Part shown: positions 1-34,939 of the stretch, piece after piece
How the letters are laid out: every line of letters begins with the position of its first letter
Numbering within the stretch: position 1 is the first letter of the stretch
DNA from: a virus
Length of the DNA: 34,939 nucleotides
Direction: 5' to 3' (one strand)
IMG/VR virus record: IMGVR_UViG_3300009702_000056
Span: 1-34,939 of that record
Program-made: the position numbers and the translations under genes
The notes under the pieces: model-generated
What the model was told of the DNA's origin: nothing
Database searches by the model: none
What the model saw: the letters and a program-made list of their open reading frames with translations, nothing else

Positions 1-52
1 AAAAAATGGGGTGAACGATGGGGCTCGAACCCACGACAACCGGAATCACAAT
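1..52. repeat. attL: attL: left copy of the 52-bp attachment core
   Basis: Identical over 52 bases to 34888-34939. On the minus strand it reads as the 3' part of tRNA-His: anticodon loop with GTG, T-arm GTGGG/TTCGAGC/CCCAT, acceptor strand CGTTCAC, then C and CCA at 9-7, followed by a T-run. The sequence right of base 52 does not continue as a tRNA, so this copy is the displaced 3' fragment left by integration. The sharp end of identity at 52, inside the anticodon stem-loop, is where tyrosine recombinases commonly exchange strands. Confidence 0.95.
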
Positions 53-71
53 TATATTTGCATTTGTTGTT

Positions 72-84
72 AATCAATGGTTTG
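72..84 (+). promoter_or_regulatory. IHF binding site in the left attachment arm
   Basis: AATCAATGGTTTG matches the IHF consensus WATCAANNNNTTR at every defined position. It lies between the attachment core (ends at 52) and the first arm-type repeat (94), which is where a DNA-bending site is expected in a lambda-type attP arm. The consensus match is seen directly; binding is inferred. Confidence 0.6.
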
Positions 85-93
85 ATGAAAATA

Positions 94-103
94 TTTGTCA
101 GTA
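94..103 (+). promoter_or_regulatory. Integrase arm-type repeat, left copy 1
   Basis: TTTGTCAGTA. The same 10-mer recurs at 147-156 and twice beside the right attachment site (34827-34836 and 34839-34848), always in the same orientation. Short direct repeats flanking the core on both sides are the usual form of integrase arm-binding sites, so these are inferred to bind the N-terminal domain of the integrase encoded at 33699-34823. Confidence 0.65.
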
Positions 104-146
104 AATGGCTTGTTGTGTGTGCTGATTAATAAGGGGTTTTTAAGTT

Positions 147-157
147 TTTGTCAGTAG
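147..157 (+). promoter_or_regulatory. Integrase arm-type repeat, left copy 2
   Basis: TTTGTCAGTAG, identical over 11 bases to the two copies next to attR. It lies just upstream of the first gene, so integrase bound here could also affect transcription of the cargo genes. Confidence 0.6.
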
Positions 158-174
158 TTTTTTGGAAATATATT

Positions 175-879
175 ATGAATGAAGAGAATAAAAACATATC
201 AAAATGCAAGACTTGCGGCGGCATGGTCGCAAAGACGGCGTCTTCTTGCCCTCACTGCGGGGAGAAAAATCCCGTTGAGATGCCAAAGGGGTGTCTTTAT
301 GCGATCCTGATTTTTATTATCACGCTGATGGTTATCGGGGCATTTTCTGGTAATGACACGCCGGAAAAACAAGGGATCTCTGATGTGTCTGTGGAACAAA
401 CAACTGACAGTCAACATATTGGCAGCCGTGTATTGCCGTTGACGCTGGATGAGTTTGTGGACCGTTATAATACGGCGCTGAATACTATTGGTGCTGGCGA
501 TAATGTGTTATTTTCAGCGGTTATTGAAAAGGAGAATGATAACGGCGATAAAATTACTGCATTGGTTAGAACAAACAGTATTTTTGGCGCTGTGTTGACT
601 GCTGATAATAAGACACGGCGCGTGAAATCAATTAGTTTTAGTGGGCCCATCGGCGCAACCGAGGAATCGATGGCAACGAGTATTGCAGGGGCGATAGCCG
701 TTGTCATGGCGCTGGAGAATCCTACGATGGATCGCGATGCGCGCACTGATGTTTTCAAAAACATCACTTCTGGCGGTCTTTCAAAAGATCCGAATGTTAT
801 GCTCAGAAGCGGTGTGACGTATTCTGTCACCGTGCAGAATCCCACCAGGCTCAATCTTTTTGCAGTACCAGCTTATTGA
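175..879 (+). CDS. Zinc-ribbon, single-pass membrane protein (possible lysogenic conversion gene)
   Basis: A 234-residue protein if started at ATG 175. Residues about 11-30 hold two CxxC pairs (KCKTCGG and SCPHCGE) forming a zinc ribbon. A hydrophobic segment follows at about 40-57 (CLYAILIFIITLMVIGAF). The remaining ~170 residues are a soluble domain, presumably outside the membrane, rich in short hydrophobic strands. Zinc ribbon plus one membrane helix plus an extracytoplasmic domain is a common architecture for small bacterial membrane proteins. I do not recognise the C-terminal domain. It lies at the prophage edge beside attL, on the strand opposite to the late genes, the usual place for cargo expressed in the lysogen. 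The next gene overlaps its stop (TGATG). Confidence 0.75.
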   Translation: MNEENKNISKCKTCGGMVAKTASSCPHCGEKNPVEMPKGCLYAILIFIITLMVIGAFSGNDTPEKQGISDVSVEQTTDSQHIGSRVLPLTLDEFVDRYNTALNTIGAGDNVLFSAVIEKENDNGDKITALVRTNSIFGAVLTADNKTRRVKSISFSGPIGATEESMATSIAGAIAVVMALENPTMDRDARTDVFKNITSGGLSKDPNVMLRSGVTYSVTVQNPTRLNLFAVPAY

Positions 880-1226
880 TGGGCGCAATGTTGAAATTTA
901 CCGCGTTGATATTTCTCTTGATCCCGCTTTCTGCGATTTGCTGCCCGGCCGGGATGACGCCCGGTGTTTATGGCTTTGGCAATGCCGCCTGTTTATCCGG
1001 GCAGCAGGTCCGGCAGGTTGCCGGGTCTTTGCGGCGCTGCCCTTCCGGGTTTCATGCCAGCCAGGATGAATACGGTAATGCTGTTTGCAGTGATGGCCGG
1101 ATTAATGCTTATGATCTGTCTGCGGGCTGTCCAACTGGACTGTCGGCGTCCTGGGATGCTTATGGCAGAACTGTTTGCCTGGACGGCAATAATGGCATTG
1201 TGGTTGAGTTACGCGGCGATCTATAG
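879..1226 (+). CDS. Secreted protein with three Cys-pair repeats
   Basis: About 115 residues from ATG 879, or 112 from ATG 888. The N-terminus is a signal peptide (MLKFTALIFLLIPLSAICC). The mature part is three copies of a ~20-residue unit, CPxG...(D/G)xYGxxxCxxG: CPAGMTPG...FGNAACLSG, CPSGFHAS...YGNAVCSDG and CPTGLSAS...YGRTVCLDG. Each unit carries one Cys pair that could form a disulphide outside the cytoplasm. The start codon overlaps the stop of the zinc-ribbon membrane gene, so the two are probably co-translated and may act together at the cell surface. No enzyme motif is visible. Its stop lies only 8 bases from the stop of the convergent gene D. Confidence 0.75.
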   Translation: MGAMLKFTALIFLLIPLSAICCPAGMTPGVYGFGNAACLSGQQVRQVAGSLRRCPSGFHASQDEYGNAVCSDGRINAYDLSAGCPTGLSASWDAYGRTVCLDGNNGIVVELRGDL

Positions 1227-1234
1227 GTAGCCGG

Positions 1235-2224
1235 TCACGCTTTGCTTATGGCTTCGATGGCTGTTTTGTAGCCGTCGCTTATTTCATGGCGAACGCTGGA
1301 GACGAACAGGACAACGTTTTCCACTTCGGGAATAAACCCCTGCATCTGCAGCCCTAATTTGCTGCCGATGGCCGGGTTACCTGCCATGTTCATGCTGGCC
1401 TTTATCTGCAACTGATGCAGTTTATACCAATGCGCCTTGGCTTTCTTCTGCGCTTCGACCAGGCTGTTGCTTTCCCCTTTCGCGATGGCCACTTTTCCTG
1501 TCCCAGAGGCAATGAACGCAGTGCCATCATATACCGCCTGGCTCGCTGTGTTGGTGTCACGATCGCGCCAGGCTGCAACAACGCTGTCGAATTTTGGCTT
1601 GTCTGTCCAGGTGATGCGAAAATCCACCAGGTCAGATGATTTTATGGCGATTGTCTTTGCTGGCTGCGCCTTCTCTTTGAATACAAGCTTCCCTGCCTTT
1701 ACCGTGCCGTCCGCGCCATGTTCTTTTGCCAGGCGCTTGATGAGCGCCATGTCTGATTCCTGGTTTTGCCTGAGATAGGGCACAATCGGCCCACTCATGC
1801 CGTTGGAAATGGCCAGGTCAAGGGTGTTTTCCTGCGCGATTGTTGCCAGGATATCGCCCAGTGTTTTATTGTCGAAGTGCCTCGTTTTCTGGGATTTGAG
1901 TGGCGCTGCGTTAAAGTCGCTTGCGCCGGCCTTAACGGTTAAAACCAGCGGCATGCCGGATAGTGTTTTGGTGTCGACCTGGTAGATACCGAAATTGACC
2001 AGCCCCGTTTCCTGGTACCCAAGATGCACTTCCAGCTTTGTTCCGGATGCCGGGAATTTATCTACCCCCTGCCCGTTCAGGCTGATGCTTAAAGTGTCGT
2101 TCTGGTTGTCTGCGCTTTCGGTCAGTGACAGCGCAATCATATAAGGCCGCAGTGCTGCGGTGATGTCGCTACCGGCCGTTTTGTTGATTATCCTGTAATC
2201 CGGGCGGATGCCTGTCATCCCCAA
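1235..2224 (-). CDS. D: Phage late control / tail protein D (P2 gpD-like)
   Basis: 329 residues, last gene of the leftward late operon. The sequence is of the P2 gpD family, a baseplate hub or tail-tip component homologous to T4 gp27. It carries the N-terminal pattern RPDYRIINKTAGSDITAALRP and an internal stretch about shared conversion to a hub domain (QENTLDLAIS...MALIKRLAKEHGADGTV) that is typical of this family. A second ATG at 2218 gives a 4-base ATGA overlap with the stop of gene X and may be the true start. Position after U and X fits P2-like tail operons. The name late control reflects an old P2 genetic phenotype, not a known regulatory activity here. Confidence 0.9.
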   Translation of the reverse strand: MGMTGIRPDYRIINKTAGSDITAALRPYMIALSLTESADNQNDTLSISLNGQGVDKFPASGTKLEVHLGYQETGLVNFGIYQVDTKTLSGMPLVLTVKAGASDFNAAPLKSQKTRHFDNKTLGDILATIAQENTLDLAISNGMSGPIVPYLRQNQESDMALIKRLAKEHGADGTVKAGKLVFKEKAQPAKTIAIKSSDLVDFRITWTDKPKFDSVVAAWRDRDTNTASQAVYDGTAFIASGTGKVAIAKGESNSLVEAQKKAKAHWYKLHQLQIKASMNMAGNPAIGSKLGLQMQGFIPEVENVVLFVSSVRHEISDGYKTAIEAISKA

Positions 2225-2424
2225 AGATCCACGATGGTATTGACCGGCGTTGTCTGCTTGATTTCCGGTAACGTTATTTCAAGTCCACGCGGCAGCAGCC
2301 ATGGCTGATCGACCAGGCCGGGGTTGGCATCCAATAGCGCAATAATCTGGCGCTCGTCGCCATAGGTTTTAAAAGCAATGTCATCCAGCATGTCTTGTTC
2401 GTCTGTAACATAGACCCTGCTCAT
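2215..2424 (-). CDS. X: Tail protein X (P2 gpX-like)
   Basis: 69 residues. The sequence has the small LysM-like fold pattern of the gpX family: YVTDEQDMLDDIAFKTYG near the N-terminus, then LLDANPGL and LPRGLEITLPE. Family members are tail-assembly or baseplate proteins next to the hub protein. It starts in a 4-base ATGA overlap with gene U and ends inside the start of D, indicating translational coupling. Confidence 0.9.
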   Translation of the reverse strand: MSRVYVTDEQDMLDDIAFKTYGDERQIIALLDANPGLVDQPWLLPRGLEITLPEIKQTTPVNTIVDLWG

Positions 2425-2849
2425 AGTGTCGCCCCGAAATACGCCAGCCGTATATTGTATGCCTGCTTCAGTGGCGCTGATCCAACGAAGTTATTCTGCT
2501 GCTCGTCGATTCCTTTTACAACCCAATAGCCCATATTGTCACCTGTATCTAGCGCCATGCGCAGGGGCGTTCCCCGCTGCGCTTCTGCGCGCAGCTGGCT
2601 TATCTGGTCTGTTCCGGTTGCGGTCACTGGAGAATCAAACGTGCCCTGGTTCTGTTGGAAGTTAAATACAGCGCCATTTATGGTAATGCTTTCTTCGTCC
2701 GTGCCTGAAAGTTGATAATTCGGGCGCGATCCGATAATGTTACTTTTACTCCAGCGGTATGTGATCCGCCTCTGCAGATTGTCGAATTCGTTCTTGTCGA
2801 TTGCAAAACGGTAATTGCCCAGCGCGGTAACGTGTCTTTTATCCGACAT
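2421..2849 (-). CDS. U: Tail protein U (P2 gpU-like)
   Basis: 142 residues. Typical features of the family are the early FDNLQRRITYRWSKSN-type segment, the central residues GTDEESITINGAVF and the conserved ending MGYWVVKGIDEQQNNF. In P2-like phages gpU is a small tail protein needed to complete the contractile tail, near the tape measure and hub. It overlaps the end of the tape-measure gene by 11 bases and gene X by 4, so it is part of the tail operon. Confidence 0.9.
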   Translation of the reverse strand: MSDKRHVTALGNYRFAIDKNEFDNLQRRITYRWSKSNIIGSRPNYQLSGTDEESITINGAVFNFQQNQGTFDSPVTATGTDQISQLRAEAQRGTPLRMALDTGDNMGYWVVKGIDEQQNNFVGSAPLKQAYNIRLAYFGATL

Positions 2850-4896
2850 CAGCTTCCTCTCTCAACGCGCGTTCCTGCTGCAATTCATCCACACGCCTGG
2901 CAAATGCTTCCATATCTTCACCGGGTTGCTGCGTGATATGGTATTGCTGGTTATTGATTACCTGTGTTGGTGCAGCTGCCGCAGCTGCCGCGCCGGCAGG
3001 GAGCGCCGCAGTTGGCGCGGCCAAGGCTGCGCCAACTGCGGCCGCTTTTATTCTGCCGCGCGTGCGCCGAGTGCTGTTGTCTGGCCTGGCCCCAAAAAAA
3101 GACGTGACTTTCCCAACAATCCCGCCAACTGAATTCCACAGATCCAGGAAAAAGGCTTTGATAGGCTCCCATTTTTTATAGACAACAACGGCCAGTGCGG
3201 CAAACGCCGTGACACCGGCAATCACCAGGCCGATTGGGTTGGCCGTCAGCGCTGCATTCAACAGCCATTGCGCTGCAGTGATCGCTTTCGTAGCCACAGA
3301 TGCTGCAACCATGGCTGTTTTACTTGCCACCCAGGCAGCTGCGCTGCCCACAAGACCGTTTGTTGTCGCCAGAGCAGCAGTATTAAACGCCCATTGTCCA
3401 GCGGTGACGGTAACAAGAACAGCCGCATAACCAACAAGAGCACCGCTGACTATCCCGATCGCCTGCCCTATTAATGGATATTTTTGCGCCATCTCGCTAA
3501 CAAAAATAGCGAGCTTGCCAATAGGCTGAAGTATGGAATTAATCGCCGGAAGCAATGTCCCGGCGATAACCGTGCCAACCAGGCCGATATTCTGTGTCAA
3601 CATTTGCCACTGTCCAGACGCGCTATCGACAAAGGTCTTGTAATCCTCGCTCAGTTTATCGTTTTTTGACGATACAAAATCATATCCCTTAGCCAGCGCA
3701 CCCATATTGTTGAGCAGTAAAATTGCTGCTTCAGAACCCTGTAGGCCAAGATTTTTTTGCAAAAACGCCAGCTGTTCTGTCGGTCCGCCGACATCAATCA
3801 ACCGGGTTTTAAGTTCGCGCATTGTCGCCAACAGATCAGTACCACCATCCGCAGTCTTGGCAATGGAAATGCCGAGTTTTTCCTGCTTCTGCACCAGTTG
3901 ACCGACAAGCGCCTTGAATGCCGTGCCGGCTTTCGTGCCTTTCAATCCGGCGCTATTCAACTGCCCGACAGCTGCTGCCATCTGCTCAAAAGGTATGTTC
4001 GCACCGATTGCAGCAGATGTTGCCTCCTTGATACTTTCGCCAAGCTGATTGAAATTCTTGATGGAAAACCGCTCCTGTGTTTTCAACAGCACATTACCAA
4101 TGCGGTTCATCTTGTCCTCGATGCCACCGGAAAGCTGCGCCTGAAAGTTCTGGAAGCTGTCACCGACAATGACACCGACTTCCTCACTGACACCGTCTGT
4201 CACAGTTGCCAGCTTCGATACAATTTCAGAACCTGCCCGGGATGCAGAGGCGGACAGCCCGGCGGAATTCAATGAATATTCAATATCAAGCACATTTTCC
4301 TGTGTCGCCAAAGAACGCTGCGCAAAGGCCACGGCATGTGCCACGGACTTTTTGATTGCTGTTGCTGAATCTTCGGCATTTACAACAGTTTTCAGCCGTA
4401 TCAGTCGACGTTCAACACCGAAAGCGCTACCGACCGCGCTACCTGCGCCAAAGGCCAGGCCCAATGCGCCAATAGCGCCACCACGTATGGCGCCAAGACG
4501 CCTCTTCGATTGCTCTACCTTGGACAGCCTTGCCAGGGTCTTTTCTGTCCGCTGCGCTTCTTTGTTCAGCCTGCGCTGCTCGTTGACGACACTACCGATG
4601 GAAATGCCGTAAGATTTTGCCGCGCGCTTTGCGGCTTTGTATTTTCCCTCGACTTCTGCGATACCACGCGCAAGGCGCTTGCTGCCACCGCCGGCCAGCC
4701 GCTGCTTTTCCTGCAGCTTTTCCAAAAGCGCTTTGTATTTGGTAACCTGCTTGGTCGCGTCCAGCTTTTTGTTTGTTTCCCGGAGGGCCTTGCCCAGCTT
4801 GAACGCGCGTTTTTCCGCGCTGTCGAAAACGCTAAAGTACTTTCCGCCAAGCGCCGCGCCTATAGCGACACTGAGGCCAAGGGATTTTATAGACAT
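2839..4896 (-). CDS. T: Tail tape measure protein
   Basis: 685 residues. The N-terminal ~130 residues are a charged coiled coil (LGKALRETNKKLDATK...). A TP901-type tape-measure core follows with repeated SAGLSASASR-, NSAGLKGTKAG- and LGLQGSEAA-type motifs. Hydrophobic segments span about 440-580 (LVGTVIAGTLLPAI, GIVSGALVGYAAVLV, VIAGVTAFAALAVVVY), thought to be threaded through the tail and to act at the membrane during DNA entry. The C-terminus has an Ala run (about 615-645) and a terminal coiled coil. It sets tail length and is preceded by the E/E' chaperone genes, as expected. At 685 residues it implies a tail of roughly 100 nm by the usual rule of about 1.5 angstrom per residue. Confidence 0.93.
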   Translation of the reverse strand: MSIKSLGLSVAIGAALGGKYFSVFDSAEKRAFKLGKALRETNKKLDATKQVTKYKALLEKLQEKQRLAGGGSKRLARGIAEVEGKYKAAKRAAKSYGISIGSVVNEQRRLNKEAQRTEKTLARLSKVEQSKRRLGAIRGGAIGALGLAFGAGSAVGSAFGVERRLIRLKTVVNAEDSATAIKKSVAHAVAFAQRSLATQENVLDIEYSLNSAGLSASASRAGSEIVSKLATVTDGVSEEVGVIVGDSFQNFQAQLSGGIEDKMNRIGNVLLKTQERFSIKNFNQLGESIKEATSAAIGANIPFEQMAAAVGQLNSAGLKGTKAGTAFKALVGQLVQKQEKLGISIAKTADGGTDLLATMRELKTRLIDVGGPTEQLAFLQKNLGLQGSEAAILLLNNMGALAKGYDFVSSKNDKLSEDYKTFVDSASGQWQMLTQNIGLVGTVIAGTLLPAINSILQPIGKLAIFVSEMAQKYPLIGQAIGIVSGALVGYAAVLVTVTAGQWAFNTAALATTNGLVGSAAAWVASKTAMVAASVATKAITAAQWLLNAALTANPIGLVIAGVTAFAALAVVVYKKWEPIKAFFLDLWNSVGGIVGKVTSFFGARPDNSTRRTRGRIKAAAVGAALAAPTAALPAGAAAAAAAPTQVINNQQYHITQQPGEDMEAFARRVDELQQERALREEADVG

Positions 4897-4903
4897 AGTT
4901 GAC

Positions 4904-5274
4904 TTATTTTTGTTTCGGGATGGCTTCCAGCCAGGAAATCAGATCTTCGCAGGACAGTTCCAAAAGCTCGGACAATCCCCAGCCGGTATAGGATGCCAGG
5001 GTGATGCAGGCGCGCCTGGCGTCTCCTGGCGTCAGTCTAAAAAACCGGTGTAAATTTTCTGCAACTCCTTGTAGTCGACAATGTCCATTTCCTCGAGAAG
5101 CGCAGGAGGAACATCGCACAATGAGGCAAACAATCTTACTTCGCGCTCCTCGTCGCTGCCTTCTGCGCTGCCGCTGGCGACCATGTCGCGAACCTTTGGC
5201 CGGCGCATGGTAAGTGACTCGACATGGTTGCCGCCATCATTCAGCGGATAAAGCAGCTTCAGTTTTTCAGCCAT
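4904..5274 (-). CDS. E': Tail assembly chaperone E+E', made by -1 frameshift
   Basis: The upstream frame (E) ends at 5032, but a second frame continues to 4904 and encodes a GpE-like segment (GWGLSELLELSCEDLISWLE). The two overlap at the slippery heptamer T TTT TTA (5044-5038), with E-frame codons GGT TTT TTA. A -1 slip there leads to AGA CTG ACG and a 123-residue fusion (79 + 44). P2-like and lambda-like phages make the equivalent chaperone pair this way, always just upstream of the tape measure, which starts 7 bases after E'. The downstream stretch includes a 12-bp palindrome (5007-5018) that might help. The heptamer is seen directly; the event itself is inferred. Confidence 0.85.
5032..5274 (-). 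CDS. E: Tail assembly chaperone E (short form)
   Basis: 80 residues ending at TGA 5034-5032. The sequence (LLYPLNDGGNHVESLTMRRPKVRDM...) is typical of the Mu gp41/P2 E tail-assembly family, small chaperones that coat the tape measure before tube assembly. The start overlaps the end of the small gene upstream. The C-terminal codons contain the frameshift signal that generates E+E'. Confidence 0.88.
   Translation of the reverse strand: MAEKLKLLYPLNDGGNHVESLTMRRPKVRDMVASGSAEGSDEEREVRLFASLCDVPPALLEEMDIVDYKELQKIYTGFLD
5038..5044 (-). promoter_or_regulatory. -1 ribosomal frameshift heptamer T TTT TTA
   Basis: Read on the minus strand, the seven bases TTTTTTA are phased as X XXY YYZ relative to gene E. 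Tandem slippage keeps TTT pairing in both sites. The zero-frame stop follows two codons later (5034-5032). Confidence 0.8.
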
Positions 5275-5419
5275 TACCGGTCACCTTTTTTGCCGTCTTT
5301 TTCTTTTCCACTGCAGCAATAAATCCACCCGCCAGCAGGTTTGCCGCCTGCCGCGGATTGAGACTGACTGTTCCCGATTCACCCAGGAAGCAGGGTTTTA
5401 CAATTGTGTATTCGCTCAT
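5267..5419 (-). CDS. Small tail-operon protein of unknown function
   Basis: 50 residues (MSEYTIVKPC...KKVTGNG). The ATG follows the stop of the tail tube gene after one base and its stop overlaps the start of E, so it is tightly coupled in the tail operon. The sequence contains a short region NPRQAANLLAGGFI and a Lys-rich tail. I do not recognise a family, but similar tiny genes often sit between tube and chaperone genes in P2/Mu-like phages. Confidence 0.65.
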   Translation of the reverse strand: MSEYTIVKPCFLGESGTVSLNPRQAANLLAGGFIAAVEKKKTAKKVTGNG

Positions 5420-5420
5420 G

Positions 5421-5921
5421 TTACAGCCCTATCTGTGATTTGACATCGGCAAGCACGTCGGTCGTGCCGAACTTCAGTTCCCCGACGGCAATATCGAATG
5501 CCTCGGAAGGCACGCCGTCGATGGTTTTGATGAACTTTTCCACGGCAACCTTGTAGTTCTTCTCCACGCCGTCGCCGGCCTTGATAGTCTGCGCGTCCAT
5601 GCCGGTAATGCGGCCGTAGATAATCCATTGATGTGCGATCCTGTCGCCACGCTCGTCAACAGAGCCACGAAAGGTCATCACCACATCACGCCCCAGGACC
5701 GCGCGGATAGTTGCGATAGAAAGGTCATCCCGGCTCAATTTGAAGTCCGCTTCCACAGCTTCGTAGCCAAGCATGCGCTTGGTTGGCGCAATTCTGCCGC
5801 CCCGGTAGTCCTCGTTCTGCTCGACAATCACCGGCTCTGTGAATTCCAGCAGCGAGCCGACAAAGCCGAAGCCGTCAACGGTCAGCGACAGCCCGATATA
5901 TGCCTGTTCTCTATCTGTCAT
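5421..5921 (-). CDS. FII: Major tail tube protein FII
   Basis: 166 residues, close to P2 FII (172). Conserved family segments include the EFTEPVIVEQNEDYRGGRI-like stretch near 30, KRMLGYEAVEADFKLSRDD near 50, and DVVMTFRGSVDE near 80. It polymerises into the inner tube of the contractile tail. It sits directly after the sheath gene, the fixed FI-FII order. Confidence 0.93.
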   Translation of the reverse strand: MTDREQAYIGLSLTVDGFGFVGSLLEFTEPVIVEQNEDYRGGRIAPTKRMLGYEAVEADFKLSRDDLSIATIRAVLGRDVVMTFRGSVDERGDRIAHQWIIYGRITGMDAQTIKAGDGVEKNYKVAVEKFIKTIDGVPSEAFDIAVGELKFGTTDVLADVKSQIGL

Positions 5922-5931
5922 GTTTTAATCC

Positions 5932-7452
5932 TCATTGTTTTGGCAAAATGCCTTCGTAGTAATCGCTGACGTTGATCGATGTCAACTGAATCTGTTCCGC
6001 TGGCGCAGGCGCTGTGAAATCGTATTTGAAATATACGCGGCCCTGTTCAAACTGGTCCGGAGTGTTCAAATCCGGATCTGGCCAGCACTGGCCGCCGAGC
6101 AAAGCGCCGATTTTCACCAGGTGGCGGATGTAGTTATTGACAGATGTTGCCACGTCATCGAGGAACTGCGCGCTGATGGGTCTGTCGACAGCCCACATCA
6201 GGCCTGTCTGAATGGAATCTGCAATCAGATCTGCGGTCCTTGTGACAGACTCGAATGCCCATTTCGTATCCGTTGTATTCGTCGTGCGGCTGCCCCACAT
6301 GCGCCAACCATCTGCACGAATAATGGTTGTGACATGATTTTGATTGAGCAGGTTTGCACGTGATGTGGCATCACCCATTTTGAAATCAACCGGCCGCGTG
6401 GTGCCAATAATGCCATCGATGTTCTGATTGGACATGGACCACCAGAAGCCGTTCTCTGTGTCGATTTTTGCGCGCAACCCAGCAGCCACGGCAGTTCCTG
6501 GCCGCGTGACATTGGATGCTGACAGGACATCAAACGCGGTTACCCAGGGATCGATCACCATGGCACGCTTGCTGCCAAAGTTGCCAACGTAGTTTTGCGC
6601 TGCGGCATCATTGGTATTTGGCCCGTCCAGATAGGCAAAGCCGCGCAATTTGTCGGCCAGTGTAATCATTTCCGTGGCCACTGCCGCATCATTGGAATAG
6701 CTTGGCGCAATCAGGATTCTTGGCTGAAAACCAACAACCGATTCAGCGCCCAGCCATGCCTGCATGCCCGTATACTCGCCGGTGATAGCGTTAATGCCGC
6801 CAATCACATTGGCCTTTTCAGCAGCGGGATCGCCAGGGACATCCTGCACACGCACCACAACGACCACCGCGCCACCCTGATCAAGGATGCCGTCCAGCGC
6901 CTGCGGCAGCGTGCCGGTGTCGCCAAGCTTCGCAGCCTCTTTGGCAGAGCCTGCTATCAGTGTAGGCGTATCCAACGGAAAGGCGTCGTCCAGGCCGCCG
7001 GTGAGCAATTGTGGAACGACATTGGCAGTCACTACACCAAGCCCCGTGGAAGCGCCTGTATTGGCTGCCACAACCAGGGCAGCGGCGGCTGCATCACCGG
7101 CAATGGCGGTGATGATGTCGCCAGCCGTGCTGGTAATTGCGCCAGCGGCATCCGTCGCCAGCAAAACTGTGATCGCTGTGCCACTTACCGACACGGAAAG
7201 CGCCTGACTGTTGGCATAAGGATCTTTCAGATGGGCGCTGATACCATTGCCGGCTGCACCGGCCGTGACTGCCGTCCAGGTCAATGCATTATTGCTGGCA
7301 ACATCGCCGGTTAGCAACGTTGCAGCAGCTTGCGCTTGTGCATTCGGCGCAGTGCCGACAATACCGATAACTGCGCTTGCTGCTGTTCTGATGGGTCTCG
7401 CGCCATCTTTCGATTCTACGACAGAGACGCCATGGATATATGTTGTAGGCAT
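5932..7452 (-). CDS. FI: Tail sheath protein FI
   Basis: 506 residues, longer than P2 FI (396). The N-terminus (TYIHGVSVVESKDGARPI) and C-terminal half (YLDGPNTND, GSKRAMVIDPWV, GTTRPVDF, LMWAVDRPISAQFLDDVATSVNNYIRHL) are typical sheath. The extra length is an Ala/Gly/Thr-rich insert at about residues 35-155, likely an added surface domain of the kind seen in longer sheath proteins. It forms the contractile outer tail layer. RBS spacing and position 10 bases before FII agree with the tail operon. Confidence 0.93.
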   Translation of the reverse strand: MPTTYIHGVSVVESKDGARPIRTAASAVIGIVGTAPNAQAQAAATLLTGDVASNNALTWTAVTAGAAGNGISAHLKDPYANSQALSVSVSGTAITVLLATDAAGAITSTAGDIITAIAGDAAAAALVVAANTGASTGLGVVTANVVPQLLTGGLDDAFPLDTPTLIAGSAKEAAKLGDTGTLPQALDGILDQGGAVVVVVRVQDVPGDPAAEKANVIGGINAITGEYTGMQAWLGAESVVGFQPRILIAPSYSNDAAVATEMITLADKLRGFAYLDGPNTNDAAAQNYVGNFGSKRAMVIDPWVTAFDVLSASNVTRPGTAVAAGLRAKIDTENGFWWSMSNQNIDGIIGTTRPVDFKMGDATSRANLLNQNHVTTIIRADGWRMWGSRTTNTTDTKWAFESVTRTADLIADSIQTGLMWAVDRPISAQFLDDVATSVNNYIRHLVKIGALLGGQCWPDPDLNTPDQFEQGRVYFKYDFTAPAPAEQIQLTSINVSDYYEGILPKQ

Positions 7453-7468
7453 GATAATTTCCCGTTGG

Positions 7469-8104
7469 TTAAAAACTGATTGTTATTGCATCCAGGTCCG
7501 CCTGGCTGGCAGCTGCATCGACTTGCAACATAAATCCCTGCTTGGCTGCAAATTTTGTTTGATAGTCCGCGCCGATCGCTAAAACAACGGATTCGGCATC
7601 GGCAATCAAAAGGGTATGCGCTGCATTGTTGATATCGTAGAACGTAACGTCCATTGCGCTATTCAGTTGCGCCATGCGCTTTGCTGCATCCATTCTCATC
7701 GCTGAGTCATAACCGCCATTCCATGTGATGCCGTTGACATCCGTAAATGGTAGATCTGCAGCTGCTTGGAATGCTGTGCGTATTTCATCAAGCTTTGCTT
7801 CCTGCGCTTCAGGCAAGATAAAAGGCTTTGTTGTTGTCCAGGCTGGATCAGGCGACACGCCAAGATCATTGATTACATGAATACCGCCGGATGCATCATA
7901 GAACGTCTGTCCGCGATAATCATCAGCCAAAACCCAATTTGCACCATCCCAAATAGTGGCTTGATTTACTGATGAATCAATCGGCAATTTATCAGTAGCG
8001 AAAGCAGGAATCAGAGGCTTACCATCGATCGGATCATTTGCAGCAAAGGATTGCCCGATATACTCGTTTGTATTTGGTGAATAATGATAAATATTTGTGC
8101 TCAT
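7469..8104 (-). CDS. Tail fibre assembly-type protein with DUF4376 domain
   Basis: 211 residues. The N-terminal ~100 residues resemble tail-fibre assembly/tip proteins (YHYSPNTNEYIGQS, AIWDGANWVLADDYRGQTFYDA-like layout). The C-terminal ~105 residues match the DUF4376 pattern (EIRTAFQAAADLPFTDVNGI, ...MRMDAAKRMAQLNSAMDV). It lies immediately after the fibre gene, the usual place for a fibre chaperone. The domain names are from memory of the families. Confidence 0.8.
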   Translation of the reverse strand: MSTNIYHYSPNTNEYIGQSFAANDPIDGKPLIPAFATDKLPIDSSVNQATIWDGANWVLADDYRGQTFYDASGGIHVINDLGVSPDPAWTTTKPFILPEAQEAKLDEIRTAFQAAADLPFTDVNGITWNGGYDSAMRMDAAKRMAQLNSAMDVTFYDINNAAHTLLIADAESVVLAIGADYQTKFAAKQGFMLQVDAAASQADLDAITISF

Positions 8105-8111
8105 ATCAGTA

Positions 8112-9020
8112 TCAATATTTTATAAAAAAAGCCATCGCAACATTTCGCGGACGAATACTTCCTGCAAGGCCTGGATCGCTATACCCAAGCGTGTATCCGA
8201 GCGATGCCCCCCATCCTGAAAACCCCGGCAATGATCCGCCAGCATCTAAATTTACAACCATGTCGTTTTCTTGCATAACTGTATTAGCAAGATGAGTACG
8301 CAATGCACTGGCCGTTTGGTCGCTGCCAAAGGCGCGCCCAGCATCAACGCCACGCCCATTATCCCAACCGCGCAAGAATCCACCGCGTATATCAGGAAGG
8401 TTGAATGTCGTGGCGCCATCACCAACGCCAAAAATTGTCCCTATCGCAGCAAACAAAGCAGCATAGGAAGTCCGGCTGATAGCCGCGCCATTGCATTCCA
8501 GAAACCCCGCAGGTGCAGCCTGTACTGCGAATGCAACAACCATGCCAGTCAACGCGATATTCCCGGAATGCCATAGCGATGATGCTGAGTTGCCCTGGCA
8601 TTCAGTAATATCTAAAGATGCCCCTCTACTTGATCCACCATTTTCAAAAAACCGAACCGAACTATCCAGTAAATCAACGGCAACATCGAAGAGCAACGCA
8701 CTATTGTTTGCACGCTCAAGATGCAGCTCGCCGCCTTCAAGATTTGTGCCCTGTTTTCTGAATAACATGCCGCTTGGTGCAGACGCATTGCTCAGATCAG
8801 TTTTCGCATACTGCGGATGCGGATCAGCATCCGCCTCATGCTGGGCAACTGTTTTTGCTGCAGCAAGGCTGTCAGTCTGCGCTTTAAGATATGCTGTTCT
8901 GTTGGCGATTTGTGTCGCCTGCACATTGGCAGGTCCTCCTGAACCTCCAACAACAGGATCTGTTGTGGCGATCTCGTTGACCGTCGGTTCCCATGTTGCC
9001 GTCTCAACAAGATTGGCCAT
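8112..9020 (-). CDS. H: Tail fibre protein with collar domain (gpH-like)
   Basis: 302 residues. The N-terminus (TWEPTVNEIATTDPVVGGSGGPAN) and the repeated ATQIANRTAYLKAQ segment are typical of the baseplate-attachment part of P2/Mu-like fibres. The C-terminus is a tail-collar domain: ...LECNGAAISRTSYAALFA, TFNLPDIRGGFLRGWDNG and the ending RPRNVAMAFFIKY. It is much shorter than P2 H (669), so it is a short fibre. It shares its first base with the end of gene I. Receptor binding is inferred. Confidence 0.88.
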   Translation of the reverse strand: MANLVETATWEPTVNEIATTDPVVGGSGGPANVQATQIANRTAYLKAQTDSLAAAKTVAQHEADADPHPQYAKTDLSNASAPSGMLFRKQGTNLEGGELHLERANNSALLFDVAVDLLDSSVRFFENGGSSRGASLDITECQGNSASSLWHSGNIALTGMVVAFAVQAAPAGFLECNGAAISRTSYAALFAAIGTIFGVGDGATTFNLPDIRGGFLRGWDNGRGVDAGRAFGSDQTASALRTHLANTVMQENDMVVNLDAGGSLPGFSGWGASLGYTLGYSDPGLAGSIRPRNVAMAFFIKY

Positions 9021-9589
9021 TAGACTATGCCCCCGTTGTAGCTTTGCGCCCCGTCGTAGACAAATGTGTTGTCATAAAGTACGTTCATTATCTTCAAGTT
9101 CCTAAGTTGGCTACGCGCGTTTTTATAAATAGCGATGCGCGCTTTGATGCGGTCTGTTTCCGCTTGAGTTATTGGGTTTTTCGTGTGCAGTATCACATCG
9201 AATAAAAATGCCGGAATATAATCGCCATAAGCAATAGTGCCGTCATAGACGTTTTTTCCGTTATAAATATTGTTTGCAATATCCAATATTTGCACTAGCT
9301 CGTAGCCCATGGACTGCAGTGCCAAACGCAATGATCCGACAGTACCATGATGCTGGTGGACGATCAGCGAGTTGCGGATAACATCTCGCTTTATACTTTC
9401 CGACCAGGAATCATCCCACTCGAATACGGAAAGCCCCCAGGCAAGATAGCCCAAAAGCTCTACCGGGCAGGTATCAGGGTCCCACATGTCGGCAATTTTG
9501 TTCGGCAGCGTTCTGCTAACAGATGTTTCCAGAGAAACTTCCAGATCCGTACTGTTAGCAGGCAGTATGCTAGACATCTGTGCCACCAT
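9020..9589 (-). CDS. I: Tail protein I (P2 gpI-like baseplate)
   Basis: 189 residues, close to P2 I (176). Family marks are LPANSTDLEVSLE near the start, DMWDPDTCPVELLGYLAWGLSV, and RNSLIVHQHHGTVGSLRLALQ-type residues, then NPITQAETDRIKA. It is a baseplate wedge component linking fibre to wedge. The gene overlaps J by 20 bases. Confidence 0.9.
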   Translation of the reverse strand: MVAQMSSILPANSTDLEVSLETSVSRTLPNKIADMWDPDTCPVELLGYLAWGLSVFEWDDSWSESIKRDVIRNSLIVHQHHGTVGSLRLALQSMGYELVQILDIANNIYNGKNVYDGTIAYGDYIPAFLFDVILHTKNPITQAETDRIKARIAIYKNARSQLRNLKIMNVLYDNTFVYDGAQSYNGGIV

Positions 9590-10460
9590 CTATAATAGTG
9601 ATCCCGGTGTTATATGCCGCCTGCACATCTGACACGACAATGTCGGTAAACCCACCCAAGGTAACCTTCTGAACGCCCGGCAAATGCAGCGCCGACAGCA
9701 ATCCTGACGTTGTAATGTCATAGCCTATTTTGTGCTGTGCTGCGACGTAATCGGTTATCGATTGCGTGACTGCGGCCAGGACAACGCTGCTGTCTGACCC
9801 CGGGAAAAGCACAACAGTCGCGGTCAGCGCATAGCTGATGATAGTTGCACTTTGCACCACAACAGTATCCGTCAGCGGCCTGACCAGTTCTGCTGACAGT
9901 GCGGAGCTGACAGCGTTAATCTGGCTACTATCCGCAGTGCCGTCGCCAACACTGGAAAGCAATGTGACAGTAACAGTGCCAGGCGTTGTACTGTTTACTG
10001 CAACATCCTTGAGCGTTCCATCAGCACTAAGCGCATGGAATTCATAGCTACCAACAGACCCGGCAGTGGCCAACTGGTTATAGGCCAGTAGCAGCCTGTT
10101 GCGAAATGCATCATCGGTTTCCATGACTGCCGGTGTCGGCGGCACGGTGGTGTTATCCGCAGGGGTGATCTCCAGTCGTGGTGTTTGCAGCCAGGGCAGT
10201 GCAGATAAAGCGTCAAGATTGCTGCCCTTGGCGTAGGCAAGCATGATCTGTGTGGCTTTTTCGTTGTGGTTCTGCCGGATGCCCAGTTCTCGGAGCGCGG
10301 CAACTTCCAGAACTTTCGTTATCGGGTCGTGCTCTTCACCGGAATATTGCGGCCAACGCGCCAGAAAATCCGCCTGCATGGCAGCAAGAATGGTATCGTA
10401 ATCCAGCTCGTCTATTACTGCCGGCGCTGGCAGCTTGCTGAGATCGATGCCCATGCTCAT
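9570..10460 (-). CDS. J: Baseplate assembly protein J
   Basis: 296 residues, typical of P2 J (302). It starts with SKLPAPAVIDELDYDTILA and contains LGIRQNHNEKATQIMLAYAKGSNLDAL and ETDDAFRNRLLLAYN, the family core, followed by the repeated beta domain with VTLLSSVGDGTAD. It forms the baseplate edge, like T4 gp6. It overlaps W by 4 bases. Confidence 0.93.
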   Translation of the reverse strand: MSMGIDLSKLPAPAVIDELDYDTILAAMQADFLARWPQYSGEEHDPITKVLEVAALRELGIRQNHNEKATQIMLAYAKGSNLDALSALPWLQTPRLEITPADNTTVPPTPAVMETDDAFRNRLLLAYNQLATAGSVGSYEFHALSADGTLKDVAVNSTTPGTVTVTLLSSVGDGTADSSQINAVSSALSAELVRPLTDTVVVQSATIISYALTATVVLFPGSDSSVVLAAVTQSITDYVAAQHKIGYDITTSGLLSALHLPGVQKVTLGGFTDIVVSDVQAAYNTGITIIDGGTDV

Positions 10461-10801
10461 CGGCTGACCACCACGCCGGTCAAGACATCATTAACGCCTT
10501 CCCGATCAAACACGATTGTCAAATGCACTCTTCCGCTCTCTATTTCGTCCACAACAACACGCTTAAGATTAAGGTCTGAAAACCCGTTTTGCTCACTGCT
10601 CAGCGCATCGATCGCCGCCACTTGAATTTCAAAAACTGTTGCCTGGTTGGTTGGCCTGTCGATCATGTCAGGAATACGCGAGCCCTTCAATCTTCGCATC
10701 GGGTGTGTGCCCTGGCGCATCGACAGACAGCTTGTTATCCGGTCGCGCAGATAATCATTGTCTGCGATCACCATGCCTGTTGTTCTGTCTACCCCTATCA
10801 T
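10457..10801 (-). CDS. W: Baseplate wedge protein W (gp25-like)
   Basis: 114 residues, matching P2 W (115). The sequence IGVDRTTGMVIADNDYLRDRIT followed by MRQGTHPMRRLKGSRIPDMI is the GPW/gp25 wedge family signature. It starts inside the end of V and overlaps J, as in P2. The protein seeds wedge assembly around the hub. Confidence 0.93.
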   Translation of the reverse strand: MIGVDRTTGMVIADNDYLRDRITSCLSMRQGTHPMRRLKGSRIPDMIDRPTNQATVFEIQVAAIDALSSEQNGFSDLNLKRVVVDEIESGRVHLTIVFDREGVNDVLTGVVVSR

Positions 10802-11340
10802 TGCTGCTGGTTCGGCGGAGAAACTGTGCCGCCCTGTGGATCGTTGTGATCGTGGCCGTTATAAATAGTGCGATCGCCAGACATGGCCCGCACTGCATCG
10901 ATTACTTCTGCATCGCTGCTGATGTCATCGGTTGCATGTATTTTCCCGGTAACGGTGACGTCGCCCGTAACCGCTACGCCCCCATCGCTGATCAGCTGCG
11001 TCGTTGCACCAGCAGGCAATGTGGCGTTCAACTGGTGATTGAGGCTGTCATATTCTATTATCGCTCCATCGCTGTAGACATTCCGGTCCAGCGTATCGCG
11101 ATCAGTCACAGCAGGCACAAGATCATAATTCAATGCACCGAGAATGACCCCCTCATAATCATTTAACAACACAGCAACCTGCGAGCCAATGCTTATGGCG
11201 TGATTGTGACGGTCCGTACCGGCTACGGTAACCAGTGCAGGCATCCAGGGAGACAGCTCGCCGGTACTCATCCGCACACGATAAACGTGCAGCTGAGCCA
11301 GCAGGTTTTGTTGCTCGATGGCGCCATAGCGTAGATTCAT
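10798..11340 (-). CDS. V: Baseplate spike protein V
   Basis: 180 residues. The N-terminal OB-like domain (residues ~1-95) contains WMPALVTVAGTDRHNHAISIGSQV-type family sequence. It is followed by a short beta-helix repeat (GGVAVTGDVTVTGKI) and a tip with NGHDHND (about 160-166). The HxH motif is the iron-binding site at the apex of P2-type membrane-piercing spikes. Gene order V-W-J-I-H matches P2. Confidence 0.93.
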   Translation of the reverse strand: MNLRYGAIEQQNLLAQLHVYRVRMSTGELSPWMPALVTVAGTDRHNHAISIGSQVAVLLNDYEGVILGALNYDLVPAVTDRDTLDRNVYSDGAIIEYDSLNHQLNATLPAGATTQLISDGGVAVTGDVTVTGKIHATDDISSDAEVIDAVRAMSGDRTIYNGHDHNDPQGGTVSPPNQQQ

Positions 11341-11840
11341 TGAACCACCGCCGTTTCTTCGCCCTGTGTGGCAAAATGCAATTCAATAGCGGTATTGACA
11401 GGCACGCCACCCCAAACGGATTCACCGACAAAAACAGTCTGATCCCAGCTGACAATAAAACTTTCGTAGCCGCTTTTGTCCGGGTTGAAAGGACCGGGCT
11501 GCATGGCAAGATTGCTGGGCGACTCAACATCATCAGGCATGCCCCAGGTGTTGTAGCGAACCAGCTGTAACAGCTGTAACGCGAATTCACGGACTTCCAC
11601 CTGCACGTCAACAGTGTTGAACCCCAGCAGGCAGACAGCTGAAAACCGGCAGTCCAGCGCCAGACGCCCATCACCAAGCGATTGCCCTACATCAGCATCG
11701 TCCATGCTGATGATGATTGCCGGCGTCGGCACTGCGCCCTGGAACTGGTCGCCGTATAATTCAACCGTCGGCACAGTCCCGGCAAAATTTGCGCTGATGC
11801 CATCCTTGATGGCCGTTTGTAATTGCTTAAGCTCGCTCAT
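11337..11840 (-). CDS. Tail terminator-like protein (Mu gp37 family)
   Basis: 167 residues. The N-terminal half (LQTAIKDGISANF..., PAIIISMDDAD...) and DCRFSAVCLLGF near the middle resemble the Mu gp37/DUF1834 family of head-tail connection proteins. Those proteins commonly stand directly upstream of V in Mu-like order and are thought to cap the tail tube. It overlaps its two neighbours (14 bases with the upstream gene, 4 with V). Confidence 0.7.
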   Translation of the reverse strand: MSELKQLQTAIKDGISANFAGTVPTVELYGDQFQGAVPTPAIIISMDDADVGQSLGDGRLALDCRFSAVCLLGFNTVDVQVEVREFALQLLQLVRYNTWGMPDDVESPSNLAMQPGPFNPDKSGYESFIVSWDQTVFVGESVWGGVPVNTAIELHFATQGEETAVVQ

Positions 11841-12429
11841 GGAGTATTGCGAAATTCAGTTCCTGCAAAAGTTTTTCACGGAAAAAAGGACCTGCCCATT
11901 TATCTACCTGGCGTTCTATTTTTGTATCCGCGTTATCCAGCGGCACGCCCAGCAATTGCACCGGGAATCTTCCTCCGGATGCACCGGATAAAACCCGCAG
12001 ACCGGTCTTGCTACGATACGTTGTGTGACCTTCCGATCTATTACGTGCAGATCGTATCCAGACCTTTTTGCCACCACCATAAACATCCCGGAAAAATGAC
12101 CCGGTATAAACTTGGCCATTGACCCTGGCGCCAGCAGCGTTGGGCGACCACGAGACCCGGCCGGAAAGATGCAGCGGCAGAGGGTTAAGCCCCGCCCAGA
12201 CCTCCCCGGTCGTACCCTGAAAGGTGATCTTTATGCGGTGATAACGTTTTATGTTCTTCTGAGCGACGCCGCTTTCCTTTGACATCTCACGCAGCATCAT
12301 TCTTTGCACGCCGCGCAGTGTCTTCCGCAAAGCGCGTTTGATGGCCTTTTTTACGTTCTTGGAATCCGGCGACAGGCCGGACAACACTTTTTCGATATCG
12401 TTATCAAGGTGTAGCGTTATCATTTCCAC
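11827..12429 (-). CDS. Minor tail protein Z-like (tail completion)
   Basis: 200 residues, basic, rich in Lys and Arg at residues 25-50 (KNVKKAIKRALRKTLRGVQR). The central part contains KRYHRIKITFQGTTGEVWAGLNPLPL, the pattern of lambda Z/P2 S-type tail completion proteins. These sit at the head-proximal tail end and help join tail to head. The start overlaps the end of the FII-like joining gene by 10 bases. Confidence 0.8.
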   Translation of the reverse strand: MEMITLHLDNDIEKVLSGLSPDSKNVKKAIKRALRKTLRGVQRMMLREMSKESGVAQKNIKRYHRIKITFQGTTGEVWAGLNPLPLHLSGRVSWSPNAAGARVNGQVYTGSFFRDVYGGGKKVWIRSARNRSEGHTTYRSKTGLRVLSGASGGRFPVQLLGVPLDNADTKIERQVDKWAGPFFREKLLQELNFAILHERA

Positions 12430-12773
12430 ACCCCGCGCGCGGCATGCCTGTCCGGACTGATGACCAGCAGTGTTACACCATCATTCTGCGGCATCAAATC
12501 GCTTACCATCCAGCTATCTCCGCCGTAAGCCACGCGACAGCCGGTCGAGACATTACCGATATCAGTCTGCAGACATTCCAGTAATACTGATTTGACATCC
12601 AGCCTGGCAAATACGTCGTCCAGCCAGGTTGATGATCCTATACTGCGCCTGTCTACCGGAGCGCACTGCGCTTTGATTGGGTCTATCCCTTCCGGGAAGA
12701 AATGTATCTCGTCGCCAAGCGCATCGAACAGCATGGTATCAATGGTATCGTTGAAATCACTGCTGAAGGACAT
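12420..12773 (-). CDS. Head-tail joining protein (lambda FII-like)
   Basis: 117 residues from ATG 12773 (MSFSSDFNDTIDTML). A longer frame to 12854 exists, but ATG 12773 has AAGGAGG just upstream and a TGATG overlap with the stop of the preceding gene, so it is the better start. The sequence has the acidic LFDALGDEIHF N-terminus and the FARLDVKSVLLECLQTD region of the Phage_attach family, which completes heads for tail joining. Confidence 0.72.
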   Translation of the reverse strand: MSFSSDFNDTIDTMLFDALGDEIHFFPEGIDPIKAQCAPVDRRSIGSSTWLDDVFARLDVKSVLLECLQTDIGNVSTGCRVAYGGDSWMVSDLMPQNDGVTLLVISPDRHAARGVWK

Positions 12774-13102
12774 CAACAGACCTCCTTGACATAGACCACG
12801 CCGGAACACTGCCGCGACTCGCCCGATACGGTCTGCACGACCAAGTCCAGGCAATAATATTCACCGTCAGTGCCGCCAGACAGCATCACCTGCGCAAGCT
12901 TTGCCGAATCGTGCAACGGGTTGCCAATGGTCATGTCAACAGAGCCCGTGACAATACCGCGTCGAGCCTGTGATACTGATGCCACGCTGGCGATATTATC
13001 GCCACTGTTCAGCAGCTCGGAAAAGTCAAAATCGTAGACAACATCTTCTGAGACGCGCTTTACCTGCAGCATCAGACCTGTTACGCCATCGATCAAAGCC
13101 AT
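12773..13102 (-). CDS. Possible fibre-tail adaptor protein
   Basis: 109 residues, predicted beta-rich. The pattern VVYDFDFSELLNSGDNIASV then LAQVMLSGGTDGEYYCLDLVVQT resembles small immunoglobulin-like phage proteins annotated as fibre-tail adaptors. It follows the large repetitive fibre gene (10-base overlap), which fits a docking role. The assignment is a resemblance only. Confidence 0.6.
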   Translation of the reverse strand: MALIDGVTGLMLQVKRVSEDVVYDFDFSELLNSGDNIASVASVSQARRGIVTGSVDMTIGNPLHDSAKLAQVMLSGGTDGEYYCLDLVVQTVSGESRQCSGVVYVKEVC

Positions 13103-15162
13103 GCTTTTCTGACTCCCTTGAAATTGCGTCCCCTGGACTCGATAAAAAAGTTTTTGTTGCCACCGACAAACAATATGTCATAGCCTGACAGCGTCGCGAC
13201 ATCTGACTGCATTGCGCCAGTGCCAACAATAAACCGCGTCGCCGTACCAGACGACTGCGCATTGCCCGCCTGCAGGCTGCCAGCGCCATTTGTGGATTTT
13301 GCGCCAAGGCCGGACAACAAAGCAGGGGCAACAAGCAAAGCGCCAGAACCGGAAACAATATTGCCAACTGTACCGCCACCGGCGGCCGCCGCCGGTCCTG
13401 ATTGAATAGTGCCGGCGGCGTTAATCTGCCGCACTGCCACACCGGCAAACAATGCCGCACTGGCCTGAAATGCCCCCGCGCCGATGATCTTCCGGATACC
13501 GGTACCAGCCAGGATGGAATTGCCGGCCAATAGATTGCCAGCGCCGGAAACCTGGCCGCCAATGCTGCCGCTGCCAGATGCCTGCGAGGCGGATGACTGC
13601 AATATGCCAGATGCTTTTATAGTGCGCTCTGCTGCGCCCGCAAATAGTGCCGGGCCTGCAGTCAATGCGCCATTGCCGGCGATGCCGCCGTTAATGCCGC
13701 CGCTGCCTGCGGCCGACGCCGGATCTGACTGAATAGTGGCAGTGGCATTAACCTGCCGCACTGCCACGCCAGACATACCAGCATTGGCAGACGCCAGCGC
13801 GCCAGACCCGGCAATGTTCCCACCGACGCTGCCGCTGCCGGCCGTTTGCGCAGCTGATGATTGTAGTGCACCGGTCGCTTTGACTTTGCGTTCTGCAGTG
13901 CCGGCAAATGTTGCCGGCCCGGCCTGAATTGCGCCTGTTGCTTTCACATGTCTAGTAGCTGATCCAGCCATGTTTGCATTGGCTGAAGCCAGTGCGCCAG
14001 ACCCTGCAATGTTCCCACCGACGCTGCCGCTGCCGGCCGTTTGCGCAGCTGATGATTGTAGTGCACCGGTCGCTTTGACTTTGCGTTCTGCAGTGCCGGT
14101 AAATGTTGCCGGCCCGGCCTGAATTGCGCCGGTCGCTTTCACTTGCCTTATTGCCAAGCCAGATGAATTGGCATTACCTGCGATGAGTGAGCCAGAGCCG
14201 GTGATGGCAGTACCGCCAGCTGTCGGCTGATCAAACCCAATCGACCATGGCACAACCCACGGTTCATCATCTATATCATTTAAAAATTTTGCTGAATAAT
14301 CTGTTCCAGCGCCTTTTAATGCCGAACTAGCTGGGATATGAAAATCATTGCCCGCAGTATCTATAAAATCGCCCGCGACTACACCTGTAAAAGATCCAGG
14401 CCCTGGTGGAGTTGTCGCGCTATCTGTTGCGTTTGTATTAGTTTCCGGCGCGTAGAAATTTAGCCCGGCTTTTATATCTGTCGTATTGCCATAAAATGCG
14501 CAGTTCGATAATGAAATCCCACTTTCTTTTGTTGTATCGGTGGCCGCCGCGGATATTACGGTAGCATTATTCGCAAATACGTTATTAATTGATTCATAGC
14601 TATACCACGACGGCGAGTCTATCGCTGCGCTTGTACAATCGTGCAGTAGGGAATTGTAGACCAGAAATCTACGGCCATATATTGTTTGGTCGCCGCCGGA
14701 GACAATACAGCCGTTAATTGTATTCGACCAATCTGACGCTTGATAGACCTGTATCGCTATACCTCCGCCATTTTCTAGCTCAATTTCAAGATGCTGAACT
14801 TCAAAATTGGAAATTTGGACGTCGAGAACGTTGGCCCAGACCTGGTCATGATACAGACGGAATCCTGTACCGGGCTTCCCTGTGTGTCGCTCACCCGGCG
14901 GGGATGTAATGATTACTTTATTATTCGGACCTTGAATAAATCCAGATATTACTGCTTTCTCATACAGCCCGACACCAAAGTCATTGTAGCATTCGAGTAC
15001 ATTATTCTCGTCTAGAGTAACTATATCGCGTGTTTGCTGCGCTGCGACCCACGCATTTATAGTTGTATATTGTCTGGTGCCGCCGTATTGGTCACGTTGT
15101 GACTGCGGCCAGCTATTCCAAGTAGCTGTTGTGACCAGTGCTGATTTATAATCCGCACCCAT
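13093..15162 (-). CDS. Large repetitive fibre: beta-helix head plus Gly/Ala repeat tail
   Basis: 689 residues. Residues ~1-310 look like a right-handed parallel beta helix, with many short VxxxxIxNxxV turns (for example SNTINGCIVSGG, ESINNVFANNAT, SLSNCAFYGN). Residues ~320-660 are about sixteen ~22-residue units of the form GSGALxAxxAxxxGxAxRxVKA with a 65-residue super-unit present twice almost unchanged. The last ~25 residues (FVGGNKNFFIESRGRNFKG) are basic and probably anchor the fibre. Its position before the adaptor and head-joining genes suggests a virion fibre or capsid/tail decoration. Beta-helix proteins of phages often bind or degrade surface glycans, but no catalytic site can be picked out. 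Confidence 0.8.
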   Translation of the reverse strand: MGADYKSALVTTATWNSWPQSQRDQYGGTRQYTTINAWVAAQQTRDIVTLDENNVLECYNDFGVGLYEKAVISGFIQGPNNKVIITSPPGERHTGKPGTGFRLYHDQVWANVLDVQISNFEVQHLEIELENGGGIAIQVYQASDWSNTINGCIVSGGDQTIYGRRFLVYNSLLHDCTSAAIDSPSWYSYESINNVFANNATVISAAATDTTKESGISLSNCAFYGNTTDIKAGLNFYAPETNTNATDSATTPPGPGSFTGVVAGDFIDTAGNDFHIPASSALKGAGTDYSAKFLNDIDDEPWVVPWSIGFDQPTAGGTAITGSGSLIAGNANSSGLAIRQVKATGAIQAGPATFTGTAERKVKATGALQSSAAQTAGSGSVGGNIAGSGALASANANMAGSATRHVKATGAIQAGPATFAGTAERKVKATGALQSSAAQTAGSGSVGGNIAGSGALASANAGMSGVAVRQVNATATIQSDPASAAGSGGINGGIAGNGALTAGPALFAGAAERTIKASGILQSSASQASGSGSIGGQVSGAGNLLAGNSILAGTGIRKIIGAGAFQASAALFAGVAVRQINAAGTIQSGPAAAAGGGTVGNIVSGSGALLVAPALLSGLGAKSTNGAGSLQAGNAQSSGTATRFIVGTGAMQSDVATLSGYDILFVGGNKNFFIESRGRNFKGVRKAWL
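13799..14138. repeat. 195-bp tandem duplication inside the fibre gene
   Basis: The sequence starting at 13799 repeats at 13994 with only scattered differences over about 145 bases and no frame change (195 = 3 x 65). It encodes the repeated 65-residue super-unit ending GSGSVGGNIA. Near-identity at DNA level points to a recent duplication or recombination, in contrast to the diverged outer repeats. Confidence 0.85.
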
Positions 15163-15677
15163 CAGACTATAGTTCCAGTCATCCCGTAAAAATTACTTAA
15201 TTCACTATACAATCCATGCTTAAGGGCTGCATAAACGTCTGCCCCTGCCGCCGTGCTTGCGTTATTAATTAAGTCCATGAATGGCGAACCCTCTATCAAA
15301 AAATCCTTATTACCAGAGCCAGTATAATAAGATACAAGCATATTCATGTTAGTTATATCTATCGAAAATGCGTTTATACTATAACTTACCGGGAGAGGGG
15401 TTATGTTCTCTCTAATACTAATTTCATCTAATATTGTTTGTATTACAGCGCCGTGAATGTCTGCGCCTCCTACATAGGAAGATGCACTAGAATAGATTGC
15501 AGAATAGTAAGGTTCTGGCATCGGCTCAACTTTATTCATAAAAGTGCCGCCATTACTATCTATTCTATGATTATCTATGTAAATAATTTTCCTTGCTTCA
15601 TCAGAAGAAAAATTATCTATTAGAAGTGAATTTACGGAATCATTAATTGATATGGGATTAGAAAGATTAAATGCCAT
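15162..15677 (-). CDS. Unknown protein in the fibre cassette
   Basis: 171 residues with no family I recognise. The sequence is rich in Ser, Ile and Asn, with two similar segments: PYYSAIYSSASSYVGGADIHGAVIQ and MDLINNASTAAGADVYAALKH-type, each containing GAD(I/V). The internal similarity suggests two copies of a small fold. It is more AT-rich than flanking tail genes. Its last base is the first base of the fibre gene, so it is coupled with it and may be a fibre partner or chaperone. Confidence 0.65.
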   Translation of the reverse strand: MAFNLSNPISINDSVNSLLIDNFSSDEARKIIYIDNHRIDSNGGTFMNKVEPMPEPYYSAIYSSASSYVGGADIHGAVIQTILDEISIRENITPLPVSYSINAFSIDITNMNMLVSYYTGSGNKDFLIEGSPFMDLINNASTAAGADVYAALKHGLYSELSNFYGMTGTIV

Positions 15678-16021
15678 TATATTTTTCCCTTATCTATTTC
15701 TACGCCGGTTGCGTCTATCGTGAACCTTCTTATGGCTTTTAATTTTTGAGTATTATTTATTGCAAGATAGCGCAACTCAGGTATTCTTACAGCTGATGAA
15801 TATGTTACTCCATGTGTGTACCGCTGTACTAGATATTCTTTATCTGCTACAGGTATACCGGGATATTTTAATACTTTAAAATCCGAGGAAGAGAGAATAC
15901 CTTTTCCCCAGTCGTGCTCGTCTTCTTCCACGGACACAACGTCGTCTGCTTTGAACATCCCTGCATCTATTTTAGGATCTGGATTACTGCCGGATACAAG
16001 TTTTATTAGGATCTCGCACAT
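15677..16021 (-). CDS. Unknown protein in the fibre cassette
   Basis: 114 residues. It starts MCEILIKLVSGSNPDPKIDAGMFKADDVV and contains DEHDWGKGI, consistent with a small beta-rich phage protein resembling head/neck accessory proteins of similar cassettes. No firm assignment. It overlaps the next gene by one base and follows the spanins. AT-rich like its neighbour. Confidence 0.62.
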   Translation of the reverse strand: MCEILIKLVSGSNPDPKIDAGMFKADDVVSVEEDEHDWGKGILSSSDFKVLKYPGIPVADKEYLVQRYTHGVTYSSAVRIPELRYLAINNTQKLKAIRRFTIDATGVEIDKGKI

Positions 16022-16062
16022 TATTTATCAAGTTAAATCAATTATTTTTTCAAAACAGATAA

Positions 16063-16347
16063 TCACTGAAATTGCCGGTTATATCGCTGAATAAATTCAA
16101 TTAACTGGTTGTGTCGCAAACCAACCTTATTGTAGTCGCGCAGCAATTCCAGCGACCACAGGATAAAATCAGCCTGGTTCATCCCGTCGACAGGAAGTGG
16201 CCTGGCCGGGGCAACCGGCTGCAGCAGTTCCGCCGCCGGGCGCAAAGGACCGCTGGACGCGGTTGAACATCCCTGCAACATCAGCGCCGACAGCACAATC
16301 AGAATCGCGGTATTTTGTAATAATCTCCGGAACTTTTTTAACGACAT
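16063..16347 (-). CDS. Rz1: Outer spanin lipoprotein Rz1
   Basis: 94 residues. The N-terminal signal has the lipobox LQGC (about 24-27), so the mature protein is an outer-membrane lipoprotein. A Pro-rich stretch follows (PAAELLQPVAPARPLPVD). The gene begins inside the inner spanin gene in another frame and runs past its end, the classic nested Rz/Rz1 arrangement. It completes lysis by fusing inner and outer membranes with Rz. Confidence 0.88.
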   Translation of the reverse strand: MSLKKFRRLLQNTAILIVLSALMLQGCSTASSGPLRPAAELLQPVAPARPLPVDGMNQADFILWSLELLRDYNKVGLRHNQLIEFIQRYNRQFQ

Positions 16348-16546
16348 CTCTATAAACTACCCGTTGCTTCTCAGATTGCTCAAAACCGCGCTTCTCAAGT
16401 GCAGCAACAGAATCAAGATATTGCCGCTCCTTTTTATTCTGAACCTGCAATTGTGCAGCAAGTTCTGCATCGGCTTGCAGATCGCGCAGATAATACCCGC
16501 CTGCAAAGCCAATCACGACAACAGCAAGATAAAGATAAGCGCTCAA
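16169..16546 (-). CDS. Rz: Inner spanin Rz
   Basis: 125 residues from TTG 16546 (LSAYLYLAVVVIGFAGGYY gives a membrane anchor at residues 2-19). A coiled coil follows (AELAAQLQVQNKKERQYLDSVAAL...). The TTG overlaps the holin stop (TTGA), which favours it over ATG-type starts farther upstream that would lie inside the holin in another frame. Rz spans the periplasm to meet Rz1 after holin and endolysin action. Confidence 0.82.
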   Translation of the reverse strand: MSAYLYLAVVVIGFAGGYYLRDLQADAELAAQLQVQNKKERQYLDSVAALEKRGFEQSEKQRVVYRDVVKKVPEIITKYRDSDCAVGADVAGMFNRVQRSFAPGGGTAAAGCPGQATSCRRDEPG

Positions 16547-16710
16547 TCTTTTACCGCCACGCCAACGCCGCCTGCGACAGCGGTCCCGAGCAAAATAATC
16601 TGGCTGATATCTTTCCCCAGAAACCAGCCAACAGCGCCAACAATTGCAGTGGCAACCCAGATCGCGCCGCGCTTTGTCGATGCCTGTGACCAATCAATCC
16701 CAAGTTTCAC
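16543..16710 (-). CDS. Holin
   Basis: 55 residues from GTG 16710. Two hydrophobic helices, about 16-31 (AIWVATAIVGAVGWFL) and 36-52 (SQIILLGTAVAGGVGVA), ending with a short charged tail (KD). Size, topology and position directly before Rz/Rz1 mark it as a holin, the protein that times membrane opening. GTGA overlaps the stop of the upstream gene. Confidence 0.78.
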   Translation of the reverse strand: MKLGIDWSQASTKRGAIWVATAIVGAVGWFLGKDISQIILLGTAVAGGVGVAVKD

Positions 16711-16925
16711 GGATATCCCCCGGTAATCAAAAAATATTCAAATCGCAGCCACCTGGACTGCTTTGCATGATGCTCGATGTTCTTTTTTGTAGAGCTACGT
16801 TGTCGCTGTAAATAGCCCAAAAAATATGCTTCACCAGCTATCGCGCGTTCATGGGAATCGATTCTATCGCGCAGCTGTTGCAAGCGATCGCTCCTGGTAT
16901 GCGTCAATTCCACCACCTGGCGCAC
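16707..16925 (-). CDS. Small lysis-cassette protein
   Basis: 72 residues from GTG 16925. It is polar and basic, helical (RSDRLQQLRDRIDSHERAIAGEAYFL), with no membrane segment. It overlaps the end of the M15 endopeptidase gene by 22 bases and the holin start by 4, so it belongs to the lysis cassette. Function unknown. Confidence 0.6.
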   Translation of the reverse strand: MRQVVELTHTRSDRLQQLRDRIDSHERAIAGEAYFLGYLQRQRSSTKKNIEHHAKQSRWLRFEYFLITGGYP

Positions 16926-17275
16926 TGCTCACGTACATCGAAATGTGTAAATGTCAGGTAGCGTCCGAGCCCATGCGACCTTGGCCATAATTTATCAATG
17001 GCGTCGGCGACATCCGCCGGAATTACCCGCATGCAAACGATATCTGCGGCATTGCCTTTCAGATGCTGGCTGTTTGGCTTGCCGTCGATGTCTTTATTAT
17101 GTGAATATCACCTGTACCCGCTGATGATATGAATAGGGCAGCCTAACACATCGCGCAGCGTCTCCAGATCCTCGATCAATCGAGGGTTCGGATCTATAGA
17201 TTCACACGCGCCGCAGCGGCAGACAAATTCCTGCCGGCTGAAATGTTCTGATAGCTTTTGCTTTACTGTTTCCAT
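16904..17275 (-). pseudogene. M15-type peptidoglycan endopeptidase (endolysin) interrupted by in-frame TGA
   Basis: 123 codons plus stop from ATG 17275. The protein has the Zn-peptidase M15/DUF882 pattern: FSRQEFVCRCGAC near the start, IISGYR at 50-55, NSQHLKGNAAD with ligands H71 and D78, and LTFTHFDVR with H111. Codon 56 is TGA (17110-17108), exactly where the family usually has a Cys or Ser (GYRCPEHN versus GYR-stop-YSHN). Both sides are otherwise intact and in one frame. As written, the product ends before the zinc ligands and would be inactive. It sits in the lysis cassette next to the holin, so it would be one of two endolysins (the other is GH108 at 31331). Confidence 0.85.
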
Positions 17276-17519
17276 TGGATTTTGGAATATAAAGATCATC
17301 TCGCAATTTGTCGATGCGGTTGCTCAAGTCATGTATTTTCATGTCCATGGAATCAAATCGCGATAAAATTACCTGCTGTGTGCTATATAGCGTCACAGCA
17401 CCAGTCAGAGCGGCAATGATGATTGCCTGCAATATCCCTTTTGTATCCACCCGGTATCCCCACTCACTTTCTCGTCTATAAATAAACGGAGCATACCGTC
17501 CTATCATTTCTCCAAGCAT
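17202..17519 (-). CDS. Membrane protein with coiled coil, possible holin partner
   Basis: Up to 105 residues. After ~20 polar residues comes one membrane segment (TKGILQAIIIAALTGAVTLY) followed by a heptad-rich helix (DMKIHDLSNRIDKLRDDLY). This layout resembles XhlA/antiholin-type proteins. GTG 17451 or ATG 17519 may be the start. The C-terminal ~25 residues overlap the endopeptidase gene in another frame. Confidence 0.55.
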   Translation of the reverse strand: MLGEMIGRYAPFIYRRESEWGYRVDTKGILQAIIIAALTGAVTLYSTQQVILSRFDSMDMKIHDLSNRIDKLRDDLYIPKSNGNSKAKAIRTFQPAGICLPLRRV

Positions 17520-17522
17520 ACA

Positions 17523-17906
17523 TCACGCTGGTGCTGTGTATGTCAGGGACGATGTTGAAACTGTATCACCTGCACCAACGGCAACACTGGACAATTCGAT
17601 ATCACCGCCGCCACTGGTGGCCGTCACAGAGCCGCGCAGAACTTCGCCATTATCGCGGTCCTGCAATTTGAACAATGCGACAGTTCCTCCGACAGCATTG
17701 GTATCGTCGGCGATTGCAGCTGCCGTTGCAACACCAGTGGCAGCATTTCCAAATGCAGGATTAGTCATGGCCAATGATGCCACGGTGACATCTCCAGACG
17801 TCATATACACAAGATCGCCGCTGGCGTCTGTGGTGCCGGCATCGATCAAATCAACTACCGCGTTAGCTGCGACATTGCGTGTTGCTGTTGTATGTGTCAG
17901 TGCCAT
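17523..17906 (-). CDS. Small structural protein, unknown
   Basis: 127 residues, almost free of Cys and very rich in Ala, Thr, Ser, Val and Gly (THTTATRNVAANAVVDLIDAGT, SVAVGAGDTVSTSSL). This is typical of small virion beta proteins. It lies between the capsid block and the lysis cassette. Possibly a capsid decoration or neck protein. Confidence 0.62.
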   Translation of the reverse strand: MALTHTTATRNVAANAVVDLIDAGTTDASGDLVYMTSGDVTVASLAMTNPAFGNAATGVATAAAIADDTNAVGGTVALFKLQDRDNGEVLRGSVTATSGGGDIELSSVAVGAGDTVSTSSLTYTAPA

Positions 17907-17907
17907 G

Positions 17908-18258
17908 TTATGCTCCTGTTGTTCCAGAGCCAGTCAGCGAACCGGCCTGGCCCTCATCAAAATCAAAGGTGATCAGTCCGCCTTCGACATATTCCGCTTT
18001 ACCTGCATTCACCCACCCATCGACCACACTGGCAAAGGAATCTTCGAGACAGTAACTGACCTTGCCCTTCTGGAACAGGCTGCCGAACATCTCCATGTCC
18101 TTATGCATTTTGAACAGGCGCGCCTTTAACCAACGCTGGCACATTGTCTCCAGCTTGATGTTGTTGTCACGGATGGTATAGACCATCCCGGCAACGTAGT
18201 GCGTACCGTTGAATTCGCGGCTGGTGAATGTGTGCAGGCATTTGAATTTTCTAGCCAT
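17908..18258 (-). CDS. Unknown small head-region protein
   Basis: 116 residues. The N-terminal half (ARKFKCLHTFTSREFNGTHYVAGMVYTIR) is beta-rich and basic; the C-terminal tail is Gly-rich (GQAGSLTGSGTTGA). It sits between DUF2190 and the previous entry, one base apart. No family recognised. Confidence 0.62.
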   Translation of the reverse strand: MARKFKCLHTFTSREFNGTHYVAGMVYTIRDNNIKLETMCQRWLKARLFKMHKDMEMFGSLFQKGKVSYCLEDSFASVVDGWVNAGKAEYVEGGLITFDFDEGQAGSLTGSGTTGA

Positions 18259-18267
18259 GTTCTATCC

Positions 18268-18642
18268 TTATGCCAATGTTCCAGGAGCGCCTGGGAACTT
18301 GACTTTGATCGTCGTTACACCATTGCCGGCAGATTCAAATGCAACCGCGCCATCGCTGACATCACCGGCTGCAGCAGTAGCTGCGTTGTCGTCAAATGCT
18401 CCTGCAGACGAATCCCACATGACATATTCTCCCTGGGCAATCACAGCACCTGAAACTTTCGGAACAGTGTAAACACCATCGATGGCCACTGCGCCTGTCG
18501 CACCATTGACAATGTCAACCAGGGCAACGCCAAGTAGTGCGTCGCCGTTGGAGCCAATAACTACAACGTCGTCGCTTGAAATTGCTGCGCCCGCGTTGAC
18601 GTAATCGATAACTTCGCCGTTTTGTACAAAATTTTTAGCCAT
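18268..18642 (-). CDS. DUF2190 head protein
   Basis: 124 residues. NFVQNGEVIDYVNAGAAISSDDVV-type sequence, VVIGSNGDALLGVALVDI and GEYVMWDSSAGAF are characteristic of DUF2190, small proteins that decorate the capsid in many phages and follow the major capsid gene. It starts 23 bases after the capsid gene's upstream boundary in transcription order, which fits. Confidence 0.85.
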   Translation of the reverse strand: MAKNFVQNGEVIDYVNAGAAISSDDVVVIGSNGDALLGVALVDIVNGATGAVAIDGVYTVPKVSGAVIAQGEYVMWDSSAGAFDDNAATAAAGDVSDGAVAFESAGNGVTTIKVKFPGAPGTLA

Positions 18643-18665
18643 TTCTTCTAATCCTCAGTCAGCTG

Positions 18666-20843
18666 TTAAACGCCAGGGTTCTTGTAGGCGCCACGGAAAT
18701 CGATAGCAGCCACACCATAATCCAGGCGGACTTTCCACTGCATGCCATCGACATCGAAACCCTCCATGGAATCCAGGAATGGTTCACTATCGCCGTTCAA
18801 GAATGCCACCTCGATAACGGGTGCTTCGCCAGGCGCGGCAAACGTGTACCATTCTGTACCTGCAATGCGCGGAGAATCGACCACGTTACCAAATAGCCCG
18901 CGTGCCTTATTCGGCTTTTGCAGTTTGTTTGCCGTATCCGGATCGTATTGTGATTCGTTTATCACCCTGGCGTCGCCGCCTTTGTCCATGCCGCCCAACC
19001 AGATCGCAGGGCGCAGATCCAGGAACTCATTGCCAGAAATATCAGTCTGCTTTGCCATGGCAACGCGCGCCGCCTCGACTGTCGCCACGGTGACTGCCGC
19101 GCCAGCAGCAGCCAGGTTGCCATGGTTGGCATGAAACAGCACGATACCATCCGGCATCACAGGGTTGCTGGCCAGGAGCGCATAGACATCATTCTCGATG
19201 GTACGCCGCGCCGCTCTGCCCAACATTTGCGACAATCCAATAAACGCACCTAGATCATCATTAATGATGGTCTGTCTGCTGATATTGATGAGATTGCCTT
19301 TGGTTGTCGCGGTTATGGTGGCCTTTTCGCCATCCGGAATCGATTTGTTTTTGAACTCGGCGTTTTCTCCAAGCGCATCAATGTCACCAAATGACCCGGT
19401 ACGATAGCGGTTGTGTGCGCGGAAATCCGTCACCGAACCCGTTGCACAAAACTGGCTCCAGGTATCCGCCGCCTCGGCATAGGCCGCCTGCAATGTTTTA
19501 TGCATGGCATTTTCCAGCAGCACCGGGAAATCACTGGTCGATGTGGTAAATGCGCGCTTCACCATTTCCCGTTCGTCCAGACCTTTGTGAGACACGCCGG
19601 CACGCTCCAGGCAGGCTTTGGCAATTTCCGTCAGGCGCAAACCACGGAATTCATTAGCGCCATCGAATTTTTCCATGCCGGCACGGGCACGGATTGCCTG
19701 TACACCTGCATCGATAAATTTGTCACGCTGATCGGTGGTTACGGATGTATCACCACGCGATGTTTCTGCGTCGACGCGATCAGACCATGCTGCGAGCATC
19801 GTCTCTTTGGCGTCGGCGAGTTCTACGCCGCGTTCTACCAAGTCATTAGCAACCGTGTCGTCCACGCCTGCTTTTTTCGCAAATGTACGGATGCCTGATA
19901 CCCGCTCCCGTTCGGCCTTCAAAATTTCTTCTTTCTCTTTCATGCTCAATACCTTGTTATTACCAGTTTCTCCAATATCGCAGGATGACAACGATCTACT
20001 GCCGTCAGCCCTTGTTTCGTATGTACAACCATCGTTTTCCGCAGCCGCAATCAAGTCATCGAGCGATACACCCTCCAGCGTATCCGCGAACCCCTGCAAC
20101 CGCTCCACAGGTGGACAGTTGATTGATCCATCCAGAATCTGCGACACTGTTCCGGATTCGATGCCGGCCGCGCTGGCCATCGATGCAATAATGTCGGCGC
20201 GCAGATTGCTGTCTGTTTCCATACCGGAAATGGCGTCATCCAAAGCAGAAGCCAGGCTTGCGCCGCGATTGTTATTGACATCTGGCAACACAACCTGCAC
20301 TTCTCGTTTTTCTCCGTGGCCCTGATCACTGCGCACCTGGGCACCGGCATCGGCAGGAACGGATACTAACGACAGCTCTGCCGGCTCCCAGTCAGTCGCA
20401 CGGTAAACAGGCAGGCCATCGCGCAATTCTTCCTGTTTTTCCATTTTGTTGATGCTGTAGCCAACTGAGATGTTGCGAATAATGCCGTCCTTGACATCCT
20501 GTATAATAGGCTTCACTGCATCGCGTTCAGAAAATCTGACCGTTGCCCGGCCTTCATTGCCATCCAACCAGGCGCGCTCAACAACGCCAACGACATCATC
20601 AAGGCCCTGCCAATGGCTTGCCAGAAGAGGCGCACCATTATTCAAACGATCCATGCGGACTGCAGATTCATCCAGGCTGAGTTCTTCGATAAATTCTCTA
20701 TCCGCCCAGAAATCATAGCGCCGTACTTGCGCACCAGTGGTCCAGACCACATCTACAGTGCGCTGTTCCTCATCGAGTGTTTGCGGACTTACTGCAGACC
20801 GAAACTGCAGCTTTGCCGGAATTTTACGGGTTTGTATTTGCAT
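18666..20843 (-). CDS. Prohead protease fused to major capsid protein
   Basis: 725 residues. Residues ~1-190 form an HK97-type prohead serine protease with H77 (LLASHW) and S126 (IRNISVGYS). Residues ~200-320 form a linker with acidic and Gln-rich segments (MKEKEEILKAERERVSGIRTF), probably the scaffold/delta domain. Residues ~340-725 are the major capsid protein (DVYALLASNPVMPDGIVLFHANHGN, ...GMQWKVRLDYGVAAIDFRGA). Protease and capsid in one chain is an established arrangement in some phages; self-cleavage would release the mature subunit. It overlaps the portal gene by 20 bases. Confidence 0.9.
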   Translation of the reverse strand: MQIQTRKIPAKLQFRSAVSPQTLDEEQRTVDVVWTTGAQVRRYDFWADREFIEELSLDESAVRMDRLNNGAPLLASHWQGLDDVVGVVERAWLDGNEGRATVRFSERDAVKPIIQDVKDGIIRNISVGYSINKMEKQEELRDGLPVYRATDWEPAELSLVSVPADAGAQVRSDQGHGEKREVQVVLPDVNNNRGASLASALDDAISGMETDSNLRADIIASMASAAGIESGTVSQILDGSINCPPVERLQGFADTLEGVSLDDLIAAAENDGCTYETRADGSRSLSSCDIGETGNNKVLSMKEKEEILKAERERVSGIRTFAKKAGVDDTVANDLVERGVELADAKETMLAAWSDRVDAETSRGDTSVTTDQRDKFIDAGVQAIRARAGMEKFDGANEFRGLRLTEIAKACLERAGVSHKGLDEREMVKRAFTTSTSDFPVLLENAMHKTLQAAYAEAADTWSQFCATGSVTDFRAHNRYRTGSFGDIDALGENAEFKNKSIPDGEKATITATTKGNLINISRQTIINDDLGAFIGLSQMLGRAARRTIENDVYALLASNPVMPDGIVLFHANHGNLAAAGAAVTVATVEAARVAMAKQTDISGNEFLDLRPAIWLGGMDKGGDARVINESQYDPDTANKLQKPNKARGLFGNVVDSPRIAGTEWYTFAAPGEAPVIEVAFLNGDSEPFLDSMEGFDVDGMQWKVRLDYGVAAIDFRGAYKNPGV

Positions 20844-22227
20844 TCATATTTCCTGTGTTTTGATTTTGCAAACCGCCGTTGCCAGTTGTCTTGCGTGGAT
20901 CGCTGTCCAGAATCAAACCGAGAGCATCCAGAATCTCGTTGCTTTTTGCATATTCATTCAAAACCTGATCGGGATCGTATCCACGTTGCCGCAATGCCTC
21001 CGGCAATGTAGTCAGACCGGCACGAATGGCAGCGATGATTGGCGGCAATTCTTTTGCCGGATCGACCATCATGCGCGCCGGCGGCGTCCAGTCAACACTG
21101 GCGCCAGATAGCCCGGCAATATCGATAAACCATTGCGCCACACGATCGCACAGCCGCGGTATAAACAATTGCCAGCGCCAACTGTCGATGGATCGTCCAA
21201 ACTCCTGCCAGCCCATGCGTGCCGATGAGAAATTGACTTCAGACAGGTCGCCTGTCAGTGACTCGTAGGTGACGCCTAACCCAGCGGCAATGGCTTTCAG
21301 ATTTGCCTTTGTGTAGGGGCTATATTCAGCGGCAATTGGCGGGTTGGAAAACTCTATGGTGCGGCCCTGACGCATCAGATAAAGCGACCCGGATGTCAGC
21401 TCGGAAACATCGCTGAATTCTTCTTCAGTATCTTCAGGATCGTCCGTATAGATAAACCCGGCAAACAGATTCGCGAGCTTTTGCCTGTTAAGGAATACAT
21501 CCTCAAAAATATCGAGTTCGCGCAGGCGAATTATCACCGGTGCCAGCCAGGGCACGCCGCGTTCCTGGCCTGGCCGGTCGATACGAAACAAATGGATAAC
21601 TTCATTGGCTGGGACGCGGGAGTAAGAACTTGAAAGTCCGCCGAAATTGCGCCCGGATGTGCCAGGGTGATGTTTATACAGAAAATAAGCAACGCGCCTG
21701 CCGATCGCATCATACTCGATGCCGCGCTGGATGTAGCCACCGTTTCTCAGTGGTCCGTCGTTGTATTCATAGAAAAAATCCGGCTCCATCAGCTGCAACT
21801 GCATCGGCACGACCAGGCCGTCTTTTGTCTTGCGCGGCCGCAGACGAATCAGACATTCACCAGATTCAACCATGGCCCGCATTGCAGTCTGCTGTATGCC
21901 GAAGAAATTCGTCAGGCCCTGGGCGTCACACTGCGCCGTACCGGCCCATGCTTTCCACAGCGCCTCTATTGATTTGAGATTGCTCTTCCTGCGCGCGGAC
22001 CATTGCGCGCGGATACCCTGCCCGATGGTATTGTTGACAACCACAGACACGCCTTTCGCGGCCCAGGGGTTATTGCGGATGAGATCGCGGGAACGACTGC
22101 GAATAAGAGAGGGGTCATTGATGGCAGCATTGGCATCGGTCGCCGGTGTGCGCCAGTTTTTTGTTCTTGACGTGCGGCTGGCCGCGTCATAACGCCGCTT
22201 TTGCAAATTGACAACCTTGCCGCTCAC
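20824..22227 (-). CDS. Portal protein (lambda B family)
   Basis: 467 residues. It contains the lambda-portal core: GQGIRAQWSARRKS, EVIHLFRIDRPGQERGVPWLAP, ELDIFEDVFLNRQKLANLFAGF, LGVTYESLTGDLSEVNFSS and IPRLCDRVAQWFID. It forms the DNA entry dodecamer. It overlaps gpW by 4 bases and the protease-capsid gene by 20. Confidence 0.95.
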   Translation of the reverse strand: MSGKVVNLQKRRYDAASRTSRTKNWRTPATDANAAINDPSLIRSRSRDLIRNNPWAAKGVSVVVNNTIGQGIRAQWSARRKSNLKSIEALWKAWAGTAQCDAQGLTNFFGIQQTAMRAMVESGECLIRLRPRKTKDGLVVPMQLQLMEPDFFYEYNDGPLRNGGYIQRGIEYDAIGRRVAYFLYKHHPGTSGRNFGGLSSSYSRVPANEVIHLFRIDRPGQERGVPWLAPVIIRLRELDIFEDVFLNRQKLANLFAGFIYTDDPEDTEEEFSDVSELTSGSLYLMRQGRTIEFSNPPIAAEYSPYTKANLKAIAAGLGVTYESLTGDLSEVNFSSARMGWQEFGRSIDSWRWQLFIPRLCDRVAQWFIDIAGLSGASVDWTPPARMMVDPAKELPPIIAAIRAGLTTLPEALRQRGYDPDQVLNEYAKSNEILDALGLILDSDPRKTTGNGGLQNQNTGNMNANTNP

Positions 22228-22433
22228 AGCCCTTTCCCAGTCGCCAGCGTGACGAATCTTGACCGCGTTGCTGCAGGAGCTGCAATACCAAGCTCTGCGC
22301 GCATTGTATCCCGCAGGCGAATCATTTCCCCAAGCGAGTGATATGTAATCAGTCGATTGTTCAAGCGTACAGTCAGCGCACCCTGCGCAATTGCTGCTTC
22401 AAGCTTGTTTAGTTGGTCTGTGGAAAATGCCAT
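22224..22433 (-). CDS. Head-tail joining protein gpW
   Basis: 69 residues (lambda W is 68). FSTDQLNKLEAAIAQGALTV and YHSLGEMIRLRDTMRAELG match the gpW family almost throughout. It is a small alpha-beta protein plugging the portal. In lambda order W lies directly before B, as here. Confidence 0.9.
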   Translation of the reverse strand: MAFSTDQLNKLEAAIAQGALTVRLNNRLITYHSLGEMIRLRDTMRAELGIAAPAATRSRFVTLATGKGL

Positions 22434-22499
22434 GGATAAAGCATCTCATAGAACAATTGACAAAATAAGGCAAAAAATGACAAACGCAGTAATTTTTTT

Positions 22500-22766
22500 C
22501 TAATCATGTTTTTCGCCTTCTGTCTTCAAAATCCTATACACACTGCGTTCGGATATCCTGGCGCGTCTGGCGATCATTACCACACTTGCGCCATTCTCGT
22601 AAAGCTCCAGTATTTCCCGGTTGCGTTTTTCGTAATCGTTATGCGGAATATAAATGCGCTCACCACCAAGCCGCTGGACAAGCGACATCACCACATCACG
22701 CGCCATCCCATCATCGCCAATAACATCGCTGACAATATTGCACATTTCCTCTATCAATCCGCTCAT
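22500..22766 (-). CDS. Mor-like transcription activator
   Basis: 88 residues. The C-terminal helix-turn-helix (SVVMIARRARISERSVYRIL, about 63-82) and the preceding GGERIYIPHNDYEKRNREILE correspond to the Mu Mor/C family of activators. It starts in an ATGA overlap with the end of the large terminase gene. A Mor-type activator in the packaging operon suggests autoregulated late expression. Confidence 0.8.
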   Translation of the reverse strand: MSGLIEEMCNIVSDVIGDDGMARDVVMSLVQRLGGERIYIPHNDYEKRNREILELYENGASVVMIARRARISERSVYRILKTEGEKHD

Positions 22767-24808
22767 AGCAAGCTTGAATTCCTTTTCGGTTTTTTTACCT
22801 TTGGCTTGTTTGTTCTCTTTTTCAAGGCATCATCACGATCAACAACATTGCTATTCAGACCATGCTCAGCCGCCCAGGATGGCGGAGACGACCAATTGAA
22901 ACGGTCACTATTGAGACCAAGCTTCCAGCAACCAGCCAGGATGTAAACGCACAAATCGAGCGTCTCATTCCTGGGGCTGATTTTTTCCCACTTTCCATTG
23001 TCCTTTCTGACCTCTGCGCGCAACTCATCGAAAAAGCCCTCATCCAGCCACTGCGGGAAGTGCATGTACATACCGCCTGGCGATACCCGGCGCAATATCG
23101 ATGCAACAATGTCTTTAAAGAAATTTGTGTTCAGCAGAAATAGCGGGATCTCTTTCATTTGTCGCCCGGATGGATCTTTGCCATATGTCCCGATGATAGG
23201 CGATTCCATTTTTCCACCAGATCCGCCCTTGATCAGCATTACCTTGCCGGCCATCCCTGCCTTTCTGAGCTTTCTGTAAAACTGGTAAGCATTGTTTGTG
23301 GTGTCGCCCTCACCGCCAGTATCGATAACAGCTTTGTGAACCAGCATTTTTTTTCCTGATGATGTTTTGTAGCTGGCCATGATCACCCGTGGTATCAGCA
23401 ACTGCCAGTCTTCCAGGTAGCTGCCTGGGTTGATGCGCCTTTTTTCTGTTTCATTTTCCGTGAATGCAATATCGAATCTGTCGACTACCCATTGTTCCAA
23501 GCCGATGCCGATGGCATGCACCTGGACGACGAATCGCGACATTTTACCGCCCTGCACATCAACTGAGGCGATCAGAAGCCGGGCGTCATCTGGTACAAAG
23601 TAGCGGTCCAGATGTTCGACGCGCTCAGAAAGACCTTCCCTGTTTTCATTATCCACCAGGTGCTGCGGCATATACGGGGCACCAAAGCCAACATTGACCA
23701 CAGTTTTCAGATTTTCTTCCGACCCGGTTATGTCGTATTCACGATGGCTTTTCAGATATTTCTCCACGAGTGACGCCGGGTCTGAATAGGCTGCAAATAT
23801 GCCCGGAAACCAGAATGACGCTATCCTCCCGCCAACCGATTCACCAGTGATCTCGCCGTTTTCGATTTTGCAGCCTGCTGGCACCCATTTGCCGCCGGCA
23901 TTCATGCGACGTTTATGGTGTAAATCGATTTGGCAGCCATTCCGTGTTCATATGTATTTGACAGGAGTTGTCATAGCGGCAATTGTTGTCCCAAGTAAGT
24001 CGCGGTTATGCCCAAACATAAGACCACTCTCATCTGGTGGCGGCATGAAATATTCGTGACATTGTGGGCATTCAACATACCAACGACGCATATCTCCCAT
24101 GTTGAAAAGCGACAGAGCACCGCCGCATGGCGGCGCTTCATGCGGATGGTTTTTTTTCTTGCCTGAGTCTGTGATCTCGAATCCTGGCGACGTTTCCACC
24201 AGAGTCATGCCGCGGCTCAAATATTTAGCGGTGCGTTGCTGCGACAATGAGAAAGGCGACCCCTCTCCATCAACGTTCTGCGTCATCCTGTCGTAGTCTG
24301 TTATCAGCATATATTTCAACGGTTTCCCTGATATTTCATTGATCGATGGCCAGCGCTGGAATAAAATCGCCCCAGATTTAAAAACCTTGTCGTATGTATT
24401 ATCGCTTTTACTCCCAGGCGCCAACTCCATTTTCAGATCAGCACTATCTCTGAACGCGCGCTTTATGACCTGTGTATCAAAATCCCTGGCTGTCCCCTTG
24501 GTGGTTTGCATAATGAGAAAATCGGAAGGATCGCATTTGATTATGTATGCCATGGAGCAGGTCACCAGACCCTGGGTTTTCCCTGATTGCGCCGGACCAA
24601 CGAAGATGACCGCATCATATTTCCTGCTGCTAAGGCAGTCCATTGGCTCGATCATGTAAGGCGTCAACTCGGGATCCCATCGCTGAATCCCACCGCTTGC
24701 CGTGCGCACATTGACATACCGGCTTGCCGCTTCAGCCACGCTGATACGCTCAGGCGGGCGTATCATCTGCGCAATATCGCTCCTGATTGCTGACGCGGAT
24801 AATGTCAT
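22763..24808 (-). pseudogene. Terminase large subunit (gpA family) interrupted by in-frame TGA
   Basis: 681 sense codons in one frame, interrupted once by TGA at codon 287 (23950-23948). Before it: ATPase with FVGPAQSGKTQG (~69-80), KYMLITDYDRM as Walker B, and a zinc-type MRRWYVECPQCHEYF. After it: NGCQIDLHHKRRMNAGGKW, then the nuclease with LLIASVDVQGGK and HKAVIDTGGEGD. The local sequence VKYI-stop-TRNGCQI suggests a Cys at the stop (family pattern C-x4-C). Restart at ATG 23905 is possible but has no clear SD. Unless the stop is bypassed, packaging would fail and the prophage would be defective. Confidence 0.9.
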
Positions 24809-25296
24809 GCTGCATCCTCCAAAACACTAGCCCACTGCTCGCGAAGCGCATCGATGCGCTGTTCAACGCCAACAATGACATCAGGATCGATATTAAAATC
24901 ACGCTCCAGGATATCCGGCAATGTCTCAAGAATATGCAAGCCAGTCTGGGCAACTCTTGCCATTTCAGTACGAGCATCCGCAGCAGAAACCAGCAACCCG
25001 GCATCACGCTCAAATTTAATCCTGTCGTTTTCAGATTTATACCAATCGGACCGCTCCTTTGGCGTCATGGATGCAGGATCGTTAAGACCCTGCGATGCTG
25101 AAGTATCCGGAGCCAGGATAGCTTTTGCCGATGCACCGACAGGATAGACAGGATGCCCGCGGCGTTCACCAGAAGGATCAACAGATGCTTCACGCAGCCT
25201 CCGCTGCACAGTTTCCCTGGCAATATTGAATTCCCTGGATAGCTGATTAAGCGACCAGCTGAACCAGTCTTTCTGTGAAACGACAGTCGCAACCAT
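24805..25296 (-). CDS. Terminase small subunit, DUF1441 family
   Basis: 163 residues from ATG 25296. An N-terminal DNA-binding HTH (WSLNQLSREFNIARETVQRRL) is followed by DPASMTPKERSDWYKSENDRIKFE and the helical C-terminal region typical of DUF1441 (Nu1-like). It overlaps the large subunit start by 4 bases. It recognises phage DNA for packaging. Confidence 0.85.
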   Translation of the reverse strand: MVATVVSQKDWFSWSLNQLSREFNIARETVQRRLREASVDPSGERRGHPVYPVGASAKAILAPDTSASQGLNDPASMTPKERSDWYKSENDRIKFERDAGLLVSAADARTEMARVAQTGLHILETLPDILERDFNIDPDVIVGVEQRIDALREQWASVLEDAA

Positions 25297-25331
25297 AAAC
25301 AAAATATTCTATTATTTCAGTTTAATTTCAT

Positions 25332-25457
25332 TCACTTACGTGGACAATAAAAAGTAAGCTGAGACCCATAAGAGCACAAAAATTCAATTTTATCGCGGCC
25401 CTTTTTACCCGCATTTGCCAGTTCCAGGGAAGGACCCCGGGATTTATTAATCGACAT
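25332..25457 (-). CDS. Tiny conserved-looking protein, unknown
   Basis: 41 residues (MSINKSRGPSLELANAGKKG...CPRK). Its ATG is two bases after the stop of the upstream gene, consistent with coupling, and it ends with CSYGSQLTFYCPRK, a single Cys pair. Probably real by context, but too short to be sure. The rest of the gap to the terminase (25297-25331) shows nothing clear. Confidence 0.45.
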   Translation of the reverse strand: MSINKSRGPSLELANAGKKGRDKIEFLCSYGSQLTFYCPRK

Positions 25458-25459
25458 GA

Positions 25460-25900
25460 TCACAACCTGCCCCTGGCTGTCTTAAAAAAATCTGATGCGC
25501 CTGAATGATGATGCGCTCCTGCTGCACGCTCACCACTCACGGATCGCGTGTTAGTGGATGCGTCAACAGCATTGAGCAAACCAACATCACAAAGATGCCG
25601 TATGCCTCTTTCTGTGATTCTGTATGTATGCGCTTCTTTTCCTGATCGCCTGCACTTCCTATTGCCGCACTGCTGCAGATACTTCAGATGCTTGCCGGCA
25701 AGATCCGTGGCCCGCTTTGGTGCATCGGCATAGCGTTCATATTTCCAATCATATACCTCGGCGGCAACTTCCTTTGCTGTACTCCCCGGCATTTTCTTAA
25801 AGCCTAGCAGCAGCAGGTCTTGATGGCGATAGCGGCTTTTTGATTCGCTCAACGCAACAATTGCGTCTGCACTTCCTGAATTATTCATAACATCACCCAT
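25460..25900 (-). CDS. Winged-helix protein (possible phage regulator)
   Basis: 146 residues. The central HQDLLLLGFKKMPGSTAKEVAAEVYDW and RATDLAGKHLKYLQQCGNRKC ... AHTYRITERGIRHL show a winged-helix pattern. It sits between replication and packaging genes, a place where late regulators are often found. Function inferred from fold and position only. Confidence 0.65.
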   Translation of the reverse strand: MGDVMNNSGSADAIVALSESKSRYRHQDLLLLGFKKMPGSTAKEVAAEVYDWKYERYADAPKRATDLAGKHLKYLQQCGNRKCRRSGKEAHTYRITERGIRHLCDVGLLNAVDASTNTRSVSGERAAGAHHHSGASDFFKTARGRL

Positions 25901-25903
25901 TGA

Positions 25904-26878
25904 TCAAAACGAGATTTTTGATAACTTTTTTTCCTGCAGCCTTTCATTGACCAGCCTTTGCAGAGCTCCTCGATACTGCGGGAAATCCTCACGCTGATAT
26001 GCATCCCTGTATCCATGATAATTCGCCCATGAGCATAGCGAATTATCATCACGCGGTATCTTCGCCCAGTCTGGCAGGCGTTTATTACCAGGATCGAATT
26101 GGCGATCCCTAACAGTACTGGCCTTATTTCCATTCAACCGATCAAACAAACCTGGATCACGAAAATAGCTGATCAGTCTGCGAGACAGTTTTTCAGTCCA
26201 TTCACGCTGAGTGAATCTGCTGTTCTGTTGTGACCACCAATATCCGACAAAACCAGATACCCAGGCGCTGTCTATCCGATCCAAAGAAAACGATTTCCCA
26301 CCAGCCATAAACAGCAATGCCTTCAATTCATCCTCGCTTGGTTTCCAAGACAGCGGCATTGCAAATTTATCGTCCCTATTATTATTATTATTAATATATA
26401 TTATATTAGTTCTCCCAACCTCCGGCGTTTTGCTCTCCCAACCTCCGGCGTTTAATTTCTCTATGCTATTATTATTATTGGTCTTTTTTTCGTCTTTGCC
26501 TACCAACCTACCTCCCAACCTCCTCCCAAGCTCGTTTTTGACGGATTTATCCACGGGAAGATCTTCCGCAAAAAAAACGCGCACCAGTATCAACTTATTC
26601 CCTTCCCCGGATTTAGATTCACGACGCAACACACCGCAATTAACCAATCTGGAAACGGCATGCTGAATTTCCTTCATTGTCCAGACGATTAAATTCTTAC
26701 GCCTCCCGCTTTCCTGTCGCTCAGACAAATCAAGCGCCATTCCACCATAAGAAACAGCGCATTGCTTACCGATCAACCCTGTTCTTTTATCAGTCCGCTG
26801 CGCCAGATAGAAAAACACTTCCCTATCAATCACCTGCATAGCGCTTATTAACTTGTATTCAGCGGCAAGAATGCACAT
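25904..26878 (-). CDS. DnaT-like replication initiator / helicase loader
   Basis: 324 residues from ATG 26878, which overlaps the DnaB stop (TGATG). The N-terminal ~100 residues form a winged-helix DNA-binding region (VIDREVFFYLAQRTD, MALDLSERQ). The middle (~125-170) is low complexity with poly-Asn encoded by ATT repeats and contains the origin-like DNA repeats. The C-terminal ~110 residues match the DnaT domain (KPSEDELKALLFMAGG, WVSGFVGYWWSQQNSRFTQREW). It lies next to DnaB, as lambda O/P-type genes do, and probably directs helicase loading. Confidence 0.8.
   Translation of the reverse strand: MCILAAEYKLISAMQVIDREVFFYLAQRTDKRTGLIGKQCAVSYGGMALDLSERQESGRRKNLIVWTMKEIQHAVSRLVNCGVLRRESKSGEGNKLILVRVFFAEDLPVDKSVKNELGRRLGGRLVGKDEKKTNNNNSIEKLNAGGWESKTPEVGRTNIIYINNNNNRDDKFAMPLSWKPSEDELKALLFMAGGKSFSLDRIDSAWVSGFVGYWWSQQNSRFTQREWTEKLSRRLISYFRDPGLFDRLNGNKASTVRDRQFDPGNKRLPDWAKIPRDDNSLCSWANYHGYRDAYQREDFPQYRGALQRLVNERLQEKKLSKISF
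26377..26453. other. Candidate replication origin inside the initiator gene
   Basis: A 34-base stretch at 26377-26410 is A/T except for one G and includes ATT repeats. Directly beside it are two identical 20-bp direct repeats, TCTCCCAACCTCCGGCGTTT, at 26411-26430 and 26434-26453 with a 23-bp period. A further partial copy (CTCCCAACCTCC) is at 26512-26523, and a second ATT tract at 26467-26479. Iterons next to an AT-rich unwinding tract inside the initiator gene is the lambda ori plan. Confidence 0.65.
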
Positions 26879-28257
26879 CAGATATTCTGATTCGCCAAAC
26901 ACCGGAACCGGGTATATTGCCCTTCAAACAGCATCCTTACCGTCCCCTGCTTGCCATTACGATGCTTGCCAATTATCACCTCAGCAACGCCCGGGTCCGG
27001 CGTTTCAGGATTATAGACCTCATCCCTGTACAAAAACAAAATCAGATCGGCATCCTGCTCTATGCCTCCAGAGTCGCGCAAATCGGACATAAATGGCCGC
27101 TTGTTCGGCCTGGATTCCAGATTCCTGTTTAACTGCGATAGGGCAAAAACAGGAATATCCAACTCCTTCGCCAGGCGCTTTAGCCCGCGCGTAATTTCCT
27201 CGATCTGCTGATTGCGATTATCCCCAGATATCACGGCCATCAGTTGAATATAATCCACCATAATAGCGCCCAGTCCGTTTGGGAATTCATCTGCAGTCTC
27301 AGCCACCAGGCGCAACACACGACTGCGTATATCGCCAATTGAAAGCGACGGCGTATCATCGATGAATAAAGGCGCAGTGCCCAAACGTGAAATCGAAGAC
27401 GTAATCAGCGACCATTCATCATCCTGGATCTTCCAGGAATCCATCACATGCCGCAATGGAGTATCAGAATTAGACGACAACATACGCTGTGCAAGCTGCT
27501 CCTTTTGCATCTCCAGACTAAACACAGCGACAGGCAATCCTTGCCTGACTGCGACATCCTCAGCAATATTCAATGCAAACGACGTCTTCCCCATGGCTGG
27601 GCGCGCGGCAATTACCACCAGATCACCGCCACTGTGCCCGCCGGTTATCCGGTCAAGATCACAAAACCCTGACGGTAATCCACGAATGCCATCCTTTGGC
27701 GGATCGTTATAATCCGTCTCCATCTTGTCCACAACAGAAACCAGCACATCCCGGATCCGTGAAAAGCCACGCTTACCGCGTAGGCCTTCCTGCGCCAGGG
27801 CAAAGATACGGTTCTCCGCATCGCTGATAATAGCCCGGCAATCCCCGTCAGCCTGTCGCGCAGCTGCCGCCATCTCAGTGCCAACCTGTATGATCGTGCG
27901 CAATACAGATCTACCGCGCACAATCTCGGCATAAAATGCAACATTGGCCGCACTGGGTGTATCCCTAGCCAGCGTACCCAAATAAGCCAGCCCGCCGGCC
28001 TTATCCAACATTCCCTTCTTTTCCAGATGATCGGATACCGTCAACACATCGACAGGCGCACCAGAAGCCGCAACCTGGGCAATAGCATTAAAAATAATCT
28101 TGTGATCGTGCCGATAGAAATCCTCCGCAGATAACACCTCGCATACCTGCCCAACCGCAGAGCCATCCAATAACAGCCCACCAATCACACCATGTTCAGC
28201 CTGAATGAAATGTGGAGGAACCGGCTGTTGGTTATTGTCTATCGGTATGGCGACCAT
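26878..28257 (-). CDS. dnaB: Replicative DNA helicase DnaB
   Basis: 459 residues, normal for DnaB. The N-terminal domain starts around PHFIQAEHGVIGGLL. The RecA-like ATPase has Walker A ARPAMGKTS (~218-226), the hexamer motif EEITRGLKRLAKELDIPVF, MVDYIQLM as Walker B, and the C-terminal FALSQLNR ... GGIEQDADLILFLYR. It unwinds the phage replication fork. It is phage-encoded and lies beside its loader. Confidence 0.95.
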   Translation of the reverse strand: MVAIPIDNNQQPVPPHFIQAEHGVIGGLLLDGSAVGQVCEVLSAEDFYRHDHKIIFNAIAQVAASGAPVDVLTVSDHLEKKGMLDKAGGLAYLGTLARDTPSAANVAFYAEIVRGRSVLRTIIQVGTEMAAAARQADGDCRAIISDAENRIFALAQEGLRGKRGFSRIRDVLVSVVDKMETDYNDPPKDGIRGLPSGFCDLDRITGGHSGGDLVVIAARPAMGKTSFALNIAEDVAVRQGLPVAVFSLEMQKEQLAQRMLSSNSDTPLRHVMDSWKIQDDEWSLITSSISRLGTAPLFIDDTPSLSIGDIRSRVLRLVAETADEFPNGLGAIMVDYIQLMAVISGDNRNQQIEEITRGLKRLAKELDIPVFALSQLNRNLESRPNKRPFMSDLRDSGGIEQDADLILFLYRDEVYNPETPDPGVAEVIIGKHRNGKQGTVRMLFEGQYTRFRCLANQNI

Positions 28258-28379
28258 TGTGGATCAATTTCCAATTGCAAACTCGTATACCAAACCAGGC
28301 GGGCCCAGCCAACAGACCGGCGGCAGCGAAACTCATAAAACGCGATCACATGCGCATTCATATCATGCATCATCTGCAT
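28239..28379 (-). CDS. Small hypothetical protein
   Basis: 46 residues from ATG 28379 (MQMMHDMNAHVIAFYEF...SPYR). The ATG lies one base after the stop of the tiny lipoprotein-like frame and the gene overlaps the DnaB start. Basic and Trp-rich; function unknown. Confidence 0.45.
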   Translation of the reverse strand: MQMMHDMNAHVIAFYEFRCRRSVGWARLVWYTSLQLEIDPQWSPYR

Positions 28380-28380
28380 A

Positions 28381-28434
28381 TCAATTAACCTCATCCGGAC
28401 AACCGGCAGCAAACAACAGGAAGACAATAAACAT
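28381..28434 (-). CDS. Tiny lipoprotein-like peptide
   Basis: 17 residues (MFIVFLLFAAGCPDEVN). A hydrophobic segment ends in the lipobox AAGC at residues 9-12. It begins two bases after the upstream stop and ends one base before the next ATG, so the spacing looks like a translated frame. If real, it could be a lipid-anchored lysis-type peptide. It is very short and could be chance. Confidence 0.35.
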   Translation of the reverse strand: MFIVFLLFAAGCPDEVN

Positions 28435-28436
28435 GA

Positions 28437-28712
28437 CTATGATTTATAGCGGCTGCATGGCGTTTGGCATAGATCAATCAATCGCAAATAATAAATATCA
28501 CGCTTCAGCTTTCGTATCTTCGCGGAAATTTTGAATTGCATACCATATGCATCTTCAATTTCATTACGCTTAGCAGAAATGAATTTCTGCAGATTAATTT
28601 GATCTAACCGCAGGCCGTATAATCTCAATTCGGCAATAGAAATTCTAATAGGATCAGTATTTAAGATAATATTCTGCTCTGCAGGAGTAGATTTTGTTAC
28701 AAGCTCAGACAT
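28437..28712 (-). CDS. Hypothetical protein
   Basis: 91 residues from ATG 28712 (MSELVTKSTPAEQ). Mostly helical, basic towards the C-terminus (KISAKIRKLKRDIYYLRLIDLC). TGATATG links it to the preceding small membrane gene. No family recognised. Confidence 0.55.
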   Translation of the reverse strand: MSELVTKSTPAEQNIILNTDPIRISIAELRLYGLRLDQINLQKFISAKRNEIEDAYGMQFKISAKIRKLKRDIYYLRLIDLCQTPCSRYKS

Positions 28713-28713
28713 A

Positions 28714-28887
28714 TCAAATCCAATCATTAAAGAAATTGTCCAGCATATCGCTCAGCCTCCTGTCCATTAGATCGAACAAATGCGCGATGCCATATATTGG
28801 CGTACTGATCAGCCAGAACACAAAGAACAAAAACATGGCTGCAACAAACTTAACCATCATAATCACAATTCCTATCTTAAAATCCAT
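28714..28887 (-). CDS. Small single-pass membrane protein
   Basis: 57 residues from ATG 28887. A long hydrophobic helix spans about residues 5-35 (KIGIVIMMVKFVAAMFLFF...), followed by an amphipathic tail with acidic residues. It begins right after the stop of the LuxR-type gene (TGAATG). Early small membrane proteins often modify the host envelope or exclude other phages; function unknown. Confidence 0.5.
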   Translation of the reverse strand: MDFKIGIVIMMVKFVAAMFLFFVFWLISTPIYGIAHLFDLMDRRLSDMLDNFFNDWI

Positions 28888-29202
28888 TCAACAATCACTC
28901 CCCTCAATACGCCCGGAACGAACCGAGAAAGACCGCACCAGGCGCACCCGCCTGGCATCGATATGATTCGGGAACACCTGGGACAGCATCAACGCAACAA
29001 AAACAGACCGGATAAGACCCTGCAACAAAGCCAGATTCACCAGCTGAGCCATATTCCTGGCGCCAGTGCGTTCCCTGGCAAGCTCCATATGCTTCTGGAT
29101 TGTCCGCAGAGACCGGCATCGATTACCGGCAACAACCTTTTCAGACTTCCCATCGGAAATCATCTGCAAAATCTGAACCTGAGTTTTCGTTAAAACTGCC
29201 AT
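28888..29202 (-). CDS. LuxR-type HTH regulator
   Basis: 104 residues from ATG 29202, preceded by AAGGA. The first ~60 residues are a LuxR-type HTH (LTKTQVQILQMISDGKSEK... SLRTIQKHMELARERTG). The remaining ~40 residues include a hydrophobic segment (LLQGLIRSVFVALMLSQVF) and a basic tail. No sensory domain is present. It follows the Cro-like gene in the early leftward operon and may control the lysis-lysogeny switch or later genes. Confidence 0.75.
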   Translation of the reverse strand: MAVLTKTQVQILQMISDGKSEKVVAGNRCRSLRTIQKHMELARERTGARNMAQLVNLALLQGLIRSVFVALMLSQVFPNHIDARRVRLVRSFSVRSGRIEGSDC

Positions 29203-29236
29203 AATTTGCATCCTTTTTTACGAGAAAACACGAATA

Positions 29237-29446
29237 TTAATCCCTGCGGTCATCAGCTAAACTTTCATCGTTATAAAAAAACCTTTCCAGACGACTGACA
29301 TTACCGATCGTCGGATTTTTTATAGCACCTTGCGCAAACTTTGGAAGCCAGTGCTTATTCACACCTGCTTTCTTTGCTAGCTCGGCATATCTGCCATATT
29401 CTTTTGAGAGCACTCTAATGCGCTCTAATTTTTGATCAATGAACAT
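29237..29446 (-). CDS. Cro-like repressor
   Basis: 69 residues from ATG 29446. YGRYAELAKKAGVNKHWLPKFAQG is an HTH and the protein has no other domain. It is divergent from the CI-like gene, with 73 bases between them holding operator palindromes. First gene of the leftward early operon. No good SD is visible, so it may be weakly translated or leaderless. Confidence 0.65.
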   Translation of the reverse strand: MFIDQKLERIRVLSKEYGRYAELAKKAGVNKHWLPKFAQGAIKNPTIGNVSRLERFFYNDESLADDRRD

Positions 29447-29519
29447 GAGCAATACAATAGTAAATTTTTACTGCAATTACAAGCAAAATATTACTGACAA
29501 AGCCGTTTATCATTTCAGC
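29447..29519. promoter_or_regulatory. Divergent cI/cro promoter-operator region
   Basis: Contains the perfect palindrome AGTAAATTTTTACT (29459-29472). TTTGTCAGTA also occurs on the minus strand (29501-29492). A plausible leftward promoter is TTGCTT (minus, within 29486-29481) with TACTAT 18 bases on, overlapping the palindrome, so repressor binding would block it. Confidence 0.6.
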
Positions 29520-29879
29520 ATGAACGAAGAAGCGAAGAATTTTGCGAGAAATCTTAGGCTGCTGATGGAATATTACGGCCATAACCAGAAGACAATTGGC
29601 AAAAAATCGGGGCTTTCCCAAAAAACCATCAGCAACATGCTAAACCCTGGCGAAGATAGGGCTCCAAACCTGGAGAATGTCGCAAAAATCGCCAAAGCAT
29701 ATAAATTACAGACATGGCATTTACTAATTCCAAATGCCGGCATCGAATTGCTTACGAATATTTCTATAGAAAAGATCATCGATAACTTCATGCATTCCGA
29801 CGAACAAAGTCGTGACACAGTACTCCAGGTCTCTGAAAATGCGGCTAGGTATAATAAAAACCTAGCAAACAGGCGCTAA
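29520..29879 (+). CDS. CI-like repressor (HTH, no peptidase domain)
   Basis: 119 residues from ATG 29520. The HTH NQKTIGKKSGLSQKTISNML lies at about 20-39. The C-terminal ~55 residues are helical and contain no LexA-type peptidase, so induction cannot rely on RecA self-cleavage. Divergent from the Cro-like gene. It probably binds AGTAA-N4-TTACT-type sites at 29459-29472 and 29961-30002. Confidence 0.75.
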   Translation: MNEEAKNFARNLRLLMEYYGHNQKTIGKKSGLSQKTISNMLNPGEDRAPNLENVAKIAKAYKLQTWHLLIPNAGIELLTNISIEKIIDNFMHSDEQSRDTVLQVSENAARYNKNLANRR

Positions 29880-29960
29880 TATCAAATAAACATAATCTTA
29901 TATTTTCAAGCACATTCAGCATTCAACGCGCAATGTTTGTGCTATTCTTTGTTTGCGTGT

Positions 29961-29974
29961 AGTAATTTTTTACT
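29961..29974. promoter_or_regulatory. Operator palindrome OR1-like
   Basis: AGTAATTTTTTACT, a perfect inverted repeat (AGTAA-TTTT-TTACT) directly upstream of and touching the TTGACA box. Closely similar to AGTAAATTTTTACT in the cI/cro gap. Confidence 0.65.
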
Positions 29975-30002
29975 TGACATTTTATTGCAAAAGTAATTTA
30001 CT
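29974..30002 (+). promoter_or_regulatory. Rightward promoter of the int operon with second operator
   Basis: TTGACA (29974-29979), 17-base spacer and TTTACT (29997-30002) form a sigma70 promoter. A second palindrome, AGTAATTTACT (29992-30002), covers the -10 region. Repressor at both sites would silence the operon in the lysogen. Confidence 0.7.
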
Positions 30003-30039
30003 ACTTAACAACAGCCGATAAAAAACACAGGAGGCAGTC

Positions 30040-30216
30040 GTGAACAGCAATGAGCAATTACAAAAAAAATTACAGAAACTCGAGTATTGGTTCCAGCATG
30101 GCGATATGGGAAAGGGATCAGATTTGGTCTGCGCCCAATGCGAAGCAGAAGAGCTCCTGGAGCTGATTAAAGCAGCCAGACAGGAATTGAAGGAGGCACA
30201 AAATGAACCCGTATAG
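30040..30216 (+). CDS. Small hypothetical protein, first gene of the rightward operon
   Basis: 58 residues from GTG 30040, preceded by AGGAGG at 30029-30034. It is a charged helical protein with CxxC (VCAQCEAEELLELI). The next ATG lies inside its 3' end. Function unknown. Confidence 0.6.
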   Translation: MNSNEQLQKKLQKLEYWFQHGDMGKGSDLVCAQCEAEELLELIKAARQELKEAQNEPV

Positions 30217-30283
30217 ACTCGGCCAGGTGGCAGACGCCGCCCTGGTAATAATAATTTTCTTCATCATCGGTATCGCCTGGTGA
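30203..30283 (+). CDS. 26-residue membrane peptide
   Basis: MNPYRLGQVA then a hydrophobic helix (LVIIIFFIIGIAW). Strong SD AAGGAGG at 30190-30196. It ends 70 bases before the terminator hairpin, so it may be a regulatory small protein or leader peptide. Confidence 0.5.
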   Translation: MNPYRLGQVADAALVIIIFFIIGIAW

Positions 30284-30311
30284 AAAAACAACCCGTCGCG
30301 GCATACGGGCG

Positions 30312-30328
30312 GCCAGCGCAACGCTGGC
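30312..30328 (+). other. RNA hairpin upstream of the terminator
   Basis: GCCAGCG CAA CGCTGGC, a 7-bp perfect stem with a 3-base loop. It is not followed by a U-run. It lies 24 bases before the terminator stem and may act in antitermination or RNA stability. Confidence 0.5.
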
Positions 30329-30352
30329 AAAATGCCGCTTCCTCTTACCTTT

Positions 30353-30377
30353 GCCTGGCTTCGGCCAGGCTTTTTTT
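30353..30377 (+). terminator. Intrinsic terminator within the operon
   Basis: GCCTGGC TTCG GCCAGGC followed by seven T (30371-30377): a 7-bp GC-rich stem with a stable UUCG tetraloop. It stands between the two leader genes and the rest of the operon, 9 bases before the ATG of the next gene, so downstream expression depends on readthrough, antitermination or another promoter. Confidence 0.85.
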
Positions 30378-30386
30378 GGAGCAAAC

Positions 30387-30536
30387 ATGAACATCAGAAC
30401 CAAACGCATACACGACGGCAAAAAATACCGCGTAATCGCCAGACAGGGCAAATTCGCCTTTGTCGGCATTGCAAAAAACAAACGCCAGGCATTCAAACAG
30501 GCCGTGGCCGGATTATGGGAAATGGCAACAATATGA
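30387..30536 (+). CDS. Small basic hypothetical protein
   Basis: 49 residues from ATG 30387 (MNIRTKRIHDGKKYRV...WEMATI). The sequence has KYRVIARQGKFAFVGIAKNKRQAF, a basic beta-alpha unit. A GGAG motif lies just before the start. ATGA overlap with the next gene. Confidence 0.6.
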   Translation: MNIRTKRIHDGKKYRVIARQGKFAFVGIAKNKRQAFKQAVAGLWEMATI

Positions 30537-31057
30537 GCGTACTACACAACAGCAACATCCTTCGAACACTGGCGGAAAAAAACATGCTGATCTCTTGCAG
30601 GAGACTTGGCGAAATAATGGGCGTGTCATCATCGGAAGAAATAGACGCACTGTCGAAAAAACTCAGTTACATGGCTGGTAAAAACTATGTGCAAAGAGTC
30701 AAACCGCATTCCGGCGGAAAATGGACCTACAGGATAACCGATGCCGGCAAAAATCTCCTGGCAATCATGACTGGCATAGCAAACACGACCGCCATAATTA
30801 CAAAGCCAAAAAAGGAAGCAGAACAAGACGCAGAACCCCCCATCAGCGCAGAAGATTCTGAAATATTGAGCAGCCTGGATAACCTGTCTGCGCAGCTCGA
30901 AGCACCAGCAGTCAGCATAAAAAACCCGGAACTAAAACGTCATACGCTGCAAAAACTCGCGGCGCTCCTGGGAAAGCCATTGGCAAGAGTTCTCCTGGAA
31001 ATCGACCAGGACATTGAAAACTTAACAAAATCAATACCCGCAGAGGCATCAAGGTAA
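30533..31057 (+). CDS. Winged-helix protein with coiled-coil tail
   Basis: 174 residues from ATG 30533, inside the end of the preceding gene. Residues ~1-80 form a winged helix (SNILRTLAEKNMLISCRRLGE, VSSSEEIDALSKKLSYM, KWTYRITDAGKNLL). An acidic linker follows and then a helical C-terminus (RHTLQKLAALLGKPLARVLLE). Likely a DNA-binding regulator. Longer frames upstream lack an SD. Confidence 0.62.
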   Translation: MSVLHNSNILRTLAEKNMLISCRRLGEIMGVSSSEEIDALSKKLSYMAGKNYVQRVKPHSGGKWTYRITDAGKNLLAIMTGIANTTAIITKPKKEAEQDAEPPISAEDSEILSSLDNLSAQLEAPAVSIKNPELKRHTLQKLAALLGKPLARVLLEIDQDIENLTKSIPAEASR

Positions 31058-31061
31058 ACCG

Positions 31062-31346
31062 GTGGCGCACATGCATAAAACTAAGACTTGTAATGTCTGC
31101 TTCAAAGAATTACCAATTCAAAAATTCTCGACATACAAAGCGCGCGGCAGGGTATACCAGCGAAAAACCTGCAACGAATGCAGAAACAAATGCAGGCGGA
31201 AAATTGAATGCCTAAGATGCTTAGAAAAAAAATACCGGGAAACCATAGTAAACGGCATTTGCAAGGAATGCCGCAATTCCGATCCATTAATAACAGAACC
31301 AACCCCAGTAATGCAATTGGAGAAATATCTATGTACGGGAAGATGA
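31062..31346 (+). CDS. Double zinc-ribbon protein
   Basis: 94 residues from GTG 31062 (ATG 31071 also possible). Four CxxC pairs: CNVC (~10-13), CNEC (~37-40), CLRC (~50-53) and CKEC (~68-71), giving two zinc ribbons. The first (KTCNVCFKELPIQKFSTYKARGRVYQRKTC type) is similar to the N-terminal ribbon of phage HNH/endonuclease VII-like proteins, but no nuclease domain is present. It overlaps the muramidase start by 16 bases. Confidence 0.65.
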   Translation: MAHMHKTKTCNVCFKELPIQKFSTYKARGRVYQRKTCNECRNKCRRKIECLRCLEKKYRETIVNGICKECRNSDPLITEPTPVMQLEKYLCTGR

Positions 31347-31858
31347 TAAAAGACCTGATCAAACGGGAAGGAGGCTATATCGATAATCCATTGGATATAG
31401 GCGGCCCGACAAAATATGGCATCACCCAGCAAACATTGACAAATTACCTGGGCAGACACGCCACGGCAATAGATGTAAAAAACCTCAGCAAAAAAACAGC
31501 TGCGGAAATATACGAAATCTACTACTACAGAAAACCGAACATCGACGAATTGCCGGAATCGCTGCAACCGGTCATGCTCGACATGGCAGCCAACCACGGA
31601 CCGCGCACTGCAGTAAAAATCCTGCAAAAACTATTGATCGACATGGACCAGGACATCCGCCCAGACGGACTGATCGGACCGCACACGTTAAAATCCGTCG
31701 ATTACATCATCTACAAACGCGGCATTAAATACCTTTGTGAAATGCTCATAAAATCGCGCATTGCATTCTACGAACGCATAGTAAAAAACGACGACACTCA
31801 ACGCAAATTCCTGCCCGGCTGGATCAGGCGCGCCGAATCGTTCCTGGAGACAGCATGA
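31331..31858 (+). CDS. GH108 muramidase (endolysin)
   Basis: 175 residues from ATG 31331. The GH108 motif REGGYIDNPLDIGGPTKYGIT holds the catalytic Glu near residue 13; the C-terminal PG_binding_3-type part includes RPDGLIGPHTLKSVD and PGWIRRAESF. It cleaves glycan strands of peptidoglycan. No signal peptide, so it needs a holin (16543-16710). Unusually, it lies in the integrase operon, far from the holin and spanins, and may be the working endolysin because the M15 gene carries a stop. Confidence 0.88.
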   Translation: MYGKMIKDLIKREGGYIDNPLDIGGPTKYGITQQTLTNYLGRHATAIDVKNLSKKTAAEIYEIYYYRKPNIDELPESLQPVMLDMAANHGPRTAVKILQKLLIDMDQDIRPDGLIGPHTLKSVDYIIYKRGIKYLCEMLIKSRIAFYERIVKNDDTQRKFLPGWIRRAESFLETA

Positions 31859-32007
31859 AGAAAAAACAGAAACGACAGAGAAAACTCAGAAAATGCGAAC
31901 GCGGAATAAAGACAAAATCCAATAACCGCGGGCATAGATATGTGTTGACTATGCGTGGACTGTTGCCACTCAGACCACAACAAGTCCGCCAAAAAACATG
32001 GAGTTAA
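31855..32007 (+). CDS. Small highly basic protein
   Basis: 50 residues from ATG 31855, overlapping the muramidase stop by 4 bases. Very rich in Lys and Arg (MKKKQKRQRKLRKCERGIKT), suggesting nucleic-acid binding. No family recognised. Confidence 0.55.
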   Translation: MKKKQKRQRKLRKCERGIKTKSNNRGHRYVLTMRGLLPLRPQQVRQKTWS

Positions 32008-32058
32008 GTTATAAGCAAGACAGCCAGAGCACCAATCTTACTGAATTGTGACAGACAA

Positions 32059-32391
32059 ATGCAAAATGACGCACATCAACCAAACCAATATGGCGTATAT
32101 TCAAAAACAAATGCCGAATGCATCGAAGTAAAAAACAGCAGGAGCTACATAAAAATCTACTTCCTGCAACTGCAGGACGGATGGATAGCAGCAACTTCAC
32201 TAGAGGCAAGGAGCACAGAAGGATTCACATCACCATTATCTAAGCGATTCGGACTGCTCAAAACAAAGCAACAAGCTTTCGACCACGAAATGAGACGTAT
32301 CAAAAAATATGCATCCCTGGATAATGCGTTGATCCTAAGAATAAAAGAAAAATTCCTGCAGTCCACCATCAAGCAGATGGAGCTCTTCTGA
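32059..32391 (+). CDS. Hypothetical protein
   Basis: 110 residues. Short beta strands in the middle (SRSYIKIYFLQLQDGWIAATS) and a helical basic end (LKTKQQAFDHEMRRIKKYASL). Its stop is followed after two bases by the next ATG. Function unknown. Confidence 0.58.
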   Translation: MQNDAHQPNQYGVYSKTNAECIEVKNSRSYIKIYFLQLQDGWIAATSLEARSTEGFTSPLSKRFGLLKTKQQAFDHEMRRIKKYASLDNALILRIKEKFLQSTIKQMELF

Positions 32392-32393
32392 CC

Positions 32394-32594
32394 ATGAACC
32401 ACCTGATCAGCATAGACGATCTGAAAACTGCGACAGGCTACAGCAACACAGCAGACGTCGAACGCTGCCTGCAAAAAAACGGTATCCCGGTGATCTACGG
32501 CAAAAAAGGACATATATTCACCACCTTGGACGCAATTAACAAGGCCCTGGGCATAGATGCCGGACAGCAACAGGAAAAAATCCAACTACTTTAA
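32394..32594 (+). CDS. DUF4224 protein, excisionase-like
   Basis: 66 residues. ISIDDLKTATGYSNTADVERCLQKNGIPVIYGKKGHI is a small winged-helix/MerR-like pattern like DUF4224, often encoded near integrases. The size and place, three genes before int, fit an excisionase or directionality factor. Inferred. Confidence 0.6.
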   Translation: MNHLISIDDLKTATGYSNTADVERCLQKNGIPVIYGKKGHIFTTLDAINKALGIDAGQQQEKIQLL

Positions 32595-32611
32595 AATCAA
32601 CGGAAACTACC

Positions 32612-33439
32612 ATGAACACACACATTTGCATTTACCACAAAGATTGCGCAGACGGGTTCGGTGCAGCACTGGCATTTAAACTGCATGCTGAAAAGCGTCA
32701 AATAAACGCCGAATTCATACCGGCTCATTATGGCGATCCAGCACCAGAAAACATTGATGGAAAGCGCGTGATAATACTCGATTTCAGTTACCCGCGCAAC
32801 GTGCTCCTGGACATGGAAAAAAGAGCCAGATCACTATTGGTAATCGATCACCACATAACAGCGGAAAAAGACCTGAAAGGCCTGGAATATTGCATATTCG
32901 ACCAAAGCAAATCAGGTGCAGTTCTGGCATGGGAGCATTTCCACACAAGCGACGTTCCTGATCTTTTTCAATATATTCAAGACAGGGATCTATGGCTTTG
33001 GGATCTACCATATAGCAAAGAAGTATCCGCCGGCCTGGAACTATTGGAAAAGAACTTCGCGCTTTGGAAGCTTCACTTACCGCCATATGGCGTGGAAGCA
33101 TTAATAAACAGAGGCCGCATAGTTCTGAAATACCAGCAAAAGCAAGTCGAAAAAATAGTTTCGAGATGCAACGGAACGGAAAATATTGCCGGATATAACG
33201 TGCCCTGCGTCAACACCACAACCATGATCAGTGAAACAGGACATGAACTGGCAAAAGGCCACCCGTTCGCAGCAATGTATTTCGAGACAGACGACAAACG
33301 CATATACTCACTGCGATCCGCACCAGATGGAATCGATGTGTCTGCAATAGCAAAAAAATTCGGCGGCGGCGGACACTTCCATGCTGCAGGTTTTTCAATT
33401 CCAAAGCCAAACATAGCCCTGCAATTGCCGTTGGAATGA
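32612..33439 (+). CDS. DHH/DHHA1 phosphoesterase
   Basis: 275 residues. Motifs: HKDCADGFGAA (~9-19), VIILDFSYP (~53-61), VIDHH (~77-81) with the DHH metal site, and a DHHA1 C-terminus with GGGGHFHAAGF (~251-261). Such enzymes hydrolyse oligonucleotides or cyclic dinucleotides such as c-di-AMP or pGpG. Its substrate here is unknown. It lies in the regulated rightward operon beside int. Confidence 0.88.
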   Translation: MNTHICIYHKDCADGFGAALAFKLHAEKRQINAEFIPAHYGDPAPENIDGKRVIILDFSYPRNVLLDMEKRARSLLVIDHHITAEKDLKGLEYCIFDQSKSGAVLAWEHFHTSDVPDLFQYIQDRDLWLWDLPYSKEVSAGLELLEKNFALWKLHLPPYGVEALINRGRIVLKYQQKQVEKIVSRCNGTENIAGYNVPCVNTTTMISETGHELAKGHPFAAMYFETDDKRIYSLRSAPDGIDVSAIAKKFGGGGHFHAAGFSIPKPNIALQLPLE

Positions 33440-33702
33440 TAGCCGCAGTCAACATAGAGCAACAGTGCGTATGGGGAATAGGAGAAACAGAAGAAGAGGC
33501 GCTTGAGGATGCAAAAAAAGAACTGGATGGCAAGTCGGAGAGATTACAAAAAATCGGCCTCGGAGAAATTCATTTTGTCAGGATCAGGAAAAACGCAAAA
33601 CTCGAATACTGTGGTGAAGTGCTATTCAAATCCTGTATATTGAAAAAAACCTTGCCAAAACCAGCAGACAATACACCGAACCAGGCGGACATATTCCAGT
33701 GA
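33436..33702 (+). CDS. Hypothetical protein
   Basis: 88 residues starting in an ATGA overlap with the phosphoesterase. VWGIGETEEEALEDAKKELDG is an amphipathic alpha unit. Its end overlaps the integrase GTG start by 4 bases, so it is coupled with both. Confidence 0.58.
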   Translation: MIAAVNIEQQCVWGIGETEEEALEDAKKELDGKSERLQKIGLGEIHFVRIRKNAKLEYCGEVLFKSCILKKTLPKPADNTPNQADIFQ

Positions 33703-34823
33703 AAAAACGCGGCAGAAAACGCAGCAGCCGACACCTGCCGGCACATATAAACCAAGACAAACTTCCGGACCGCGTCTGGTACGACAAAACAGGTGCCGGG
33801 AAATGGATGCTCAAATACAAAGACGACGCCACAGGAAAATGGCGCTCCAAAAGAATCTGCAGCGGGCTGGCGACCCTGGCGGAAATCTGGCAGGCGACAG
33901 AAGCGCGGGAAAAACACATTGCGACAACATTCGCAGATCTGTCAAACGAATTCCAACAAACCCTGGCATGGCGAAAACTCAGCCCGCTTACCCAGCGCGA
34001 CTACATCGACTGCCATAACAGCATCACCACACGCAAAACAGCGCGAGGCGCCCTTGGCAGCGAACCTATCAGCCAATGGACAACCGGCCTGGTGCGCAAG
34101 TACCGAGACAAACGCGGAGAAGAATCAGAAAGCCGGGCAAATAAAGAACTGGCGTATATCAAACGTGTCTTCAGCTGGGCCTACGAATACGAAAAAATAA
34201 AATTCAATCCGGCAACAGGCGTAAAAAAACTTACCATCAAACCGCGCCAACACTACGCAGAAGACAAAGACTATCAATTCATGCTGCAGATCGCCAGACA
34301 ATCAAACTACTGGTACGTGCCATATTGCATGGAAATAGCCTACCTCTGCCGCATGCGCTTGTGCGAAGTACTCGACCTGACAGACGCCAACCAGCTGGAC
34401 AATGGCCTGCTCATCAAACGCCGCAAAAACAGCAAAACAAACATCACAGAATGGACACCACGACTGCGCGACGCCTGGGACCAGGCGACAAAAACCCGTA
34501 ACGACATACTGCAAAAACGCCATCAGCCACACCCGATCATCCCGGACAAACGCTACATATTCATCAGCGCACGAACAGGCAACAGAATACAACCAAGCAG
34601 CCTGAAGACAGCACTTTCGAGAATCGGAAACCTGGCAGAAAAAACAGCAGCAGAAAATGGCATCGAATTCACCCGCTTCACATTCCACGACCTGAAAAGA
34701 AAAGGCATTTCAGACACCACAGGCGACAAACTCAAAGCATCTGGCCACAGATCAGCAAACATGCTCAACGTCTACGACGTAAAACCAGACCTGGTGAAGC
34801 CGGCTGGAGACAACAAAAAATAA
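33699..34823 (+). CDS. int: Tyrosine integrase
   Basis: 374 residues from GTG 33699. An N-terminal basic arm-binding region (residues 1-60) and a core-binding helical domain (80-180) precede the catalytic domain. Catalytic residues: R220 (CRMRLCE), a Lys in RRKNSKT near 241-247, H330 with K333/R334 (FHDLKRKG), H350 (GHRS) and Y359 (NVYDVK). The K in place of the common R at H+3 occurs in related phage integrases. It lies beside attR with its 3' end towards tRNA-His and recombines the 52-bp core. Confidence 0.95.
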   Translation: MKKRGRKRSSRHLPAHINQDKLPDRVWYDKTGAGKWMLKYKDDATGKWRSKRICSGLATLAEIWQATEAREKHIATTFADLSNEFQQTLAWRKLSPLTQRDYIDCHNSITTRKTARGALGSEPISQWTTGLVRKYRDKRGEESESRANKELAYIKRVFSWAYEYEKIKFNPATGVKKLTIKPRQHYAEDKDYQFMLQIARQSNYWYVPYCMEIAYLCRMRLCEVLDLTDANQLDNGLLIKRRKNSKTNITEWTPRLRDAWDQATKTRNDILQKRHQPHPIIPDKRYIFISARTGNRIQPSSLKTALSRIGNLAEKTAAENGIEFTRFTFHDLKRKGISDTTGDKLKASGHRSANMLNVYDVKPDLVKPAGDNKK

Positions 34824-34826
34824 ATA

Positions 34827-34837
34827 TTTGTCAGTAG
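34827..34837 (+). promoter_or_regulatory. Integrase arm-type repeat, right copy 1
   Basis: TTTGTCAGTAG, five bases after the int stop codon (TAA 34821-34823). Same orientation as the left copies. Confidence 0.65.
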
Positions 34838-34838
34838 A

Positions 34839-34849
34839 TTTGTCAGTAG
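34839..34849 (+). promoter_or_regulatory. Integrase arm-type repeat, right copy 2
   Basis: Second TTTGTCAGTAG, 12 bases from the first, so one helical turn apart. A near-match to the IHF consensus follows (34878-34890, one mismatch). Confidence 0.65.
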
Positions 34850-34887
34850 AAACGAAAACAGCAGCAAATATAAAATGTAAGTTCTTG

Positions 34888-34939
34888 AAAAAATGGGGTG
34901 AACGATGGGGCTCGAACCCACGACAACCGGAATCACAAT
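34888..34939. repeat. attR: attR: right copy of the attachment core
   Basis: Perfect copy of 1-52. The tRNA-His gene continues to the right outside the window, so this copy completes the functional tRNA (the phage carries the 3' half and restores the gene). Confidence 0.95.
34894..34939 (-). tRNA. tRNA-His (anticodon GTG), 3' part only
   Basis: Minus strand from base 34939 (anticodon loop TTGTGAT at the window edge) to CCA at 34896-34894. T-arm and the acceptor strand CGTTCACC are intact. The sequence differs from E. coli hisR in the acceptor and anticodon stem. The 5' half lies beyond the window. Confidence 0.88.

Follow-up and report, generated by a model that had tools for sequence, protein, structure and literature searches.

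A probable recent nonsense change at a conserved cysteine codon in the terminase large subunit gene of a temperate myovirus

A single in-frame TGA interrupts the terminase large subunit gene (terL) of a temperate myovirus at a codon that specifies cysteine in every readable relative. We favor, with some reserve, the reading that a change of one base, recent relative to the age of the family, introduced this stop into an otherwise complete prophage, whose packaging would be blocked by it. An error in the consensus sequence ranks next, as a serious but less probable explanation. Throughout, the window is the whole 34,939-base virus record that was analyzed. Its terL frame lies on the minus strand from 24808 to 22763 and spans 681 residues with one break, the TGA at 23950-23948 (codon 287); the only other stop in this frame is the terminal TGA of the gene.

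The part of the frame upstream of the break, an open reading frame of 286 residues (23948-24808, minus strand), matches the Pfam family PF05876 (GpA_ATPase) over profile positions 6 to 205 of 247, with an E value of 1.7e-54 and a score of 185.5 bits (cut-off 25.6). The part downstream matches the complete profile of PF20454 (GpA_nuclease) with an E value of 7e-62. The reading frame and the family sequence run on across the TGA with no frameshift, and the nearest relatives align straight through it, which bears out the original prediction of one nonsense codon in terL with both parts in a single frame and family sequence continuing gapless between them. The endonuclease domain lies in the same chain as the ATPase only if the TGA is decoded. 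These matches identify the gene as a member of the gpA-type terminase large subunit family, with a product expected to be truncated. Like other gpA-type terminases (the lambda gpA family; PF05876, PF20454), it has both domains, the TerS-TerL gene order, the Walker A sequence GPAQSGKT and a four-cysteine motif between the domains; unlike them, it is interrupted by a TGA at the third of these cysteines. Identity of the C-terminal half to named phages reaches about 44% at best. Automatic annotation will show two partial terminases at this locus.

Codon 287 was compared with its counterparts in IMG/VR. The nearest relatives there, with 66 to 69% identity over the whole protein, all align without gaps and carry TGC or TGT at this codon. 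The wider set consists of 98 distinct near-full-length relatives, one of which is gapped at codon 287 in its pairwise alignment, leaving 97 readable. All 97 have cysteine (61 TGC and 36 TGT), the pattern expected of a pseudogene formed by point nonsense mutation, in which relatives keep a sense codon where the window has a stop. TGA at this codon was seen neither in the 97 readable relatives nor in a pattern search of IMG/VR: a degenerate pattern for the site gave 43 TGC or TGT matches, 42 of them in terminases, and the same pattern with TGA gave six matches, none in a terminase. A search of IMG/VR by exact pattern found no near-identical sibling of the window, and no nucleotide match was found in E. 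coli and phage DNA. When the C-terminal half was used as a query against viral contigs, no relative was confirmed among the pattern matches.

The interrupted codon is the third cysteine of a motif composed of C247-x2-C250 (24059-24070) and C287-x4-C292 (23933-23950, both on the minus strand), defined from invariant columns. Its second half reads C287-TRNG-C292 once the TGA is replaced by the TGC or TGT of the relatives, in agreement with the earlier assignment of the position to a C-x4-C cysteine. In a 25-sequence alignment, with residue 287 of the window entered as cysteine, three of the four motif cysteines are invariant and the other one is almost so. The second pair is C-x2-C in one relative (L020), as expected of a zinc site, and the C-x2-C...C-x4-C arrangement is probably such a site. 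In the predicted model, a strand precedes each cysteine pair and a helix follows the second, with pLDDT of about 80 to 90 in this region. No solved structure of the terminase was found by sequence, and a literature search on zinc in lambda gpA returned nothing from the papers covered. A fold search with the model, which is of modest confidence, retrieved other large terminases (Sf6 gp2, E217, P22 and T4 gp17), mostly through the nuclease half.

Beyond the stop itself, terL shows little sign of decay. In a leave-one-out test, the window departs from the other 27 sequences at one of the 101 columns that are invariant among them, namely the stop at codon 287, and the relatives show 0 to 6 departures each in the same test. 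Nonsynonymous distances between the window and its relatives are 0.14 to 0.19 upstream of the stop and 0.31 to 0.37 downstream, at or near the values between distant pairs of intact relatives; saturation at synonymous sites makes all of these figures approximate. A single departure together with ordinary nonsynonymous distances means that the change either happened recently, is not real or is tolerated. Relaxed selection after a stop is seen in old pseudogenes and is not required of a recent one. The absence of further lesions is compatible with a very recent change, and equally with an error or with suppression of the stop.

The rest of the record is that of an intact temperate phage. Single open frames encode the terminase small subunit (24805-25302, minus strand; its stop overlaps the terL start), the portal protein (20824-22227, minus strand), the head protease with the major head protein (18666-20843, minus strand), a decoration protein, an endolysin, the integrase (33699-34823, plus strand) and P2-like tail proteins. 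No further in-frame stop or frameshift was found in the other window genes that have relatives or family matches, and general prophage decay was consequently rejected. Two additional genes deserve mention: a DHH/DHHA1 phosphoesterase gene (32612-33439, plus strand) adjoins the integrase, and an open frame of 689 residues (13093-15162, minus strand) lies between the head and tail modules and has no PHROG or Pfam match.

An exact 52-bp direct repeat occupies both ends of the record (1-52 and 34888-34939) and equals half of a methanotroph tRNA-His, the 3' half that begins in the anticodon loop and closes with CCA; the tRNA half is read on the minus strand in the left copy. Of 237 genomes from the methanotroph family that includes Methylobacter marinus, 81 contain a 28-base part of the repeat, which fell within tRNA-His genes at all six loci examined. 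Since the repeats match a tRNA-His 3' half and the integrase adjoins the right copy, the usual layout of att sites, the record extends from one att site to the other and so represents either a complete prophage or the circular form of one. Among cellular sequences, those closest to the terminase come from Methylococcaceae, which makes a methanotroph host probable.

If the TGA is read as a stop, translation would end after residue 286 to give an ATPase half that would lack both the nuclease and the last ligand pair of the probable zinc site. Upon induction, the prophage would be expected to replicate, make heads and lyse its host, but its DNA would be neither cut nor packaged. Classical nonsense mutants in lambda gene A likewise fail to cut or package DNA. 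The window resembles such amber mutants in having a single stop in the large subunit with the rest of the phage intact, and differs from them in being a natural record, known from sequence alone, with TGA rather than TAG. We infer that the change is present in the organism as well as in the consensus, and that packaging would fail; the earlier suggestion of a non-packaging phage is thus kept as the best inference.

The main competitor to a recent nonsense change is a base error in the consensus, or a minority variant of the metagenome assembly, so that the true phage would have a cysteine codon and an ordinary terminase. This is possible, perhaps half as easy to believe as the reading we favor. 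TGA is one base away from either cysteine codon, and an error would leave just such a sole lesion, with the prophage complete and the rest of terL showing no relaxation; on the other hand, comparable genes in the window contain no other apparent error, whether stop or frameshift. Single nonsense codons in terL also occur in about 1 of 98 such records, although some of these may be errors too. That figure comes from one relative, L133 (IMGVR_UViG_3300031133_000100), whose terL has a point nonsense TAA at codon 218 of the match and is otherwise intact in frame. The lesion sets a background of roughly 1% for terL nonsense codons in records of this kind, arising by mutation or by error. The terL genes of L133 and the window are homologous, and each has one point nonsense codon in a frame that is otherwise intact. 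They differ in the position and identity of the stop, and L133 has a near-identical sibling, L130 (5 differences over 2,022 bases), in which terL is intact.

A different kind of interruption was observed in the terL of a Methylobacter marinus A45 prophage (L030, 8630-11935) and in two further relatives (L019 and L118), all of which have an in-frame insertion of about 390 residues. In L030 it sits exactly after GPAQSGK of Walker A, starts with ALSLDTPIPTPSG and ends with IPTHN before TQGL. Judged by its sequence, the insertion resembles an intein placed within the ATP-binding loop.

Each of the explanations in which the TGA is compatible with a working terminase appears improbable to us. TGA terminates 20 of the 32 assumed genes of the window, terL included, and the genetic code is therefore standard; an alternative code in which TGA specifies a residue was rejected on this stop usage, since TGA is not avoided as a terminator, and among comparable genes an in-frame TGA was seen in terL only. 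ARAGORN found no tRNA in the window, so a phage-encoded suppressor tRNA was rejected as well. Stop reassignment in phages is exemplified by crAss-like phages that read TAG as Gln (PMC9523058). Phages of the kind described there and the window both have an in-frame stop inside an essential gene, but the window has a single such codon, uses TGA as a terminator elsewhere and carries no suppressor tRNA. Suppression of the stop, which had been offered earlier as an escape route, gained no positive evidence from the code, the tRNA search or the searches for SelB and a SECIS-like fold, nor does any relative have the same TGA.

In many bacteria, TGA is the leakiest stop. Low-level read-through by near-cognate tRNA-Trp or tRNA-Cys, or by a host suppressor, could supply enough full-length motor; insertion of cysteine would restore the probable zinc ligand and insertion of tryptophan would not. 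Full conservation of the part downstream of the TGA speaks for this possibility, and yet the missing suppressor tRNA, the normal use of TGA as a terminator and the lack of any relative with a stop at codon 287 make it unlikely. Even less credible is a functional recoding site at which Cys or Sec would be inserted at a controlled rate, making the motor limited in amount or dependent on conditions. A two-chain terminase is more doubtful again. The original prediction of a restart at 23905 was right in that an ATG is present there in frame, at codon 302 and 15 codons past the TGA, and the frame that would follow (22763-23905, minus strand, 380 residues) holds the whole GpA_nuclease profile. The enzyme it envisaged, with an ATPase chain that stops at the TGA and a separate nuclease chain from this ATG onward, gains no positive support: no Shine-Dalgarno-like sequence precedes the ATG, the restart begins after C292 and so breaks up the conserved four-cysteine motif, and none of the 98 near-full-length relatives is split at this site. 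With both a split homologue and a ribosome site absent, a natural split was rejected. Least probable of all is selenocysteine in place of the zinc-ligand cysteine. The TGA does sit exactly on a cysteine codon, in the usual pattern of Cys/Sec exchange, but the RNA right after it has a weaker fold than shuffled versions of itself (z = +1.2), no Rfam match or hairpin of SECIS type was found near it, and in the family to which the host probably belongs SelB exceeded the curated cut-off in none of 237 genomes, in a search that did recover the E. coli and Methanocaldococcus controls. There is also no obvious benefit of selenium at a structural zinc site, and selenocysteine was rejected on the fold, Rfam, SelB and the missing TGA in relatives. 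Given the weak fold, the lack of Rfam, SelB and tRNA hits, the standard code and the absence of TGA from the terminase matches, programmed decoding has no positive support.

The TGA is thus most likely not a new genetic trick, and knowledge of terminases and of decoding is unchanged by it. If the TGA is present in the organism, a prophage with an apparently single disabling lesion would give a useful picture of how prophage domestication begins in methane-oxidising bacteria.

Follow-up and report, generated by a model that had tools for sequence, protein, structure and literature searches.

We identified, in the linker-coding part of a phage initiator gene, a region (26376-26534) that is very probably the replication origin of the temperate phage to which the gene belongs. 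The sequence gives good support to an in-gene iteron origin that would work as in lambda. Because that layout is already known from lambda, ours is a further case; what it adds is an extension of the layout to a DnaT-type initiator and a phage-encoded DnaB, the host being probably one of the Methylococcales. Coordinates refer to the window, by which we mean the whole stretch analysed, a virus record (IMGVR_UViG_3300009702_000056) of 34,939 bases.

We favor an origin because the repeat found there goes beyond synonymous shuffles, because the record's best repeat abuts its least stable 34-mer, and because five cores fall within 123 bp. The reading also follows from a repeat pair in the related gene L132, placed as ours is, from an array in L131, from the counts of a survey in which lambda O itself passes, and from a DnaT domain that begins right after the AT tract with a phage DnaB gene next door. 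Against it stand the lack of a convincing dyad, the presence of just two perfect 20-mer copies, the single recognizable relative of the initiator, and the 5 of 22 surveyed initiators (L131, L154, L161, JY37 and Ld3) that miss p 0.01, as do L155 and L133.

The initiator gene and its neighbors

The genes and domains on which the argument depends are as follows.

25904-26902, minus strand: replication initiator ORF, 332 codons from the GTG at 26902
26513-26878, minus strand: initiator N-terminal region, presumed DNA-binding winged helix
26171-26365, minus strand: DnaT domain (PF17948), aa 180-244, E 7.7e-07, 29.2 bits (cut-off 25)
26878-28257, minus strand: phage replicative helicase of DnaB type, immediately upstream of the initiator, which it overlaps
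24805-25302: terminase small subunit gene, just downstream of the initiator and about 1.1 kb from the repeats

From our reading of the sequence, the likelier start of the initiator is the ATG at 26878, which overlaps the TGA stop of the helicase gene and gives a protein of 324 aa. We call this protein a replication initiator on the basis of profiles, namely DnaT and PHROG matches, together with the adjacent DnaB gene. DnaT was the sole domain above the cut-off in a Pfam scan; PHROG replication-initiation matches were weak to moderate (best 1.6e-06), with weak ones across aa 74-175 (E 0.003 and 0.009), and solved DnaT structures matched at E about 0.1 only. Scanned alone, the N-terminal part had no Pfam model above the cut-off, and AlphaFold2 predictions from single sequences were uninformative (mean pLDDT 36.0 and 39.6); we infer a winged helix from the protein's own sequence and from how other initiators are built. 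Among the ten record proteins scanned, none was recognized as a loader of P or DnaC type.

Two further features of this neighborhood were recorded. One is an inverted repeat at 26015-26049, toward the 3' end of the initiator gene (ATGATAATTCGC), with perfect 12-base arms and a loop of 11 bases. The other is a small minus-strand gene (28888-29211) with a LuxR-type HTH (PF00196, E 1e-06; PHROG 'sigma factor', 6.9e-08), which sits close to where the leftward early genes begin; a consensus promoter scan of 28700-30400 returned no leftward promoter.

A repeat array beside the least stable DNA of the record

In transcriptional order, the putative origin consists of a distal trio of boxes 11-12 bp apart, a 65-bp step, a proximal pair of iterons at 23 bp, and an AT tract.

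26500-26534, minus strand: distal group, a trio of GGAGGTTGGGAG-like boxes at intervals of 11-12 bp, of which one is exact and two have 2 mismatches
26466-26477, minus strand: second trinucleotide tract, TAATAATAATAG, on the upstream side of the repeat pair; the record's second longest TAR run
26434-26453, minus strand: iteron copy, AAACGCCGGAGGTTGGGAGA on the coding strand
26411-26430, minus strand: iteron copy, 23 bp from the other copy and adjoining the AT tract
26376-26410, minus strand: AT tract and presumed DNA unwinding element, (TAA)5TAG on the coding strand; least stable 34-mer

A preliminary description of this DNA had drawn attention to two identical 20-bp repeats that are spaced by 23 bp and fall in different frames, beside a 34-base AT tract and near partial copies, and each of these observations holds. 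The repeat TCTCCCAACCTCCGGCGTTT is exact at both places, its copies start at gene offsets 449 and 472 on the coding strand, and the tract (26377-26410; 97% A+T) touches the first copy. Nearby, CTCCCAACCTCC is exact at 26512, and degenerate copies with 2 mismatches lie at 26500 and 26523; TRF also reports a repeat at 26499-26533. The array thus has five boxes, more than the two plus a partial copy first described. A 12-base core, defined from the three exact copies so that the two further matches are degenerate, was searched on both strands of the whole record with up to 2 mismatches: all 5 matches fall in 26412-26534 on one strand, whereas 1.9 would be expected by chance in the record.

The same description had proposed that the repeat is not explained by the protein, which our shuffles bear out. 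When the initiator gene was shuffled so as to keep its protein and codon set, the observed repeat score of 20 was never reached (mean 9.7, maximum 13, n=200; maximum 15 in a separate run of 100). The repeat pair, spaced 23 bp, is not a product of chance, and it is the record's best at spacings of 16-100 bp when low-complexity repeats are excluded. The dyad within the 20-mer amounts to 5/7 pairs at best (shuffle p 0.012), with none in a 32-nt context; the identical script gave 7/9 pairs for lambda iterons.

The least stable 34-mer in the whole record is 26376-26409, at -27.2 kcal/mol against -32.5 for the next, and the least stable 50-mer is 26363-26412; at 100 bases the AT-tract region is absent from the record's six least stable segments. 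Runs of at least three TAA/TAG triplets occur four times in the record, and the two longest bracket the proximal pair. The idea that the poly-Asn linker is a by-product of the AT tract fits, since the tract is read in codons as (AAT)n; in Elizabethkingia phage TCUEAP2, too, AT-rich DNA at this position encodes an N-rich segment of the protein. We also considered a DnaA-box-like TTATCCACG at 26547-26555 and dropped it, the record having 10 near-matches where 7.8 are expected.

These data bear on two other accounts of the repeats. They might have arisen recently by tandem duplication of 23 bp in a linker under little constraint, with (AAT)n tracts made by slippage, and be neutral and without function: the two 23-bp units differ at 2 positions only, the flanking (TAA)n tracts resemble microsatellites, and linkers tolerate change. 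We consider this very unlikely, as inserting 23 bp changes the reading frame and the DnaT domain that follows is nevertheless intact; moreover, a third exact core and two degenerate ones lie upstream, and other initiators carry arrays of the same spacing and different sequence. Alternatively, since direct repeats about two helical turns apart suit repressors too, they might be operators for autoregulation of the initiator or of a regulator, with no origin. The repeats, however, are more than 400 bp inside a coding region and next to the least stable DNA, and no copies occur near the putative early control region between divergent regulator genes, which makes operators an extremely improbable account.

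Relatives of the initiator

Among 311 Methylococcales genomes we found one relative of the initiator, L132 (E 2.1e-19), with 47 of 123 residues identical across the linker and DnaT part. Its linker carries GGGTGTTGACTTAAATCAACA and GGGTGTTGACTCAGATCAACA, 21 bp apart and starting at a KDEKK motif that the window protein has too; this pair is unlike ours in sequence and the same in place. L131, from Oceanospirillum, joins an N-terminal domain like that of many phage O-like proteins to a DnaT domain, and between the two it has five related palindromic copies.

Other searches for kin were negative within their scope. No close relatives of the initiator appeared in phages (one search gave chance-level rows only, E 2 to 7), in viral contigs or in genome contigs, and none of its linker and C-terminal part in plasmids; megablast of 20000-34939 against phages gave nothing, and the exact 20-mer was found nowhere else in viral contigs. 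A two-sequence profile run over 369 genomes of the class without a positive control also gave nothing, as did L131 as a query against viral contigs, and phmmer detected no initiator relative at 16 viral loci with a related DnaB. When the whole window protein was compared with a profile of 16 O-like proteins, its N-terminal domain gave no match. An alignment of the window protein with L132 matched the O-like proteins in the C-terminal part only, a match we set aside as circular because L132 stands in both alignments.

The surroundings of these genes bear on whether the repeats could instead be packaging recognition sites, of pac or cos type, for the small terminase encoded at 24805-25302. Packaging sites often lie in or near the small terminase gene, which here is about 1.1 kb off, and the L132 initiator is likewise adjoined by a gene that by eye reads like a small terminase. 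In 15 annotated phage regions, however, no gene adjoining the initiator is named terminase (the neighbors are helicase, loader, P, other names and several hypothetical proteins), though most carry an in-gene array, and an abutting least-stable tract would be needless at a packaging site. We therefore regard packaging sites as very unlikely indeed.

In-gene repeats are frequent in related initiators

To place the array in context we applied a repeat test (spacing 18-26 bp, 100 synonymous shuffles per gene, smallest attainable p 0.0099) to 22 initiators. The survey drew on 17 phage-record regions, 15 found by tblastn with L131 and one with L132, plus lambda as a positive control; the 16 found by tblastn were picked for diversity without regard to repeats. 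The smallest attainable p was reached by 17 of the 22 initiators, by none of 55 other ORFs from the same loci and the window (a mechanical, uncurated set of at least 180 codons) and by none of 14 genes that we read as cellular DnaT from length and sequence. Among the 22 are near-duplicates (two Vibrio cyclitrophicus phages; Pmp11 and Aaphi23) as well as five in which repeats had been seen beforehand (the window, L131, L132, L135 and L161); the phage genes fetched blind pass in 14 of 16 cases.

The 17 passing arrays all fall inside codons 98-170, and their spacing is 23 bp in 13, 22 bp in three and 21 bp in one. Lambda O passes at codons 116-129, and the steps between its annotated iterons are 20, 24 and 23 bp. 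The five that miss do so to different degrees: L154 at p 0.02, L131 at p 0.05 (significant with wider spacings), JY37 at p 0.12 (p 0.010 with 45-bp spacing), Ld3 at p 0.14, and L161 at p 0.25 (0.02 with wider spacings). Two phage-like genes left out of the 22 were tested later (L155, p 0.28; L133, p 0.02 at 22-bp spacing), and including both gives 17/24. L137, L156 and L157 were left out because they read like cellular DnaT genes, and they have no repeat at 18-26 bp. The cellular set does not include L136, L151 and L153, in none of which repeats go beyond shuffles; L158 gave no ORF. The 40 bases 3' of the array are richer in AT than the gene on average in 17 of the 22, and not so in TCUAN1, Ab9, L154, Ld3 and Aaphi23.

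It seems from these comparisons that placing the origin in the initiator gene is common among phages with related initiators. The survey also suggests a computational rule for calling origins in uncultivated phages, that of 21-23-bp repeats beyond synonymous shuffles inside an initiator gene.

A shared element downstream of the iterons

The comparison further points to a shared element downstream of the iterons in many phage initiators. O-like initiators such as those of TCUAN1, CF63a, 118970_sal3 and Ab9 resemble ours in having 22-23-bp iterons after the N-terminal domain, although that domain cannot be aligned to the one in the window protein. They differ in what comes after the array: many O-like genes have a TTACAGAGATTAC-type element (AGANTAC in steps of 10-13 bases), whereas that position is taken by a (TAA)n tract in the window and by an AT-rich tract with TAATAATAG in TCUEAP2.

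AGANTAC element: L131 (gene nt 604-640), L135, L165-L171, L173-L179 and most of L182-L261

At least two AGANTAC motifs are present in 15 of the 16 phage genes, the exception being TCUEAP2, and also in L131 and L135. The motif is absent from the window, L154, L155 and L161; L132 and lambda have one each, elsewhere. In 14 of these 15 phage genes the motifs form a cluster in steps of 10 to 13 bases that starts after the iterons; in Ld3 they are scattered. Because AGANTAC occurs in all three frames across genes, it is conserved as DNA, beyond what a T-E-I-T peptide alone would account for.

Scanning the viral contigs of IMG/VR with TTACAGAGAWTACNWCAGAGAWTAC gave at least 120 loci. Among the 80 examined, 74 have the element in a same-strand ORF of at least 100 aa, and 25 are non-redundant. 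The 18-26-bp repeat test was passed at p 0.01 by 21 of these 25, although in two of them (L188 and L239) the element itself supplies the repeat and in L258 the repeat is at another place; L199 and L229 probably have an initiator truncated at the edge of the contig, and there the test was applied to a different frame. In 18 of the 25, 23-bp iterons end 1-59 bases ahead of the element. In the literature covered, the motif string ACAGAGATTAC occurs in six papers, all with titles on other subjects.

Comparison with lambda and a proposed mechanism

The preliminary description had called the origin lambda-like, a term that holds for the layout of an in-gene iteron origin and fails for membership in the lambda O family. 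In lambda, ori lies in gene O, with mid-gene iterons at 20-24 bp spacing and an AT-rich tract directly 3', as in the window; O binds these iterons, and the neighboring 40-bp A+T-rich region opens under negative supercoiling (PMC7466680, PMC5043065). Two iterons and the adjacent AT-rich region form the minimal unwinding fragment, according to PMC7466680, which cites Dodson 1986.

There are differences too. The C-terminal domain of the window protein differs, being a DnaT domain, its repeats lack a convincing dyad whereas the lambda-type iteron is an inverted repeat of about 19 bp, the phage has its own DnaB whereas the lambda loader P recruits that of the host, and the gene order is helicase and then initiator. 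PF04492, which we take to be the Pfam profile of the lambda O N-terminal domain, matched neither the whole initiator nor its N-terminal part, in a scan run without lambda O as a control. Judged from its sequence, the window initiator is not in the lambda O family, given the missing profile match, the differing C-terminal domain, repeats without the iteron dyad, the phage's own DnaB and no P recognized among the ten proteins scanned.

Outside the enteric phages, a close parallel by description is the Francisella prophage vB_FhiM_KIRK, for which a lambda-like origin has been predicted at ORF43, with four iterons in an AT-rich region; ORF43 is called there a putative CII replication protein, and the likeness is one of description only (PMC7924643). 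In the literature covered, which leaves out most subscription journals, we found nothing on DnaT with iterons or on Methylomonas prophage origins.

By analogy with lambda, we envisage that the initiator's N-terminal domain would bind the repeats and boxes, the repeats lying on one face of the DNA since they are two helical turns apart. The resulting nucleoprotein complex, with negative supercoiling, would melt the abutting AT tract (26376-26410), and the C-terminal DnaT domain might then hold the single-stranded DNA and deliver the phage's own DnaB. Transcription that reads leftward across the two genes, helicase and initiator, would pass over the origin and might aid its opening, as in lambda. 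The window has lambda's minimal unwinding set plus three extra boxes.

A further, speculative suggestion concerns the trinucleotide tracts. Bacillus oriC contains DnaA-trios, which are 5'-TAG repeats, and a TnnT ladder on the complement is bound by DnaD (PMC10201434). The likeness of the TAA/TAG tracts in the window to this DnaA-trio is our own reading. Though we think it rather improbable, (TAA)5TAG and (TAA)3TAG around the iteron pair might be sequence-specific single-strand elements, DnaA-trio-like, read by the initiator's DnaT domain, which would determine the strand that receives the phage helicase. In a wider version of the idea, a 23-bp iteron code that varies might be coupled, within one gene, to a strand-loading element that many phage initiators share.

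Ends of the record and probable host

Both ends of the record are an identical 52-base repeat (1-52 and 34888-34939). We read these ends as the 3' half of a tRNA-His (GTG anticodon), forming putative attachment sites beside the integrase gene; ARAGORN reported no whole tRNA in the record.

33699-34823: integrase gene, adjoining the end repeat

A 35-base piece of the end sequence has at least 112 matching stretches in genome contigs, and among the matches listed (80 looked at) the commonest named group, by titles, is Methylomonas, Methylobacter and other Methylococcales. The record is a provirus in a bacterial genome, probably that of a methane-eating bacterium of the Methylococcales.

Near both ends, ATTTGTCAGTAG repeats lie on one strand (93-104, 146-157, 34826-34837 and 34838-34849), two of them in exact tandem; with 7 matches in the record against 2.5 expected, they are candidate integrase arm-binding sites. 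Elsewhere, a 689-codon ORF (13093-15162) holds two 195-base tandem copies (13769-14158) that are 90% identical. Since 195 is a multiple of three, this is a protein repeat, and the ORF perhaps encodes a tail fiber.
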